From contig JALGYY010000044.1 in the NCBI GenBank assembly GCA_025782575.1, positions 1 to 64,000 on the forward strand: a stretch of DNA of 64,000 nucleotides. The letters run 5' to 3'. The notes below the pieces were generated by a model. That model was not told the DNA's origin. It saw only the letters and a program-made list of their open reading frames with translations, and made no database searches. Position numbers and translations under genes: made by a program. Below are positions 1 through 64,000 of this stretch, one piece after another. How positions within the stretch are numbered: position 1 is the stretch's first letter; every line of letters begins with the position of its first letter. The stretch is from a bacterium. Lineage in GTDB: Bacteria > Orphanbacterota > Orphanbacteria > Orphanbacterales > Orphanbacteraceae.

Positions 1-288
1 CATGGTCGACCTCCGCGTCGTTAGGGGTTCTCGTCCCTCGCCTGGGCAGAGATTACCCCATACGTCTAGAGGTCGGCCGTTCCATATGGTCTTTTTGAGG
101 TTTGGTTAACAGGGTGAGACCGTTGAGTCAATAGGGGTAAATCTGACCTTGGGTGCCACCTAACATAATGGAGAGTAAATAGCTGCGTGCTGATGCCTGA
201 TACAGGCCCAGAATGTGGCCCGGAAGAGCTAAGAATTGACGATTTCGGTCATCCGGGGTTCTTATCACGAACGGCGTAAGTAGTGAGT

Positions 289-681
289 TTACAATTCGAT
301 CGAATTTTCGGACACTACGCCCTGCATATCTTTTCCACTCCACATGACATTGCCGACACCGCTAGCAATGCTTCCATGGCTCATGACTGTAACCAACCTG
401 CCTGATGGATCATACAATTCAATTCGACTGGATCCTGCGTCGGGAGCGACATAGCTTATTGTCGTTTCTCCCGAAACGGGGTGTGGATAAATCTTGAGGC
501 GGAGGTCTTGATCCTGCCGAGCACCTGAAACGGCTGACACTGGGCCGAATTCTTGGACGTCGTCTCCTAAATAGGCCCGAACTTTGTAGTAGTATTCCTT
601 CTCCGCAGCAATATCATTATCGGGATATGTGATTCTGTCCGGAAAGTATCGCGCAACCCCTTGATCGTGGTTTCCCGCGAA
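289..681 (-). pseudogene. Remnant of secreted protein: FnIII edge plus truncated FlgD-Ig-like C-terminal domain
   Basis: On the minus strand an open frame begins directly after an in-frame stop near 681. It reads a fibronectin-III-like edge (EKEYYYKVRAYLGDDV) followed by a C-terminal domain with YPHPVSGETTISYVAP and IELYDPSGRLV, typical of FlgD-Ig/type IX-like tails. It stops at NSIEL, before the usual final strand (GVYF...R). Both ends are therefore missing and no start with a ribosome binding site is seen. The first 288 bases of the window hold nothing recognisable. It is most likely a decayed surface or secreted protein gene of the same class as those at 29-37 kb. Confidence 0.6.
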
Positions 682-1542
682 CTATATAGAGACAAGTAAA
701 ATGCCGAGCAGGATGACCGCGACCCCGGCCCACTGATTCGGGGCGAGGCGCTCCCGAAGCAATGCCCACGCAAGGAGTATCGTGACCACGCTGAAGAGCG
801 ACGCCAGGCCGGTAACGATCGTCGCGTATTCCGTGCTCGTTCCCCAGATGTAGGCGAGCCAGGCCAACGTGTCCGCGGCCGCCGCGGCGATCGCCAGTAG
901 CCAGACCGTGAGCGGCGTCCAGCCCGAGATGGGCGGCTTGTGCTTGCCCCGCTTGTAGGCGAGGGCGAAGATGGAGCTAACGGCGGCCATCGTCTTCAGA
1001 ACGATGAGCGGCCAGATGTATCCGAGGTCGGGCTGAACAAAGAAGTAAAAGAGCCAGAACATCGTTCCAAAGGCGAGGGCGCTCCCAATGGCCTCGGGAA
1101 TGCCTTTCAGTGATTTCCCCCGCTTCGGTTCATCACTCGGCGACCGGGTCGCGACGACGACGCCGACGAAAAGCAGCCCGGCGCCTGCCAGGGCGAGGAG
1201 GGGCGGTCTTTCGCCCGCGATGAGGGCGAGGAGGGCGGTCACGACGGCAAAGCTCGAGGAGATTGGCGAGACGAGCGAGAGTGTTCCCACCTGGAAGGCG
1301 CGATAGACGAACGCGAGCCCAAGCACGTGGCAGAAGCCCGTAAGCACCACGATCATCCAAGTGCGTGGGCCGCCCATCAGGTTGTTCGGTACCACCGCGA
1401 GGAGGATAAGCCACGCCATCAGACTCACGGTTTGGATGTAGACCAGCGCCAGACGCGTTCCTACACGTCGGGTGAGCTGCGTGATGAGATAGTCACCCGA
1501 ACCCCAGAAGAGTGCGGACAACAGACCGAAAACGATACCCAT
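682..1542 (-). CDS. EamA/DMT-superfamily permease
   Basis: Inner-membrane transporter of the drug/metabolite superfamily with two EamA repeats and about ten hydrophobic segments. The first repeat starts MGIVFGLLSALFWGSGDYL and ends near GVVVATRS; the second runs from IPEAIGSALAFG to the C-terminus GILLVSI. The ATG at 1542 is preferred because TM1 follows at once, as in the family, and GGGGA lies about seven bases upstream. A GTG at 1629 with GGAGG only three or four bases away would add 29 hydrophilic residues. The substrate cannot be told from sequence (metabolites or amino acids are typical). It stands alone, transcribed away from the gene cluster at 2-10 kb. Confidence 0.85.
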   Translation of the reverse strand: MGIVFGLLSALFWGSGDYLITQLTRRVGTRLALVYIQTVSLMAWLILLAVVPNNLMGGPRTWMIVVLTGFCHVLGLAFVYRAFQVGTLSLVSPISSSFAVVTALLALIAGERPPLLALAGAGLLFVGVVVATRSPSDEPKRGKSLKGIPEAIGSALAFGTMFWLFYFFVQPDLGYIWPLIVLKTMAAVSSIFALAYKRGKHKPPISGWTPLTVWLLAIAAAAADTLAWLAYIWGTSTEYATIVTGLASLFSVVTILLAWALLRERLAPNQWAGVAVILLGILLVSI

Positions 1543-2011
1543 CTCTGGTCCCCGCTTGGCCGGCACGCTGAGCGATCCCCGGCGTGCACCTTTTTCCTTA
1601 CGATCGCAGATGAGATCGGTCTCTGACACAGACCTCCCGCATCATTTAATTCTTCGGCGTTGCCTCCGCAATTCATTAGAGCCTTACATTAAATGATCGG
1701 GGTTCGTCAATCTTCGAAGCTCGTCGGCGTTTTGCGCACTCGGGAATGAGACACGCCCCTGATTCTTCGCCTTCCCGGCCCAATCGAGTCGAATTCGGAC
1801 AACACTATCCTTCATCGCGGTCATGATTGGGAATCCGATTCGAATACCGGCGAAATGCGAGGTCTCTTGGAGGCCCCAACTCCATCACCCCAAGTCGTTA
1901 GTTAAAGCCGCACCGCTCAAATCCCGATACTTGAGCTATCGCGGGAAAAACCGGGCTACTGGCTGAAAACGCTGCTGGAAGTCGCCCAACAAAATCTAGG
2001 GAGTAGTATCC
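1543..2011. other. Divergent intergenic region with a spaced inverted repeat
   Basis: This roughly 470-base stretch separates two divergent genes and has no convincing ORF. It carries a perfect 10-base inverted repeat, ATCATTTAAT at 1641-1650 and ATTAAATGAT at 1688-1697, 37 bases apart. It lies in or near the leader of the permease and could be an operator. The promoter of the cluster starting at 2012 should lie in 1880-2000, but I see no strong -35/-10 pair. Confidence 0.35.
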
Positions 2012-2728
2012 ATGAATGCACAGCGCGAATTGTTGCGACATCTCACTCTTCTCGTCCTTCTTCTCATTCCCATTACCTTTGCGTCAGCGGAGGAAGCGTC
2101 CAACTGGGAGCATTCCTTCGACTCGGACGCGTCGTTCGCCTCGAAGTATTTATTCCTGGGACAAGACCTGAGCGAAGGGAAGCCGGTGATACAGCCGGAG
2201 GCGGGTGTCACGGTCAACAACTTCATGGCCCTCGTCTGGCTGAACTACGACGTCGACACCGAAGTGACGAACGAGGTTGACGTGTACTTGCAGTACGGGT
2301 GGGAGCTCGACAAGCTGTCTCTGTCGCCCGGCTATGCGTACTACGAGTACCCGAATCGTGACTGGGATTCATCACAGGAGATCCTTCTGGACGCGTCTTT
2401 GGACGTTCCCGGCGCGCCTTCCCTGAGCTACCACTACGACTTCGATGCCGGTGACGGAAGCTACACGACCCTCGGGTTCGGCCACGAGCTTCAGATCGGT
2501 TCGGCGCCGGTTTCGGTGGGAACCAACCTATTCTACCTGAAAAACTACTACGACGCGACCGGTTTCTCCGCGATGGAGCTCAACACCTCGTACGGACACC
2601 CGATCGGCGCTTCCACGATCACTGGGTCCCTCTCGTACTTCCCGACGTGGAAAAACGGAGACTTTCGTGACGATCTCGCGGTGGAAAGCACCTGGCTGTT
2701 TTCTATCAACATCGCGCAGAGTTACTAG
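2012..2728 (+). CDS. Outer-membrane beta-barrel, TorF/Gcw_chp-like putative porin
   Basis: A 238-residue protein with a signal peptide (LTLLVLLLIPITFASA, cleavage near AEEA). The mature part is rich in alternating aromatic strands (ASFASKYLFLGQDLSEGKP, YYEYPNRDWDSS) and ends in an aromatic strand (FSINIAQSY), as expected of an outer-membrane barrel. The opening 'SKYLFLGQ.LSEGKP..QP' resembles the TIGR02001/Gcw_chp family of putative porins. GGGAG lies about eight bases before the ATG. It is the first gene of the plus-strand cluster, 27 bases before the LysRS-like gene, and could admit the ligand sensed by the downstream binding protein; that link is inferred from position only. Confidence 0.7.
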   Translation: MNAQRELLRHLTLLVLLLIPITFASAEEASNWEHSFDSDASFASKYLFLGQDLSEGKPVIQPEAGVTVNNFMALVWLNYDVDTEVTNEVDVYLQYGWELDKLSLSPGYAYYEYPNRDWDSSQEILLDASLDVPGAPSLSYHYDFDAGDGSYTTLGFGHELQIGSAPVSVGTNLFYLKNYYDATGFSAMELNTSYGHPIGASTITGSLSYFPTWKNGDFRDDLAVESTWLFSINIAQSY

Positions 2729-2755
2729 GACAACCGGAGGCGATCGACACCTTCA

Positions 2756-4375
2756 ATGGACCGATCAGCGGACAACCCCTGGTACGTACCACCCCGCGTC
2801 GTGGCTACCGGTTTCACGACGGCCTTTCTCGGTGATGAGCGGCTCCTCCGGGAGTTCATCGTCGGGGATCACGTATGCAATCAGTTGAACGAGCGCGGCG
2901 AGCACGCCGTGCTCTACCTCATCAACGACTCCTACGATCCGCTCCGGGAGCGGCAACTCCGGCTCGGTGTGAATAAGGACGAGGGACTGATCCGGAAATT
3001 CGAGAAGTACTGTGGGTGGCCGATCTCCGAGGTCCCCGACCCTTACGGGTGCCACTCGAGCTACTCCGAGCATTTCACCGCCGCGCTCGTGCACCGGTTG
3101 CACACCCTCGGGATCCACCCGGTGGTAGTCGACTCCTACAGGGCGTACAAGCTCGGTTACTACGCGAACTACATCATGCTGACCTTTGAGAACTACTGGC
3201 AGATTCAAGAAACGCTCGCTACGAATCTGCAGGGTTACTCGATGAAGAACCTATTTCGCCCCGCGTGCACAAACTGCCGGTGCATCGACGCTACGAACAT
3301 CCGGGAAGTGGCGGGGAAGGACGTTCGGTTCAGTTGTGACCGGTGCGGGACCGAGTCTTGCGCGCCGGTGGACGAGATCCAGGGGAAACTGAGCTGGAAG
3401 CTCGACTGTGCCGCCCGCTGGAACATCTACGGGATCGACCTGGAAACGTTTGCTCAGTCCCACGTGGGAGGGCTCGGCACTTTTGAGGTTTCCGAGCTGC
3501 TCTCGCGGAGCTTCTACGGCGGCAGGATCCCGGGGATCGTCAAGTACGGCGACGTGCAGATCACGCGGGAAATGTCCGGTCAAGTGCTGGAACTACTCCC
3601 GCCGCAACTCTTCCGCAAGCTCTTCACGAGCCATCTGAACAGGGACCTCCGCATCACGAAAGACATGGTGGAGACGTTTTGCCAGAAGTCCGAGGTGAGG
3701 CCCGGCATGAGCTACGTCAATTATGTTCGCCAGGAGCTCCCCCACAGTGTACTCCGCGCTGTGAGCAAGAACGAGTCCCCCGACGACGGGCAGATCCCTT
3801 CCAACTCCTTCATCCCTGAGAGCAGCCTCATCGAATACGGGAAGCGTTTCTCGCGCTTCTTCTATCAAAAGGACCATGAAGTCAGGCTGCCCGATCCCCA
3901 CGCACTCTCGTACGCGGATCAGGCAACCATGGACACGGCGTCCCGGCTGATCCGATACGTGCTGTCCACGCGAATCGGCGGCTGTCATGACAGCGAATCG
4001 GCGAAGGCGACGATCAAGACCTACCTTCGCTCACAGAACGCCCCGCCTGAGGTGTACCGGTTCCTGCGGAGAGTGTTCCACCAGTCGCAAGGCCCGAACA
4101 TCGCGTCGATCCTTGCGGTGCTCCCCCTCGAATACCTGGACATGGTCCACCTCTTTCTGAGCAGTACTTCCACGAAGCGCCCTCCCGAGAGACACGGCGA
4201 TCCGAAGACCGGCTCGCCGCCCAGCAAGCAGAGGGGCGCTCGCGTAGTCGACGGCATCGCAACATTCGACGAGGAGGATTCCTCGAAGGCCCCGCCCGCC
4301 CCGAAACCCGTTGTACGGAAGAAATCAAATCTCGATAGCAGGCAGAAACCTTCATCCGTTAGAGGTGACCCATGA
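2756..4375 (+). CDS. Class I lysyl-tRNA synthetase-like protein with degenerate HIGH and KMSKS motifs
   Basis: The 539 residues follow class I LysRS (LysK, archaeal/spirochaetal type) along almost the full length: VPDPYGCHSSYSEHF (93-107) matches the family's VPDP.GCHESYAEHF; a C171/C174-C194/C197 zinc-ribbon pair follows; GKLSWKLDCAARW (210-222) and SHVGG (235-239) match the lysine-pocket strand and the GKDH loop; and LRRVFHQSQGPNIASIL matches the C-terminal helical module. The two ATP-binding signatures are gone: the HIGH region reads AFLGDERLLREF (23-34) and the KMSKS loop reads VQITREMSGQV (267-277). About 75 low-complexity residues (KRPPERHGDPKTGS..., ending RGDP) follow. Activation of lysine is therefore unlikely. 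Ligand binding, signalling or an altered reaction is possible. It overlaps the next gene by ATGA, which suggests coupled translation. GGAGG sits rather far (about 15 bases) from the chosen ATG. Confidence 0.8.
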   Translation: MDRSADNPWYVPPRVVATGFTTAFLGDERLLREFIVGDHVCNQLNERGEHAVLYLINDSYDPLRERQLRLGVNKDEGLIRKFEKYCGWPISEVPDPYGCHSSYSEHFTAALVHRLHTLGIHPVVVDSYRAYKLGYYANYIMLTFENYWQIQETLATNLQGYSMKNLFRPACTNCRCIDATNIREVAGKDVRFSCDRCGTESCAPVDEIQGKLSWKLDCAARWNIYGIDLETFAQSHVGGLGTFEVSELLSRSFYGGRIPGIVKYGDVQITREMSGQVLELLPPQLFRKLFTSHLNRDLRITKDMVETFCQKSEVRPGMSYVNYVRQELPHSVLRAVSKNESPDDGQIPSNSFIPESSLIEYGKRFSRFFYQKDHEVRLPDPHALSYADQATMDTASRLIRYVLSTRIGGCHDSESAKATIKTYLRSQNAPPEVYRFLRRVFHQSQGPNIASILAVLPLEYLDMVHLFLSSTSTKRPPERHGDPKTGSPPSKQRGARVVDGIATFDEEDSSKAPPAPKPVVRKKSNLDSRQKPSSVRGDP

Positions 4376-5190
4376 AAAGCATTCTCTCGACCATCACCGT
4401 TCTCGCTCTCGTCGTCGTCCTTGCCGGGTGCGGCAACCGGTCGGCGTCGACCGTTAAGACCGATGACTCGCTCAAACGCGTCCAGGAGGCGGGCGTTCTG
4501 TACTGGGGCGCGGACGTCATCGGAGGAATTCCATTCGTCTACGAGGACGCGGACAACCCCGGAACCTACATCGGCTTCGAAATGGACATTGCACATGCCG
4601 TGGCGAAGGAGCTCGGTGTGAAAGCGCAGCTCGTCATCAAGGCGTGGGACACCCTGGTTCCCGAGCTCCAAGCGAGCAGCTTCGACATGGCCATGAACGG
4701 CATCGAGGACACCGAGGAGCGGGGGCGGATCGTCGGGTTTTCGAACCCGTACTTCGTCTACTCACAGCAGATCACCGTCAGGAACGAGACCAACGGCATC
4801 ACCAAGCTCGAGGATCTTGTGGGCAAGAAGGTCGCCACTCTTTCCGGAACGGCCGCCGAGGACATTTTGCGTGGCACGTCTGGAATCCAGGTGGTCACGA
4901 ACCCGGAGATCATCTACAGCTACGACCACCTGGAGGAAGGAAAGGTCGACGCGGTGCTGCTCGACACGCCGATCGCCGCCGCCTATGGCGCCACCAATCC
5001 AAAGCTGAAGAACGTGGGCCAGTCGTTCGGGGAGGGCCGCTATGTCATCGCTTTTCGCGGAGAGGACCAGGCGCTCTTGAACGCCGTGAACGAGGCACTC
5101 GAGACGTTGAAAAGGAGTGGAGAGCTGAAGGCGATCTACAAGAAGTTCGGAATCATGGATCAGCATCAGAATAGAATCGGAGTCCTCTAA
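4372..5190 (+). CDS. Amino-acid-type periplasmic binding lipoprotein (SBP family 3)
   Basis: A 272-residue lipoprotein: the signal ends in the lipobox LAGC (Cys20), followed by a solute-binding family 3 domain. Hallmarks are the strand GVLYWGADVIGGIPFVYED, the GFEMDIAHAVAKELGV helix, the AWDTLVPELQASSFDMAMNG segment and the hinge region DLVGKKVATLSGTAAED. Family members bind polar amino acids in the periplasm for an ABC importer, but no permease or ATPase gene is adjacent. Here it sits between a LysRS-like gene and a sensor kinase, so it may present ligand to the kinase instead (inference). AGAGGTGA precedes the start by five bases; the stop overlaps the next ATG (TAATG). Confidence 0.88.
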   Translation: MKSILSTITVLALVVVLAGCGNRSASTVKTDDSLKRVQEAGVLYWGADVIGGIPFVYEDADNPGTYIGFEMDIAHAVAKELGVKAQLVIKAWDTLVPELQASSFDMAMNGIEDTEERGRIVGFSNPYFVYSQQITVRNETNGITKLEDLVGKKVATLSGTAAEDILRGTSGIQVVTNPEIIYSYDHLEEGKVDAVLLDTPIAAAYGATNPKLKNVGQSFGEGRYVIAFRGEDQALLNAVNEALETLKRSGELKAIYKKFGIMDQHQNRIGVL

Positions 5191-6647
5191 TGCGCATGGA
5201 AAGCACACTCAAACGATCCGGTGCGGCGGTAAAAAAGACGGGGACGACCTATGACGTCGTGTCGCCCATTACCGGACGGCCCGTCGATCGGGTGGTTCTC
5301 GCCGGACGTCAGGAGATCGATCGCATTCTGCGAGGTCTCTCCGGTCCGCGAGAACCGGTCACGCGGCGCGATGTTTTCGCCTTTCTCGAAAGGTTGAAAG
5401 ATCAGCTGGCTCTCCACCGGGACTCCCTGGTGGAGAAGACCATGCTCGAGACGGGATTCATTATTGGGGACAGTGCGGAAATAGTGGACGCCGCAATCGA
5501 GTTCCTCGAGGATTTCGAGACCTACACTGAAACCCAGCTCGACAGGAATCAGGTCATGCGGCATTCCTATTCCTCCGAGTGCCGCAGACACATGAGAATC
5601 GCCACCCGGCCGTACCGGTGCGTGGCGGCGGTGGTGCCGCAGAACGCCTCCCTGACGCTCTCTATAGTGATCATCGCATCGGCGCTCCACGCGGGATCGC
5701 AGGTCGTCCTGCGGCCGCCGCTCCAGTGCACGCCTACGGGCGATATTCTGGCGGACCTCGTACGCCGGAGCGATCCACCCGAGCGGTGCTTGGAAATCAT
5801 CAACTGCGTCGCGGGCGACTTCATGGACGCCTGCTGCGCCTCCGACCACGTGGACCTCGTTCATTACATAGGAAGCAACGCCTACGCAATGCGGGTACTG
5901 CAACAGACATTCGCGGCGGGGAAGGTGTGCCTCCTCGACGGACAGGGGAACGGGATGCTCTACGTGGATGGGACGTTCCCGCTCGAGGACGCGATCTCTC
6001 TCATCACTTCCGGCGCCACCCGGTATAACGGCGAAACGTGTACTTCCGTGAACGGGGTGCTGGCCCACCCGGACATCTACGATGACCTCCTCGAAGGGCT
6101 TGTCGAGTCCTTCGCCGCCCTGACGATAGGTGATCCCGCTGACCAGGAGACAAAGATCGGGCCCCTATTCAGCGAGAAGCAGGCGCTCGCCGTCCAAGCA
6201 AGTCTCAAGAATAGCGCCGGGAGTATCGTCTCCGGCAACGCCGTGCGAGGTGCCTATTTCGAGCCCGCGGTGGTGAAGGGCGTAGAGCCCGGTGAGACTC
6301 TCGTATGTGAGGGCGTGTTCGGACCGGTCCTGTGGATACGCCCCGTCTCCGAGCAGGACATCCCGGAGTGGCTGACGGGCAACCGCTTTCCGCTGAGCGA
6401 TACGGTCCTGACCGAGCGCCGTGATCTCATCCGAACATTCGCCAGGAACTCCCCCGCCGCCCGGATTTGCGTGAACGCGGACCCGTCGGTGGAATCGATG
6501 TTCGAGCCGTGGGGCGGCTACCCGCCGAGCGGACTCAACCCTGTGTCGGTATGGATAGAGAAGTACCGGCAGGTATTTCAACTCGACGGTCGCCTGAGGG
6601 ACATCCTCCCCGCGACGTCAGAACCCGGCTCCGGAGCCGCCGTATAG
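5190..6647 (+). CDS. Aldehyde dehydrogenase-fold oxidoreductase, possibly acylating
   Basis: A 485-residue NAD(P)-dependent aldehyde dehydrogenase family protein. The Rossmann part has VVPQNASLTLSIVIIASALHAGSQVVLRPP (PQN and the cofactor-binding loop), and HYIGSNAYAMRVLQQ matches the FTGS segment. The nucleophile is Cys284 in NGETCTSVNG. The usual general-base glutamate of the LELGGKN motif is replaced: the aligned stretch is LLDGQGNG (248-255), with Leu249 at the Glu position. Loss of that Glu is typical of CoA-acylating or other atypical members, so hydrolytic oxidation is doubtful. The C-terminal oligomerisation region (PWGGYPPSGLNPVSV) is present. It is translationally coupled to the binding lipoprotein upstream and only four bases from the sensor kinase downstream. 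Confidence 0.82.
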   Translation: MRMESTLKRSGAAVKKTGTTYDVVSPITGRPVDRVVLAGRQEIDRILRGLSGPREPVTRRDVFAFLERLKDQLALHRDSLVEKTMLETGFIIGDSAEIVDAAIEFLEDFETYTETQLDRNQVMRHSYSSECRRHMRIATRPYRCVAAVVPQNASLTLSIVIIASALHAGSQVVLRPPLQCTPTGDILADLVRRSDPPERCLEIINCVAGDFMDACCASDHVDLVHYIGSNAYAMRVLQQTFAAGKVCLLDGQGNGMLYVDGTFPLEDAISLITSGATRYNGETCTSVNGVLAHPDIYDDLLEGLVESFAALTIGDPADQETKIGPLFSEKQALAVQASLKNSAGSIVSGNAVRGAYFEPAVVKGVEPGETLVCEGVFGPVLWIRPVSEQDIPEWLTGNRFPLSDTVLTERRDLIRTFARNSPAARICVNADPSVESMFEPWGGYPPSGLNPVSVWIEKYRQVFQLDGRLRDILPATSEPGSGAAV

Positions 6648-6651
6648 GACG

Positions 6652-8532
6652 ATGCGCCGAATACGATCATACGCCTCTATTCGAACGAAGGTGATCCTCA
6701 TCGTCGCCGGGACGCTGATCTTGGCGATTGCCGTCATCGCGTTCTTTGTTCGCGGCCTCGTCTCCGAAAGCATCATCAACAACAAGCGGACTACCGTCGA
6801 AATCCTCACGTCTTCGTTCGTTCACGACGTCAAGTTCGACTTCGATAGTCAGGGACACGAGAACGTCAAGAACACGATCGCAAAGTACGTTACCTATTAC
6901 CGGATCATCCGTCAGATCTCGTTCTACGATGCACAGTCCGTAAACATCGCCGACTCCGATCGGGAGATGCTCGGAACCGAGACCGACGACCAGGACATCA
7001 TTGCCGCCATCAAAATGGCCAAGCCGAGCCTGAACATGACGTATCCCGACCGGAGTAACCTCGGGATCCGGTCAATCGCCCCCATTCTCAAGGGTTCCAC
7101 CATCGTGGGAGCGGTCGTCCTCGATGTATCCATCAATGACGTGCAGACTACGATCTCGGCGATCAACAGCCGCATCGCCCTTATCCTCATCCTCACGGTT
7201 CTCATCGCCTCGGGGCTATTGTTCATCCTGCTCCGGGGGTTCATTCTCCGCAGGATCAGCACTCTGACGGCGGTTACGCACCAGGTGGCCGCCGGAAACT
7301 ACGATATTCGCGTCGAAGACACTCGGGGTGACGAGCTCGGCGAACTGGCGGACTCCTTCAATACAATGACGTCCGATCTTCGAAGGTCCAAGGACGAAAT
7401 TGACAGGCACAACAAACATCTGGAGGAAATGGTTCGCGAGGCGACCAAGCAGGCGAACAACGCCTACGACAACTTGAAGAGCGCCCAGAGCCAGCTCATT
7501 TTGAACGAAAAGATGGCGTCTCTCGGTGTGCTTATCGCAGGCATTGCCCACGAGATCAACACTCCCGTGGCTACCATCCTCAATCTCTCCAGGAATCTCA
7601 AGCGAAAGATCGACCTCCTTCCGGCGGCACTGGAGGGTTTCGGGAACGATCACCAAGCGCACAATCCACGGGCGGTGGCGCTACTGCAGGAATTCATCCG
7701 ATCAGCACGGCTGCCGTGCGGGCCGCTCTCAAGCAAGAAGGGAAAAGCCATCGAGGCATTGCTCGAGCAGAACGGCATCGAAGACAGTCGGCGTGTCGGC
7801 GGAGTGCTGAAAAAGCTGAACTTCACCGATCCGGAAAGAATCGCGGAAGCGGTGGACTGCTTCCGCAACTTCGCGTTTCTCTCGGTCGCCGATTCGATCG
7901 GGAGCATCGCCCAGGCGATGTCCATCTCGGAGACGAGCTCCCAGAAGATCACGGAGATCGTTCGGGCGCTGAAGTACTACGCGTACACCGACCAGGCCAA
8001 GGTCGGGAAGATCCAGATCAACGAGTCGATCGAGACCGCCCTCGTGCTTCTGAGGAACCGGCTAAAGAACACGATGAGGGTCACGACGGACCTCAGCGAA
8101 GATCTCCCGACAATCCAATGCACTAGCGAGATTCATCAGGTGTGGACCAATCTCCTGAACAACGCCTATGACGGCATCCGAGAAATGGGGCCCGACTGTT
8201 CCGGCGAGATTTGCGTTCGGACCGAGCGGAGCGGAGACCGCATTGTGGTGACCGTGGAGGACAACGGGGTGGGGATCGAGGACAACAAGATCGAAAAGAT
8301 CTTCGATCCTTTCTTCACGACGAAAGACATCGGCAAGGGCACTGGGCTCGGCCTTTCCATCGTCTCAGGCATTATCAAGAAGCATCACGGTACGGTCCGC
8401 GTGCAAAGCAAGAGAAGCAGGACTGTTTTCGAAATTTCCCTTCCTATCGACTTGCGGGTGAAGAAGAACACCGAACAAGAGGCGGCCCAGCCCACAAGTG
8501 AACCGACGCTGTCCGTAGACAGCACTAGATGA
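6652..8532 (+). CDS. Membrane sensor histidine kinase (periplasmic sensor, HAMP, HisKA, HATPase)
   Basis: 626 residues. TM1 is about 13-36 and TM2 about 176-198, enclosing a roughly 140-residue extracytoplasmic sensor of the Cache type. HAMP follows (RISTLTAVTHQVAAGNYDIR), then a coiled coil and an H-box with GIAHEINTP (His300). N-box NLLNNAYDGI, G1 VEDNGVGI, F FDPFFTTK and G2 GKGTGLGLSIV are intact, so it should autophosphorylate. About 200 residues separate H-box and N-box, including an added helical stretch near 330-420 (KKGKAIEALLEQNGIED), more than the usual spacing. It is likely cued by the binding lipoprotein or by the ligand itself, and partnered with the receiver-kinase hybrid that overlaps its stop. 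Confidence 0.9.
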   Translation: MRRIRSYASIRTKVILIVAGTLILAIAVIAFFVRGLVSESIINNKRTTVEILTSSFVHDVKFDFDSQGHENVKNTIAKYVTYYRIIRQISFYDAQSVNIADSDREMLGTETDDQDIIAAIKMAKPSLNMTYPDRSNLGIRSIAPILKGSTIVGAVVLDVSINDVQTTISAINSRIALILILTVLIASGLLFILLRGFILRRISTLTAVTHQVAAGNYDIRVEDTRGDELGELADSFNTMTSDLRRSKDEIDRHNKHLEEMVREATKQANNAYDNLKSAQSQLILNEKMASLGVLIAGIAHEINTPVATILNLSRNLKRKIDLLPAALEGFGNDHQAHNPRAVALLQEFIRSARLPCGPLSSKKGKAIEALLEQNGIEDSRRVGGVLKKLNFTDPERIAEAVDCFRNFAFLSVADSIGSIAQAMSISETSSQKITEIVRALKYYAYTDQAKVGKIQINESIETALVLLRNRLKNTMRVTTDLSEDLPTIQCTSEIHQVWTNLLNNAYDGIREMGPDCSGEICVRTERSGDRIVVTVEDNGVGIEDNKIEKIFDPFFTTKDIGKGTGLGLSIVSGIIKKHHGTVRVQSKRSRTVFEISLPIDLRVKKNTEQEAAQPTSEPTLSVDSTR

Positions 8533-8543
8533 GGAGACCGGCT

Positions 8544-9818
8544 ATGAAAACTCCGTCTATCGGGAAGCCTCGTGAGAGCTACGTTCTCTGCGTGGACGAC
8601 GACGCGGACTTCCTCAAGTCCCTCGAGTTTTTCCTTGCCGAGCAGGTGAACGACTGCATGGATGGCAACTGTTGGTACCGGTTTCTCTTCTTGACCGATC
8701 CGTTCGAGGCGCTCGAGCTCATCGAGGAGCTCACCTGGAATGCCGAGAGCATCGCCATGATCATCAGTGATCAGAAAATGCCGGAGATGGAAGGGACCGA
8801 GTTCTTCCTCAAGGCTCGGAAAATCGTGGGAAACACCGTTCGGATTCTCCTCACAGGACACGCCGGCATGGACTCCGCCATCGATGCTATTAACGAGAAC
8901 CTGCTCGACAAGTACCTTACGAAGCCCCTGGATAGCGATCACGACTTCGTAGTCAGCGTCAAGCATCTGCTCCAAAAATTCGAAATGCAGAACACCATCG
9001 AGCAGCAGAACGAGACACTGCGGGGCTGGGCCAAGGAACTGACCGAGGCGAACGCCCGCCTCAAGATCTTGGACCGCCTGAAGGGCGATTTCCTCTCTTT
9101 CCTCGCGCATGAGCTCCAGACTCCTCTCTGCATCATGTCGGCGATCCAAATGCTCGAACAATGCACCGACGAAGAGGAGAAGAAGCAGATCGTGGCCATC
9201 ACCCGGGACGGCTACGAAAGATTGGCCGAGTTCGTGCAAAGGGGCGTGGAATACTTCAACTGGCTCGCGGTCGACCATGTGGACCTGTCGAAGACGACGG
9301 ACCTCTCACTCGCGGTCCGTGAGGTGGCGAAGAGCATCGAGGTGCTGTCGCGTCCCGGTGTCGATCTCCGAATGACTATCCCCGACGAACCGTGCGTCGT
9401 CCCCGGAGATCACGAGCATCTGGAGGAGGTCATCCGGATCCTGCTCAAGAATGCTGTGAAATTCTCCCCGGACGAGACGTTTATCAGCATCGACCTCCGG
9501 CCGGCCCACGACCACGTGACGCTCACCCTGGTGGACCAAGGAGAAGGGTTCCCCTCTGAATTGGCCGAGGAAATCTTCCGCCCTTTCACGATTGGGAATA
9601 CCCTGAACCACAGCCGGGGCACCGCGCTAAACCTGGCGAAGGCGAGCGACATCGTGAAGGCGCACGGAGGGCGCATCCGGGCGGAGAGCGCCGGGGGCGG
9701 CCAGGGGGCAACCTTCGAAGTAGAGTTCGCCCTCGCGGCGCCGGAAGTGGACGGGATGACCCCGGGGGAGGAGCTTTCACCCGATAACGGAGGCGACTCG
9801 AACTCGCAGCACGATTAA
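8544..9818 (+). CDS. Receiver-histidine kinase hybrid
   Basis: Soluble 424-residue protein. An N-terminal receiver domain (VLCVDDDADF, acceptor Asp76 in IISDQKMP, LLTGH, YLTKP) is joined by a coiled coil (residues about 140-170) to a HisKA domain with FLAHELQTP (His189) and an HATPase with LLKNAVKFSPDE, VDQGEGFPSE and a weaker G2 region (GTALNLAKASDI). There is no DNA-binding output, so the signal must leave by another phosphotransfer step or protein contact. The ATG at 8544 with GAGGAG eight bases upstream is preferred. An upstream ATG at 8529 overlaps the kinase stop (ATGA) and would add five residues. Last gene of the plus-strand cluster. Confidence 0.88.
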   Translation: MKTPSIGKPRESYVLCVDDDADFLKSLEFFLAEQVNDCMDGNCWYRFLFLTDPFEALELIEELTWNAESIAMIISDQKMPEMEGTEFFLKARKIVGNTVRILLTGHAGMDSAIDAINENLLDKYLTKPLDSDHDFVVSVKHLLQKFEMQNTIEQQNETLRGWAKELTEANARLKILDRLKGDFLSFLAHELQTPLCIMSAIQMLEQCTDEEEKKQIVAITRDGYERLAEFVQRGVEYFNWLAVDHVDLSKTTDLSLAVREVAKSIEVLSRPGVDLRMTIPDEPCVVPGDHEHLEEVIRILLKNAVKFSPDETFISIDLRPAHDHVTLTLVDQGEGFPSELAEEIFRPFTIGNTLNHSRGTALNLAKASDIVKAHGGRIRAESAGGGQGATFEVEFALAAPEVDGMTPGEELSPDNGGDSNSQHD

Positions 9819-10056
9819 TTTCAAAGGATTACGGTTTACCCCCGCTTCATTTCGATTCTAGCGGACATTTGGTCCGTCCGGACGATTCTTCTAAAGTCCT
9901 TGCCATCCCACGCTGAAACTTCGACGGAGAATTGGAAATGCCTATGCTCGGCCGCGCCGAGCACACTTTTTCGGAGGGACTCCCGAAATGAACCGCCAAA
10001 GCCTCCTGTCCCTCTCAGAAACTCGTCCGCGTTGGCACGCTTGACGTTACGCCGAT

Positions 10057-10890
10057 CTAGTCTTGAGTTACATGCAAATATCGACACGTCACTATCACGC
10101 TGGAATGCCCGAGCAGGTCCCTCACGTGATGCAACGGCGTACCATCTTCCAGTGAGAGTGTCGCTGCTGTATGTCGGAGCGCGTGAGCGTTCACCCGCTC
10201 GATCCCAGCGTGTTCACAGTTCTTCCGCAGGATGTAGTCGATCCCAGCGACGGTGAGGCGGTTGCCTGTGGTAGAGGTAAAGAGCGGTGCATCGGCAGCA
10301 GCCCCGCGACACACTCGCTTGTGAGCCCGAAGCGCATTAGCAGCATCGCCCATCAGCGGCACGAGCCGGAGCTTACGCCCCTTGCCGTTCACGCGAAGCA
10401 GCACGCGGTGCGAGTGCCAGTTCACATCCCCCCAGTCGAGCCCACAGACTTCGCCGACCCTAAGACCGCCGACTCCCATGCAAGTAAGGAGGGCGAGATC
10501 CCGCCGTCCGATGTGGGAGCGTTGGTCTGGTGCACGTAGGAGCTTTCGGAGCTGGCGGGCTGTTAGGAATTTGGGCGCAAAACCGCCGGTGCCTTTGGGG
10601 GCCTTGAAGCCGCGCGCCACGTCCACAGGCAGGATCCCCTGCTCATGCGCGGATCGAAGGAACGCCGCGGCCACCGTCGCCCGCCACCTTACCGTGGTAG
10701 GACTCAGCCCCCGCTCCCGCAGGTGCGCCACGTAACGCTCACACGTCCCAACACAGGGGGAGTCGTCGTCCAGCCAGGCCAGGAAGCGGGTCAGCTCGCG
10801 TTCGTAGGCAAGTTTTGTGGAAGGTGCATCACGGCGGAGTAGATATAGGGGTAGCGCGTCCAGTAGTTGTGGATCTTGTACAGCAGGCAT
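10057..10890 (-). CDS. XerC/XerD-like tyrosine recombinase
   Basis: A 277-residue phage-type integrase. The N-terminal SAM-like core-binding domain covers about 10-95 (YERELTRFLAWL, LSPTTVRWRATVAAAF). The catalytic domain carries GLRVGEV (Arg I), the beta-hairpin Lys (NGKGRKLR), HALRHTAAT (His/Arg II), LLGHSS (His III) and the nucleophile in CRYLHVTQD at the C-terminus. All catalytic residues are present, so it should be active. The ATG at 10890 has GGAGG five bases upstream; a GTG at 10914 has none. It faces away from the six-gene cluster and lies at the left edge of the mobile island. About 240 bases downstream (9819-10056) contain no gene I can support. Confidence 0.88.
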   Translation of the reverse strand: MPAVQDPQLLDALPLYLLRRDAPSTKLAYERELTRFLAWLDDDSPCVGTCERYVAHLRERGLSPTTVRWRATVAAAFLRSAHEQGILPVDVARGFKAPKGTGGFAPKFLTARQLRKLLRAPDQRSHIGRRDLALLTCMGVGGLRVGEVCGLDWGDVNWHSHRVLLRVNGKGRKLRLVPLMGDAANALRAHKRVCRGAAADAPLFTSTTGNRLTVAGIDYILRKNCEHAGIERVNAHALRHTAATLSLEDGTPLHHVRDLLGHSSVIVTCRYLHVTQD

Positions 10891-10956
10891 GTGCGCCTCC
10901 AGGTTTGGGTTCACACATGAATGGCTTCAAGTCGGGGAAACTGCAAGTGAAAGATC

Positions 10957-12135
10957 CTAGATTCGTCCGCCTTCAACGAAACTCCGAAATCGTTTGGGAA
11001 AGTCGAAAGCTTGTAGCTTCTCAGATACGTCTAGATCCAGTGTCTTCAGAACTGCTATCTGGGTCAAATGCCCGAAGAAGTCCATATAATCAACGAGTGA
11101 GGAGCGCCGATCATCGCCGAACTTCGATACAGGGATCTCTTTCATCCAGTCCTCGGCCCTCTTCCGATCAATGGGCAAACGGCCAGCATGGGTCAGTTGA
11201 TTGCGAAGCATTTGGAAGACGTTCAACTTCTCAAGGGCTTCGTTACAAACTATTCCCGGCCACAACTCATTTATCACCCTTGGAACGACCTTTGACTGAA
11301 TTCGTTCCTCCGGTCCAAAGAGGCGGGCGCACATGAACTCCCAGAGCATTGTATGAGAGAGAAAGCGTGCCTCCATGTTTTGAATGTTTGCGTTATTGCG
11401 AAGAACCTTCAGGTGAAATCCATCGGAGAATCGCGAAAGCCATTCGGGATTCTTGATCTTGCATGAAATCTTCTGAAGAAGTTCTACTAATTCGCGCCAT
11501 GAATCGACAACACACGTAAGTTTGTTGGACCCCGTTGTTGGATAGTTGGAGTAAGACCTTCGTGATTCGAGCGCCCAGTTCATCCCCGTCAGAATCGACC
11601 CAAGTAGAAGAAGGTCCTCGATGATCTTTAGCTTTCTAATTCGCCGATACGAGAAAGCTTCTATCGTGCACGCTCCACTGAACAGCCTAGAGTCCTCTTG
11701 GCACCCATCGAATTCCACGTACGCATTGGGATGGTTCTGCCTGACACTCCGTCTCATCATTGCAGAAGTGTAAGTTAGGGGTCGTCGCATCGTCGGGGCC
11801 GTTCGAGAGTGAAAGACATATCGGTCAACTTCGAACGGAGGAAAGTACTCTGAGTCTATTAATGAAATATTGACGAGATTAAGACGACGCACTCGTTTGC
11901 CTCGAATGGTAGTGGCCATGTCGACCGGTAGATTTCCAAATGCCACTGGATCAATGTAGCATTGCACTTGACGAACAGCAAAGGCGATCGCATTGTTGAA
12001 GCCATCTTCCCCGCAGCACCTACCAATCATCTTGGAGTGGTCGCCCACACCTAACACATCCCCGCCAGCGGATACGCCTGGCTTGCACACAGCCATTGCC
12101 CATACGTCACGCATTCTAGAATTCAGGGCTCGCAC
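10957..12135 (-). CDS. HEPN-domain protein, putative RNase effector (ApeA-like layout)
   Basis: 392 residues; unfamiliar N-terminal half, helical C-terminal half. The stretch EARFLSHTMLWEFMCARLFGP followed by NVFQMLRNQLTHAGRLP carries the HEPN signature R-N-x3-H (RNQLTH). HEPN proteins are commonly metal-independent RNases in abortive-infection and toxin systems. ApeA has a similar plan of unique N-terminal domain plus C-terminal HEPN. The start is uncertain: GTG at 12135, or ATG at 12114 or 12096, none with a clear ribosome binding site. It follows the membrane-protein/MBL pair on the same strand after 66 bases and may form one operon with them. AT-richer and less biased codon use than the flanking host genes suggests transfer. 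Confidence 0.55.
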   Translation of the reverse strand: MRALNSRMRDVWAMAVCKPGVSAGGDVLGVGDHSKMIGRCCGEDGFNNAIAFAVRQVQCYIDPVAFGNLPVDMATTIRGKRVRRLNLVNISLIDSEYFPPFEVDRYVFHSRTAPTMRRPLTYTSAMMRRSVRQNHPNAYVEFDGCQEDSRLFSGACTIEAFSYRRIRKLKIIEDLLLLGSILTGMNWALESRRSYSNYPTTGSNKLTCVVDSWRELVELLQKISCKIKNPEWLSRFSDGFHLKVLRNNANIQNMEARFLSHTMLWEFMCARLFGPEERIQSKVVPRVINELWPGIVCNEALEKLNVFQMLRNQLTHAGRLPIDRKRAEDWMKEIPVSKFGDDRRSSLVDYMDFFGHLTQIAVLKTLDLDVSEKLQAFDFPKRFRSFVEGGRI

Positions 12136-12201
12136 CCGATGAATTTCGCTTCAGGGGAATTGCAGGCAGATTAGACCACCTTCGAAAAGCCCTTGTTGTG
12201 A

Positions 12202-12873
12202 CTAGGCTTCTGGATAGCTGATAAAGACTTCGTATGTGTATTGCCGGTAGAATTTGAGATACCTGTAGAACATGCCCACAGAGACGACGAGCAGGGCGCA
12301 GGCGATTGTGATCATCGACCCCTCTACATGGCCACCCCCCTTTTGAATCAAGTCTCTTGCAAGCAAGAAGCTGCCGCCGACCAAAGTAGCCATGCAGATG
12401 TTCCTACAGAATCCATATGAGTTAAGAAAGACGCCCAATCTCCCATAGACGGCCGCGTCCCTCTTCACTACCGAGTGACAATGGAGGAACAAATCCCTCC
12501 CCGCTGTCTTGATCCCCGCTCTTTCCGCGGAAATTTGGAGGATTCTCGTTTGAGTGTTTCTCGGAAGCGGTGAAAAATACCCGGGGAATATGTGTCGGAG
12601 CCAACCGGCTCTAACCTCACCAAACAGCAGGTCCTCTGAGCGCCCCAGGCCCCGGCAGACTGCCCATCTCTGAAGAACAAAACCAGAAACTCCCGCCACC
12701 AATTGGCCAACCACATACGATCCGACCGCCCAGGCGAAACCGATGATAAGGCTTGGCTCTTCCGTGGCAACGCTCCAAAGGCCTAGCGAACCGAAGAGAC
12801 ACGCAATGAGAACAAACCCCGAGGCGATGTATCCGAAAAAGTCATAGGCGGTAAATGGCAGTTTATCAATCAT
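12202..12873 (-). CDS. Four-helix membrane protein of unknown function
   Basis: A 223-residue protein with two N-terminal membrane helices (about 10-32 and 40-66, the latter AWAVGSYVVGQLVAGVSGF), a basic cytosolic segment of some 85 residues, then two C-terminal helices (about 155-172 and 183-203) and a tail KFYRQYTYEVFISYPEA. I do not recognise the family. It begins two bases after the stop of the MBL-fold gene, so the pair is translationally coupled. A membrane protein paired with a phosphodiesterase- or nuclease-like MBL protein and a HEPN protein suggests a defence or signalling module in which it could be a membrane effector; that is inference from context. Confidence 0.6.
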   Translation of the reverse strand: MIDKLPFTAYDFFGYIASGFVLIACLFGSLGLWSVATEEPSLIIGFAWAVGSYVVGQLVAGVSGFVLQRWAVCRGLGRSEDLLFGEVRAGWLRHIFPGYFSPLPRNTQTRILQISAERAGIKTAGRDLFLHCHSVVKRDAAVYGRLGVFLNSYGFCRNICMATLVGGSFLLARDLIQKGGGHVEGSMITIACALLVVSVGMFYRYLKFYRQYTYEVFISYPEA

Positions 12874-12875
12874 AG

Positions 12876-13709
12876 TCAGGCCAGCAACCCACCACTATCC
12901 GAATACGGCACTATTGAAACTTGTTTGCCCGGCCTTTGGTAAATGTAAATCCTGCCGTCCTTCCGAGTAGTAAGCACTTTCCGCGGGTCCTTGTCTGACC
13001 CACAGTTGATCCCGGATGCGTGCTTTCCATAGTCGATGCATTGAGTCTCGTGCACAATCTGCTTGTCAGAGATGATAACGACCTCCGGATGACAGTAGCT
13101 GAATACTTCTGCGCAATAGCCATTTGCACGTCCATGGTGCGATGCGACAAAGATCTTCGTGCGTTCTAGCTCCTCTTGAAACTCGCGTCTTCGTAGAAGC
13201 GCTTTCCAGCCAGCTTCCTGCAAGTCGCCCGGGAATATTATGTGAATATCCTTGTAGTGCAAGAACGTTACAAGGCTAAGATCGTTGAGGTCTTGAAAGC
13301 TCGGATACGAGTTATAGAAGAGATGGATTTCAGCCCCCATCGCGCTTGAAACCTCTGATTGATCATTTGCATAGGTGGTCATCATCGATATGGCCTCACG
13401 TGTTCCATTCCCTACCCCCCCCGCTTCCTGCTTTGTCTTGATGATATGTGTTTCCGGGATGGTCGGATTGTACAAGAAAGCATCGATTTTGAAGCGCCGC
13501 CGTAGGTTTGGTAAGTCACTCGCATGATCTTCGTCGAAATGCGTCAAGATCAGTCCCTCAATACGATTGCATCCGCTCGCTCCTAGGAATCTTGACGGTC
13601 GAAATCCACTCTTCACACTATGCCCGCAATCGACTAAGAGGGCATTCCCATTGTCCGCCTCCACCAGCGCACAGAAGCCATGCTGGACATCAAAGACAGT
13701 GATCACCAT
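12876..13709 (-). CDS. Metallo-beta-lactamase-fold hydrolase (ComEC-like catalytic domain)
   Basis: A soluble 277-residue MBL-fold protein. Seen in order: VFDVQHGFCALVE, LLVDCG, the metal motif LTHFDEDHASD (H-x3-DH type), FPGDLQ, ASHHGRANG and VVIISDKQ, the arrangement found in the catalytic domain of ComEC/Rec2 and stand-alone relatives that act on nucleic acids or phosphodiesters. The ATG at 13709 is chosen because GAGGA lies seven bases upstream; an upstream frame extending to 13775 adds 22 residues with no family match. No secretion signal. It is coupled to the membrane protein gene downstream. A role in degrading or sensing foreign DNA or a nucleotide signal is plausible but unproven. 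Confidence 0.8.
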   Translation of the reverse strand: MVITVFDVQHGFCALVEADNGNALLVDCGHSVKSGFRPSRFLGASGCNRIEGLILTHFDEDHASDLPNLRRRFKIDAFLYNPTIPETHIIKTKQEAGGVGNGTREAISMMTTYANDQSEVSSAMGAEIHLFYNSYPSFQDLNDLSLVTFLHYKDIHIIFPGDLQEAGWKALLRRREFQEELERTKIFVASHHGRANGYCAEVFSYCHPEVVIISDKQIVHETQCIDYGKHASGINCGSDKDPRKVLTTRKDGRIYIYQRPGKQVSIVPYSDSGGLLA

Positions 13710-13824
13710 CGTTTTGTCCTCTGAGAACCTTTCCACTGAACCGCTTCCTATTTCAAGACAACGCTGCGAGCTCATTTGTCATCCGTTCGTATCGTCTGAA
13801 TTCTGCCACAGGGTGGCTCCTTTA

Positions 13825-14049
13825 TCAATAAAGTCCTGCCGGCAGATACGCCCTCGCCTTGCTCGCAGCCACAGCGATCGCATCGGCATAGTCGTCATGC
13901 GCATGCGCACGGGTAGGATGCCCCACACGGGACTGCCCGCCAGGCAGCAGCTCCAGCTCCAGGCTTCGCAGCTCTTTGAGCGACACCTCGTGGTCGAGCA
14001 GCTCAATACGCTGATCCAAGATCATACTGCGGAGCGTGCCGAACGTACT
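13825..14049 (-). pseudogene. C-terminal remnant of a second terminase large subunit
   Basis: Just past the stop of the intact terminase, and in the same frame, the sequence encodes TFGTLRSMILDQRIELLDHE, then SLKELRSLELELLPGG and AHDDYADAIAVAASKAR before a stop. It aligns with the end of the intact terminase (FGLLRNLIINQKIELLDHK, SLRELRGLEVELLPGG, GHDDYADSLALAV) at clearly less than full identity. It has no start of its own. It is therefore the tail of a related but different terminase, left behind when most of the gene was replaced by recombination, not a recent tandem duplication. Confidence 0.85.
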
Positions 14050-14061
14050 TGCAGTTTATTC

Positions 14062-15486
14062 CTACCCTCGCCCATTCAAGCGGCTCGGCCTCCACGTCCC
14101 GGATATTTTCATCTTGCTAAGCTGGTGGACTGCTAGCGCAAGTGAATCGGCGTAATCGTCATGCCCCTGCCGCCCATGACCAATTCGAGCGTTCCCTCCG
14201 GGGAGAAGCTCGACCTCAAGCCCCCGAAGTTCCCTTAGGGAATCCTTGTGATCCAACAGCTCTATCTTTTGATTTATGATGAGGTTTCGAAGTAATCCAA
14301 ATATGTCAGCTTTTGAATTTTGAGTAAATGTCACTTCCTCAAATCGTATCCCGGCGGCCCCAAATGATTGCTTTAGTGGCTCGGCCCCGAATTGATCTCC
14401 GTATACTCGACCGACACCAAAACGCTGAAGCACCGACTTGATTTCTGGAATCACGAACCCCAATCTAACGGGCTCGCTCCGACTCCCCTGCCAGCCCTGA
14501 AGATGATCCACGACCACCATGCCGGTCCTTCCCTCTCTATGGGATATGGCGAACGTAAATTTGTCGCCCTTGAATGCTGCATCGATCGCAGCACAGTATC
14601 GATTTCTGCTCGGGGAGACGGAAGTCCTTCCCTCAACGACGCATGCTTGGATTGCTTCAGCCGGAATGAAAGCACTCACCGCCTCCGAGAATTCAGCCCC
14701 GTACTCACGTCGATAGTTTTCGGGGTCGCGCTTCTTCTCATTCTCAAGGAATCGCTTGGGGACAGCCGGATTCATGAGCATCGTTGGTGCGTGCCACACG
14801 AGAACATTCTTATCCTTCTTCCGGTTTCGCCAAGCGTCGTACAAAATCCCGTTCATGGCGTACGGCGAGGAGGCCATCACGAGTTTCGCATTGGGGAAGG
14901 TCGCCATCGAGGGACGAACGGCACGGAGTACTTCAACATCCGGATTGGCGTATCCCTCCGTCCACCAAAATGCTATCTCGTCACAGATGCAACAGACAAC
15001 CGAGAGACCACGTATGGATCGGAACGATGCCGGATGGATCGAAATCGTAATCTTGTTGTCGAGATCGATCTCGTTTGCCCGTGATGAATCGACATGGCCG
15101 GAGAGGATAGGACTTCTCTCGATCTTTCCTTCGATGTAGCCGCGAACAACCTTTGCTTGCCGCATATTTTGCGCGAGCAGCAAGACGACGCCTCGTTCAC
15201 CGGCTGAGAGTTTGTGCTTTCGAAAGAAGGATTCGTAAAGTGCGATGTTCGCTGCAATCCGGTCCGACTTCCCGGCCCGCCTTCCGCAGATGAATGCCCC
15301 CTCTCGAAACTCCTTTGGCTTCCGTGGAGGGAAACCCGTGCAACGACGAACAAGTGCAGCCTGGTCGCTTGGGATCGGCAATCCATAGAGAGTTCGAAGT
15401 CCCGCCTCTTGGGCCGGCGAGAGATCATCACCGAAAATGTTTGGGTCCTTAATCGCCTGAATGATGTCAATCGTTGGAGTTGTCAT
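14062..15486 (-). CDS. terL: Phage terminase large subunit (ATPase/nuclease)
   Basis: 474 residues. ATPase: Walker A ICGRRAGKS, adenine-side segment LLLAQNMRQAK, Walker B CCICDEIAFWW, coupling motif VMASSPYA. Nuclease (RNase H fold): AIDAAFKGD, the acidic DQFGAEPL and terminal HDDYADSLA supply the metal-binding aspartates. The protein packages DNA into procapsids. Its 5' end overlaps the gene upstream by 20 bases. Notably no portal, protease or capsid genes follow: the next genes are a terminase-tail remnant and then the MBL/membrane/HEPN set. Confidence 0.93.
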   Translation of the reverse strand: MTTPTIDIIQAIKDPNIFGDDLSPAQEAGLRTLYGLPIPSDQAALVRRCTGFPPRKPKEFREGAFICGRRAGKSDRIAANIALYESFFRKHKLSAGERGVVLLLAQNMRQAKVVRGYIEGKIERSPILSGHVDSSRANEIDLDNKITISIHPASFRSIRGLSVVCCICDEIAFWWTEGYANPDVEVLRAVRPSMATFPNAKLVMASSPYAMNGILYDAWRNRKKDKNVLVWHAPTMLMNPAVPKRFLENEKKRDPENYRREYGAEFSEAVSAFIPAEAIQACVVEGRTSVSPSRNRYCAAIDAAFKGDKFTFAISHREGRTGMVVVDHLQGWQGSRSEPVRLGFVIPEIKSVLQRFGVGRVYGDQFGAEPLKQSFGAAGIRFEEVTFTQNSKADIFGLLRNLIINQKIELLDHKDSLRELRGLEVELLPGGNARIGHGRQGHDDYADSLALAVHQLSKMKISGTWRPSRLNGRG

Positions 15487-16084
15487 CTATCTCACTCTGC
15501 CCCGAACTTCGGACCTCAAGATACTCTGCTAGCGTCGGAGCGATCTGCTTGTCTTGCCGGCGACTTGCGATCGCCTGACGGAGTTCCGCCGTCGTTCTCG
15601 TCATTGCGTTTTCCACAGTCGTCATTCGTTCCGCCACATTTCTCACCTTTCCAGCACGAAGGTCGATCAGTCCCGCCACCTTGAGATAGTTCTCACACTG
15701 GAATAGGCGAGACCGATGACGCACGATCTGTTCTACGAGGATGAGGTCCGTTGCGCGTGGAGCCTCCCCTGTTTCTTCCCGGATCTGATCAAGTAATTGC
15801 TCCGCCCAACGAACTTGCCGGCGAGTTAGGATCGGGCAAACCTGGCCCTTCCGTCCCTCGGGACAGGCGAGCTTGTGGCGACGGTCCTTCTTCTTAATGT
15901 GGTACAAAGGGCAAACGGAGCAGTTGAGCGAGGTCGGAATCTCCACAACATCCCCGCTGTGGAATCCATGGGTAACCCCGGTCCGGCCCTTAGGCTTTAG
16001 CCCCTTCGGGGCGCGGATCACAACCTCGGCAGGGAGTTCGATGGAGAGGTCCTGTAGCGTTTCGTTCTCATCTATAAAGTTCAT
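15467..16084 (-). CDS. Probable terminase small subunit with cysteine cluster
   Basis: About 205 residues. It lies directly upstream of and overlaps terL, the usual place for the small terminase subunit, which recognises packaging-site DNA. The N-terminal half has a Cys cluster (LNCSVCPLYHI, LACPEG, VCPIL) that could bind zinc; the C-terminal half is helical (ATDLILVEQIVRHRSRLFQ, NVAERMTTVENAMTR) and ends with an acidic tail. The function is assigned from position and helical character, not from a recognised family. The ATG at 16084 is preferred over a GTG at 16114; GGGGT lies close upstream of the ATG. Confidence 0.5.
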   Translation of the reverse strand: MNFIDENETLQDLSIELPAEVVIRAPKGLKPKGRTGVTHGFHSGDVVEIPTSLNCSVCPLYHIKKKDRRHKLACPEGRKGQVCPILTRRQVRWAEQLLDQIREETGEAPRATDLILVEQIVRHRSRLFQCENYLKVAGLIDLRAGKVRNVAERMTTVENAMTRTTAELRQAIASRRQDKQIAPTLAEYLEVRSSGQSEIDDNSND

Positions 16085-16721
16085 CACGCACCCCGATATC
16101 TCCGGATTAGGCACAAACGCCTAGTGTCTGGCCGAGAAACGGCCTTGTTTGCGGCAATTGGATCGTGCATGGGGTCAGCGTGCGAAGGATCGTGCAATGG
16201 GCAAACGTACGGCAAATCAAAGGCTTAGCGAGACTGGGCCCATAACAAGCCCGCTCCCGGAGTTGTGAAGAGGGGCTTGGGTCTGCCCCGAACTCGCCTC
16301 GGATTTCCCCTTGATTGTAACTGATTCGCTTCGGATTCGCTCGATTATGCAGCGATTTCGTACAGTCAGAATGGTGACCACAGGAAGGGTCACATTGGGG
16401 CTCATTCAGAGAAACCACCAGTTCCTCGTAGTCCTAATGGTATCAACGCCTTACAGCGGCCCCACGTGGCCGAACCCGCCGAAGGCTTAGCCCCGGATTC
16501 GTGCCACAAAGGCAGTATGGCGAGATAGCTGAGGTTGGAAGAATCAGGGAACAGTTATTGATCGGTTGTCAGCGAGTTGGGCTTCCATGCGCCACCCGGC
16601 CTTCGGCTCCGGACGTCCGTAGGGATCCGTATCTCAGATTCGGATCCAGGCAGCGTCATGGTATTTTCTCATTGTGGTCCAGTAGCAGAATCTAAGGCGA
16701 GTCTTCAGGAGGTTTGTATCC
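16085..16721. promoter_or_regulatory. Divergent control region of the mobile element
   Basis: About 640 bases without a supported gene, lying between the terminase genes (minus) and the recombinase/replication arm (plus), where a phage-like switch or origin would sit. It contains direct repeats: GGATCGTGCA at about 16159 and again at about 16186 (27 bases apart), and clustered ATTCGCT-type motifs near 16320-16345. AGGAGG at about 16708 is the ribosome binding site of the recombinase gene. I could not identify a clear sigma-70 promoter. Confidence 0.35.
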
Positions 16722-18506
16722 GTGAAACGCAAGAACCCGCGTCAAAACACTACGAAGAAGGCGGGCCTCGCAGCCGCCATAGAGGCTTGGGCGCAGGCGA
16801 CCACGACAAAGGGGGCTCGAAAGAGGCAACTGATTCGAATGAAGACAATAGCAGTGACCGAGTTCTTCGCTTCGGTTGGTAAGGACCTTGCCCAAGTGGA
16901 ACCGGTGAACGTGAAACAGTGGCAGAAAGACCTCGAAGGGTGTGGCCTTGCACCATCAACCGTTTCTGCGAGGATCTCGCGGGTCTCCTCGTTTTACCGA
17001 TGGGCATTAAAGGATAGGCGTTACTCAGGGGTGCTATCCTCGAACCCTGTGCAGCCAGCGCGCATCAATGCTCGACTACCACACAATAGTAAGAGTGCGA
17101 ACGATCTCACAGAGAAAGAACTGCGTCTGTTTACGCGTGCTCTGTTTGAAAGAGCCGGTACGGGGGATCTTGCCGCAATTCGCGATTTTACCATCTGGCT
17201 TTTCCTGATCCTCACCGGTAGAAGGCAACAGGAGATACTCAATCTCCTTTGCAAGGACCTGACGATGAACGGAACCATCATTCTTCGGTTCCTCGACAAG
17301 TGTGGCCGGTCCGAAATGGTCGAACTAAAGAGCGCCGTACCCCGCTCCTGGCTCACCTGTTACCTCAGCAACTCGGCGCGGCTCGAAGCAATGACTCGCT
17401 CCTCTCCTCTGTGGATTCGACATGACTCGGCGGCGCAAGGGAAGGAGCAACCATTGTCGGGTCGTGCCTTAGCAAGTCGTCTTCGATCTGTCGCTAAGTC
17501 CGTGGGGATTAGCGGATTCAATACTCGACGAGCGCGTGACATTTTTGCCAGATTTTTTGAGGAGGACGAAGGGAGTGTTTCTTTGCTAGATGCGCTCGGC
17601 TGCCTGAAATCACGCCGGAACCGGACCTACGGAGATACCATCACTGTTCACCGCGATCGACACTCCGATCAAATTGCTTACCGCCTGGGAATGGGGGGGA
17701 AGAAGGGCCCAACGCATGCTCGGCTAGAGACCGATGCCGCAGAACCCACGCCTGACCTGCCGCTGGAAGATCTCACAATTAATGATCTTGTCACCATGGA
17801 GGAATCTCAAAAGAGGCGTTTTCGAAGACGCGCCCTCATCAATCAGTGGAGATCTCTTCGCGTCAGGCTAGGGGCCTCAAATCCAAGTGGGAGCATGGAA
17901 GAAGTATTGGAGGACAGGAGAATCGACGACGTTGCCCTTTCCCACGTTGAGACTCAATTCCAGCTGGCAACGGTTGCGCTCACCAGAATCCCAAGGAACG
18001 ACTATGCGCTACTGACGATCGAAGGGCTCTGCTATTCGACCGCCACATTCTTGTACAACCTTCCCTCTTCGAAAATAGACGAGCACTTCTCAAGTAGCTT
18101 GTCGGATATTGCCATTCGGTTTCTTTCGGCGTATCCCGAATCCATTGACAAATTCAACAGCAGCGCCAGCGACGCGCTCCAGGACTTCCTTGTGTCCACA
18201 ATGTATGCCTTGTCGTCAGGACTTAAGCCCTCTCACATAAGAACACACGTGAAACCTAAGTGGAAGGCACTACAGGCACTCGCCGTTACGCTTGGCCTCA
18301 AGGGATCGCAAACATCCGACGCCCATATCAAGAGTCTCGTCCTGAGTGCAAGGCGGACTGAATTACCCGAGAGCCCCCACTCGGAACAAAGAGAACGCAG
18401 ACTTGAAATTGGAAACTTTCAGAACGTACTGATGATTTCTGGGCTTGGTGGCAATCTCTTCGACTTTGATCGACCAGACTGGCTCCCACCGGTCAAAGAG
18501 TCCTAG
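16722..18506 (+). CDS. Tyrosine recombinase-like protein with degenerate catalytic residues and long C-terminal extension
   Basis: 594 residues starting at GTG, with AGGAGG nine bases upstream. Residues about 15-95 form an integrase core-binding domain (QWQKDLEGCGLAPSTVSARI, FYRWALKD). The catalytic domain has LILTGRRQQEILNL (Arg I), a possible hairpin Lys (FLDKCGRSE), FNTRRARDIFARFF where HxLR would be (His to Asn, Arg kept), LDALGCLKS where LGH would be (His to Cys) and RNRTY for the nucleophile. Arg, Arg and Tyr remain but two catalytic histidines are replaced. About 290 further residues, mostly helical, have no domain I recognise. It could be an integrase of unusual type or a regulatory/structural derivative. 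It heads the plus arm of the element. Confidence 0.65.
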   Translation: MKRKNPRQNTTKKAGLAAAIEAWAQATTTKGARKRQLIRMKTIAVTEFFASVGKDLAQVEPVNVKQWQKDLEGCGLAPSTVSARISRVSSFYRWALKDRRYSGVLSSNPVQPARINARLPHNSKSANDLTEKELRLFTRALFERAGTGDLAAIRDFTIWLFLILTGRRQQEILNLLCKDLTMNGTIILRFLDKCGRSEMVELKSAVPRSWLTCYLSNSARLEAMTRSSPLWIRHDSAAQGKEQPLSGRALASRLRSVAKSVGISGFNTRRARDIFARFFEEDEGSVSLLDALGCLKSRRNRTYGDTITVHRDRHSDQIAYRLGMGGKKGPTHARLETDAAEPTPDLPLEDLTINDLVTMEESQKRRFRRRALINQWRSLRVRLGASNPSGSMEEVLEDRRIDDVALSHVETQFQLATVALTRIPRNDYALLTIEGLCYSTATFLYNLPSSKIDEHFSSSLSDIAIRFLSAYPESIDKFNSSASDALQDFLVSTMYALSSGLKPSHIRTHVKPKWKALQALAVTLGLKGSQTSDAHIKSLVLSARRTELPESPHSEQRERRLEIGNFQNVLMISGLGGNLFDFDRPDWLPPVKES

Positions 18507-18695
18507 GCGCTTCCTTCCCAGATCCGATCGCTGCGACTCCTCCCATCTAAGAACCCAGCACTTCAAACTTCCTCGTGCCCCGCGAAGTGGTGGCCGATAT
18601 ACCAACCCATTACACCCGACCATCCTTAGTAGGTTCTTCATGACACCACGTGAGTGCTCAAGATGCCTCAAGCGTAGAACAAGGACTATAAAGAC

Positions 18696-18947
18696 ATGAC
18701 AAAACACCCCACGCGCCTCCTCTCCGCAGCAGAGATGGCAACACTTCTCAGCACAAGTCGGAAGGCTATCTACGCGATGAACCGGCGCGGCGACTTGCCT
18801 GGCGCGACCAAGATCGGCAGGCGCCTACGGTTTCGGGAGGACGACTTGATTGAATGGTTGGACGAGATGCGTGCGTTTCGAGTAGTGGGATCCGATCCAT
18901 CGGATTCAAGTACGGCAACTGCGGCCGAACGGGAGAGCGCCCGATGA
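18696..18947 (+). CDS. Excisionase/AlpA-like helix-turn-helix protein
   Basis: An 83-residue protein with a MerR-type winged helix (HTH_17): LLSAAEMATLLSTSRKAIYA (recognition helices), RRGDLPGATKIGRRLRF (wing) and REDDLIEWLDEM. Such proteins act as recombination directionality factors or as transcription activators of integrated elements. It follows the recombinase-like gene after about 190 bases; its stop overlaps the start of the next tiny gene (ATGA). It probably steers excision by one of the element's recombinases or controls its early genes. Confidence 0.8.
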   Translation: MTKHPTRLLSAAEMATLLSTSRKAIYAMNRRGDLPGATKIGRRLRFREDDLIEWLDEMRAFRVVGSDPSDSSTATAAERESAR

Positions 18948-19039
18948 AATACAACTTCGCCAGTTTCTCCGAGCTGGTCAGGCTTGAACCAATCCGCCTA
19001 GGTCACATGCTCGCGAATCGCCAGGAAACATCGAAGTGA
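18944..19039 (+). CDS. 31-residue coupled small protein
   Basis: ATG at 18944 overlaps the excisionase stop and its TGA overlaps the GTG start of the primase gene, so three genes are chained by four-base overlaps. The product (MKYNFASFSELVRLEPIRLG and 11 more residues) has no recognisable family. The double overlap argues for a real translated unit, perhaps mainly to couple translation. Confidence 0.5.
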   Translation: MKYNFASFSELVRLEPIRLGHMLANRQETSK

Positions 19040-20910
19040 GCGCGAGAGAAGAGACTGCGACTGGTTCGATCGTTGATGCGGTGCTGTCATACGCCAAGCT
19101 CGGTTGGCGCGTGCTGCCGGTCCATTGCCCTCTACCTAGCGACGGGGCTGTGGCTTGCTCGTGCAAGAACCCCGACTGCTCGTCCATTGGCAAGCACCCG
19201 TATGAAAGTGGTTGGACTAAGGCCGCCTGTGTTACCGAAGAGACCATCCGCGGTTGGTGGAAAAGATGGCCAAGCGCCAATGTCGGAATCGCCACGGGAG
19301 TGGAGAGCGGGATCATCGCTATCGACGTGGATTGTGGGGAGGGTAAGCGAGGCACACAGAGCTTGCACGAACTCCAGAGCAAGTACGGGAAGCTCCCCCC
19401 CACAGTCGAAGCGGTCAGCGGAGGAGGGGGCCAACATTTCTATTTCCAGCATCCCGGAAAAGAGATTCGCGTTCAAGGTAGACCCCTATCCCCTGACTTC
19501 CCCCATATCGATGTTCGGGGCGACGGAAACCAAATCCTCGCGCCTCCCTCCCGGCACCAGTCGGGCACCCTGTACGCGTGGAACGAGTCCAGAGCCCCGC
19601 ACGAGACATTACTCGCACCCTGCCCGAGCTGGCTTCTCCAGCTCGTCCAGAACAAGGCCGAGGACAGAATCGATGTAATCAATGGCAAGGATGTACCAAT
19701 CGGTCAGCGCCACACCTACCTGCTCAAGCAATCGGTGCGCCTGGCCGCAAAGAACCTGTCGCCAACAGAGCTCGCGGGAGCGCTCCAGTCGTTGCGAGAC
19801 GCCAACTGCCAATCCCCCTCATCGGCTGATACAGACAAGCAACTCGCCAACATGGCACGAACCGCCTTGAAGAAGAAAGGTAAGGACACTGCGCGTTTCC
19901 GCATTGTCGGAGATCTTCGCGATTTGATTGCTGCCAACCTCGCGCCTCCCGAGGAGCTTGTAGAAGGCTTCTTGATGAAGCAGGACTTCTGCCTTCTCAG
20001 TGGGCCAGCGTACAGCGGCAAGACGTGGCTTATGATCGATCTCGCGCTCGCCCTCGCCGCCGGGCGACCATGGCTCGGACATGCTGCTAAGGAATCCCGC
20101 GTTGGCATCTTTCCCCGCGAGCTTCCGGACGCTCTCTTCCTGAATCGAGTCGAAACTCTCCTTGGAGAGAAATGGGAGCGTTCCGTCGAGCTACCCCTCT
20201 TCAAAAGGTTCTTCCCCGCAGTCGCGCCTCTTTGGGTGCAAGGCCACGTCGATTTGGTGGATGACCTTTCAGCGATTAAGGACTTCTGCCAATTTCGTCA
20301 ACTTGATTGCCTGATTGTGGATCCCTTATCGCGTGTCCACACCGTAAACGAAAACGTTGCTGCAGAACTCATGCCGGTGCTGCGGGGTGTGGACGAGCTT
20401 CGGGAGGAGTGCGGCGTGGCCGTTGTGATCATCCACCACCACCGGAAGGGTGTGCCGGGAAAAACCGAAGATTCGCTCTCCTCCCCACGGGGTAGCACGC
20501 TGCTCTCGACGTGTCCCACTGTCAATGCCGCGATACAGACTCTCGGCCGGCAATTTCGAAAAGTCGACATAAGACGAAACTGCGGGAGGGCGAGCGACCC
20601 GTTCTACATCAAGGAGCGCAGTGAGGGCGGGTTCGTGCTGAGCGAAAAACCCCTCCGCGGCAAGGAGGTCGGGGACGCCAATCGAGCTCACGTCTTGTCC
20701 GCCATTGAGCGGGGTGCGAACTCGTACGAGGAGGTGGCGGTCGGAACCGAGCTCGCCGATCGAACTGTTCGCCAACACGTAAAGGCTCTGGCCGAAGATG
20801 GAAAGGTCGCCATAGAAAAAGACGGGAAGAAGGTCTCGCTCCACCTGGCCCAGTGGAAGGCACCGGAGCAGCGACCAATCTGGGGCGATGACGGGGCGGA
20901 ACTCCTTTGA
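19036..20910 (+). CDS. Prim-Pol/AAA (RepA-like) replication protein
   Basis: 624 residues. N-terminal bifunctional primase-polymerase domain (about 10-200): GWRVLPVHCP, a Cys pair in ACSCKNPDCSSIGKHP, catalytic IIAIDVDCG, SGGGGQHFYF and IDVRGDGNQILAPPS. C-terminal RecA/AAA_25 ATPase (about 300-530): Walker A LSGPAYSGKTW, Walker B CLIVDPLSR, VVIIHHHRKG, as in plasmid/phage RepA-type helicases. A winged-helix tail ends the protein. It should prime and unwind the element's own DNA. Start GTG overlaps the 31-codon gene. This is the typical replication module of phages and satellites. Confidence 0.9.
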   Translation: MSAREETATGSIVDAVLSYAKLGWRVLPVHCPLPSDGAVACSCKNPDCSSIGKHPYESGWTKAACVTEETIRGWWKRWPSANVGIATGVESGIIAIDVDCGEGKRGTQSLHELQSKYGKLPPTVEAVSGGGGQHFYFQHPGKEIRVQGRPLSPDFPHIDVRGDGNQILAPPSRHQSGTLYAWNESRAPHETLLAPCPSWLLQLVQNKAEDRIDVINGKDVPIGQRHTYLLKQSVRLAAKNLSPTELAGALQSLRDANCQSPSSADTDKQLANMARTALKKKGKDTARFRIVGDLRDLIAANLAPPEELVEGFLMKQDFCLLSGPAYSGKTWLMIDLALALAAGRPWLGHAAKESRVGIFPRELPDALFLNRVETLLGEKWERSVELPLFKRFFPAVAPLWVQGHVDLVDDLSAIKDFCQFRQLDCLIVDPLSRVHTVNENVAAELMPVLRGVDELREECGVAVVIIHHHRKGVPGKTEDSLSSPRGSTLLSTCPTVNAAIQTLGRQFRKVDIRRNCGRASDPFYIKERSEGGFVLSEKPLRGKEVGDANRAHVLSAIERGANSYEEVAVGTELADRTVRQHVKALAEDGKVAIEKDGKKVSLHLAQWKAPEQRPIWGDDGAELL

Positions 20911-20925
20911 GCGGCAACGTCGGCA

Positions 20926-20947
20926 CACCCCCCCCTAAGGGGGGGTG
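20926..20947. terminator. G/C-rich perfect hairpin after the primase gene
   Basis: A nine-pair stem of CACCCCCCC (20926-20934) and GGGGGGGTG (20939-20947) with a four-base loop lies 16 bases after the primase stop. No T-run follows, so it may be a pause, an attenuator or an mRNA-end-protecting structure, not a classical intrinsic terminator. The rest of 20911-21120 has no gene. Confidence 0.45.
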
Positions 20948-21120
20948 CCTGCCGCCGTCGTTGGGGGTGCTGCCGTGCTGGAATCGACCAAGGAGGTTCA
21001 AGTGATTGATTTAACAGAAGTTGACGCCATGTCGGCAGGACATCCGGCAACGGCACCGGCCTGCCGGGGTCGTGGATGTGCCCAGACCCTGGCTGCGCCC
21101 GGCGGGAGGGTCGGTTGAAC

Positions 21121-21435
21121 ATGGCTTTTGACGACTTCAGCAACAATATCCCGCGGGACCAGCCCGTTACCGAGGTCCGCCTCCGCCACCTCGGCCGCGA
21201 GGAACGCGGCTTGATCGGCTTCGCCTCGATCGTATTGCTTGAATCCTTCTTCTTGAACGACATCCGAATCCTTCGCCGCCCAACCGGGGAGGTATTTCTG
21301 GCCTATCCCACCAGGAAAACCAGCACCGGAGAGCGGCATCACATCTGGCACCCGATCTCGAAAGACGCGGGACGTCTCATTCAGAACGCGGTGCTAGAAC
21401 AATTCCGAAACGCTACGAAAGGAAAAACTCCATGA
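21121..21435 (+). CDS. SpoVG-like protein
   Basis: A 104-residue protein matching the SpoVG family: VTEVRLRHL, then GFASIVLLESFFLNDIRILR, VFLAYPTRKT and HPISKDAGRLIQNAVLEQF. This pattern mirrors SpoVG's ITDVRIR...ASVTFDDCFVVHDIRV...MPSRKT...HPI. SpoVG proteins bind DNA/RNA and regulate genes; phage-encoded copies occur next to replication genes. Start ATG at 21121 has GGAGGG nine bases upstream. It opens a chain of overlapping genes that runs on through the methyltransferase and ParB-like genes. Confidence 0.8.
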   Translation: MAFDDFSNNIPRDQPVTEVRLRHLGREERGLIGFASIVLLESFFLNDIRILRRPTGEVFLAYPTRKTSTGERHHIWHPISKDAGRLIQNAVLEQFRNATKGKTP

Positions 21436-21671
21436 TTTCCGAAGAGAAAACGCTGGATTCGATCGACGCAAAACTGAGTGAGATGCGAACCGCCTTCGAC
21501 AACCTTCTCGCCGGAGACTGCTCGATCTCAATGGACGCCCCAGAACTCCCCGGCGGTGAGCTGGAGATTGGTGGTTGCCCCATCGACGTTTATTGGAACC
21601 TCCGATACCTGGCCCGAGCGCTTGAAGACCACCTAGTGGATCTCATCTCACGTGAAGGGATCGTCAAATGA
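21432..21671 (+). CDS. Hypothetical 79-residue element protein
   Basis: Small acidic protein with a predicted N-terminal helix (TLDSIDAKLSEMRTAFDNL), a central turn-rich stretch (PELPGGELEIGGCP) and a second helix (LRYLARALEDHLVDLISREG). No family recognised. ATGA overlaps at both ends with the SpoVG-like and methyltransferase genes show it is part of the same translationally coupled operon. Confidence 0.65.
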   Translation: MISEEKTLDSIDAKLSEMRTAFDNLLAGDCSISMDAPELPGGELEIGGCPIDVYWNLRYLARALEDHLVDLISREGIVK

Positions 21672-22693
21672 GACGGCTCGCCATGTTCGATTCTCTCACT
21701 AGCTACGCGGGCGGGAAGCGGCGATTGCTACCTGCGATCTTCAGGCAGATGCCACCCCCTAGAGAAGCTCCCGTCTTGATCGATGTTTTTCTAGGCGGTG
21801 GCTCGGTGAGTCTCTATGGAAAGGCTCGTGGCTATCGAATCATCACGAATGACATCGCCGACCGCAGCGTGCTCCCGGGTCGAGCTCTGATCGAGAACGA
21901 TCGAGTTCGACTGGACCATGAGGATCTCATGCGTCTGTTCAAACCGGTCCATGAGCCTGGCTTCGTCGCCCAGGAGATGGTACCCGGCGTCTTTCCGTCG
22001 AAGCATGGTCTGTTCCTTGATCGAGCTCTGCAGAACGCGAGGAAGTTGCAAGGACCGAAGCGATGGCTCTCGCTCCTTCTCTGCATCAAACTCGCTCTCC
22101 GGCTGAGACCGCTCGGAACATGGGGCGCGCGCCGCATTATTGAACAGATGGATCAGCAAGATTACGAAGGGATGAGAGACTCCTACATTCGTGACGTCTT
22201 TGCGAGAGCGATCCCACGCCATCCACTTCGCATGGCTGAGAACTTGCGGCAGGCGATCAACCGTGGTGTGTTTTCAAGCGGCCAAGAGAACATAGTACAT
22301 CAAATGGATGTCTTCGACTTCCTTCCGTCAGTTAAGGGCGATATCGCTTACTTCGACTGCCCTTATGCGAACACCAGTCCGTACGAGAAAGCGTGTCGCC
22401 CTCTCGATGAGATGCTTGCCGGTAAGCGGCTAAAGGTGAAGCCGAACGCCTTCTCGACCGAGCATCCTGCCAAGACTCTTCCCAGGCTCTTCGAAGCAGC
22501 AGGCCACATCCCGCTTTGGATCATCTCCTACGGAAACCAAGTTGTCGGCCTAAGCGAGCTTGTCGACCTGGTCCGCCGGCACCGCCCTGTCATCGATTCA
22601 AGGGAGATCAAGCACGCGCATATGACGGGACTGGCTACAAGGGAGAACCGAAATCGAAACCGCGAGCTACTCGTCGTTGCAAGGAGGAAGTAA
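21668..22693 (+). CDS. D12-class N6-adenine DNA methyltransferase
   Basis: 341 residues. N-terminal SYAGGKRRLLP, SAM-binding motif I DVFLGGGSVSL, NDI after strand 2, and motif IV YFDCPYANTSPY (a DCPY variant of D/NPPY) identify a Dam/D12-type adenine methyltransferase. No restriction enzyme is adjacent, so it is an orphan, as often found in phages and satellites, where it may protect element DNA or mark replication state. Its stop overlaps the next start (TAATG). Confidence 0.88.
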   Translation: MRRLAMFDSLTSYAGGKRRLLPAIFRQMPPPREAPVLIDVFLGGGSVSLYGKARGYRIITNDIADRSVLPGRALIENDRVRLDHEDLMRLFKPVHEPGFVAQEMVPGVFPSKHGLFLDRALQNARKLQGPKRWLSLLLCIKLALRLRPLGTWGARRIIEQMDQQDYEGMRDSYIRDVFARAIPRHPLRMAENLRQAINRGVFSSGQENIVHQMDVFDFLPSVKGDIAYFDCPYANTSPYEKACRPLDEMLAGKRLKVKPNAFSTEHPAKTLPRLFEAAGHIPLWIISYGNQVVGLSELVDLVRRHRPVIDSREIKHAHMTGLATRENRNRNRELLVVARRK

Positions 22694-23352
22694 TGAAGAA
22701 ATTGTTAATCGTGGAGATCCCGGTCGATAGGCTTCATGAAAACCCATGGAATCCGAACCGAGTTGCACCGGCAATGATGGAGAAGCTTCGGAAAAATATC
22801 GGGGAACGAGGACTTCTTCAGGCGCTCGTTGTCCGTCCGCACCCAAGTGCGGATGACTGTTACGAGATTATAAACGGTGCTCACCGGCACCGCATCTGCT
22901 GTGACCTCGGACACGCCACCATACCATGTGTCATCGTTTCATCATCCGATAAAGACGCAAAAATCCTAACGATCACCCTGAACGAGATGACCGGCGACCC
23001 TACCCCGTCGCTTCTCTCCAAACTCCTCGCCGATCTCCATACCGAGATGCCATTCCCGGACCTGGAAGCGAAGCTTCCATGGGACCAAGACGAGATCGAA
23101 GATTTTCTCTCTCTCCTTCAATTGCCGGAGGGGCTGGCCGACACGATCGAGCGCGAGGCGAATGAGGATGATGCGAACGCACCAGTTGCGATGACGTTCG
23201 TCCTGTCACCGACGCAGCTCGAAAGAGTTGGTGCCGCCCTGGAGAAAGGAAGGGATGAGATTGAAAAAGCGCCGGATCAAAAAGCAAAGACACTTGTGGC
23301 GATGTCGGATGCGTACCTGGCACAAGAACCGAAGGGCGGGAGCACATCCTAG
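22693..23352 (+). CDS. ParB/Srx-fold nuclease-domain protein
   Basis: 219 residues starting at ATG with AGGAGG five bases upstream, one base overlapping the methyltransferase stop. The N-terminal ParB-like domain is clear: VEIPVDRLHENPWNPN, MMEKLRKNIGERGLLQALVV, YEIINGAHRHRICCDLGHATIPCVIV. The rest is helical and acidic (LPWDQDEIEDFLSLL) with no centromere-binding HTH seen. Stand-alone proteins of this type next to phage methyltransferases act as DNA-binding or nuclease accessories; the exact role is unknown. Confidence 0.8.
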   Translation: MKKLLIVEIPVDRLHENPWNPNRVAPAMMEKLRKNIGERGLLQALVVRPHPSADDCYEIINGAHRHRICCDLGHATIPCVIVSSSDKDAKILTITLNEMTGDPTPSLLSKLLADLHTEMPFPDLEAKLPWDQDEIEDFLSLLQLPEGLADTIEREANEDDANAPVAMTFVLSPTQLERVGAALEKGRDEIEKAPDQKAKTLVAMSDAYLAQEPKGGSTS

Positions 23353-23402
23353 ACTGCGAGAAATCCTTTGGACACCGAACCGCAGAGGGGAGGATTGTCG
23401 AA

Positions 23403-23618
23403 GTGGCAAGCCTCCTCGCAGCCGCGTTTCTCCGACTCGCGCAGCGAGGGGGGCATGAAAGTCAGGCGCTCGGCAGTTCCAGAAATGTGACCACTTCTAT
23501 GGTCAAAGAAACTAGCACCGCGGTCTCTGTTCAGCTTGATCTTCTCCTCTCGGAGAGCGTTCATGTGACACACGCGAGACCCGGCTCGGTAGGTGAAAAT
23601 GGCTCAGAACGAAAATAG
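23403..23618 (+). CDS. Small hypothetical protein before DUF2924 gene
   Basis: A GTG-started frame of 71 residues, preceded by GGGAGGA eight bases upstream, begins ASLLAAAFLRLAQR, followed by a polar stretch. Short proteins of similar composition often precede DUF2924/serine-recombinase pairs in prophages. It overlaps the next gene by 20 bases. Could also be spurious. Confidence 0.35.
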   Translation: MASLLAAAFLRLAQRGGHESQALGSSRNVTTSMVKETSTAVSVQLDLLLSESVHVTHARPGSVGENGSERK

Positions 23619-24063
23619 AGAACTCGCTCTCCTAAGAGCCCTCACGACGAACGCGCTTCAGGCGGAATACGCCCGGGTGGCACGTCGATCGACCCTGTCT
23701 CGCAACCGAAAGTGGCTTGTTCGCGAAATCCTATGGGCTGCGGAGGAGGAGGCGATCCGGATGGCTGAGGCCGGTCCTGTGCTGATAGAGGCGAGGACAA
23801 GGTTTACGCCCGACAGCGGGATCCTCGGCCGGAGCAGTAGAAACCGGCCACTCCAGCGCGAGAGAGATCCCCGTCTCCCGCCACCCGGCACGATCATGAC
23901 GCGGGAGTACAAAGGTCGGACTATTTCCATTCATGTCTTAAGTGATGGCTTCGAATACCAGGACCAGCACTTTCGTAGCCTCTCCGCCCTTGCCAAACAC
24001 ATTACCCGCGGCAGTCACTGCAACGGATTCGCCTGGTTCGGACTGGCCCCGAAACAGCGATGA
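23599..24063 (+). CDS. DUF2924 family protein
   Basis: A 154-residue basic protein: LVREILWAAEEEA in the N-terminal half, then LPPPGTIMTREYKGRTISIHVLSDGFEYQDQHFRSLSALAKHITRGSHCNGFAWFGL, the hallmark of DUF2924 proteins. These are almost always encoded just before a large serine recombinase and are presumed accessory DNA-binding factors. ATG at 23599 is preceded by AGGTGA. Its stop overlaps the recombinase start (ATGA). Confidence 0.82.
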   Translation: MAQNENRELALLRALTTNALQAEYARVARRSTLSRNRKWLVREILWAAEEEAIRMAEAGPVLIEARTRFTPDSGILGRSSRNRPLQRERDPRLPPPGTIMTREYKGRTISIHVLSDGFEYQDQHFRSLSALAKHITRGSHCNGFAWFGLAPKQR

Positions 24064-25613
24064 GTAAGCGCACTCGACTATCCGATCCCGTCCGGTGCGC
24101 GATCTACTGCCGGAAGTCCGTCTCGGATGACAGCGAATTCACATCGATCGATGCCCAACGCGAAGCGTGCGAATCCTACGTATTGAGCCAGCGTCACGCG
24201 GGTTGGGTGTTGGCCCAGGAACGCTATGACGACATGGGGTTCAGTGGCGGCAATCTTCAGCGGCCCGCCATGAAAAAGCTTCTTAGCGATGTGGAGTCCG
24301 GTGCTGTAGACATTATCGTTGTGCACAAGGTCGATCGACTCTCGCGATCGCTCATCGATTTCGCCCGCATTGCCGACCTCCTCCATCGCGCCGGGGCGAG
24401 CTTTGTATCGATCACCCAACAGATCGATACATCTACGCCGCATGGGAAGCTCCTGATGAATCAGCTACTCCTCTTCGCCGAGTTCGAGCGCGACATGATC
24501 TCGGACAGAACGAGAACGAAGATGGCCGCAGCCCGGAAGCGGGGCCAATTCACTGGTGGCTTCGTTGTCCTCGGGTACGACCGGCTTGACGGCAAGCTCC
24601 TCGTGAATCAGGAGGGAGCCGAGCGCGTAAAACAAATCTTCCGTCTCTACATCGAACTTGGCTCTCTGACTAAAGTCGTCCGCGAGATCAACCGCCGGGG
24701 CTGGCGAACGAAGCGCACCCAGGGCAAGACTCGCATCTTCGGTGATAAACCTTGGACGAAAACCACGCTTCATAAAATTATGACGAACGTGACCTATATG
24801 GGTAAAGTGAAATACAAAGACGGCAAATTGTACGCTGGCCAACACGAAGCGATCATCGAGAAGTCCCTCTGGAATGAGGCGAAAGATCTCCTGACTCGAA
24901 ATGGGAACGGGGGCTCCAAGGCCCGCAACAAACTTGGCGCGCTCCTCCGCGGACTTCTTTACTGCGAGCATTGTGACGAGCCGATGATCCCAGGCTATAC
25001 GCAGAAGGGGAATCGACGCATCCGCTATTACGTCTGCCAGCGGGCACAGCAAATCGGCTGGAGCGAGTGCCCGGTTGGGAGCATCTCGGCGAACCGCATC
25101 GAGCAGCATGTGGTCGAGAAGATCCGAGCTGTGACTCGCGATCCCGCGTTGCTCCAAGAAACCCTGCGCCAAGCGGAGAAATTGGGGAAGCAACGCGCGG
25201 GGGAACTACGAGCGGAGCGGTCCACTCTTGTACGCGATCGCGGCCGAGCAGATTCAATGATCCGGCGGCTGCTTGAAATGGACGGTGACCATGCCGAACG
25301 TCTGGCGGAGTTCCAGGAGCAGATCGAATTATTGGAGGCCAGGATCGCTGAGGTGGACGCTAGTACAGCCGCAATTGAGGCGGCCGTTAACCCTGACGAT
25401 GTGGCCGAGGCCCTTCAGCAGTTTCATGGCCTCTGGGGAGAGCTGTCGTCGTCGGAACGTGCCCGTCTCATGGAGCTGATCGTCGAGCGGATCTGGTACG
25501 ATGGCACGAACGTGAGAATCGAATACCGGGGCGCGGCTGGGGAAACGGGCCAGGATTCGGCAGAGCCCGGCTCGGAGCAATCTGGTGAGTCAGGGGTTGA
25601 GGCTGTGACGTAG
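24060..25613 (+). CDS. Large serine recombinase
   Basis: 517 residues. Resolvase-type catalytic domain with Ser20 in YCRKSVSDD, the SIDAQ.EAC segment, VVHKVDRLSRSLIDF and AEFERDMISDRT; a recombinase domain (GYDRLDGKLLVNQEGAERV, WTKTTLHKIMTNVTYMGKV); a zinc ribbon (LYCEHCDEPM, paired with YVCQ and ECP); a long coiled coil (about 375-450) and C-terminal tail. Such enzymes integrate phages and ICE-like elements directionally at att sites. Together with the tyrosine recombinase-like gene it gives the island two unrelated integration systems. Confidence 0.92.
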   Translation: MSKRTRLSDPVRCAIYCRKSVSDDSEFTSIDAQREACESYVLSQRHAGWVLAQERYDDMGFSGGNLQRPAMKKLLSDVESGAVDIIVVHKVDRLSRSLIDFARIADLLHRAGASFVSITQQIDTSTPHGKLLMNQLLLFAEFERDMISDRTRTKMAAARKRGQFTGGFVVLGYDRLDGKLLVNQEGAERVKQIFRLYIELGSLTKVVREINRRGWRTKRTQGKTRIFGDKPWTKTTLHKIMTNVTYMGKVKYKDGKLYAGQHEAIIEKSLWNEAKDLLTRNGNGGSKARNKLGALLRGLLYCEHCDEPMIPGYTQKGNRRIRYYVCQRAQQIGWSECPVGSISANRIEQHVVEKIRAVTRDPALLQETLRQAEKLGKQRAGELRAERSTLVRDRGRADSMIRRLLEMDGDHAERLAEFQEQIELLEARIAEVDASTAAIEAAVNPDDVAEALQQFHGLWGELSSSERARLMELIVERIWYDGTNVRIEYRGAAGETGQDSAEPGSEQSGESGVEAVT

Positions 25614-25695
25614 GGCTAAGGATTATCCAGCCGTTCGTAGTGGCTGCGTAACGAAAATCCTGAATCTGAAGCCGAGGATTCAGGAGGAGGTGCTG

Positions 25696-25794
25696 ATGGG
25701 TAAGGTGGATGCGCTAGAACGCCACATCCGCCCAATCGCCCAAGGGCAAATCTGGAAAAGGCAGAAGAAACGCCTGCCCAACAACAAGCTGTAG
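25696..25794 (+). CDS. 32-residue small ORF with strong Shine-Dalgarno
   Basis: AGGAGGAGG ends six bases before ATG 25696. The peptide is very basic (MGKVDALERHIRPIAQGQIW then KRQKKRLPNNKL). No homology recognised. Either a genuine small protein or the start of a truncated gene. It lies in the 380-base gap after the serine recombinase where an attachment site might be expected. Confidence 0.4.
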   Translation: MGKVDALERHIRPIAQGQIWKRQKKRLPNNKL

Positions 25795-25939
25795 CTCGCC
25801 TCCTTGCAGGGCAATCGAGTTTGGGCCATCACGCGTATGGTCGAGCACTGATCTGGCCGATGGTGTGAGAATAGGACTTGACAACCGACTTGAATTAAAT
25901 AGGTTAGCATTAAGTGCAATAGTTAAGCATTACCAACGC

Positions 25940-25968
25940 TTGACGTAACTAATGAAATAGTATATGCT
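25940..25968 (+). promoter_or_regulatory. Sigma-70-type promoter for the papain-like gene pair
   Basis: TTGACG (25940-25945), 17-base spacer, TATGCT (25963-25968), 26 bases before the ATG at 25994. A second candidate, TTGACA (25878-25883) with a 16-base spacer and TAGGTT, lies upstream in the same AT-rich patch. The local AT-richness contrasts with the surroundings. Confidence 0.6.
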
Positions 25969-25993
25969 TACGGTTCTCGGAAAGGAATTGCCT

Positions 25994-26191
25994 ATGTCTA
26001 AGGAAGATCCCAAATACACCCTGTGGACTCTGCCTCCGGAAGCTTGGAGCGACTTGCTAGAATCGTTCGAAGTGACCAAGGAGGTCCTTGAACAGATTGC
26101 CCGGGAGCTAGGGGCTGAGGATCTAGATACCCGAGTGCGGAAGTACAAAGTCCCCGTCCGACAAGAGACGCTCGCCCAGGCCCTTGACTAG
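25994..26191 (+). CDS. Small 65-residue protein upstream of papain-like gene
   Basis: ATG at 25994 with AAGGA seven bases upstream. Sequence is acidic and helical (LPPEAWSDLLESFEVTKEVL, EQIARELGAEDLDTRVRKYK). No family recognised. It ends six bases before the 520-residue papain-like gene and shares its promoter, so the two form a pair: it may be a cognate regulator, antitoxin-like inhibitor or target of the peptidase-like partner (inference). Confidence 0.6.
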   Translation: MSKEDPKYTLWTLPPEAWSDLLESFEVTKEVLEQIARELGAEDLDTRVRKYKVPVRQETLAQALD

Positions 26192-26197
26192 CGCCCA

Positions 26198-27760
26198 ATG
26201 CACGAGCCCGCCTCCCTACGACTGTGGCGCTTCGGTAGTAACGACCCACTGCTTCAAGCCCCAATACCCACTCGGCAAATCAATTACCTTCGTCGCTATC
26301 TTGGTGAGCTAGGTGCGACATCGGTTATCGAAGAACCACTATATTTTGATCGCGATTACCTCGCGGAGTTTTCCGCGTTCTACGCTGCAAGTGCCAGTGG
26401 TTATCCGAACGTATGTAGGCGGCTTCATTTTTTCTCGGGCTCGACGGTCGATAGAGCCAGACTCCGGAGACTATTGGGCGGCTCGGAACGACTTAGAAGA
26501 CAACTCCAGCAACAATATCTTGGCTTCACGGTAATCCGACCGATCCCCAAGGCACCGATAGGTCGTACGGTATTGTCCTGGTATCCTGATCAAACCCCCA
26601 CCACACCCAGAATAATATCTCCAGCTAGGGATTACATTACACATATTGCTGGAATTCCGTTCAAGGTTACCGGACTCGCCTGGCAGCAACAGGATACTGG
26701 GGTTGGAGCGTGTGCAACAATCGCACTCTGGTCGATGCTGCACTCTTCCGCATTCGACGTTCGGTATGCGATTCCGACTACGGCATCCGTTACCAGTTTA
26801 GCTCACAAGACAGCACCATACGGGGCAAGAGTCTTCCCGTCAAAAGGGCTTAACATCTTTCAGATTCTCGAAGCGATCAAGGCACTTGGCCTGGCTCCAT
26901 TACTTCTTGAGGGGGATTGTCCTGTCCCAAACACGGGTCTCGTTGGGTTCTCACGAGAACGCTTCTCGGTAATTTGCTCTTCGCTTGTGCGCTCCAAGTA
27001 CCCGGTTTTGATAGCTGGTCAACTGTTGGGATCAAGTCAAAGCCAGGATTCAGATCACGCAATGTGTGTTGTGGGGTTTCGTGAAACAGCTCCGCCTCCT
27101 GTTCCTCCAAATCAACATGCCTTTCAAGATGCGGCGGTGCAATACCTCTATCTGCATGACGACAATATCGGCCCAAACGTTCGATTTAGGATCGCATCTA
27201 GCTCGGCAACACCCCCCGTCATCATAGAGCCAAGTGAACCGTCATCTGGTACCAGTGGATCCCTCCATCCTACCAGCAATTATCCAAGTTTTAGACCACA
27301 GCAAATGGTTGTTGCTGTACAGCCAGACGTCAGGACGGAGCCAGATACACTTCGTGGAGTGGCCGCCGAACTTGCACTAGGAATTGTGACATCCTTGAAT
27401 GCCCTTTCTCAGCAGCACGGTGCCCCTCCTGTGGGCGTAACCACCAGCATGAAGGTAATACGTCTTGCCGAATACCTTGGACCTGAACTTGGTAGGACAC
27501 TTGGAGAGGGCACCCCTGTGCTCAGCAGAGTCCGGCTCGAACTTGTCGAAAAGGTGGCTCCTATGAGCCTTTACCTCGGCTTGATTCGGATTGGCCTTGG
27601 CCCACAGCCATTGGTAGATGTGCTTCTTGACACAACAGATACTGACTTGAACATCAAACCCTTTGCATACGTTACATATGCTGATGGGGCCAGAAATGCG
27701 GTAAGCGCCCTTTGTCAAGCGCAGGGGTATTCACTCGGCCATGGAGTTCATGCGGCCTAA
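26198..27760 (+). CDS. Papain/C39-like cysteine peptidase-domain protein
   Basis: 520 residues, no signal peptide. The region 160-325 has the order expected of a papain-like (C39/BtrH-like) fold: nucleophile Cys172 in DTGVGACATIALW, His287 in SDHAMCVVGF, and Asp/Asn in YLHDDN (320-323). The N-terminal 150 residues (RQINYLRRYLGELGATSVIE, GFTVIRPIP) and the C-terminal 180 match nothing I know. It could be a processing protease, an amidase/acyltransferase or a defence effector. It lies at the right flank of the mobile island with its own promoter and small partner gene; base composition is lower in GC than host genes. Confidence 0.6.
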   Translation: MHEPASLRLWRFGSNDPLLQAPIPTRQINYLRRYLGELGATSVIEEPLYFDRDYLAEFSAFYAASASGYPNVCRRLHFFSGSTVDRARLRRLLGGSERLRRQLQQQYLGFTVIRPIPKAPIGRTVLSWYPDQTPTTPRIISPARDYITHIAGIPFKVTGLAWQQQDTGVGACATIALWSMLHSSAFDVRYAIPTTASVTSLAHKTAPYGARVFPSKGLNIFQILEAIKALGLAPLLLEGDCPVPNTGLVGFSRERFSVICSSLVRSKYPVLIAGQLLGSSQSQDSDHAMCVVGFRETAPPPVPPNQHAFQDAAVQYLYLHDDNIGPNVRFRIASSSATPPVIIEPSEPSSGTSGSLHPTSNYPSFRPQQMVVAVQPDVRTEPDTLRGVAAELALGIVTSLNALSQQHGAPPVGVTTSMKVIRLAEYLGPELGRTLGEGTPVLSRVRLELVEKVAPMSLYLGLIRIGLGPQPLVDVLLDTTDTDLNIKPFAYVTYADGARNAVSALCQAQGYSLGHGVHAA

Positions 27761-27848
27761 GTACTGGCCGGGTTTTCAAGATGCTGTAGGAAGTGAGCAT
27801 GAGACCTGTGCCTCCAAACAATTCCGTCGGCGTTGCCCCTGCCTGAGG

Positions 27849-27987
27849 GCACCGGCCTCACGCACGTGGCGGGAGAATGGCCATGGGTCACCTGCCCGCG
27901 CGCGCAGGACTCACGCACGTGGCGGGAGGATGGCATAGGTTACGTGGTTGCGTGCGCAGGACTTACGCACGTGGCGGGAGGATGGCC
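27849..27987. repeat. 53-bp repeat family, cluster 1 (three units)
   Basis: Three tandem units sharing the core CTCACGCACGTGGCGGGAG and linker GGGTCACCTGCC-type sequence. Unit boundaries near 27849, 27904 and 27956. The core can form a hairpin (CTCACGC / GCGGGAG around ACGTG). It follows the papain-like gene and faces the convergent lipoprotein gene. The remaining bases to 28116 hold nothing else clear. Confidence 0.8.
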
Positions 27988-28116
27988 GAGCTAGTACTTG
28001 TTATTACACATTAGAGAAAGTGTCCTTTAACTTTCAATGAGACTTGTCCCGCAAACTCTGAAACCGTACAGTCACTAATAATTCCAATCGTGGGTTTCTT
28101 GTTGTCTGCGGCCCTC

Positions 28117-28998
28117 CTACGGTTCCGTGCAGGCCCAATCCGTGATCTCGCAAGTCGCGTGGCAACCGTTCTTTCCATGCACATCTCCCAGGCAGGAGGC
28201 AAGCACGCCGGTCGAGTCGATGGTCATATCAGAGCTGACCACTTGCCACCACCAATCCCCGCTCGGGGGGGCGGCCCCCGGAGGCCCCTTCAGCATCGTC
28301 ACGTACTCCCTGATCTGTCTGCAGTCGAAATCAATCGAAACCGTCTTGACGCAAACCGTACCTTCTTCGAAGGGATAGATCCCTTGTAGGTAGGCATCCG
28401 CCGCTTCGGGGTTGACGTAGACACTGATCTGCAGCGGATGGCTCACGCTGAAGCGGCAGTCGCGGACGAGCTGGTATGTATCCAGGAAGTCCACCGGGAA
28501 GAACCTCTCACTCGGGGGGGTAATGAATGTGGTTGCCGTGTCGGCGCTGGATCCTTTTGAATCCCCTGCCGAGCTGAAAGAGAAGACCCGATAATAGTAG
28601 GTTGTCGCGCCCTGAAGCCCGGCGTCCTCGTAGTTTTCGGTATCCGCGGGAAGGGTCGCGATCAGGGAACCGGCTTTGGCCGACCCAGTATTCTGGAACA
28701 CCTTGAAGCCCTCTTCATCATCGGACGCGTCGGTCCACACGAGGGAGACGACCGAGTCGGAAAGGGCGGTGCTGACCAGCCCGGTCGGGGTGGCCGGCGG
28801 AGTCGGGTCGGGATCCATACTACCTTCGTCACCACAGGAGAGAAGTCCACAGAGAGCGAACAGGGCGAGCGCCCTGAGGAGGAGTGCGGATACAGAGCAT
28901 GGCCCGTTTGGAGTCACTTGTAAACGACCCGAATTTTGTTGCTCCACGTGTTCGTCCTCACACTGCCCATGCCTCACTCCACTTACTGCCGTCCGCAT
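28117..28998 (-). CDS. Lipoprotein with fibronectin III domain and cytochrome P460-like C-terminal region
   Basis: Lipobox LLSC ends a hydrophobic stretch (LLLRALALFALCGLLSCG); the start may be ATG 28998 (GGGGAG upstream) or GTG 28947 (GAGGA six bases upstream), the latter giving a more usual signal length. An FnIII domain (PATPTGLVSTALSDSVVSLVW to YYYRVFSFSSAGDS) follows. The last 130 residues (YQLVRDCRFSVSHPLQISV, YPFEEGTVCVKTV, CHATCEITDW) recall cytochrome P460 layout but lack a clean CxxCH haem motif, so haem binding is doubtful. Extracytoplasmic; function unknown. Confidence 0.7.
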   Translation of the reverse strand: MRTAVSGVRHGQCEDEHVEQQNSGRLQVTPNGPCSVSALLLRALALFALCGLLSCGDEGSMDPDPTPPATPTGLVSTALSDSVVSLVWTDASDDEEGFKVFQNTGSAKAGSLIATLPADTENYEDAGLQGATTYYYRVFSFSSAGDSKGSSADTATTFITPPSERFFPVDFLDTYQLVRDCRFSVSHPLQISVYVNPEAADAYLQGIYPFEEGTVCVKTVSIDFDCRQIREYVTMLKGPPGAAPPSGDWWWQVVSSDMTIDSTGVLASCLGDVHGKNGCHATCEITDWACTEP

Positions 28999-29028
28999 TG
29001 CTCCCCTTTATTGAAGGATTCTTTTGAG

Positions 29029-29092
29029 TCCTTGTCCCTTAAAATAATTCCATCCGCCTTGCCCCGCCTGACCTTACAGCGATCATGATTCA
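29029..29092. repeat. Leader-type repeat, copy 1
   Basis: A stretch containing TCCTTGTCCC and then AATAATTCCATC.GCCTTGCC, CCGC.TGACCTTAC. A second diverged copy lies at 34921-35000. Both copies precede a cluster of the 53-bp repeats by 30-60 bases. Confidence 0.65.
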
Positions 29093-29124
29093 CGCACTAT
29101 TCCATTCTAACATAACAGCCAATC

Positions 29125-29242
29125 GGCCACGCGGGTCACCTGGCTGAGTGCACAGGACTCACGCACGTGGCGCGAGGATGGCCGTTGGTAACCTGGCCGA
29201 GCGCGCAGGACTCACGCACGTGGCGGGAGGTGGGCGGACGGC
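29125..29242. repeat. 53-bp repeat family, cluster 2
   Basis: Two full units and partial edges: GACTCACGCACGTGGCG occurs at about 29156 and 29210. The array runs right up to the stop codon (minus strand) of the secreted-protein gene that ends at 29243. Confidence 0.8.
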
Positions 29243-30688
29243 TCACCTTACCAGAGCGATCTTCCGAGTGAAGGTCCGATCCCCGCTTACGGCTCGAACG
29301 AAGTACGGCCCGGAGGGAAGCGGATTGCCCTTATCGCCCCGCCCAGCCCAGCTGAGCGTTCTCGCTCGGGAGTCTCTTGACGCAAGCACGCGAACAAGCC
29401 GCCCCCTTACGTCATAAACTGAGACCGTTACACCCCCGGAAACCCGAGAGTCGGGAATTGTGATTAGCATCGAGCCAGTGCTCAGTGGATTAGGATGGGT
29501 TAGCAACACAAAGTCTCGATCAATTGGTTTGGGAAGAGTTGTCGCGAGGAGGGAGTCCCGAAAGGCGAGGATTAGACCAGGTGTCTGACCTGTGGGCGCA
29601 TAAACAATGTATGGTATGTCCTGATCGCCCAGCACAAACGGAAGCTCGGAGCGAACCCCAGAAACAACCGTCTCGGAAGTCCAGCCGCCAGGTCGTCTTA
29701 CTTTGTACTCCACGTGAGAGCCGTCCTGAAAGCGAACGCTTAGGGTATGGGGAGTGCCGTCCGTTGCTATGTCGATCCCCTTGGCATCCCTATAGCCGCC
29801 AAGTCCGAGGTCGTTAATACAGATCGTGCTCAGACCGGAATAGCTCCACGAGACACCATCGTATTCCCGGTAGCCGAGATGGTCACAGGATTGAGCCCCC
29901 CAGAAAGAAAAGCCATTATCTAAAATCCTCGGCAATCCCGCCGAATCATAATCGAAGAAGAGGTCTGATTGCGCCCGACTCGTATCAACGATCTCTACGA
30001 CCCACGAGCTGCCCGCTCTCGTGAATAGCGAGAGCCTACCGATATAGTCGCCGATGATGCCCACGGCCGGAGACCAAGCCATAACAGCGTCTCCCGATGG
30101 GTTGATCTTGAGATCCGCACCCTCCCAAGCCATACCCGCCAGGGTGGTGTACGTGTTCCACGCTCCGCCTTCTTCCCACACATAGCGATAATGGGAACAA
30201 TTCACATGGTAGAGCACATGAACCCCACCAGTGTCATCGACAGCTACCGCCGTATTTCCCCCTCCGCACAATTTATGCGGATCCGCAACCTCGATCGACC
30301 AGGCACCACCAACCGATCTTCGCGCAACGATTAGCGAGTCGTTCGAGTGAAATGCAACGATGGGTTGTCCGGACGGCCCGATCGCAGTTGACGTTTGAAT
30401 CCCGGGCATGGAAAGCGAAATGGGTTCTGAGGTCCACGAGCCTCCGGGGATGTATTTCCCATAGTGCGGATTCCCGGTATCCCTATTCACATAGGCGATG
30501 TGAAGATTTCCCGATGAGTCAACAGCCATAGACATGTCTTCGACTCTTACTACTTCGAGCGTATCCGCGATCCAAAGCGGATGGATGGCGCTGGCGTTAT
30601 GAGGCCACAGAATAGAGGTGACGAGCAGACCAAAACCGATTTGGGCGACCCGAGATAGAGACGAGCTCTGACAGTGCGGCTTCTTCAT
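29243..30688 (-). CDS. Secreted beta-propeller-like protein with FlgD-Ig-like C-terminal sorting domain
   Basis: 481 residues. Signal peptide (IGFGLLVTSILWPHNASA). Five to six repeated segments of the type MAVDSSGNLHIAYVNRDTG, AIGPSGQPIVAFHSND and AVDDTGGVHVLYHVN suggest a beta-propeller. The last 85 residues (THPNPLSTGSMLITI, VSVYDVRGRLVRVLASRDS, LPSGPYFVRAVSGD, TFTRKIALVR) form a FlgD-Ig/type IX-like tail used for export or surface anchoring. Function otherwise unknown. A repeat array begins immediately after its stop codon. Confidence 0.8.
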   Translation of the reverse strand: MKKPHCQSSSLSRVAQIGFGLLVTSILWPHNASAIHPLWIADTLEVVRVEDMSMAVDSSGNLHIAYVNRDTGNPHYGKYIPGGSWTSEPISLSMPGIQTSTAIGPSGQPIVAFHSNDSLIVARRSVGGAWSIEVADPHKLCGGGNTAVAVDDTGGVHVLYHVNCSHYRYVWEEGGAWNTYTTLAGMAWEGADLKINPSGDAVMAWSPAVGIIGDYIGRLSLFTRAGSSWVVEIVDTSRAQSDLFFDYDSAGLPRILDNGFSFWGAQSCDHLGYREYDGVSWSYSGLSTICINDLGLGGYRDAKGIDIATDGTPHTLSVRFQDGSHVEYKVRRPGGWTSETVVSGVRSELPFVLGDQDIPYIVYAPTGQTPGLILAFRDSLLATTLPKPIDRDFVLLTHPNPLSTGSMLITIPDSRVSGGVTVSVYDVRGRLVRVLASRDSRARTLSWAGRGDKGNPLPSGPYFVRAVSGDRTFTRKIALVR

Positions 30689-30840
30689 ATGCTAACCCCT
30701 TGCCGGGCGATTACATTAATAGTACCACAGTCTTCAGGCCTGTACCTTCAAAACCTCGTCCACTTGGGTACTGGATGAGGCGAGACGCGTCCTGTCACCA
30801 CATGACCACAGAGAGGAAGGCGGCAGAAGGGCTCCGGTCT

Positions 30841-31116
30841 CACACCCCCACATGCCGTGAGGATGGCCGCGGATCACGTGGCCGAGCCCACCGGACTCAC
30901 ACGCCCACATGTGGCGGTGCGTGGCCGTGGGTCACCTGGCCGCACGCGCAGGACTCACGCAGGTGGCGGGAGGATCGTGGGTCACGCGGCCGAGCGCGCA
31001 GGACTCACGCACGTGGCGGGAGGATGGCCGTGGGTCACCTGACTGAGTGCGCAGGACTCACGCACGTGGCGGGAGGATGGCGAGTGGGTCATGTGGCTGA
31101 GTGCGCAGGACTCACT
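30841..31116. repeat. 53-bp repeat family, cluster 3 (five to six units)
   Basis: The longest well-preserved cluster. GGACTCACGCACGTGGCGGG recurs with spacers such as GGGTCACCTGG; two units at the left are diverged (GGACTCACACGCCCACATG). One unit lacks the GGCC segment. The final unit breaks off exactly at the stop codon of the convergently placed membrane protein gene at 31115. Confidence 0.85.
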
Positions 31117-31960
31117 AGAAGCTCGCCGAGATAGCGACACTCGCTCCCCGTTTGAATCGCACCTCGTCAGTGAAGGAGACCTCAACCCGGGGACTGAGTT
31201 GGTAGCGCGGACCGATGGGAACTGACACAGCAAGCCCAACTGCAGCAAAGTCCCGCACCCCAATGCCCGCCTCCACCACGTGTTGGCCGTCGACGTAGAG
31301 AACCGGAGTCAGATTCAGGTTGTCCAGGTGGGTGGTGATGCCGAATCTGTACACGATCTCCTCACCTGCATGGGGGCCGACTACCAGCACCGTCCCCTCT
31401 TCGCCGCCGTGCTCGTGCTCGTGATCGCTTGGCTCGTCATTCACCGCGTGCTTCTCGCTGCCGAGAGCCTTGCGAAATCCAAGTCTAGCGAACGCGCCAA
31501 AAATGCGTCCAGCCCGGAAGAGAGAAATGTAGGGGAGAAGCTCCTGGTGGTCATCGGCCATCCCGGCCTCGTGATCACCGATCGGGATCTCGTACTGGAG
31601 TCCGAACGCTACTGAGAAATTATCCAATGGCGGCGCAGCATACTCGGCGAGAACCACCGCGTTACCAATCCCGAAGTCGGCTCCTCCCGTGTCCTTCCTC
31701 AAGGAGACCAGAGGAAGATACCCACCGAATATCAGATTCCGAACTCCGGTGTATTCAATGCGTGGAGTGATCTGGGTGTAGTCTCCGGAAATACCCTCGA
31801 CGTCGAATGCGGTTTGCTGGATCGCGGCCTGGAGACGAAATGCTGAGTCTGTGATGTTGGGTGTGGCGACTTCCAAGGGACATCCGTGCAAGCCACAGCT
31901 GGCAACCACCGGTTGGGCACAGACGAGCGTGAGCGCGCAAAGGATCCAGTTTCGTCCCAC
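31115..31960 (-). CDS. Outer-membrane beta-barrel protein with His-rich loop
   Basis: 281 residues from GTG at 31960 (AGAGGA six bases upstream); an upstream in-frame ATG at 32011 would add 17 residues. The signal peptide ILCALTLVCAQPVVA is followed by two Cys (SCGLHGC). The body has barrel-like strands (NLIFGGYLPLVSLRKD, FGLQYEIPIGDH, YRFGITTHLDNLNLTPVLYV) and ends ASVAISASF, as outer-membrane proteins do. The loop HEHEHGGEEG plus nearby DHEAGM and DDHQE suggests divalent-metal binding. It is divergent from the di-haem peroxidase gene, with repeat cluster 4 between them. Confidence 0.65.
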   Translation of the reverse strand: MGRNWILCALTLVCAQPVVASCGLHGCPLEVATPNITDSAFRLQAAIQQTAFDVEGISGDYTQITPRIEYTGVRNLIFGGYLPLVSLRKDTGGADFGIGNAVVLAEYAAPPLDNFSVAFGLQYEIPIGDHEAGMADDHQELLPYISLFRAGRIFGAFARLGFRKALGSEKHAVNDEPSDHEHEHGGEEGTVLVVGPHAGEEIVYRFGITTHLDNLNLTPVLYVDGQHVVEAGIGVRDFAAVGLAVSVPIGPRYQLSPRVEVSFTDEVRFKRGASVAISASF

Positions 31961-32049
31961 GTTGTCCTCTGATTCAGGAAGAGAGCCTGGGCCAGCCGGG
32001 AGTGGACACATGGCCCGTACGGTATTGTACCAGATTTCATCGGTGAGTT

Positions 32050-32182
32050 CTCGCCCACGCGACGGGAGGATAGCCGTGGGTCACCTGGCCGAGTGCGCAG
32101 GGCACACCGCACGTGGCGGGAGGATGGCGCGTCGGTCACCTGGCCGCATGCGCAGGACTCACGCACGTGGCGGGAGGATGGC
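32050..32182. repeat. 53-bp repeat family, cluster 4 (three units)
   Basis: Units with cores near 32055 (diverged), 32108 and 32160 lie in the divergent gap between the barrel protein and the di-haem peroxidase gene. Unlike the other clusters it lies between two 5' ends. The remainder of 32183-32319 shows only the GGAGG ribosome binding site of the next gene. Confidence 0.8.
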
Positions 32183-32319
32183 GTGTTCATTGGCAAGCAG
32201 TATAAACCCAATTCTCAAACTACGAACCTTCAACCTTGTCAAGCTTTCGGATCGAGCCTTGCAACCCGTATTCGGATTCGTTACTGTCGAATAGGTCATA
32301 AATTGAAGGAGGTAGATGT

Positions 32320-33807
32320 ATGCACGCGGTCTCCCCTAGGTTAAGAGCGGATTCGAGGCGAGGAATTCTAGAGAGCGTTTGGTGGGGTCTTATTGTCCTA
32401 ATGGTCGTTTCCGGGTGCGGGGATGATGACGACGGACCGGCTGCACCTGGCACCGATGATTTTCAAGTGATCATTGATCAGTTCGGCCTGACTCCCCTGC
32501 CGACTATCCCCTATCCCGCCAACAACACTTTCAATGCAGAGCGCATCGCCTTGGGACAACTTCTCTTCTTCGACCCCATCCTAGGAGGTGAGTCCGCTGC
32601 CCAGGTGAAGGCCGATGCCGGCCTTGATCCGTTCCGCTACCGCGCGAATGACATGGCCTGCGCAACTTGTCACTTCCCAACCTTGGCCTTTGCCGACGGG
32701 CGACGACTCGGTGCGGGGGTTGCGGGAGCCCAGTTCAGCGATACTGATCTCGGCCCTCAGCGTGTAGTGCCCGGACCTTCCATCATTACTGGGCTGGATG
32801 TTGGGACAGAGCCAAGGAACACACCCACAATCCTGAACGCGGCGCTGAACGGTAGGAATTCAGCAGAGCCCACAGCCGAGAGTTTCCAGTTCATGGACGG
32901 CCGCGTCACGAAAGGGCTCGAGGAGCAAGCAACCAAGCCAATCACCTCACGTGATGAAATGGCAGGGGACGCCTATGGCCGTGACATCTTGGGCGATGCC
33001 TTGACCCCCGAGGTGATTCAAGACAGCGTCACGAACCGCATCCGCAGCATTCCAGAGTACGTCGATCGGTTTAAGCAGGCGTTCGCGGGAGAGGTGTCGA
33101 TTGCGGATGACATCAAACTCGACCATATCGGAAGAGCGATTGCAGCCTTCGAGCGCGAACTCGTTACTCCCGGATCGCGTTATGACCAGTTCGTTGATGG
33201 GGACCGAGACGCCCTTGGAGAAGTGGAGAAGAGTGGGTTTGAACTCTTCTTTGGGAAAGCCCTGTGCGGTGATTGTCATTTTGGTCCCATGCTATCGGAT
33301 TTTAGTTTTCGGGTGCAGGGCGTCGCCGAGGACTACGAATCCATAATTCCGGGCTTCGGCGGCAAGAGCGGTGATGGAAAGGACTTTGGACGGTTCCATG
33401 CTGATGAATCGGAGTTCGCCGACGAGAAGTACGCCTTCCGGGTATTGACGATTCGGAATACGGAACTTACAGCTCCCTATTTTCACAGTGGGAGTGCGGG
33501 GACTCTGCGCGAGGCTGTTGAGTTCTATGACCGTGGTGGCCAAGGGAATCAGGATGTTCCCGATAGTGAGTTGGAAGCGGCAGGAGTCACTCGAGATTCG
33601 TCAATCCGTCCTTTGGGTCTTACAGGGGATGAGATCGACGCTATCGTGGCGTTCATGAAGACAACCACCGCGCCAGTTCAGATGGGTCCTCTGGGAGTTG
33701 ACCTGACAGCGGTGCCGCAGAGGGTTCCCAGCGGTCTTATCCCTCCCGGAATTCCGACCCCTTCTGGGCCTGGACCATTTCTCATCACGACTGAGGGGAG
33801 GGACTAG
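32320..33807 (+). CDS. Di-haem cytochrome c peroxidase/MauG-family lipoprotein
   Basis: 495 residues with lipobox VSGC (Cys33) followed by an Asp-rich linker. Two c-type haem sites, CATCH (114-118) and CGDCH (316-320), are spaced as in bacterial cytochrome c peroxidases/MauG. LGQLLFFDPILGG, RNTPTILNA, FMDGRV, ERELVTPGSRYDQF and LTAPYFHSGSAGTLREAVEFY are family landmarks. It acts in the periplasm as a peroxidase or as an oxidase of protein or small substrates. GGAGG lies seven bases before the ATG. It may work with the His-rich outer-membrane protein encoded divergently (position only). Confidence 0.9.
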   Translation: MHAVSPRLRADSRRGILESVWWGLIVLMVVSGCGDDDDGPAAPGTDDFQVIIDQFGLTPLPTIPYPANNTFNAERIALGQLLFFDPILGGESAAQVKADAGLDPFRYRANDMACATCHFPTLAFADGRRLGAGVAGAQFSDTDLGPQRVVPGPSIITGLDVGTEPRNTPTILNAALNGRNSAEPTAESFQFMDGRVTKGLEEQATKPITSRDEMAGDAYGRDILGDALTPEVIQDSVTNRIRSIPEYVDRFKQAFAGEVSIADDIKLDHIGRAIAAFERELVTPGSRYDQFVDGDRDALGEVEKSGFELFFGKALCGDCHFGPMLSDFSFRVQGVAEDYESIIPGFGGKSGDGKDFGRFHADESEFADEKYAFRVLTIRNTELTAPYFHSGSAGTLREAVEFYDRGGQGNQDVPDSELEAAGVTRDSSIRPLGLTGDEIDAIVAFMKTTTAPVQMGPLGVDLTAVPQRVPSGLIPPGIPTPSGPGPFLITTEGRD

Positions 33808-33856
33808 AGGTTCGGGGAGGTAGTGATACTCACCGACTCCCACAGGTCCGGACGGG

Positions 33857-33906
33857 CTCCTGCACCAGACTCATACCCCACATGGCGGGAGGATGGCCGT
33901 GGGTCT
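33857..33906. repeat. 53-bp repeat family, single unit (cluster 5)
   Basis: One solitary unit (CCAGACTCATACCCCACATG then GCGGGAGGATGGCCGTGGGT) lies 49 bases after the peroxidase stop. Nothing else is seen in 33808-34113. Confidence 0.7.
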
Positions 33907-34113
33907 AGCCTTCATCTCGTGCGGATCGAGTTTTCTTGAGGGACAGCACAAGAATGGGTACATTTATTGAAAGTTGATCGGCCGCTGCGATTCACTTTGC
34001 CCGCCGATCTGAGAATAGGCGTCCAGTAGCTCTTAGGAGGAACGATTTCAAGTTGGCCTGAGAGGAACAACTCTGAGGGCGCTGCGCTATTGCAGCTGAG
34101 GGGGAACGAAACA

Positions 34114-34374
34114 ATGGGAATCGTCGCGAATTCTGGAAACGGATACGCGCAAGTAGACTTGGAGGACGGATCCAACTTCTTGCTGTCCGAGGGGCCTGTC
34201 GATGTCCGTGTATACAAACTAGGATTTATTAGATTGCCAGGATTTAACAAGCTGATTTGGAAAAAAGATGTGAAAGATTCCCCGTCCTTAATGAGGAAGG
34301 CGTTTGAAGTGCTGTTGGGATGTCAATTACAAGAGGAGGTTGTTCCTGCCCTAAACGATCGATTTGAAGATTGA
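34114..34374 (+). CDS. Hypothetical small protein
   Basis: 86 residues from ATG 34114 with GAGGGG about ten bases upstream. The sequence (NGYAQVDLEDGSNFLLSEGP, VRVYKLGFIRLPGFNKLIW, MRKAFEVLLGCQLQEE) looks like a small alpha/beta protein with no family I recognise. AT-richer than neighbours. Confidence 0.5.
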   Translation: MGIVANSGNGYAQVDLEDGSNFLLSEGPVDVRVYKLGFIRLPGFNKLIWKKDVKDSPSLMRKAFEVLLGCQLQEEVVPALNDRFED

Positions 34375-34513
34375 ATTGGTCTTAAAAATGCCATAGCTAA
34401 AACTTGATCGGACACCCTCCCTCAAATGAGAGAGGTCGTCATGGCGACTTGAGCGCGATTGATCTTGGCTTGATACATGAACTGTATGGGACTGGAACTC
34501 TGGGAGCGCCGCA

Positions 34514-34759
34514 ATGCTACTACTCATTCTTGTGATCCTTGGAACATCCATTTTTTGTTTTGCAAATGACCTTTCTGGGGCCGGTGTCGTGTGTTTGTTT
34601 GGATTCTCTAGGGCTATTGGATGGCTTGCTCTCGGGGTGACTAGTATTCTTCTACTTCTATCGGGCCACCTCATCATCGCCGTCTTCCCTGTTGGCATTA
34701 TCCTTTGGAACGTTTTTGGCCCCGCAATCATGCGACGCAACTCCAGGGATGGCTATTAG
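34514..34759 (+). CDS. Small two- or three-helix membrane protein
   Basis: 81 residues, mostly hydrophobic: LLLILVILGTSIFCFA, VVCLFGFSRAIGWLALGV, SILLLLSGHLIIAVFPVGII, then a short basic tail. No clear ribosome binding site. Function unknown; may be a remnant. Confidence 0.45.
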   Translation: MLLLILVILGTSIFCFANDLSGAGVVCLFGFSRAIGWLALGVTSILLLLSGHLIIAVFPVGIILWNVFGPAIMRRNSRDGY

Positions 34760-34920
34760 GAGTTAAGAAATATGGGGCGTCTTTCCAATTAGACTTATCC
34801 GCGTTTGCCTGGTAGCAATGACGGGAAAGCAATCTCAAGCTCGAGACTCAGAGGCCCGCCGTTAAGCCATGGACCAGAAGTAAGTAACACAACACGAGGT
34901 GGCGAGCGCCCCACCGACAT

Positions 34921-35000
34921 CTCCTTGTCCCCTAAGAAAACCCCTGCCCCCCCAATAATTCCATCGGCCTTGCCCCGCTTGACCTTACGGCAATCGTGAA
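34921..35000. repeat. Leader-type repeat, copy 2
   Basis: Second copy of the sequence at 29029-29092: CTCCTTGTCC, AATAATTCCATCGGCCTTGC, CCGCTTGACCTTACGGCAATC. It again lies upstream of a 53-bp repeat cluster. A short match (AATAATTCCATCTGCGTTG) also occurs at about 37757. Confidence 0.65.
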
Positions 35001-35047
35001 CTGTTTCTATTTCTATGATACCACAACAATTGAGCGGTAGAGCCCCC

Positions 35048-35298
35048 TGTGGTCACCCGGCTCCGCGTGCACCAGACTCACGCACGTGGCGGGAGGATGG
35101 CCGTGGGTCACCTGGCTCAGCGCGCAGGACTCACGCATGTGGCGTGGTTCCCCTGGCCGCGCGCGCATGACTCACGTACGTTGCGGGAGGATCGTGGGTC
35201 ACGTGGCTGAGAGTGCAGGGTTTACGCACGTGGTGGTAGGAATGTGGGTCACGTGGCTGAGTGCGCAGGACTCACGCATGTGGCGGGAGGAATGTGAG
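35048..35298. repeat. 53-bp repeat family, cluster 6 (five to six units)
   Basis: Units are more diverged than in cluster 3: cores CTCACGCACGTGGCGGGAGG, CTCACGCATGTGGCG, CTCACGTACGTTGCGGGAGG, TTTACGCACGTGGTGGTAGG and CTCACGCATGTGGCGGGAGG, linked by GTGGGTCACSTGGCTSAG. The array ends a few bases before the stop of a truncated sorting-domain frame. Confidence 0.85.
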
Positions 35299-35303
35299 CC
35301 CAC

Positions 35304-35398
35304 TCACCTCACCAACATAATCTTCCTCGTCTCCACCCGCCCACCAGCTTCCAGGCGCATGAAGTAATCGGTCGCCGTGAGATTCCCCGCTAAACCGC
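35304..35398 (-). pseudogene. Truncated C-terminal sorting-domain tail
   Basis: A short frame reads TATDYFMRLEAGGRVETRKI and MLVR before TGA, the last strands of a FlgD-Ig/type IX-like tail (YF.R.EAG....RKI.L). There is no upstream coding part. The intact gene that ends 11 bases away carries a different but homologous tail. It is a leftover of another secreted-protein gene, sandwiched between that gene and a repeat array. Confidence 0.7.
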
Positions 35399-35408
35399 TA
35401 CAGTGGGA

Positions 35409-36977
35409 CTATTTCAGGAGAACGATTCTCTTTGTCTCATGATACGATCCTGCCTCCATCGTCAGGAAGTAGACCCCGGACGCAAGACGCTCTAGATTGG
35501 AGCCACCTAGGCTACGAATGTGAGTCCCAGCTTCCACCCGACCATCGACGAGGATTGCTGCTCGCTGGCCTCTTATGTCGTAGAGGACGATGGAGACATC
35601 AGCGCCCGACTGCGGGGCATCAAACGCGAACTCCGTGCCTCTGGCGAACCGGACCGGGTTCGGTCCCGTAATTCTAAGGGCAAATGCAAGAGGTGCTTGG
35701 ACACGGACAGTGATTGTCTCATGCCAGACCTCCGGTGTCCCGTCCGGATGAATTACCTCAATCTTGTACGTGTATTCGTCCCCCGCCCTTACTCTCTCGT
35801 CAATCCAAGTGAATCTCGTTGGGTAGGAAAACGCATCATTAGGGATTCTTCGCTCAGTCACCTGCTGGAATGGGCCCCCACTCTCGGAACGGTGGATATG
35901 AAACCCCAGGTACTCCTCATGTGACTGAACGTGCCAGCGAATCTCTATGTGGTCCATATTCGCGAGAGCGGTAAGACCTTGAAGGCCATGGACAGCCGTG
36001 AAGACGGGTATCTGATCAAAAGCCTCCACGCTGAGATCTACCACGAATGAGTCTCCCGGCGCCACATCGTAAGTTACGTCCTCCCCAGGAAAGGTACTAT
36101 CGGGTAGGAACCAAGCTCCCGGAATCCTGATCCAGCCAGCTACACTAACTCCTTCCTGGTATAAGACAGTGTCAACAACCGTAGCACTCCAGAAGAATTC
36201 TTGCGTAGGATCCGTGGCATGGTTTACCTCAAGGACAAAACTTGAACTAGTATCCGAGCCATCCGGCAAAGTCATACCCAACGAATCGATTAGGGCGACT
36301 GCTCCCCCTCTCGCGGACAACTTGTTAACGATAGTCACAACTGTATCCACGGGACCCCCAGCCGAAATGATGGCTATAGCAAGTCGTTCTCTAGCATAGG
36401 CCCGATAGTCATTAAAGCCACTCTCGATCTTCGGGAGATCACCAATACCACCAGCGGTATTTTCGCTGGGTTTCTTGTCTGAGGCGATCACTCCGCCACC
36501 ACCCGTCTGGTTCTTGCCGTTTATGGCAATTGATACATTTGATTCGGCCGTGCCGCCTTTTGGTGGGCCCGGCGCTATGGCCAATGCCGATAGATTTCCC
36601 GTAACAAAACTGAACCGCTTCCCACCCTCTTCGAGGTTATCGGTACGAAAATCTTTCCATATGGCTGACCTTTTGGCATCACACTCTGTGATGGGCCCCT
36701 TTGTTACAGGATCGGGGTTCTGATTTGCGTCTACTCCCCATGTAATGTCGATCGAGGTCTGCGTCTGATTGGACGTGCAGGGAGTCTCAAGCCTGGTTGC
36801 CTTGCGTACCCACTTCCCTTTTCCTTTGACTGTGTGAGTCGGATTGTCATTGTCTACCTCGATTTTCACATCCACTGCAGACGTCACAGGGGCGGGATCA
36901 TCCGCTAAGGCTTGGCGCGGAGCCAGCCCGATTGCATACGCCAGGCAGAAGCAGAGCACGGCTATAGATATTTTCAT
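35409..36977 (-). CDS. Secreted protein with FlgD-Ig-like C-terminal sorting domain
   Basis: 522 residues from ATG 36977, with GGAGGAATCGAG directly upstream. Signal peptide (ISIAVLCFCLAYAIGLAPRQALA). Residues about 20-330 are unfamiliar beta-rich sequence with Gly-rich loops (NQTGGGGVIASD). An FnIII-like domain follows (MDHIEIRWHVQSHEEYLGFHI to YKIEVIHPDG), then a tail with NPVRFARGTEFAF, VSIVLYDIRGQRAAI, LASGVYFLTMEAG and TKRIVLLK. Surface or extracellular protein of unknown role. A truncated homologous tail lies just beyond its stop. Confidence 0.8.
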   Translation of the reverse strand: MKISIAVLCFCLAYAIGLAPRQALADDPAPVTSAVDVKIEVDNDNPTHTVKGKGKWVRKATRLETPCTSNQTQTSIDITWGVDANQNPDPVTKGPITECDAKRSAIWKDFRTDNLEEGGKRFSFVTGNLSALAIAPGPPKGGTAESNVSIAINGKNQTGGGGVIASDKKPSENTAGGIGDLPKIESGFNDYRAYARERLAIAIISAGGPVDTVVTIVNKLSARGGAVALIDSLGMTLPDGSDTSSSFVLEVNHATDPTQEFFWSATVVDTVLYQEGVSVAGWIRIPGAWFLPDSTFPGEDVTYDVAPGDSFVVDLSVEAFDQIPVFTAVHGLQGLTALANMDHIEIRWHVQSHEEYLGFHIHRSESGGPFQQVTERRIPNDAFSYPTRFTWIDERVRAGDEYTYKIEVIHPDGTPEVWHETITVRVQAPLAFALRITGPNPVRFARGTEFAFDAPQSGADVSIVLYDIRGQRAAILVDGRVEAGTHIRSLGGSNLERLASGVYFLTMEAGSYHETKRIVLLK

Positions 36978-37289
36978 CTCGATTCCTCCTAGACCTGGTG
37001 AAGTGAACATATCTGTCGAAGACTATATCCTTTGCAATTGCTGGACAAGAGAAGGCTCAGCGGAACACCAAGAGCCAGTTGGGCCACACGAGTTGTGAAC
37101 CGGCTCGGACCGCGTGGTTTCTGTCGAAACCCAGTTCAAAGACCGGCACCCGTCAGTTACGGTTAAACTACCGATGTCAACGCCGATTCACTTTCCCCGA
37201 TTCTTGTCGGTCTAAGATGTTCACCTGTTTTGCCGGTTGAGAGACAACGATCGCTCCGACCCTTCCAGACGATCCCACTAGCTCGGTGT

Positions 37290-37460
37290 CGCCGAAAGTT
37301 CTTCTATCTCTGTTGTGCTACTTCCATGTAGCCCCTCATTTCTCTTTAGGTCGGCAGCTCTCTCTTTGAGTCGAGCGTGGTAGAGCAGTCGGTCGAGGAT
37401 CGCCGGGGCGAACACATGATCCCCGAAGATCTCTATCCCGTACGGTTGGTGCAGAGCAAG
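37290..37460 (-). pseudogene. IS21-family istB remnant
   Basis: Minus-strand coding piece YGIEIFGDHVFAPAILDRLL then YHARLKERAADLKRNEGL matches the C-terminus of IstB transposition helper ATPases (FGD.V.A.A.LDRLLHH...YR.K..R..GL), but a short internal segment (the NIRG.S stretch) is deleted and the ATPase part is missing. No istA or IS ends are seen. The rest of 36978-37289 and 37461-38013 has no supportable gene. Confidence 0.5.
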
Positions 37461-38013
37461 ATGTAGAGCTACTAACGGAGAACCAAGAAGACATTGATCA
37501 GATCGTCTATCGTGTGTCAAGTGTTTTCTTCTGGAAGCCGCGTAGCCGCAGCACCAATCTTCATAGATTGTGTGTGAGAACAGAACTTCACCCATACGGG
37601 GTAATCTTGAATGAATCATTTTTAATTGAGAGCAAGTTACTGGGTAGCCATTCCATTCGTGTCGTTTCTCCAAAGATCCGGATGAGAATCCATTGTTAGC
37701 ATTGATTTGATAGAAGAATCGGGGTTCTTTGAGACATTTGTCCGTTGATAACGGCTGTCCAAATAATTCCATCTGCGTTGTTACTACAGAAGTTACCGAT
37801 ACAGCGGTCTCAACCCAGTCGGGTAGACCGGGGAGTCACCTCCCCGGCCCCCCACAGATCCAGCGTGGGCAATAACGCATCCGGCGTATGGCCGTGGTCT
37901 CACCGCCGAGACCCGAGAGTTGTGCCGACCGACCTGTTCGAGCTAGGAACTTGCCAGGCCGGCCTCTCGGGCATTTGCCACGTGTGCCCTGTATTCCGGC
38001 CACAGACAAAGAA

Positions 38014-38048
38014 AGACCCGCCTGAGCCGCAAGGGCAAAAACGGGTCT
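38014..38048 (-). terminator. Rho-independent terminator of tRNA-Asn
   Basis: Downstream of the tRNA on the minus strand: a 7-pair stem AGACCCG ... CGGGTCT (arms 38042-38048 and 38014-38020), with a further G/C-rich loop structure, followed by TTCTTTG. Confidence 0.65.
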
Positions 38049-38055
38049 CTCTCAC

Positions 38056-38131
38056 TGGCTCCCCGGGTAGGACTCGAACCTACGACCCAGCGGTTAACAG
38101 CCGCTTGCTCTACCAGCTGAGCTACCGAGGA
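38056..38131 (-). tRNA. tRNA-Asn (GTT)
   Basis: The minus strand folds as a 76-nt tRNA: acceptor TCCTCGG / CCGGGGA (one G-U pair), D arm GCTCAGCTGGTAGAGC, anticodon stem-loop GCGGCTGTTAACCGC with anticodon GTT, T arm GTAGGTTCGAGTCCTAC, discriminator G and an encoded CCA. A promoter lies 20 bases upstream and a terminator just downstream. tRNA genes are common integration sites, but no att duplication is apparent here. Confidence 0.95.
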
Positions 38132-38150
38132 ATATTATGTTTCCACTACT

Positions 38151-38179
38151 ATTATATACTCGGCCGGGGGTTGTGTCTC
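38151..38179 (-). promoter_or_regulatory. Promoter of tRNA-Asn
   Basis: On the minus strand a perfect -10 box TATAAT (38151-38156) lies 20 bases before the tRNA 5' end, with GAGACA (38174-38179) 17 bases further upstream as the -35. The rest of 38180-38539 shows only a weak plus-strand TTGTCA (38327-38332) with TACAAG 16 bases on, possibly for the MutL-like gene. Confidence 0.7.
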
Positions 38180-38539
38180 CTTAGTGGAAATGAGCCCCTC
38201 GGGCCGGGTTGTTCAGGATTCATTATGCTAGTGGAGGGTCCGGATCACGTCAACCGGGAATTCGCCCGGAAGACCCGCTATCAGCCTCGTTTTACGACCC
38301 CATTCCACACCCTCCCGGAACATCTCTTGTCAATCTAACTCGTTCTAATACAAGCAATTACGCGCCGACACACACTACTCATCCCCCCTTATGCCTCTCC
38401 TTGACAAGAAATCGGCATGGTGGGACACTAAAAGTCTTCTGTCAGAACGGGTTGGGGCGGTTGGACCGGCCCGCGGACACCCCCTCCGACCCCAGAGAGT
38501 GCCTCTCTGGCACCTACATACAATAGAGAAGGAATTCCG

Positions 38540-40339
38540 ATGTCGGAGAAAGAAATCCGTTCCGTCCTCGCTACCGATTGCGGTAGCACAACGACCAAAG
38601 CCATCCTGATTGAGAAGCAGGGCGATACGTATCGTCTCATCGTTCGGGGGGAAGCGCCCACGACTGTGGAAGCGCCGTTCGAAGATGTGACCAACGGTGT
38701 GTTGAACGCCGTAATGGAGGTCGAGGAACTTCGAGGCCGCAAGATTATTGATGATGACGGCCGTATCATCACGCCCCAGAACGGCGATGAAGGTGTCGAC
38801 GTCTATCTGTCGACATCGAGCGCCGGCGGCGGACTCCAGATGATGGTTTCCGGTGTAGTGAAGCAGATGACGGGCGAAAGCGCGGAACGCGCCGCGCTTG
38901 GTGCCGGCGCAATCGTCATGGATGTGATCGCCTCGAACGACGGCCGCGCCCCGCACGAGAAGATCAAACGCATCCGCCAGCTCCGTCCCGACATGATCCT
39001 TGTTTCAGGGGGAATCGACGGCGGCGCGATTTCGCACGTGGCGGAGATCGCTGAAGTGATCGCCGCTGCCGAACCTCGTCCCCGGCTCGGATCCGATTAC
39101 AATCTACCTATCATTTACGCAGGCAACATAAAGGCCCGCGACATTGTGAAGGATCGTCTCGGCAAAAAGAGTTCTCTGGTCATCACCGATAACATTCGCC
39201 CGGTTCTGGAACGGGAAAACCTGATGCCCGCACGCCACAAGATCCACGATCTCTTCATGGAGCATGTGATGGCCCAGGCCCCGGGTTACAAGAAGCTGAT
39301 GGGCTGGACGTCGCTTCCCATCATGCCGACGCCGGCAGCGGTCGGTTACATTATCGAGACGATCGCCAAGCAGCAGGACATCGAAGTGATGGGTGTTGAT
39401 ATCGGAGGCGCCACTACCGACATCTTTTCCGTCTTCCAGGGGATCTTCAACCGGACGGTGAGCGCCAATCTCGGCATGTCATACTCGATCTCGAACGTGC
39501 TTGCTGAAACCGGTCTCGACAATGTAATGCGCTGGGTGCCGTTCGACATGGACGAAGCTGATCTTCGCGATCGCATCAAGAACAAGATGATCCGCCCCAC
39601 TACGATTCCCCACTCGCTCGCCGAACTGAAAGTGGAGCAGGCGATCGCGCGCGAAGCGCTTCGACTTGCGTTCGAGCAGCACAAGTCCCTCGCGGTAGGC
39701 CTTAAGGGTGTGCAGCAGGAGCGAACGATCTCGGATGCCTTCGATCAGAAGTCATCCGGCGCGACGATCATCGATCTCAAGAAACTGAACCTGCTGGTCG
39801 GTTCAGGTGGTGTGCTTTCACATGCACCCCGCCGCGTCCAAGCGGCTTCCATGCTGGTCGATTCGTTTCTCCCCGAGTATGTGACGCGACTCGCCGTGGA
39901 TTCCATCTTCATGATGCCTCAATTAGGCGTGCTCGCTTCGGAGTACCCGAAGCCGGCGACCGATGTGTTCGAAAAGGATTGTCTGATTCATCTCGGCTGC
40001 TGCATCGCGCCCGTCGGGAACGCCAAGAAACTGGGCGATCCCTGCGTCACGGTTGAGTACAACGTCAAGGGCGAGCACATTAAGAGGGAAGTCGCATACG
40101 GCGACCTGGTGCTTATTCCGATGGACGCCGGCGAAGAGACCAAGGCTACTATTACACCGAGCAAGCGCTTCGACATGGGACTCGGGAAGGGCAAGGAAGT
40201 CACGAAAAAGATCAGTGGCGGCGTGGTCGGCCTTCTTATCGATGCGAGGGGGCGTCCTTTCACCATGCCCACCGACTCGGCGGAGCGAATCAAACGATTA
40301 ACAGCCTGGGAGATAGAACTCGGGCTTTACCCTCGGTAG
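38540..40339 (+). CDS. MutL/GlmL-family ASKHA ATPase
   Basis: 599 residues of the glutamate-mutase MutL family (TIGR01319-like). ASKHA nucleotide-binding motifs are plain: LATDCGSTTTKAILIE (phosphate 1), MGVDIGGATTDIFSV (phosphate 2), and LLVGSGGVLSHAPR (adenosine). YLSTSSAGGGLQMMVSG and GGIDGGAISHVAEIAEV are family blocks. MutL proteins sit with B12-dependent aminomutases and are thought to help or reactivate them, but no mutase is nearby. AAGGA lies seven bases before the ATG. It forms a two-gene operon with the next gene (33-base gap). Confidence 0.88.
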   Translation: MSEKEIRSVLATDCGSTTTKAILIEKQGDTYRLIVRGEAPTTVEAPFEDVTNGVLNAVMEVEELRGRKIIDDDGRIITPQNGDEGVDVYLSTSSAGGGLQMMVSGVVKQMTGESAERAALGAGAIVMDVIASNDGRAPHEKIKRIRQLRPDMILVSGGIDGGAISHVAEIAEVIAAAEPRPRLGSDYNLPIIYAGNIKARDIVKDRLGKKSSLVITDNIRPVLERENLMPARHKIHDLFMEHVMAQAPGYKKLMGWTSLPIMPTPAAVGYIIETIAKQQDIEVMGVDIGGATTDIFSVFQGIFNRTVSANLGMSYSISNVLAETGLDNVMRWVPFDMDEADLRDRIKNKMIRPTTIPHSLAELKVEQAIAREALRLAFEQHKSLAVGLKGVQQERTISDAFDQKSSGATIIDLKKLNLLVGSGGVLSHAPRRVQAASMLVDSFLPEYVTRLAVDSIFMMPQLGVLASEYPKPATDVFEKDCLIHLGCCIAPVGNAKKLGDPCVTVEYNVKGEHIKREVAYGDLVLIPMDAGEETKATITPSKRFDMGLGKGKEVTKKISGGVVGLLIDARGRPFTMPTDSAERIKRLTAWEIELGLYPR

Positions 40340-40372
40340 ACGGCCTTGTTCGTACATGACAGGAGAAGTTAG

Positions 40373-41503
40373 ATGGCTCACGCATATACTCCCGGTCTTC
40401 GGGTTGCCGACAAGGCGCTTATTACGCGGGAACGGCGACTCCCTCTCAAAGGGGAGGTGCTCGTCGAGAAGGGGAAGGAAATCAGGGCTGAGGACATTGT
40501 CGCCAAGACGGACCTGCCGGGTAACGTGCAGATCGTTAAGGCCGCGAGCATCCTCGGTATCTCGCCTGAAGATCTCCCCGATGTAATGGTGAAGAAGAAG
40601 GGGGAGCACGCAGACAAGGGCGAAGTGATCGCCATGGTCTCTTCGTTCTTCGGCTTATTCAAATCGAAAGTAGTGGCGCCTGCTACCGGAACGATCGAGG
40701 CAATCTCGAATGTGTCGGGCCAGATCATCATGCGGGAGCCACCCATTCCGGTTGAAGTAGTCGCGTATATCGATGGCTGGGTGAGCGAGGTGATACCCGA
40801 CGAGGGGATCATCATGGAGACGACCGGCGCGTTCGTGCAGGGAATCTTCGGGATTGGCGGAGAGATAGTCGGCGAACTGAAGACAGCGGTCGCAAATCCC
40901 AACGATGAGCTGACTGCCGACAAGATCACGCCCGATCTGAAAGACAAAGTAATCTGTGGTGGCGCCTATGTGCAGTACGACACGATCAAAAAGGCGATTG
41001 ATGCTGGTGTACGCGGCATTATCGTCGGCGGATTCCGTGATTCGGATCTCCGCCGGATTCTGGGCTACGATCTTGGCGTCGCGATCACCGGTCAGGAAAA
41101 GATCGGTCTCACGCTCATTCTGACCGAGGGCTTCGGCCGCATGAAGATGGCGCAGAAGACTTTCGACTTACTGAAGCGTTTCGAAGGGAAGCGCGTTTCG
41201 ATTAACGGCGCAACTCAGATCCGTGCCGGCGTCATGCGCCCCGAAATCATCATCCCGCTCGGCGAAAAATACTCCCAGGACCTGGCCGACCAGGAACACG
41301 TCGCTTCGGGCGGACTCATGGTTGGTTCGATTATCCGCGTCATTCGGGAGCCTCACTTCGGCGAGCTTGCCGAGGTGATCGACCTTCCGCCGGAGCTTAC
41401 CGTCGTGGAGAGCGAAACCAAGGTTCGCGTTCTGAAGGCTCGATTCGATGATGGCGAAGAGATGCTCATGCCGAGAGCCAACGTGGAGATGATCGAAAGC
41501 TAA
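40373..41503 (+). CDS. Conserved protein with barrel-sandwich (biotinyl-like) domain, MutL partner
   Basis: 376 residues. The segment GEHADKGEVIAMVSSFFG, SKVVAPATGTIEAISNVSGQ is a barrel-sandwich hybrid of the lipoyl/biotinyl type without a Lys-containing MKM site. The centre (KVICGGAYVQYDTIKKAIDA, GVRGIIVGGFRD) looks like a small alpha/beta domain, and the C-terminus (VRVLKARFDDGEEMLMPRAN) is KOW-like. I do not know an experimental function. Its tight pairing with the MutL-family gene suggests they work together. GGAGAAG precedes the start. A 12-base perfect palindrome AACTGATCAGTT overlaps its stop. Confidence 0.75.
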   Translation: MAHAYTPGLRVADKALITRERRLPLKGEVLVEKGKEIRAEDIVAKTDLPGNVQIVKAASILGISPEDLPDVMVKKKGEHADKGEVIAMVSSFFGLFKSKVVAPATGTIEAISNVSGQIIMREPPIPVEVVAYIDGWVSEVIPDEGIIMETTGAFVQGIFGIGGEIVGELKTAVANPNDELTADKITPDLKDKVICGGAYVQYDTIKKAIDAGVRGIIVGGFRDSDLRRILGYDLGVAITGQEKIGLTLILTEGFGRMKMAQKTFDLLKRFEGKRVSINGATQIRAGVMRPEIIIPLGEKYSQDLADQEHVASGGLMVGSIIRVIREPHFGELAEVIDLPPELTVVESETKVRVLKARFDDGEEMLMPRANVEMIES

Positions 41504-41595
41504 CTGATCAGTTTATGTAAACCTGACTCTCAATTCGATAGCGGCCCACAGGTCGATTATTCGGTTGGGGGTTGCGTCACACATAGAGAATGCCG

Positions 41596-42201
41596 CTACC
41601 GGTAGAGTTCCACCGCCGTGAGCATCACGTAACAATCAGGTTTCGGGCAGCTATGGCCTTCTTCAGCGATTGCGCCTTCTTTTTCGCACTCTTCAGCAAA
41701 GGCGACATCCAGTTCCGCCAGCTGATCGTCGACTGCTTCTTCCGCGTCAGCCGATTTTTCGTCCTCACCGACCATACTCTCGACAACGCCCTCGACAGCG
41801 CCCTCTTCTTCTGTGACCGCCGCGATCTGAACTTCTTCAACTTCCTCCACCGGCTCGGGTTCGATGACAACTACCTCACCCTGGACGCGGATTCGTTCGC
41901 CACTGCATGACTTCGGTACAATTACGGAGTGATCGGGGCTCTTGGTAAACAGGGTCTCGCCCGATTCAGTGGTAAAGAGAGTCGCCCAGCAGCCGGATCC
42001 CTGGCAGACGCGATCGACTATCCCTTCAACCATGACTGTCTTCCCTGCAAACGAGAACGGGTCGTTCTTGATCGCATCGAGAGCGGTTACTACTTCCAAT
42101 GTCACTTTTTCACCGGCCACATAGTAGGGATGTTCGCCGCACCCGGTCAGTGCAACAACCGCCACTACGATCCCGGCAAGGATCAGACTCTTGCTTCGCA
42201 T
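41596..42201 (-). CDS. DUF4920-like OB-fold lipoprotein with acidic tail
   Basis: 201 residues. Lipobox LTGC (Cys21). The core YYVAGEKVTLEVVTALDAIK, FAGKTVMVEGIVDRVCQGSG, CWATLF matches DUF4920-type OB-fold proteins, whose CxxxGCW motif may bind metal or redox partners. A Glu-rich, low-complexity linker (PVEEVEEVQIAAVTEEEGAV...) and a short C-terminal piece with two Cys (HSCPKPDC) follow. GGAGG lies nine bases before the ATG. Periplasmic role unknown; it stands alone between convergent and divergent neighbours. Confidence 0.7.
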   Translation of the reverse strand: MRSKSLILAGIVVAVVALTGCGEHPYYVAGEKVTLEVVTALDAIKNDPFSFAGKTVMVEGIVDRVCQGSGCWATLFTTESGETLFTKSPDHSVIVPKSCSGERIRVQGEVVVIEPEPVEEVEEVQIAAVTEEEGAVEGVVESMVGEDEKSADAEEAVDDQLAELDVAFAEECEKEGAIAEEGHSCPKPDCYVMLTAVELYR

Positions 42202-42309
42202 TCTTTCGTACCTCCAAAAAAGGACAGACTCGCCCGACAGCCGGGAAGACTATTTGATTCAATCACAAAGTCGGCCCCCAAGCGCTCCCGCGCAAGGGGA
42301 ATCGCCCCC

Positions 42310-42674
42310 CTATTCTGGGGACACAATACGTAACTCCTCGCCCCGACAGTACAGGGGGCACCATGCCGAGCTGTTCGCCCCCCTCCCCCAGAAGCGGGCG
42401 GTCCTTCCTGAGGGGGAATTAACGAGATGAGGCCGGCGGACCCGTAGAGTCGGAGCATTGAAAATAGGCAGGGTTCATCAGGACCCTGCCTATTTTCGTG
42501 CGAAGGCTCTATGGGCCGGCCGAGCGAGTGGGCGAGGGGCGACGGTCAGGAGCCCCGGAGATTTCCCCCGCAGGAAGGACCGCCCGCTTCTGGGGGAGGG
42601 GGGCGCCAACCTCAGACGGGGGGGCGAACCCCGGGCTGGGGTGCGAAGAGTTAAGTATTGTGTCCCCAGAATAG
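42310..42674. repeat. 365-bp long inverted repeat (MITE/REP-dimer-like)
   Basis: Left arm 42310-42418 and right arm 42563-42674 are inverted copies: both begin (read inward) CTATTCTGGGGACACAATAC, then TAACTC.TCGC, a diverged middle, and CCCCCAGAAGCGGGCGGTCC with TTCCTG. The centre is also roughly palindromic and holds a bidirectional terminator. TTGTGTCCCCAGAAT ends are typical of sequences mobilised by REP-associated tyrosine transposases. No ORF inside. Confidence 0.8.
42461..42496. terminator. Bidirectional intrinsic terminator
   Basis: Perfect 14-pair stem AAAATAGGCAGGGT (42461-42474) and ACCCTGCCTATTTT (42483-42496) with an 8-base loop; A/T runs on both flanks make it work in either direction. 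It lies at the middle of the long inverted repeat. Confidence 0.85.
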
Positions 42675-42684
42675 AAAGCAAAGA

Positions 42685-42710
42685 GCCCCGGGGATTCGCA
42701 CCCCCGAGGC
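42685..42710 (-). terminator. Terminator after rplQ (end of ribosomal supercluster)
   Basis: On the minus strand GCCTCGGGGG ... CCCCGGGGC forms a strong stem followed by TCTTTGCTTTCT. It lies 44 bases past the rplQ stop and probably ends the alpha operon transcript. Confidence 0.75.
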
Positions 42711-42753
42711 TTACAATTCGCTAATATACGGAACGTCGGCGTTTCGGTCGCCG

Positions 42754-43239
42754 CTACTTCTTTTCGCCTTCAGCGGCGGCGGCGGCTTCCATCTGCGCCA
42801 TCTGTTCCTTCATCTCGCGCTCTTTCTCTTCTTTGCGCTTCTTCTTCTTGTCGACCTTTTCCTCAAGCTCTTCGATCTTGGGCTCGAGTCCGACCAGCTC
42901 CACATAGGAAAGTGGAGCATTATCACCATTCCGGCGCCTGGATTTGATGATCCGGGTATAGCCACCCTGGCGCTCGGCGAATGCCGGAGCGATCGTGTCG
43001 AAGAGTTCGCTCACCACTGCCTTGTCGGCAATCACGCGAAGCACCCTGCGCCTGGCGTGAAGATCTCCACGCTTGGCAAAAGTGATCATGCGTTCGGCGA
43101 TCTGTCTTAACTCTTTCGCTTTAGCGTCGGTCGTCTCGATTCTTCTCGATCGGAAGAGGGAGGTCACCATGTTCCGGAACATCGCCTTGCGATGGGCCGT
43201 TTTCATGTTGAGCCGACGCCCTGCTTTCTGGTGTCGCAT
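42754..43239 (-). CDS. rplQ: 50S ribosomal protein L17
   Basis: 161 residues from ATG 43239 ([11 protein letters not shown], the invariant start of L17; the longer upstream frame is not family-like). [20 protein letters not shown] and [16 protein letters not shown] are family blocks. After about residue 117 there is an extra charged tail ([20 protein letters not shown], then an Ala-rich end) of 40-45 residues that is not in E. coli L17. It occurs at the end of the alpha operon, following rpoA. Confidence 0.96.
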
Positions 43240-43258
43240 GATGCGAATCCCTTCCCTG

Positions 43259-44269
43259 CTAGCTGCTTGTCGTCTGTTCCTCAGGCTCCTGTACCGTGGC
43301 CGCATCATCAATATCAATGGCCATGCCGAAACCGAGATGCATGTTTATCAGTATATCTGAAATCTCCTTAAGCGATTTCCGGCCGAAGTTACGATACTTC
43401 AGCATCTCGCCCTCGGATTTCGTTACCAGTTCTCCGATGGTGCGGATCTGCGCCGCCTGGAGACAGTTGCTCGACCGAACCGAAAGCTCGAGCTCGTCGA
43501 CACTCCGGTTCATGAGCTCCCGCAACTCCTCGGTCTCCTCATCCACTTCGGTCTCTTCTTCAACAACCGGTTCCTGGTCGAAGTTCATGAAGAGCAACAT
43601 AAGATCCTTGAGCATCTTCGCCGCGTGAGACATGGCGTCTTCGGGATTGATCGTGCCGTTGGTCCAGACCTCGATGATCAGCCTATCGTAGTCCGTGTCC
43701 TGGCCGACCCGTGTATCTTCCACCCGATAGGTAACGCGCCGTACCGGCGAATAGTGCGAGTCCATCGCAATGATGCCGATCGGCTTCTCCACGAACGTCT
43801 GCGAGTCGGCCACTACATAGCCCCGACCACTCCCGACGCCCACTTCCATTTTGAGGCTCGCCCCCGCATCAAGCGTGGCGATATGGAGATTCTTGTTCAG
43901 CACCTCCTGGCCGGCAGGCACTTCGAATAATTCAGCCGTAACCTCTCCAGGCCCCTCGACATCCATTGTCATCGGCTTGGGCTCATCCGCATCGAGTCGA
44001 ACGGTGAGGTTCTTCAGATTGAGTACAATATCGGTGACGTCTTCATAGACTCCGTTCAGAGTCGTGAATTCGTGCTTGGCCCCTTCGATGCGCACGTAAT
44101 TCGGTGCGGCACCCTGGAGCGACGAGAGCAGAACCCGCCGAAGAGCATTCCCGAGAGTCGTTCCGAAACCGCGCTCGAGCGGTTCGGCCATGAACTTCCC
44201 GTAGTTCTCGGTATAGGTCTCCTCATCCCGCTCGATCTTCTTGGGCATCTGGAGACTAAGCCACTTCAT
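43259..44269 (-). CDS. rpoA: RNA polymerase alpha subunit
   Basis: 336 residues. Amino-terminal dimerisation domain: [20 protein letters not shown], with the conserved [20 protein letters not shown] and [17 protein letters not shown]. Carboxy-terminal domain with two helix-hairpin-helix motifs: [20 protein letters not shown] and [15 protein letters not shown] for UP-element and activator contact. The linker is Glu-rich ([15 protein letters not shown]). Located between rpsK and rplQ; the expected rpsD gene is not between rpsK and rpoA. Confidence 0.97.
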
Positions 44270-44414
44270 CCTGATTTCCCCCCCTCATTGTGCCGGTGTA
44301 CACACTAGGGTTGAATCGTTACTTAACTGTTACAGCCGGGTCGCATGCGATTTGCTGTTGCGTCGCCGGCCACGGCTCTCGAGGCGCGAGGCAGATCCAG
44401 GGGCGCTCCCCGGC
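44270..44414. other. Gap where rpsD (S4) is usually found
   Basis: In most alpha operons rpsD follows rpsK. Here 145 bases without any S4-like coding sequence separate rpsK from rpoA. rpsD may be elsewhere in the genome, as in several phyla. A GGGGGGAAATCAGG ribosome binding site for rpoA is at its end. Confidence 0.7.
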
Positions 44415-44804
44415 TCAGACGCGCCGTCTCTTCGGTGGACGACATCCGTTGTGCGGGATGGGAGTCGCGTCGCGAATCGACGAGATATCGAGTCCGGCGG
44501 CCTGGAGCGACCGGACCGCAGCCTCACGTCCGGATCCGGGACCCTTGACTTCGACCTCGACCTTCCGCACTCCCATCTGCATCGCTACTTTGGCGCACTC
44601 CTCGGCTGCCACCTGGGCGGCAAAGGGGGTGCTCTTCTTCGAGCCCTTGAACCCCATCTTCCCGGCACTCGACCAGGCGATGACATTCCCCTTCATGTCC
44701 GTAATCGTAATGATCGTGTTGTTGAAGGACGACTTGATATGAGCGACGCCGTAGGCGTCTACCTTTTTGTCCTTCTTCTTCTTGCCCTTCCTGGGTGGTG
44801 CCAA
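44415..44804 (-). CDS. rpsK: 30S ribosomal protein S11
   Basis: 129 residues with the S11 landmarks [49 protein letters not shown] and the C-terminal [32 protein letters not shown]. Binds 16S rRNA in the platform near the E site. Follows rpsM by 51 bases in the alpha operon. Confidence 0.97.
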
Positions 44805-44855
44805 AGGGATCCTCCTTCCGAGGCGGTTACTCCGACTGCTCGGTATCTGAACCGC

Positions 44856-45224
44856 TTATCTCTTCTTGACGCCTGATGTCCGCTTCGGTCCCTTGCGGGT
44901 CCGTGCATTGGTGCTCGTACGCTGCCCGCGCACCGGAAGATTCCGGCGGTGCCGCAAACCACGATACGTACCGATGTCCATGATACGCTTGATGTTCATG
45001 GTCACTTCGCTACGCAGGCTACCTTCTACCTTGTAGTCATTTTCGATGACGTTACGGAGTTTGGCCATATCGTCTTCGGTCAGGTTCTTTGCGCGCACAT
45101 CCCCATCAACACCGGCTGCTTCGAGAATTTTCTTCGACGTAGTCGGACCGATTCCGAAGATGTAGGTAAGCGCAATTTCCATCCGCTTTTCGTTGGGGAG
45201 GTCGACCCCCGCAATTCGGGCCAA
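44856..45224 (-). CDS. rpsM: 30S ribosomal protein S13
   Basis: 122 residues starting [20 protein letters not shown], with [14 protein letters not shown] (helix-two turns-helix), [20 protein letters not shown]-type C-terminus ([15 protein letters not shown]) and basic tail [12 protein letters not shown] that contacts P-site tRNA. Directly downstream of rpmJ, as is standard. Confidence 0.97.
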
Positions 45225-45241
45225 TAGAGCGCCCTCCTTTC

Positions 45242-45358
45242 TTATCCCTGGCGCTGTTTGTGCCGTGGGTTCTTTTTACAGATCACCCTCAGCACGCCCT
45301 TGCGCTTTACGATCTTGCAGTGCTCACAGATCTTCTTTATTGATGCTCTGACTTTCAC
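45242..45358 (-). CDS. rpmJ: 50S ribosomal protein L36
   Basis: 38-residue protein from GTG 45358. Sequence [20 protein letters not shown], then [16 protein letters not shown], with the C-C-C-H zinc site of the common (C+) L36 form. GGGCGAC lies before the start and the infA stop is 40 bases upstream; the rpsM start follows by 17 bases. Confidence 0.95.
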
Positions 45359-45398
45359 GTCGCCCTCCTCCTTGCGGGGCACCCGCCTCTATTATGAA

Positions 45399-45617
45399 CT
45401 ACTTGTATCGATAAGTGATTCGACCACGGGTAAGGTCGTAGGGTGACAGCTCTACCGTCACCTTGTCACCGGGCAGGATGCGGATGAAGTGCATCCGGAT
45501 CTTGCCAGAAATATGTGCCAATATGCGGTGTCCGTTCTCGAGTTCGACCCGGAACATCGCATTCGGCAACGGTTCAACGACGGTTCCTTCAACGGTAACC
45601 GGTTCTTCTTTCGCCAT
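45399..45617 (-). CDS. infA: Translation initiation factor IF-1
   Basis: 72-residue S1/OB-fold protein: [65 protein letters not shown]. Full-length and typical; it blocks the ribosomal A site during initiation. Located between map and rpmJ in the conventional order, eight bases after the map stop. Confidence 0.97.
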
Positions 45618-45625
45618 CCGTTCTC

Positions 45626-46369
45626 CTACGACGTTAAAATATCGGGCCCATCGCCGCGGATCGCTACAGTATGCTCGAAATGAGCGCTCAGCGAACCGTC
45701 AATGGTCACCACAGTCCAGTCATCTTCAAGTACTCTGACATCCGCGCTGCCCACATTGACCATCGGCTCGATGGCAATGACCATCCCTTCGCGAAGCAAC
45801 ACTCCCCGGCCTGGCCGGCCGTAATTGGGCACCTGCGGATCTTCATGCATCTTACGGCCGATTCCGTGTCCGACAAGCTTCCGGACTACCGAGAATCCTT
45901 CCGCCTCCACCTCCTGCTGAACAGCATGGGAGATGTCGGACAGATAGTTTCCCGGCTTGGCCTGCTCGATTCCTTTGTTAAGCGCCCGCTCCGTCACCTG
46001 GAGCAGTTTTTTCGCTTCGGTCGACACGGTGCCCACTTCAAAAGTGCGAGCCGAGTCGCCGTAGAATCCGTTTACGATCGATCCGACGTCCACGCCGATG
46101 ATGTCACCCTCTTCGAGTGTCCGATCACCCGGGATGCCATGAACCACTTCGTCGTTTACCGAGGAGCAGATGCTCGCCGGAAAACCGCCGTAACCGAGAA
46201 ACGCGGCCTTGGCTCCTTCGGACTCGATATACTCGGCCACCAGGCTATCGAGTTCGCCGGTAGTAATCCCCGGCTTCACCGACTTGGAAACGAGATCGAG
46301 CGCCCCCTTCACTACACCACCACTCCGGCGCATTTTTTCGATCTCTTTATCATTCTTCAGTACAATCAT
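45626..46369 (-). CDS. map: Methionine aminopeptidase, type I
   Basis: 247 residues. Removes N-terminal Met from nascent proteins. Metal ligands are seen in [16 protein letters not shown] (two Asp), [10 protein letters not shown] (His), AIEPMV (Glu) and [10 protein letters not shown] (Glu). Other family blocks: [15 protein letters not shown] and [15 protein letters not shown]. It follows secY directly; adk, which commonly lies between secY and map, is absent here. Confidence 0.96.
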
Positions 46370-46404
46370 CTCTTTGCTACGCCGCTACCTGCTCCGGCCA
46401 TCGA

Positions 46405-47730
46405 TTAGCGTCGGCCTCGCATGCGGCCTTTCTTCATGAACCCATCATAGTGCCGCATGAGCAGGTGGGATTCGATCTGCTGAAGCGTGTCGAGAGCCAC
46501 ACCGACCACAATCAGAAGTCCCGTACCTCCGAAGAAGAACGGTACGTTGAACTGCCTGATCAGGAAGAACGGCAGAACCGCAATGATTGCCAGGAAAATA
46601 CCGCCAGGCAGAGTCACGCGGGTCAGAATTCGATCGATGTATTCGGACGTCCTCTTGCCCGGCCTGATGCCGGGAATGAAGCCGCCGTACTTCCGCATGT
46701 TGTCCGCCAGATCAGCCGGATTGAAAATGATCGCCGTATAGAAGTAGGCGAAAAATACAATAATCAGCGTATAGGAAATGTTATAGACCCATCCACCGGG
46801 CGAAAGGAACGAGATGATGCTCTGCATCACTTCATTGTTCGGCGCAAACAACGTCGCAATGGTAGACGGGAACATGATGAGCGATTGGGCGAAGATGATC
46901 GGGATCACGCCTGACGTATTCACCTTGAGCGGGATATGTGTGCTCTGCCCGCCGTAGACCTTGCGGCCCACGATTCTCTTGGCATATTGCACGGGAATAC
47001 GCCGCTGCCCCTGGGTAATCATGATTACCCCGCCGATGATGAACAACATCAAGCCGATCAGAACGAGCATCACGAACGGTGAGAGTGTCCCCGCGCGAAG
47101 AACCTGAAGCGTGTTCAGGAAATCCGCCGGATACTGCGCTACGATCCCGATAAAAATGATGAGTGAGATCCCGTTTCCGATCCCCCTCTCCGTAATCTGT
47201 TCCCCGAGCCACATGACGAAGATCGTCCCTGAAACGAGAGTGATCACCGTCAGGAGCCGAAAGCCCAATCCGGAAGCCGGGTCGACACCGGCGGTCGACG
47301 CCGCCGCTTGCGTCTGGATGTTCTCCAGGAAGACCGCGATACCGAACGCCTGCACCGTGGCAAGAATCACCGTGCCGTAACGAGTGTACTGGGTGATCTT
47401 CTTCCGGCCCTCATCACCTTCCTTCTGCAACTTCTCGAAGTACGGGACGACTGCTGTCAGAAGCTGGAAGATGATCGATGCGCTGATATAAGGCATGATG
47501 CCGAGCGCGAAAATCGTCGCTTTCGAGAGGTTTCCCCCCGCGAAGAGATCATACAGGCCGAAAAGAGTGCCGGCGTTCTGACTGAAGAAGTGCTTGAGAG
47601 CAACCGTGTCCACTCCCGGGGTGGGGATGTGTCCCCCGAGCCGGTAGACGATAAGGAGCGCCATCGTGAACAGGACGCGTCTCCGCAACTCCGGTATCTT
47701 GAAGATGTTTTGTATCTTGTCGATCAGCAT
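46405..47730 (-). CDS. secY: Protein translocase subunit SecY
   Basis: 441 residues, ten membrane helices. Landmarks: IPELRRRVLFTMALLIVYRL, GGHIPTPGVD, GIMPYISASIIFQLLTAVVP, plug and TM7 regions, HIPLKVNTSGVIPIIFAQSL, and the loop GGFIPGIRPGKRTSEYIDRI (SecA/ribosome contact). Forms the Sec translocation channel with SecE and SecG. Follows rplO in the spc operon with a 24-base gap. Confidence 0.97.
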   Translation of the reverse strand: MLIDKIQNIFKIPELRRRVLFTMALLIVYRLGGHIPTPGVDTVALKHFFSQNAGTLFGLYDLFAGGNLSKATIFALGIMPYISASIIFQLLTAVVPYFEKLQKEGDEGRKKITQYTRYGTVILATVQAFGIAVFLENIQTQAAASTAGVDPASGLGFRLLTVITLVSGTIFVMWLGEQITERGIGNGISLIIFIGIVAQYPADFLNTLQVLRAGTLSPFVMLVLIGLMLFIIGGVIMITQGQRRIPVQYAKRIVGRKVYGGQSTHIPLKVNTSGVIPIIFAQSLIMFPSTIATLFAPNNEVMQSIISFLSPGGWVYNISYTLIIVFFAYFYTAIIFNPADLADNMRKYGGFIPGIRPGKRTSEYIDRILTRVTLPGGIFLAIIAVLPFFLIRQFNVPFFFGGTGLLIVVGVALDTLQQIESHLLMRHYDGFMKKGRMRGRR

Positions 47731-47754
47731 CGGTACCTCTCCTGATGAAGCCCC

Positions 47755-48204
47755 CTAAGGAAGCTTCACCGTTCCTCCGGCCGCCTCTATCTTCTTCTTA
47801 GCCTGCTCGCTAGCCTTGTGGACCGTGACCTGAAACGCTCCGGTCACTTCGCCGTTGGCAAGGAGCTTCACTAGTTTTTTCGGACTGCGGATGAGCCCCT
47901 TTTGCGCAAGAACCTCCAGTGTGATCTCATCGACTCCCTCACACCTGGCGAGATCGCCCACGTTCACGACCTGGTATTCCTTACGGAACGGGTTCTTGAA
48001 TCCGCGTTTCGGAATTCGGCGCTGAAGCGGCATCTGGCCACCTTCGAACCAGGGATGGATTTTACCCACACCCCTTGATCTCTGGCCCCCGTGACCCTTG
48101 CCACAGGTTTTGCCGTTTCCGCTCCCTGGTCCGCGGCCGACCCGGTTGCGCTTCTTGAGCGCACCCTTGTTCGGTCCGAGGTTGCTGAGCTTCAACTCCT
48201 CCAT
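47755..48204 (-). CDS. rplO: 50S ribosomal protein L15
   Basis: 149 residues. MEELKLSNLGPNKGALKKRN, the Gly-rich RNA-binding stretch GRGPGSGNGKTCGKGHGGQR, GFEGGQMPLQRR-like block and VNVGDLARCEG mark L15. Late-assembly 23S rRNA-binding protein. Six bases separate it from rpmD. Confidence 0.96.
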   Translation of the reverse strand: MEELKLSNLGPNKGALKKRNRVGRGPGSGNGKTCGKGHGGQRSRGVGKIHPWFEGGQMPLQRRIPKRGFKNPFRKEYQVVNVGDLARCEGVDEITLEVLAQKGLIRSPKKLVKLLANGEVTGAFQVTVHKASEQAKKKIEAAGGTVKLP

Positions 48205-48210
48205 GACCGC

Positions 48211-48393
48211 CTATATCTCCTCTACTTCAAGTAGGTGTCCGATTTTATTGATCATGCCGCGAATCTGAGGAGTGTCGTTATGCTCCACCACCTGATTCAT
48301 CTTGCGGATGCCCAGGGTACGCAACGTGATCTTCTGTTTTTTCTGCCTGTGAATGGCGGAGCGGATCTGCTTGATCCTAAGCTTCTTCGCCAT
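48211..48393 (-). CDS. rpmD: 50S ribosomal protein L30
   Basis: 60 residues from ATG 48393 ([20 protein letters not shown]). [34 protein letters not shown] completes the fold. The longer upstream frame overlaps rpsE and is not L30-like. Coupled closely to rpsE, whose (shifted) frame ends at 48377 inside this gene's start. Confidence 0.94.
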
Positions 48394-48926
48394 TGGTCGC
48401 TCCTTCCGAGTGCATATCCATTCCAAACAACTCTCTTACGGACATGCCCCTTCTTCGCGCAACGTCACGGGCCAGCCGAAGGCTGTAAAGACCCTGGATC
48501 GTGGCACGAACCACGTTGTGCGGGTTCGTTTTTGACGCCGGCTACTTCGAGAATCGCACGAACCGGGCCACCAGCAATTACGCCGGTACCTTCGGAAGCA
48601 GGCTTCATCCATACTCGTCCCGCATTGAACCGCCCGATGATCTCGTGTGGGATCGTGGAGCCGATCAATGGAACTTCCCGCATATTCTTTCGGGCGATAT
48701 CGTTCCCCTTGCGAATGGCTTCCGCTACTTCGCGGGCCTTGCCGAGACCGGTGCCGACCTTACCCTTACCGTCGCCAACGGCTACGAGTGCGGTGAAGCT
48801 GAAACGGCGGCCACCCTTGACCACCTTCGCTACGCGGTTGATGTAGATCACGCGCTCCTGGAGATCATCATCCTGACGATCTCCTCGGCGGCCTCCTCCA
48901 AACGAACGTGCTCGATATAGCTTCAT
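48377..48926 (-). CDS. rpsE: 30S ribosomal protein S5, frameshifted as sequenced
   Basis: The N-terminal 130 residues are typical S5: double-stranded-RNA-binding-like domain ([40 protein letters not shown]) and [39 protein letters not shown]. The reading frame then departs into non-S5 sequence. In the +1 frame the S5 C-terminus is present ([37 protein letters not shown]) and ends at 48377. The conserved VLxKSLGS segment that should join them is missing, so about 25-26 bases appear deleted near 48526-48534 (CAAAAACG). In an essential gene this is either a sequencing/assembly error or a real defect covered by another copy. Confidence 0.9.
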
Positions 48927-49300
48927 CAGAACTCGAGTCCTTCCTTACGCGCCGCCTCGGCAACCGCGCGAACCCTCCCGTGATAGGCATTGCCGCCGCG
49001 ATCGAAACAGACCTTCTTGACGCCCTTCTCCATGGCTTTCTGGGCAATCAATTTACCGAGGAGTCCGCTTCGGGCCGTCTTGTCCTTGAGCTTGACGGCC
49101 TCCTTCGCAAATTCCTTAGAAACGCTGGAGATCCCGACTATCGTTACACCGCGGGTGTCGTCGATGATCTGAGCGCTTACATTCTTTAGGCTGCGGAAGA
49201 CACAGAGACGCGGACAATTCGCGCTGCCTTTAACTTGCTTTCGCACCCGGGCGTGCCTTCTGATACGCCCTTCCCGCTTCTTTTGTGCTTTCGACTTCAT
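48926..49300 (-). CDS. rplR: 50S ribosomal protein L18
   Basis: 124 residues: [84 protein letters not shown]. Binds 5S rRNA in the central protuberance with L5. Its stop overlaps the rpsE start by one base. Confidence 0.97.
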
Positions 49301-49321
49301 CGGACCTCTCTCCGCCTGGGA

Positions 49322-49855
49322 CTAGGCTGTCGCCTTGCCGGCCTTCCGCTTGATCACTTCTTCCAGGTACTTTACGCCCTTGCCGTTGTAGGGTTCCGGC
49401 TTGCGGAACGACCTGATCTTGGCAGCGACTTCCCCCACCATCTTCTTGTCAGTCCCCGTTACGTGAACCTCTTTACCTTTGACCGCGATTTGAACTTCCT
49501 GTGGAAATTCGTACGGTATCGGCGAGGCATAGCCGAGTGAAAGTGTAAGTATCTTCCCGGAGAGCTCCGCTTTGTACCCTACGCCGTTGACCTCGAGAAC
49601 GCGCTCAAAGCCCTTCGAGACACCCTCAATGAGGTTAGCGATCAGAGTTCGGGTGAGGCCGTGAAGGGCGCGGTGATTCCGCTCGTCCGAAGGACGAGTC
49701 ACATGAACCTTGCCATCCTTGATCTCTACGTTCATATCCGGGTGGTACTTGAAAATCTCCGTCCCCTTGGGCCCTTTTGCCTGGACCACTCCCTTGGCAA
49801 CGGTGACTTCAACACCGTCTGTTATGGGAACAGGAATTTTTCCAATTCGCGACAT
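49322..49855 (-). CDS. rplF: 50S ribosomal protein L6
   Basis: 177 residues with two L6 repeats. MSRIGKIPVPITDGVEVTV, GPKGTEIFKYHPDM, NHRALHGLTRTLIANLIEGV, GYKAELSGKILTLSLGYASP, and C-terminal RSFRKPEPYNGKGVKYLEEV. Located by the factor-binding site at the base of the L7/L12 stalk. Standard place between rpsH and rplR. Confidence 0.97.
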   Translation of the reverse strand: MSRIGKIPVPITDGVEVTVAKGVVQAKGPKGTEIFKYHPDMNVEIKDGKVHVTRPSDERNHRALHGLTRTLIANLIEGVSKGFERVLEVNGVGYKAELSGKILTLSLGYASPIPYEFPQEVQIAVKGKEVHVTGTDKKMVGEVAAKIRSFRKPEPYNGKGVKYLEEVIKRKAGKATA

Positions 49856-49875
49856 GGGTTTCCTCCGAAATCCCG

Positions 49876-50274
49876 CTACCAGACGTAGCAGAGCACCTCG
49901 CCTCCCACTTTTTCGTGGCGCGCTTCCTTGTCGGTAAGGACGCCCCGCGAAGTGGACAGGATTGCTGTGCCGATACCGCCATAGACTCGTGGGATATCTG
50001 CTTTCCCAACGTACTTTCGAAGACCGGGTTTGCTGATCCGCTGCAGATTCGTGATGATTGATTCACCCTTTGAATCGTAGCGGAGGTAAACGCGGATTCT
50101 TCCCTGTACTTTGTCTTCGATCACCCGGTAGCGGGCAATGAATTTCTCACGGGCGAGAGCTTTCGCAATCTCGACCTTGACATTCGATTTGGGGATGTCG
50201 ACGCGGCCGTGCTTCGCCTTTTTCGCGTTACGAATTCGCGTCAGCATATCCGCGATCGGATCCGTCATGGACAT
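49876..50274 (-). CDS. rpsH: 30S ribosomal protein S8
   Basis: 132 residues. MSMTDPIADMLTRIRNAKKA, GRIRVYLRYDSKGESIITNL, ISKPGLRKYVGKADIPRVYG, IGTAILSTSRGVLTDKEARH and terminal GEVLCYVW match S8. Primary 16S rRNA binder and, in E. coli, the spc-operon translational regulator that binds in the rplE region. Confidence 0.97.
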   Translation of the reverse strand: MSMTDPIADMLTRIRNAKKAKHGRVDIPKSNVKVEIAKALAREKFIARYRVIEDKVQGRIRVYLRYDSKGESIITNLQRISKPGLRKYVGKADIPRVYGGIGTAILSTSRGVLTDKEARHEKVGGEVLCYVW

Positions 50275-50304
50275 TCTCGTGCTCCTTGCTGCCGGAAGGC
50301 CGGT

Positions 50305-50490
50305 TTACCAGCTCGCCTTAACCATTCCCGGGATTTGACCGCGAAGGGCGAGTTCCCGGAGACAGATTCTGCAAATGCCGAATTTGCGGTAGTACCCACG
50401 CGCCCGTCCGCAACGGTGACAACGGTTGTACCCCCGGACTTTGAACTTCGGCTTCCGGTTGGCCTTCTCGATTAGCGCCTTCTTCGCCAA
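50305..50490 (-). CDS. rpsZ: 30S ribosomal protein S14, zinc-binding type Z
   Basis: 61 residues, the short zinc form: [40 protein letters not shown] (two CxxC pairs), [18 protein letters not shown]. Possession of the zinc form is the common state in most phyla outside Gamma/Betaproteobacteria. Between rplE and rpsH. Confidence 0.96.
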
Positions 50491-50547
50491 TCAAAGCTCC
50501 TTTCATATTTCGGGGAGCCATTCCCCGAAATGCGGGTTACTTGTTCC

Positions 50548-51090
50548 TTACTTTCGCCGGAACGGCATCCCGAGAAACTCGAGAAGCGCGTAACCCTCTT
50601 CGTCAGTATTGGCCGTAGTGACCATTACGATATCCATTCCCTGGATCTTGGCGACCTTGTCGTACTTGATCTCAGGAAAAACGATTTGTTCCTGCATTCC
50701 GAGAGTGTAGTTGCCGTGGCCGTCGAACGACTTCGTCGGCACGCCCCGGAAATCTCGAATCCGCGGGATCGCCACATTAATAAGGCGGCTGAAAAAGTCC
50801 CACATCATCTTGCCCCTGAGCGTTACAGCGCAACCGACCGGCATCTCCTCACGGATTTTGAAATTGGCAATGGACTGGCGGGCTCGGCGCACGTTGGGCC
50901 GCTGGCCTGTAATCGTGCCCATGTCACCCATCAGCGCATCGAGTATCTTGGCATCCGTCGCAGCTTCCTTTACCCCCATGTTGACGACAATCTTGTCGAG
51001 GGTGGGAATCTGCATCGGATTCCCGTAATTGAAGCGCTTGGTCAAGTCGGACCGGACGCTCTCTTTGTAATGTTCCTGGATCGTTGGCAT
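50548..51090 (-). CDS. rplE: 50S ribosomal protein L5
   Basis: 180 residues: IPTLDKIVVNMGVKEAATDA, ITGQRPNVRRARQSIANFKI, REEMPVGCAVTLRGKMMWDF, RIRDFRGVPTKSFDGHGNYT, LGMQEQIVFPEIKYD, GMDIVMVTTANTDEEGYALL. Binds 5S rRNA and contacts P-site tRNA. Typical length and order. Confidence 0.97.
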   Translation of the reverse strand: MPTIQEHYKESVRSDLTKRFNYGNPMQIPTLDKIVVNMGVKEAATDAKILDALMGDMGTITGQRPNVRRARQSIANFKIREEMPVGCAVTLRGKMMWDFFSRLINVAIPRIRDFRGVPTKSFDGHGNYTLGMQEQIVFPEIKYDKVAKIQGMDIVMVTTANTDEEGYALLEFLGMPFRRK

Positions 51091-51129
51091 TTCTGACTCC
51101 GCCGTTTTCCTATTACTATTCGCGGCTTT

Positions 51130-51435
51130 CTAGTCGATCGTTTCGCCTGTACGCTTGGCGACTCGAACCTTCTTGCCGTCCGCGAGCCTCTGATAGCCGA
51201 CCTTGGTCGGCTCGTTCTGATAGATGAGCATCACATTCGATACGTGAATGGGCGCCTCCATCTCGAGAATACCGCCCTGCTCACCCTGGGAACGCTGTTT
51301 GGTGTGGCGTTTGACGAAGTTCACGCCCTCGACAATCACCCGATCCCGATCGATCTCGACCGACAGGACCTTGCCCGTCTTCCCCTTGTCCACTCCAGCG
51401 AGCACCACTACTGTGTCATTTTTTCTGAGCTTCAT
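51130..51435 (-). CDS. rplX: 50S ribosomal protein L24
   Basis: 101 residues with an N-terminal KOW motif ([20 protein letters not shown]), [38 protein letters not shown] and the C-terminal [20 protein letters not shown]. Assembly-initiating 23S rRNA binder near the tunnel exit. Nine bases after rplN. Confidence 0.97.
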
Positions 51436-51444
51436 GTGGTCCTC

Positions 51445-51813
51445 CTAGATCACTTCGGGAGCGAGGGAAACAATCCGCATGAACGCCCTGTCCCGCAACT
51501 CTCGCGCCACAGGACCGAAGATGCGGGTCCCGCGAGGCTCTTTCTGATCATTGATGATCACCGCAGCGTTCTGGTCGAACCGAATATACGATCCGTCTCG
51601 CCTGCGAATCTCTTTCCTCGTCCGAACGATGACCGCCCGTACCACGTCGCCCTTTTTGACCTGAGCGCCGGGCATGGCATCTTTCACCGCGCAGACGACA
51701 ACATCGCCGACGCTTGCATAACGCCGCCGCGATCCCCCTAGCACCTTGAAGCACATCATCCTCTTGGCGCCTGAGTTATCGGCGACAGTCAGCATTGTCT
51801 GCGCCTGTACCAT
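51445..51813 (-). CDS. rplN: 50S ribosomal protein L14
   Basis: 122 residues: [100 protein letters not shown] and [20 protein letters not shown]. Fully typical L14, located at the subunit interface. Confidence 0.98.
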
Positions 51814-51831
51814 GACTCACTCCTTCTCGAA

Positions 51832-52101
51832 CTACGCTTTTTCGAAGCGTTCGACTACCTCGAGCAGCCGCCACCGCTTCGTCTTCGAAAGCGGGCGCGT
51901 TTCCATAACTCTGACCGTGTCGTTGATACACGCTTCGTTATTCTCATCATGAACGCTGATTTTTTTCGTCCGCTTCATGATCTTGCCGTAAATCGGATGG
52001 GACATGCGCCGCTCGATGGCCACGATCGCCGTCTTGTCGGGCTTGTCGCTTACGACCCGGCCGATCCGAATTTTTCGTCTGGTCGTTCTATCGTTCGCCA
52101 T
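51832..52101 (-). CDS. rpsQ: 30S ribosomal protein S17
   Basis: 89 residues from ATG 52101 ([20 protein letters not shown]); an upstream extension overlapping rpmC is not S17-like. OB-fold blocks: [60 protein letters not shown]. Two bases separate it from rpmC. Confidence 0.96.
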
Positions 52102-52103
52102 CC

Positions 52104-52340
52104 CTACGATGCCCCTTCTGTGGGCGACTCTTCGGTCCCGAGAGTCCGGATACCTTTTTCGTCTTCGCAAATGATCGTGTTGATCCTGGCAATCTCGCGG
52201 CGCACGCTCCGCATGCGAAGCGGATTGTCCAGCGCACGGGTCGCCGATGCAAAACGAAGATTGAAGAGCTCCTCGTTCAATTCGGTGCGACGGCTTGTAA
52301 GCTCATCGCGGCTCATTTCTCTCAGTTTGTACGGTTTCAT
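52104..52340 (-). CDS. rpmC: 50S ribosomal protein L29
   Basis: 78 residues: [60 protein letters not shown], plus about 15 extra residues ([18 protein letters not shown]) at the C-terminus. Two-helix protein at the tunnel exit. Four bases follow the rplP stop. Confidence 0.95.
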
Positions 52341-52344
52341 GGTT

Positions 52345-52761
52345 CTAGTCCAAGTCGTCGCGGGCCAGGAACTGGGTCTTGATAGGCAACTTTGCCGTGG
52401 CGAGTCTCATGGCCGCCTGGGCCAACTCGCGCGGGACCCCTTCAATTTCGAACATCACCCGGCCCGGCTTTACAACGGCTACCCACGATTCCGGGTTGCC
52501 CTTACCCTTGCCCATACGGGTTTCGGCCGGCTTTTGGGTGAGCGGTTTATCGGGAAAGATCCGAATCCAGATCTTTCCACTTCTCTTCACCTTACGGGTG
52601 AGGGCCACACGGGCGGCCTCTATCTGGCGACTCGAAATCCATCCCGGCTCCAGGGCCTGCAGCCCGTATTCGCCGAAGTGAACCTCGAAGCCCCCTTTAG
52701 CCATGCCCCGCATACGACCGCGATGCTGCTTGCGGCGTTTGACTTTTTTGGGCATCAACAT
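52345..52761 (-). CDS. rplP: 50S ribosomal protein L16
   Basis: 138 residues: [100 protein letters not shown] and the C-terminal [19 protein letters not shown]. Contacts A-site tRNA; the RMGxGKG loop and the LP.KT segment are intact. Confidence 0.97.
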
Positions 52762-52775
52762 GGCGCTGCTCCTTC

Positions 52776-53519
52776 CTATCTCCGTCCGCGGCGGGAATCG
52801 CCCCGTCTATTATCGCCTCCGCCACGTGGACGTCGCCGCGGTGCGGGCTTCTCTTTTTTCTCAGCGACGGCGGCGTGCCGTTCGGCAAGAGTCTTGCCGA
52901 GCACTTCGCCCTTGAACACCCACACTTTGACACCGATACAGCCATACGTCGTGTGTGCGGTTGTCGCGGCGTAGTCGATATCCGCGCGCAGGGTATGAAG
53001 CGGAACGCGGCCGTCCTTGTAGGTTTCGCTACGTGACATTTCCGCGCCGCCAAGACGCCCGCCACAGGTCACCTTGATGCCCTCGGCGCCCATCCGCATG
53101 GCGGAAGAGACCGCCTTCTTCATGACACGTCGAAATGCCATCCGGCCCACGAGCTGCTGCGCAATGTGATCAGCAATCAATTGCGCGGAAGTCTCGGCCC
53201 GATCCACTTCCTTGATATTGATGTAGATCTCTTTACCGGTCAGGTGCTGCAGCTCATCTCGAAGCTGATCGACTTCCTGGCCCTTCCGACCGATCACGAT
53301 CCCCGGCCGGGCCGTATGAATCATGATGGTGACCTTCTTGGGCGCGCGATCGATCTCGATCTTGGATACGCCAGCCTTGTGAAGACGCTTCTTGAGGTAT
53401 CGGCGAATCCGAAGGTCCTCTTTCAGCAGCTCCGCATAGTTCTTTTTCGAGAACCAGCGCGACTCCCAGGTCTTGATGATTCCGAGCCGAAGGCCTATGG
53501 GGTGTACTTTTTGACCCAC
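52776..53519 (-). CDS. rpsC: 30S ribosomal protein S3
   Basis: 247 residues: [22 protein letters not shown] domain with [20 protein letters not shown] (GxxG), [60 protein letters not shown] and [20 protein letters not shown]. The C-terminal 40 residues are an Arg/Gly-rich tail ([20 protein letters not shown]). Forms the mRNA entry channel. Next to rplV with a 3-base gap. Confidence 0.97.
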
Positions 53520-53522
53520 GTC

Positions 53523-53891
53523 CTATTCCTCCGCCTTTGCCTTGTGCTCATCGTGCACGTCCAGAACAATTGTGATGTGACTGGTGCGCTTGAGGATCCG
53601 CGTCGCACGACCCATTGCTCGGGGCCGGAAACGTTTCATGACCGGCCCGCCATCGACGAACGCTCTTTTTACATAGAGCATTTCAGGCTCAATCTTCAGA
53701 TCTTCTCCGCGATCGACCGCATTGGCGATCGCCGAGTTCAACACCTTCGTGATCATCCGCGCTCCCTTTGTGTGCGTTTCCTGCAACACATTGAGCGACT
53801 CGTCTACCCCGCGACCTCGGATCATGTTTACAACCAGGCGCAATTTGCGCGGCTGGATCCGTTGATAACGGGCAGAAGCTTTCGATTCCAT
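53523..53891 (-). CDS. rplV: 50S ribosomal protein L22
   Basis: 122 residues: SKASARYQRIQPRKLRLVVN, MIRGRGVDESLNVLQETHTK, GARMITKVLNSAIANAVDRG, LKIEPEMLYVKRAFVDGGPV, MKRFRPRAMGRATRILKRTS and HITIVLD. The loop between MKRFRPRA and AT lines the exit tunnel and is intact. About 60 bases separate it from rpsS. Confidence 0.97.
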   Translation of the reverse strand: MESKASARYQRIQPRKLRLVVNMIRGRGVDESLNVLQETHTKGARMITKVLNSAIANAVDRGEDLKIEPEMLYVKRAFVDGGPVMKRFRPRAMGRATRILKRTSHITIVLDVHDEHKAKAEE

Positions 53892-53952
53892 CGCGGTTAC
53901 CCTCTTCGATCCTCGAGTGGATGGCCCCGCAAGCGGCGCCTCCTGCTACTAA

Positions 53953-54225
53953 TTACCGTTTGTCCTTCCTGCCGGCATGACTCCGGAATGTGCGCGTCGG
54001 CGCAAACTCCCCGAGCTTGTGTCCCACCATGTTCTCTGTAATGAACACGGGATAGAACTTGTTGCCGTTGTGAACCGCAAGCGTGTGGCCGACGAAGTCA
54101 GGTGAAATCGTCGACCGGCGCGACCAGGTCTTAAGTACCTGGCGGTCGCCGCTCTTGTTCATCGCCTCGATCTTCCTTTCGAGAGACGCCTCGATGTAAG
54201 GACCTTTTTTAAGAGAACGGGGCAT
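53953..54225 (-). CDS. rpsS: 30S ribosomal protein S19
   Basis: 90 residues: [79 protein letters not shown]. Standard S19 between rplB and rplV; contacts the A-site finger and S13. Confidence 0.98.
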
Positions 54226-54245
54226 TCTACCCTCCGATTCGGGCG

Positions 54246-55076
54246 CTACTTCTTCTTGCGCCGCCGCACGATCATTGCATTCGATTTCTTATTCTTCTTG
54301 CGGGTCTTGTAACCCTTTGTCGGAACGCCCCAGGGCGTGACCGGGTGGCGTCCACCCGAGGTCTTTCCTTCACCACCGCCATGAGGGTGATCGTGAGGGT
54401 TCATGACCACGCCACGAACTTTCGGGCGCTTACCGAGCCAGCGGGAACGGCCCGCCTTCCCGCTTACCTGATTCTCATGATCCAGGTTTCCGACCTGACC
54501 GATCGTCGCCTTGCAATCAATTAGAATCTTGCGAACCTCACCCGAAGGGAGGCGAAGCGTTGCATAGTTCCCCTCTTTCGCGAGGAGCTGTGCATACGCG
54601 CCGGCGCTGCGAGCGATCTGCGCACCTTTGCCAGGCCGCATTTCGATGTTGTGGATCTCCGAACCCAGGGGGATCCGGCGAAGAGCCATCGCGGCCCCTT
54701 CGATAATCTCACAGTCCGGCCCGTCTTCGATCGTACTGCCTACACCCACACCGTGGGGAGCGATGATGTAGCGACGCTCACCATCGGCGTAAAGGACGAG
54801 AGCAATACGGGCCGAGCGATTCGGATCGTATTCGATCGCTTCGACTTTTCCCGGAACGCCATTCTTGTCCCGACGGAAATCAATGATGCGATAACGCCGT
54901 TTGTGGCCGCCGCCCCTTCTCCGGGACGTGATTCGACCTAGATTATTCCGCCCGCCCGACTTCGTGAGCGGCCGAAGCAACGACTTCTCCGGAGTGTCCT
55001 TGGTGACCTCCTTGAAATCGGAGATCGCCTTGAAGCGGAGCGTCGGCGTTACCGGCCTGAATTTGCGAATACCCAT
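54246..55076 (-). CDS. rplB: 50S ribosomal protein L2
   Basis: 276 residues: [71 protein letters not shown]-like segment, [25 protein letters not shown]-like [20 protein letters not shown], and the catalytic-centre His block [20 protein letters not shown]. Typical and full-length; near the peptidyl-transferase centre. Confidence 0.98.
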
Positions 55077-55091
55077 GCCGTTTCTTCTCCC

Positions 55092-55379
55092 TTAGACCTG
55101 CTCGAAGAGGGGAATCTTCTCGCCCTCTTTCAAGGTGACCGCGGCGCGCTTCGAGTCGGGGGTCTTCCCGACATAAATGCCCCGGCGACGCTTTTTGCCC
55201 CGCGAGTACCACGTTGTGACGTTCGTGACTACAACGTCGAAAACGTCTTCAACGGCCCGCTTGATTTCAATCTTGTTCGCTTCGCGTGCGACTTCGAAAA
55301 CGTATTTGTTCTCCGCCTCGCGGAGGTTCGATGTCTTCTCCGTCACGACGGGGCGGATGATGATTTCTCTTGATTCCAC
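55092..55379 (-). CDS. rplW: 50S ribosomal protein L23
   Basis: 95 residues: IIIRPVVTEKTSNLREAENK, YVFEVAREANKIEIKRAVED, VFDVVVTNVTTWYSRGKKRR, RGIYVGKTPDSKRAAVTLKE. Docking site for trigger factor and SRP at the tunnel exit. Four bases follow the rplD stop. Confidence 0.97.
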   Translation of the reverse strand: MESREIIIRPVVTEKTSNLREAENKYVFEVAREANKIEIKRAVEDVFDVVVTNVTTWYSRGKKRRRGIYVGKTPDSKRAAVTLKEGEKIPLFEQV

Positions 55380-55383
55380 CGCT

Positions 55384-56010
55384 CTACTCCGTCTTGTCGA
55401 ACGCCTTGAGTGCGTCCGAGGTAAAGATCAACTTATCGACGTTCATGGCGTCGTACGTATTCAGGTTGGCCCGAGTGGTCACGAACAGGCGAGGTATGTT
55501 TCGCACCGAAAGATAGACGTTCTCGTCATACTTATCGATGACGAGAAGGCACTTCTGACCTTCCGTCGCCATACTCTTCCAGAAATCGGCGAACACTTTC
55601 GTCTTCGGCGTATCAACGGCCGGGTAATTCTCGACCACCACAATCGCACCCCGGCTGGCTTTGTCCGAGAGAACCGAATGAAGAGCCAGCCGCCGAATTT
55701 TCTTCGGTATGGTCACCGAGAAGTCACGAGGACGAGGCGGGAAAATTCTTCCGCCGCCTACCCAGAGAGGTGACTTGTTCGAACCGGCGCGCGCACGGCC
55801 CGTACCCTTCTGGCGCCACGGCTTGGTCGTCGTGCCGCGCACTTCGTGACGGGTCTTCGCCGAAGAAGTCCCCTGGCGTTGATTCCTCAGGATCCCTTTG
55901 ACCGTCTCGTAAACAGCCTGGCGGTTCGGCTTTACGCCGAACGTGGAGTCCGGGAGCTGTACCTTCCCCTTCTCCGTGCCGTCCTGGTTCTGCAAAATCG
56001 CTTCCGGCAT
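55384..56010 (-). CDS. rplD: 50S ribosomal protein L4
   Basis: 208 residues. [60 protein letters not shown] (tunnel loop), [20 protein letters not shown] and the C-terminal [37 protein letters not shown]. In E. coli it regulates the S10 operon. It follows rpsJ directly here, with no rplC between. Confidence 0.97.
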
Positions 56011-56079
56011 CTTTCTACCTTTCCCGCTACCTAGCAGTCCGTCGAAAAACTGGATCCGGCCCGGTTATTCAATGGCCCG
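56011..56079. other. rpsJ-rplD junction lacking rplC (L3)
   Basis: The near-universal order is rpsJ-rplC-rplD. Here only 69 bases lie between rpsJ and rplD. On the minus strand they read a segment including CAGTTTTTCGACGGACTGCT, which has no L3 coding trace, and then the rplD ribosome binding site (GGGAAAGGTAG). Either rplC has moved, or the gene was lost in assembly. Confidence 0.8.
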
Positions 56080-56388
56080 CTAAACCTTGATCTCGATATC
56101 GACGCCCGCGGGAAGATCGAGCCGTCCGAGGGCATCGATCGTCTGTGGCGTAGATTCGAGGATTTCAATCAGACGCTTGTGCGTCCTGATCTCGAACTGC
56201 TCGCGTGACTTCTTGTCGATGTGAGGCGAGCGAAGAACGGTGTAAATCGTCTTCTTCGTCGGCAAGGGAATGGGGCCGGCAATCCGCGCGCCAGTTCTCT
56301 TCGCCGTCTCTACGATTTCGCCCGCCGACTTGTCCAGCATCGCATGATCGTAAGCGCGAAGTCGGATTCGAATTTTCTGTGCTGCCAT
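56080..56388 (-). CDS. rpsJ: 30S ribosomal protein S10 (NusE)
   Basis: 102 residues: [98 protein letters not shown]. Typical. Functions in the 30S head and in antitermination with NusB. It follows tuf, as in many phyla where str and S10 operons are fused. Confidence 0.98.
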
Positions 56389-56436
56389 GGCTCCTGCCTC
56401 CGCGGCGCGGGTAGCGCCGCCTTATCTATAGGTCCG

Positions 56437-57627
56437 CTACGAAATAACCTGTGTAACGACTCCCGCGCCGACTGTTCGGCCCGTCTCCTTGATACCAAAA
56501 TGAAGGTTCTCTTCCAGGGCGACCGGCCGCATGAGCTCCACGTCGAGTTCGGCGTGTTCTCCCGGGTTGATTATCCCCGGCTTGCCTGTGCGGGCCGCTA
56601 CTCCTTCCAGCTCCGCCGTACGAACCTGAAAGTTGGGGATCCACTCTACCGGAGTCGGCGTCTGTCGTCCGCCTTCGGCCGCCGTAAGCAAATAAGCAAC
56701 GGCGCGGAAGCGGTCAGAAATACGAACGATCCCGGGCGACCCGAAAACCACACCTCGTACCACCGATTCCTTGCGGGCCCGGCTGAACGAGATCTCCACG
56801 CGGTCGCCTACGGCGGCGCGGCTCATCGACTCCCCTTCTCTATGTATAGCGGTCACCTCGATCGTGTCCGGCTCCCGGAGTCCTGCAATTCTTACATCGT
56901 GGCCGACGCGAACTTCTCCGCGCTCGACCGTACCGGTCGCGACGAGTCCACGGGTATCCATGAACACGCTCTCGACCGGAAAGATGAATGGCCCCATCTC
57001 TTCCGGGCGGCGACGGGGCACCATTTCGTCGAGTACATCGATCAACATCTCGACAGGCGCTGTCGCTTCGTTGTTGCCGGGCTCATTCAGAGCTCGAAGG
57101 GCCGACCCTCGGATAACCGTGACCCTCTCCCCGTCGTGGCCGCATTCGGTGAGGAGATCTCTCACCTCCCGCTCGACCCTGGTAGTCGTCTCTTGATCCG
57201 CCACGGTATCGGTCTTGTTCAGAAAGACAGCCGAAATCGGAACATTTACCTGCTTAAGCAGCTGAACCTGCTCCCTGGTGTGTTTCATCGGGCCGTCTAC
57301 GGCGCTCACGACCAGAAGTGCGCCCTCGAGCGCAAGCGATCCGGCTATCAGGCTCTTGACGAAGTCCACATGTCCCGGACAATCGACATGAACGAAGCGC
57401 CGCCGCGTCGTCCGGTATTCCACATGAATCCGATTACGAGGGACACCCCAGACATGAGCTTCTTCTGCCCGGTTCAATTCGTCCACCGAACGCAAAGGGG
57501 CAAGGCCCATGGCTTCGAGCCGGGCTGTGATCGCGGAGAGGAGCGTGCTCTTTCCGTGATCCACATGTCCCACCGTCCCGATCGTGGACACTGAGTTCTC
57601 CAGCATTTCTTCTCTGGTCAGCCTCAT
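56437..57627 (-). CDS. tuf: Divergent elongation factor Tu
   Basis: 396 residues; start overlaps the fusA stop (ATGA). G1 GHVDHGKS (20-27), G3 DCPGH (82-86), G4 NKTD (137-140) and G5 GSAL are kept, as are domain II blocks ([14 protein letters not shown]) and the EF-Tu ending [15 protein letters not shown]. Unusual: the effector/switch I motif RGITIN is replaced by WGVPRN (60-65), so the invariant Thr that senses GTP and the preceding Arg are missing, and the N-terminus lacks KPHVNVGT. Other conserved positions also differ ([15 protein letters not shown] for DYVKNMITGAAQMDG). Either this is a specialised paralogue occupying the tuf locus or an EF-Tu with altered GTP switching. Another tuf elsewhere is likely. 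Confidence 0.85.
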
Positions 57628-59708
57628 ACGTAGCCCCGCATGCGAGCGATCATCTCTTTCGCGAGACGCCCCGGCACATCTTCATACTTCAGAAACTGCA
57701 TCGTGTAGCTCGCCCGTCCCTGGGTGAGCGATCGGATCACCGTCGAGTATCCGAACATCTCCACGAGCGGCACATGAGCGTCGACCACTTTAGCGTCGGC
57801 CCGCTGCTCGGTGCCGACGATCTGGCCCCGCCGACCGTTCAGATCACCGATCACAGCGCCCACATAGTCCTCGGGGACAACGACCTCGACCTCCATCAGC
57901 GGCTCGAGAAGGACAGGGTCAGCTTTGCCGGTGGCTTCATGAAATGCCATCGCCGCCGCTGTTTCAAACGCCAGCTCCGAAGAGTCCACGTCGTGAAACG
58001 AGCCACCCACGAGCCGAACCCGAATGCCCATCAACTCATAGCCGGCGATCACGCCGCCACCCATTGAATTTCTGGCACCTTTTTCGACTGCAGCGACGAA
58101 TTCCTTCGGGACCTCTTCTACCGAGGCCTGATTCTCGAACTGGAACTCCCCACCGTCCATGACGGGTTCCACTTCCAGAATCACATGCCCATAATGGCCG
58201 CGCCCGCCGGTCTGGCGCTCGAACCTCATCTCCCCCCGGGCCATGGAGCGGATCGTTTCGCGGTACGCTACCTGGGGTTTCCCGATATTCGCTCTTACAC
58301 CGAACTCACGAGCCATTCGGCTCGTCAGGATTTCGAGGTGAAGCTCGCCCATCCCCGAAATAATGGTCTGCCCGGTCTCCTCGTCGACATAATGCCGGAA
58401 GGTCGGATCCTCCTCGGCCAGTCTCAAGAGGGCTTCGGTCAGCTTTTCCTCGTCCACGCCCGATTTCGCTTCGATCGCCACGGAAATCACCGGGTTCGGG
58501 AAATCCATCGATTCGAGAGCGATCGGGTGTTTCGAGGCGCATATCGTGTCGCCGGTAAAGACATTCTTGAGACCGACTGCTGCAGCGATATCGCCTGCCG
58601 CAATCTCCTGTCGCTCTTCTCTTTTGTTGGCGTGCATCTCCAGGATCCGGCCGATCCGTTCGTGCCGGCCGGTTCGTGAATTCAGCACAGCCTCGCCGCT
58701 TTTCAGCTCTCCCGAGTAGACCCGGAAATAGGAGAGCTTCCCCACATAGGGGTCAACGGCGATCTTGAAAGCGAGCGCGCAAAACGGTTCATCGATGGAA
58801 GCAGCGCGAGTCTCTAGTTTATCAGTCTTGGGGTGGAGCCCGCTAACGAGAGGTACATCGAGGGGTGAAGGAAGATACTCGACAATCGAGTCGAGCAACA
58901 TCTGGATACCCTTGTTCTTCAACGCGGTGCCGCAGAGAACGGGAAAGAACCTGCCATTCAGAGTACCGGCCCTGATCGCCCGATGAAAGTCCTTCTCATC
59001 GAGCTCGGTTCCCTCGAGGTATTTCTCCGTGAGGGTATCGTCGTACTCCGAAATCGCGTCGATCAACTCGTTACGAGCCTCCTCCGCGCTCTGGCGGTGT
59101 TCTTCAGGAATTTCGGTCTCCTGAAACTGCGCGCCGAGCGACTGCTCATCAAATGTGATTAGTTTCATGCGCACGAGGTCAATCAGACCCCGGTATTCCT
59201 CGCCTTCACCAGCCGGCAGCTGAATGGGCACGGCGTGCGCACCCAGCTTTTCGCGCATCATCAATACGGCGCGGTGAAAGTCGGCCCCCACACGATCCAT
59301 CTTATTGATGAAGGCCAGCCGCGGAACATTGTATTTGCTCGCCTGTCTCCAGACGGTCTCCGACTGGGGCTCAACCCCACCAACGGAGCAAAAGACGGCA
59401 ATCGCGCCGTCCAGCACTCGCAGGGATCGCTCGACCTCGACCGTGAAGTCGACGTGCCCCGGAGTGTCTATTAAGTTAATCCTGCATTTTTTCCAGGTAC
59501 AGGTTGTCGCGGCCGATGTGATCGTGATGCCGCGCTCCCGCTCGAGCTCCATCCAGTCCATCGTGGCGGTTCCCTCGTGGACCTCGCCGATTCGATGAAC
59601 CCGTCCGGTATAAAAAAGTATTCGCTCGGTAACGGTTGTCTTCCCCGCATCGATATGCGCCATGATACCGATGTTGCGAATATTCCCGACTGCGTAATCC
59701 CGAGACAT
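57624..59708 (-). CDS. fusA: Elongation factor G
   Basis: 694 residues, five domains. G1 AHIDAGKTT, switch [17 protein letters not shown]3 DTPGH, G4 NKMD, G5 CGTALKNKG; domain III onwards [20 protein letters not shown], domain [16 protein letters not shown] and [14 protein letters not shown], domain [21 protein letters not shown]. Normal translocase; in contrast to tuf it keeps the standard switch I. Confidence 0.97.
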
Positions 59709-59734
59709 GGTTCCTCATCACTCTTTCCACATAA

Positions 59735-59766
59735 TCTCCGGAGACCCTGATCGGTCTCTCCGGAGA
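59735..59766 (-). promoter_or_regulatory. Hairpin in the rpsG-fusA intercistronic region
   Basis: TCTCCGGAGACC (59735-59746), six-base loop, GGTCTCTCCGGAGA (59753-59766): a stem of about 11 pairs with one bulge in the 185-base gap between rpsG and fusA. No T-run follows on the minus strand. It could be an S7-type translational control structure, a processing site or an attenuator. Confidence 0.5.
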
Positions 59767-59893
59767 ACGGAGCACGAGAGATTTCAAACACGCGCTCATG
59801 CGCGACGAAGAAGAAGTCCGGTTGCTTGAAGTTCTGCTGATTCGCACTCGTTGTTTTCTGCCCCACTCTATCGGGGCATCGGTCCTTTCGCCG

Positions 59894-60364
59894 TTACCAG
59901 CGGTAATGGGCAAACGCCTTGTTGGCTTCAGCCATTTTGTGCGTGTCTTCCCTCTTCTTGATCGTGCTTCCTTCTTTTTTCGCGGCTGCCATGAATTCGC
60001 CTGCCAGCTTTTCCATCATCGACTTCTCGGGCCGCGCCTTCGCAAAACCGATGAGCCAACGCATGGCGAGCGACGTTCTCCGCTCAGGTCGCACTTCGAC
60101 AGGCACCTGGTAGGTCGCGCCACCAACACGGCGGGACTTCACTTCGACCACCGGCTTGGCGTTCGTAAGTGCCTGCTTGAAAATGGTCAACCCGGGCTGA
60201 CCCGTCTTCTCCTCGATAATCTCAAATGCGCCGTAAACAACCCGCTCGGCCGTGCTCTTCTTCCCGTCCTGCATCATGTTATTGATGAACTTGGCGAGCG
60301 TCAGATTGCCGTGTATCGGATCGGGCTTCAGTTCGAAGTTCGTTTTATATTTCTTTCTAGGCAT
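59894..60364 (-). CDS. rpsG: 30S ribosomal protein S7
   Basis: 156 residues: [80 protein letters not shown] and [20 protein letters not shown]. Primary binder of the 16S 3' major domain; represses the str operon in E. coli. Three bases after rpsL. Confidence 0.97.
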
Positions 60365-60367
60365 GAT

Positions 60368-60742
60368 CTACTTCTTCGGCTTACGCGTCCCGTATTTTGA
60401 ACGGGACTGCGTGCGGCCGTCGACACCCGAGGCGTCGAGCGTTCCGCGAACAATGTGATAACGAACGCCGGGAATGTCCTTGACTCGGCCGCCGCGAACC
60501 AGAACCAGCGAATGCTCCTGCAGATTGTGTCCCTCACCCGGAATGTACGAGGTAACCTCGATTCCATTGGTGAGCCTGACACGGGCAACTTTCCGAAGCG
60601 CCGAGTTAGGTTTCTTCGGTGATGTGGTGTACACACGCGTGCAGACCCCTCGTTTCTGAGGGCAACCCTGCAAAGCGGGCGCCTTGTTCTTCTTCTTCAC
60701 CACCTTGCGCCCTTTACGGACAAGCTGATTGATGGTTGGCAC
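60368..60742 (-). CDS. rpsL: 30S ribosomal protein S12
   Basis: 124 residues: [100 protein letters not shown]. Lys at the PKKPNS site and in the RVKD loop are wild-type residues for streptomycin susceptibility. First gene after rpoC. Confidence 0.98.
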
Positions 60743-60811
60743 GGACCGATCCTCCTAAACTGCTAAAACCCTAGGATTTAGGGGCACAGATTATTGATGC
60801 TATTGAAACCC

Positions 60812-63800
60812 TCACTTGGTGTCAACCACTTTTTCCTGCTTCCGTGCCGCCCCTTCGGCCGCCTGAACGGTCTCGGAAGGCGTTTCCGCCCCCTTGTCCC
60901 CTTCAACCCCCTCGGTGCTTTCCGGCACTTCAGGTGAGTCGGGCAATTCCGGCTCGAGAATCCGGATCCGGCGGCAGTGGTTCACCCCGGTTCCGGCAGG
61001 GATCAGGTTCCCCATGATGACGTTCTCTTTCAAGCCGAGCAGATTGTCGGTGGCACCCTTGATCGCCGCCTCGGTCAGCACCCTGGTGGTCTCCTGGAAG
61101 GAAGCCGCCGATACGAAGCTCTCCGTAGAGAGGGACGCCTTGGTGATCCCGAGGAGCAACGGCTGGAACGTGGCCGGCTTTCCACCCTCCGTGATCAGCC
61201 GCTCGTTCTCCAGCTTGATAATCCCCTTGGAGATCTGGTCCCCTTCGAGAAAGACCGTATCGCCCGAATCCTCTACCCGCACCTTCTGGAGCATCTGACG
61301 GACAATGACCTCAATGTGCTTATCGTTGATCCGTACACCCTGAAGGCGGTAAACCTCCTGGATTTCGTTTACGAGGTACTCCTGAACCGCATTGTTCCCC
61401 TTGATCCGAAGGATGTCGTGCGGGTTGATCGGCCCCTCAGAGAGCGGCTCCCCGGCGACAACGTAGTCTCCTTCTTTCACCATGAGGTGCTTTCCATGCT
61501 GGATCAGGTATTCCTTCTCAGCTCCTGACTCGTTGGTAGCAACGAGCTTACGGAGTCCGCGGACCGTACCCGCGAACTTGATTGTGCCGTCGATTTCAGA
61601 GACCACGGCCGCATCTTTCGGCTTCCGCGCCTCGAAAAGCTCCGCTACTCGGGGTAGACCACCTGTGATATCCCTGGTTTTTGAAAATTCCCGCGGAATT
61701 TTCGCCAGAATCGAACCCCCGGCGACCTTGTCACCGTCGTGAGCCAGAATCCGGGCTCCCGTCGGAATGAGATATTCGGCGCTCTTCCGGCCGCCGGTAC
61801 CGACAATTCGAATTGTCGGGTGCAGGCTTTTTTCACGTACATCGATGATCACCCGCTGGCGGAGACCGGTCTTGTCATCCAGCTCCTCGCGGACTGTCAC
61901 CTCGTCGATGATATCGACGAACTTCACCACACCCTTCTTTTCCGAAACGATCGGCGTCGAGTAAGGGTCCCACTCGAAGATCGCCTGTCCCTCTTCGACC
62001 TTGTCCCCTGCGGCGACCCGCAGGTGAGCTCCGTACGGAATGCGGTGCTTCGCCCGCACCCGCTCCTCGTCGTCGATGATCGACACCTCACCATGCCTGG
62101 CAATGACCACATGAACCTTGTCGGCCTGCTGGATGGTCCGGACCCGATCGTTGAACAGGATCTCTCCGCCAACCCGGGCTACGAGCTCCGTGTCCTCAGC
62201 AATGCGGGCAGCCGTACCACCGATGTGGAAGGTACGCAGCGTCAGCTGAGTGCCCGGCTCGCCGATCGACTGGGCTGCAATCACCCCGGCAGCCTCGCCG
62301 AGCGTCACGATCCGGCCTGTCGCCAGGTTTCTACCGTAACAATTGATACAGACACCGCGCCGTGACTCGCAGGTGAGGACGGAGCGGATCTTCACCATTT
62401 CGATACCTGCCTCTTCGACTGCGATCGATTCTTTCTCGGTGATCTGCTCAGCAGCGTGAACGATGATGTCGCCCGAAATCGGATCAACAATATCCTCTAC
62501 CGCTACGCGGCCGAGAATCCGATCGGCCAGCGGTTCGATCACCTTCTCACCCTCTTTGAGGGCGGAAGTGTCGAGTCCCAGAATCGTGCCGCAGTCGTCT
62601 TCATTAATGATGACATCCTGCGCCACATCGACAAGACGACGGGTGAGATAACCAGCGTCAGCAGTCTTCAGAGCGGTATCGGCGAGACCCTTCCGCGCAC
62701 CGTGCGTGGAAATGAAGTACTCGAGCACCGTCAGGCCTTCGCGGAAGTTCGAGACAATAGGCGACTCGATCACTTCCTGACCGGTGAGCTTCTTCTGCGG
62801 TTTTGCCATCAGCCCACGCATACCGGCAAGCTGGCGGATCTGCTCTTTCGAGCCTCTCGCCCCGGAGTTCGCCATCATGTATACCGGGTTGAATCCACCG
62901 AACGACCTGCCGAGGTTCTGGAACATGATGTCTGAAATATCGTTCGTGACGTGCGTCCAGGTATCAATCACCTTGTTGTAACGCTCACCGTTCGTGATCT
63001 GACCGCTTTTGTAATGATCGTAAATCTTGCGAACTTCCTTCTCCGCCTTCTTGATCATCTCGGTTTTCTCTTTCGGTATCATGATGTCATCAATACCGAT
63101 CGTGATTCCCGCAAGAGTGGCGTAACGGAAACCGAGATCCTTGAGGTCGTCCAGAAACGCCGCTGTCCGGGCGCCGCCCAGCTTGGTATGGCTCCGGCCG
63201 ACGATTTTCTCGAGTTCGCTCTTGTTCATCACATCGTTGATGAACTGAAGTTCCTCGGGTACGACCCGGTTGAAGATCACGCGGCCGACAGTCGTTTCGA
63301 TCCGCTTACCCCTGAACAGTACTTTGATCTTGGTACCGAGCTCCACGAGGTCGGCCGCGTAAGCAGCTTCGACATCATCGAAATTACCGAAGCCCATCCC
63401 CTCGCCCTTCGCTCCGTCGCGGGGCAGAGTGATGTAGTAGCAACCGAGCACGATATCCTGCGAGGGAGAGGCGACAGGGCGCCCGCTCGCCGGTGCGAGA
63501 ATATTGTGACTGCTGAGCATCAATACGCGCGCTTCGATCTGCGCTTCGAACGAAAGCGGCACATGTACCGCCATCTGATCGCCGTCAAAGTCGGCGTTGA
63601 ATGCCGCACAGACGAGCGGATGAATACGGATCGCCTTCCCTTCGACCAGGACCGGCTTGAACGCCTGGATCCCGAGCCGGTGAAGGGTGGGGGCGCGGTT
63701 CAGCAGAACCGGATGGTCCTGAATGATCTCTTCGAGAATATCCCAGACTTCAGGTTTCTCCCGCTCCACGAGCTTCTTCGCGCTCTTTACTGTCTGTACA

Positions 63801-64000
63801 TAGCCCTTGTCTTCCAGCTTCTTGATAATGAAGGGTTTGAAAAGTTCGAGTGCCATGTTCTTCGGCAGCCCGCACTGATCCAGCTTGAGCTCCGGCCCGA
63901 CAACAATTACCGAACGGCCTGAGTAGTCGACTCGCTTACCGAGGAGGTTCTGGCGGAACCGCCCCTGTTTTCCCTTCAACATGTCGGATAGGGACTTCAG
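60812..64000 (-). CDS. rpoC: RNA polymerase beta' subunit (partial, N-terminus outside window)
   Basis: About 1062 residues of the C-terminal part; the frame continues through 64000 ([20 protein letters not shown]), so the Met at 63982 is not a start. Active-site loop [14 protein letters not shown], bridge/F region [20 protein letters not shown], trigger-loop segment [20 protein letters not shown], second zinc site [16 protein letters not shown] and C-terminal [20 protein letters not shown] are intact. The tail after EPELPDSPE is Glu-rich. Start of the str-like transcript lies beyond the window. Confidence 0.97.

Follow-up and report, generated by a model that had tools for sequence, protein, structure and literature searches.

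What use does a bacterium have for a class I lysyl-tRNA synthetase (LysRS) homologue whose ATP-binding signatures are missing and which is encoded among genes for signal transduction? The question is raised by an open reading frame at positions 2756-4375 (plus strand) of the 64,000-nucleotide stretch analysed here, hereafter the window, which an earlier note had described as a pseudo-synthetase coupled to an amino-acid-binding lipoprotein. The best explanation of the locus as a whole, to which we give a probability of roughly one half, is that an adenylation-dead LysK may have been taken over to bind the ligand in a two-component and cyclic-di-GMP system that responds to an amino acid.

The reading frame is intact (539 aa, start ATG, GC3 = 0.79) and is a full-length homologue of class I LysRS (LysK/LysRS1). 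Pfam tRNA-synt_1f (PF01921) matches residues 31-272 with an E-value of 1.5e-44 and 152.8 bits (cut-off 27). The score against NCBIfam lysS_arch is 140.1 bits, below the equivalog cut-off of 147.55, and an orthologue at locus L158 scores 138.9 bits against the same model. LysRS1 of P. horikoshii (1irx) is the only solved structure with a sequence match (E 9e-22). An AlphaFold2 model, for which LysK relatives and two orthologues served as alignment input, has a mean pLDDT of 79.4, exceeding 90 across most of the catalytic half, and its final ~60 residues are predicted to be disordered. Searched with Foldseek, the model retrieves 1irx first (E 3.9e-22, 528 columns, TM 0.60-0.63), while CysRS and GluRS rank below it.

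The gene lies in the following arrangement:

2012..2728, plus strand: TorF/Gcw_chp-like porin (PF09694/TIGR02001, weak and below cut-off)
2756..4375, plus strand: class I LysRS (LysK) homologue, predicted to be adenylation-dead, which opens a conserved five-gene block (PF01921)
4372..5190, plus strand: family 3 amino-acid-binding lipoprotein (SBP) with lipobox LAGC (PF00497, E 3.8e-33)
5190..6647, plus strand: aldehyde dehydrogenase (ALDH)-superfamily protein of an unusual subfamily (PF00171, E 3.7e-59)
6652..8532, plus strand: membrane histidine kinase with HAMP, HisKA, HATPase and a weak Cache match (Pfam; orthologues 52-53% over the full length)
8529..9818, plus strand: response regulator fused to HisKA-HATPase (Pfam; receiver orthologous, at 58-60%, to RR-GAF-GGDEF-EAL proteins of the relatives)
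9945..9970, plus strand: terminator-like hairpin followed by TTTTT, downstream of the operon (consensus match only)

The porin gene ends 27 bp upstream of the LysK-like gene on the same strand and is likely to be co-transcribed with the operon in the window. The stop codon of the LysK-like gene overlaps the start of the SBP gene (ATGA at 4372-4375), as the earlier note had observed. No ABC permease was seen among the operon genes of the window or of the two related loci L157 and L158, and for this reason the SBP looks sensory. Among the Pfam matches on the two-component genes, HATPase_c, HAMP and Response_reg lie above cut-off and those to HisKA are weak; on inspection of the sequences, the kinase and the regulators appear to retain their phospho-accepting His and Asp. 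The operon includes a two-component system, as both a histidine kinase and receiver domains are present. TorT/TorS and LuxP/LuxQ are sensory kinases dependent on an SBP, and there too the gene of a periplasmic binding protein adjoins that of a membrane histidine kinase, and transporter genes are missing; unlike them, the operon of the window combines a family 3 amino-acid SBP with LysK-like and ALDH-like partners. A mobile element or prophage remnant lies beside the operon as an island at 10057-25613, with a tyrosine integrase, a terminase-like ORF, a PrimPol-AAA protein, a D12 methyltransferase and a large serine recombinase.

A kinase-based search around a second centre, genome G270, led to orthologous operons in two genomes of one family from another phylum (G388 and G386; loci L157 and L158). 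In both, genes for the LysK-like protein, the family 3 SBP lipoprotein, the ALDH, the Cache-HAMP kinase and the response regulator lie on one strand and in the same order as in the window, so that the sensory operon is conserved across at least two bacterial phyla and the survey of neighbourhoods suggested by the earlier note recovers the SBP, ALDH and kinase genes beside each LysK-like gene. Identity between the operon proteins of the window and those of the relatives ranges overall from 50 to 67% (LysK-like 50-51%, SBP 65-67%, ALDH 56-59%, kinase 52-53%, receiver domain 58-60%). The genes upstream of the operon differ in L157 and L158, and the porin of the window is not found there. The regulator of the relatives is an RR-GAF-GGDEF-EAL protein, of the cyclic-di-GMP type, whereas the receiver of the window is instead fused to a second kinase; the regulator gene of L157 is followed by an HDOD-GGDEF gene. 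Genome G270 has a related kinase with an RR-GAF-GGDEF-EAL regulator and no LysK-like, SBP or ALDH genes within 15 kb, which indicates that the kinase can work without these partners. The same genome contains, at L146:9752-14032, two tandem genes with very similar RR-GAF-GGDEF parts, one of them preceded by a truncated HDOD; this is a partial duplication.

The LysK-like family has three members (window, L157 and L158), all from draft genomes, and these were aligned with LysK homologues from about 100 genomes. The elements in which the window protein departs from LysK or agrees with it are the following:

2813..2857, plus strand: HIGH replacement at residues 20-34, FTTAFLGDERLLREF where LysK has ITPSGPIHIGNLREV (alignment)
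3266..3349, plus strand: Cys4 zinc ribbon (C171, C174, C194, C197), retained (alignment)
3386..3421, plus strand: lysine-pocket element KLSWKLDCAARW, with W214 retained and C218 at a position that is Trp in LysK
3452..3463, plus strand: GKDH replacement AQSH at residues 233-236, His retained, Gly and Asp lost
3545..3583, plus strand: former KMSKS loop at residues 264-276, YGDVQITREMSGQ, shortened, with the motif gone and Y264 retained

HIGH, GKDH and KMSKS are all absent. The PSGxxHIGN stretch of LysK reads TAFLGDERL in the window protein (HIGH region FLGDERLL), and the signature itself (HIGN) reads DERL; H and G are missing in all three members, while the corresponding H27 and G29 are present in 44 of the 44 other LysKs compared. 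In about 105 other LysK homologues, a regular expression finds HIGH in most, and the exceptions inspected carry it in variant spelling. The MSSSKG loop is cut down to REMSGQ by deletion of Ser, Ser and Gly, again in all three members. Within the ATP-motif windows, chosen from general knowledge of class I synthetases, 0/11 near-invariant positions (common to >=90% of LysKs) are retained in all three family members, vs 26/38 at other positions of the catalytic domain (Fisher p 4.6e-5). Near the replaced sites neither HIGH nor KMSKS was found intact, and together with the 1irx-like fold of the model this upholds the description, made in the earlier note, of a full-length class I LysRS homologue devoid of both motifs. 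The alignment indicates that the ATP site is lost coherently as a unit, and the protein should not make lysyl-adenylate or handle ATP as class I synthetases do.

The lysine pocket and the zinc ribbon both remain, as had been proposed. PDPYGCHSSYSEHF, KLSWKLDCAARW, D58/D61 and Cys 171/174/194/197 are retained, and the LysK residues kept include D58, D61, P94, P96, Y103, Y131, K211 and W214, followed by D217, R221, W222, E230, H236 and the four zinc-ribbon cysteines. Wang and colleagues are said to have found in 2006 that B. burgdorferi LysRS1 recognises lysine through G29, T31, W220, H242 and Y269; we take these to be G19, T21, W214, H236 and Y264 of the window protein, with which G27, T29, W218, H240 and Y268 of 1irx align. 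These putative lysine-contact positions are invariant in 3/3 family members, and the amino-acid pocket being kept, the LysK-like protein should still accommodate an amino acid there.

The loss of the ATP site, the retention of the lysine pocket and the presence of the sensory operon in at least two phyla together suggest that an old synthetase has been re-used as an amino-acid sensor. A binding-only sensor is the simplest account because the constant partners are the genes of a kinase and of an extracytoplasmic receptor for amino acids. In the proposed mechanism, a class I LysRS paralogue would have lost adenylate formation and survived as a protein that only binds. The SBP lipoprotein outside the cytoplasm and the LysK-like protein inside it would read an amino acid, lysine or a close derivative being the most likely, and both would feed the Cache-HAMP histidine kinase and its response regulator, through contact with the kinase and control over it. 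In the relatives the target of the regulator would be cyclic-di-GMP, and in the window the regulator has an additional kinase domain, while the ALDH-like protein would probably make, remove or sense a related aldehyde. The ligand is probably lysine or a relative of it. A more elaborate version, in which a single kinase compares lysine or a derivative across the membrane by means of the LysK-like protein, the SBP and the modified ALDH and sets cyclic-di-GMP accordingly, is offered tentatively.

There is a precedent for such a conversion in another synthetase class. HisZ, the regulatory subunit of ATP phosphoribosyltransferase, is a catalytically inactive, non-adenylating HisRS paralogue which binds histidine to mediate regulation (PMC10795190), and it regulates its partner via the amino acid (PMC10795190, PMC9437257). 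At the level of sequence, the LysK-like protein is similar in that adenylation residues are lost and the amino-acid pocket is retained; HisZ, however, belongs to class II as a paralogue of HisRS and partners an enzyme, whereas the LysK-like protein has the class I LysRS fold and is encoded beside two-component and cyclic-di-GMP proteins. Membership of the HisZ family was rejected on account of this difference in fold, and HisZ is thus the closest precedent that the protein resembles in logic, being unrelated in descent. PoxA/EpmA, LysU and LysX, the known LysRS paralogues with non-translational roles, are class II LysRS derivatives which have retained adenylation. These three are described as LysRS-derived in the portion of PMC9437257 consulted, which names no class I paralogue of LysRS among them (PMC9437257). 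In the open-licence literature, no report was found of a class I LysRS converted to a role in binding alone.

The adjacent ALDH bears on whether the LysK-like protein might still be an enzyme. In the three operons (window 5190-6647, L158:11379-12821, L157:10448-11890) the ALDH retains its catalytic Cys (GETCTS) and the Asn of PxN (PQN), and shares the substitutions K192R, E268D and E399G (ALDH2 numbering), at the positions of the NAD-binding Lys, the general-base Glu and the nicotinamide-ribose Glu. No other ALDH above 29% identity to that of the window was found in the genomes searched with the ALDH query. In the LysK-like protein, TGFTTAFLGDER is a new motif at the HIGH position, invariant across the three members; residues 17-29 (ATGFTTAFLGDER) are identical in all of them and are followed by xLREFI, Cys218 is likewise common to all three, and 52 clade-specific substitutions are fixed. 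It could be argued from these fixed features, and from the intact catalytic Cys of a neighbour altered in the same way in every operon, that Cys218 and TTAFLGDER make up a new active site, which would work together with the ALDH-like protein on an acyl intermediate or an amino-aldehyde. There is nevertheless no known catalytic motif, the sequence alone suggests no substrate, and the operon also encodes signalling proteins, so that we consider a new enzyme unlikely.

A second alternative is that the LysK-like protein recognises tRNA-Lys instead of free lysine and signals when the tRNA is uncharged, much like the HisRS-like domain of GCN2. The prediction includes a helical C-terminal region, and the match to the 1irx fold spans 528 columns. 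The earlier note had held that this helical module aligns clearly with LysK, which is not borne out: it is weakly conserved, and 0/8 of the C-terminal near-invariant positions checked (W365 and Y437 among them) are retained in all three members. The description as a pseudo-synthetase stands, as far as the sequence evidence goes, for the loss of ATP motifs, the retained pocket and the operon with SBP and kinases, and falls for the C-terminal likeness. With these near-invariant residues lost or mixed and the amino-acid pocket retained, tRNA sensing is disfavoured and appears rather improbable.

A functional LysRS of noncanonical type, whose nucleotide site is unusual, would explain the retained zinc ribbon and lysine pocket, and is very improbable given the joint loss of all three class I ATP motifs, the deletion of the KMSKS loop and the normal class II LysRS (609.7 bits) encoded by the same genome. 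Since that enzyme is present, the LysK-like gene is not needed for translation; no second class I LysRS above the family cut-off was found in the genome.

Phylogeny and substitution rates concern the fate of the gene itself. The three family members form a monophyletic clade (SH-aLRT 100) on a stem of 3.2 changes per column, as a check proposed in the earlier note had asked; the degenerate clade with its invariant replacement motif, and the ALDH with altered conserved residues, go beyond what that note had foreseen. A comparison of the two relatives gives a dN/dS of 0.11 for the LysK-like gene, vs 0.09, 0.10 and 0.13 for SBP, ALDH and kinase, which places the degenerate gene under purifying selection equal to that on its neighbours. 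It is neither solitary nor decaying, so that neither of the two observations which the earlier note had named as refuting its reading (intact motifs close by, or a lone pseudogene in decay) was made. Decay of a LysK copy without function, to which the lost catalytic motifs and an in-frame stop in the L157 orthologue might point, is in effect refuted by the conserved orthologues, with the dN/dS, the GC3 of 0.79, the invariant motif and the operon shared between phyla speaking against it, and has a negligible probability. That stop is a TAA near the C-terminus of the G388 reading frame (L157:9380-9400), where L158 reads through; the frame beyond it is open and conserved, and a recent nonsense mutation or an assembly error may be responsible.

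The sensor proposed here is known from three genomes. Six other genomes of the window's phylum lack the LysK-like gene, the SBP and a close match to the response regulator, and a query with the LysK-like protein over about 290 genomes returned LysKs and no orthologue. Strict scans with 8-residue patterns of genome and viral contigs retrieved no relative, the true orthologues differing at those 8-mers, and a scan of genome contigs with a LysK-mixed alignment returned LysK homologues with HIGH, the inspected exceptions being misses of the regular expression. Plasmid and phage collections yielded no family member, and Rfam found no T-box or lysine riboswitch in the region of the window or in either relative. 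An anti-phage defence system was rejected, as none of the PADLOC models matched any of the five operon proteins (0 families). A LysK homologue at L069:9887-11398 retains HIGH and has MHSTGG in place of KMSKS on a long branch, and is a possible second altered LysK. Elsewhere in the window, positions 38540-41503 hold a MutL/GlmL-family protein, of a kind which usually accompanies B12 aminomutases, followed by a 376-aa protein without a Pfam or NCBIfam match.

In relation to class I LysRS (LysK, LysRS1; PF01921; 1irx), the LysK-like protein shares fold, length, lysine-pocket residues, the PDPxGCH and KLxW elements and the Cys4 ribbon, and differs in lacking HIGH, GKDH and KMSKS, in altered N- and C-terminal near-invariant residues, in its place in a signalling operon and in its score below the NCBIfam equivalog cut-off. 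The family therein constitutes a clean natural experiment, the ATP site having been erased and the lysine pocket kept, and a synthetase relic is tied to two-component and cyclic-di-GMP signalling. The small operon offers a direct test of an amino-acid-sensing role. If the proposal is true, a class I aminoacyl-tRNA synthetase would here have given rise to a cytoplasmic amino-acid receptor of a new kind.
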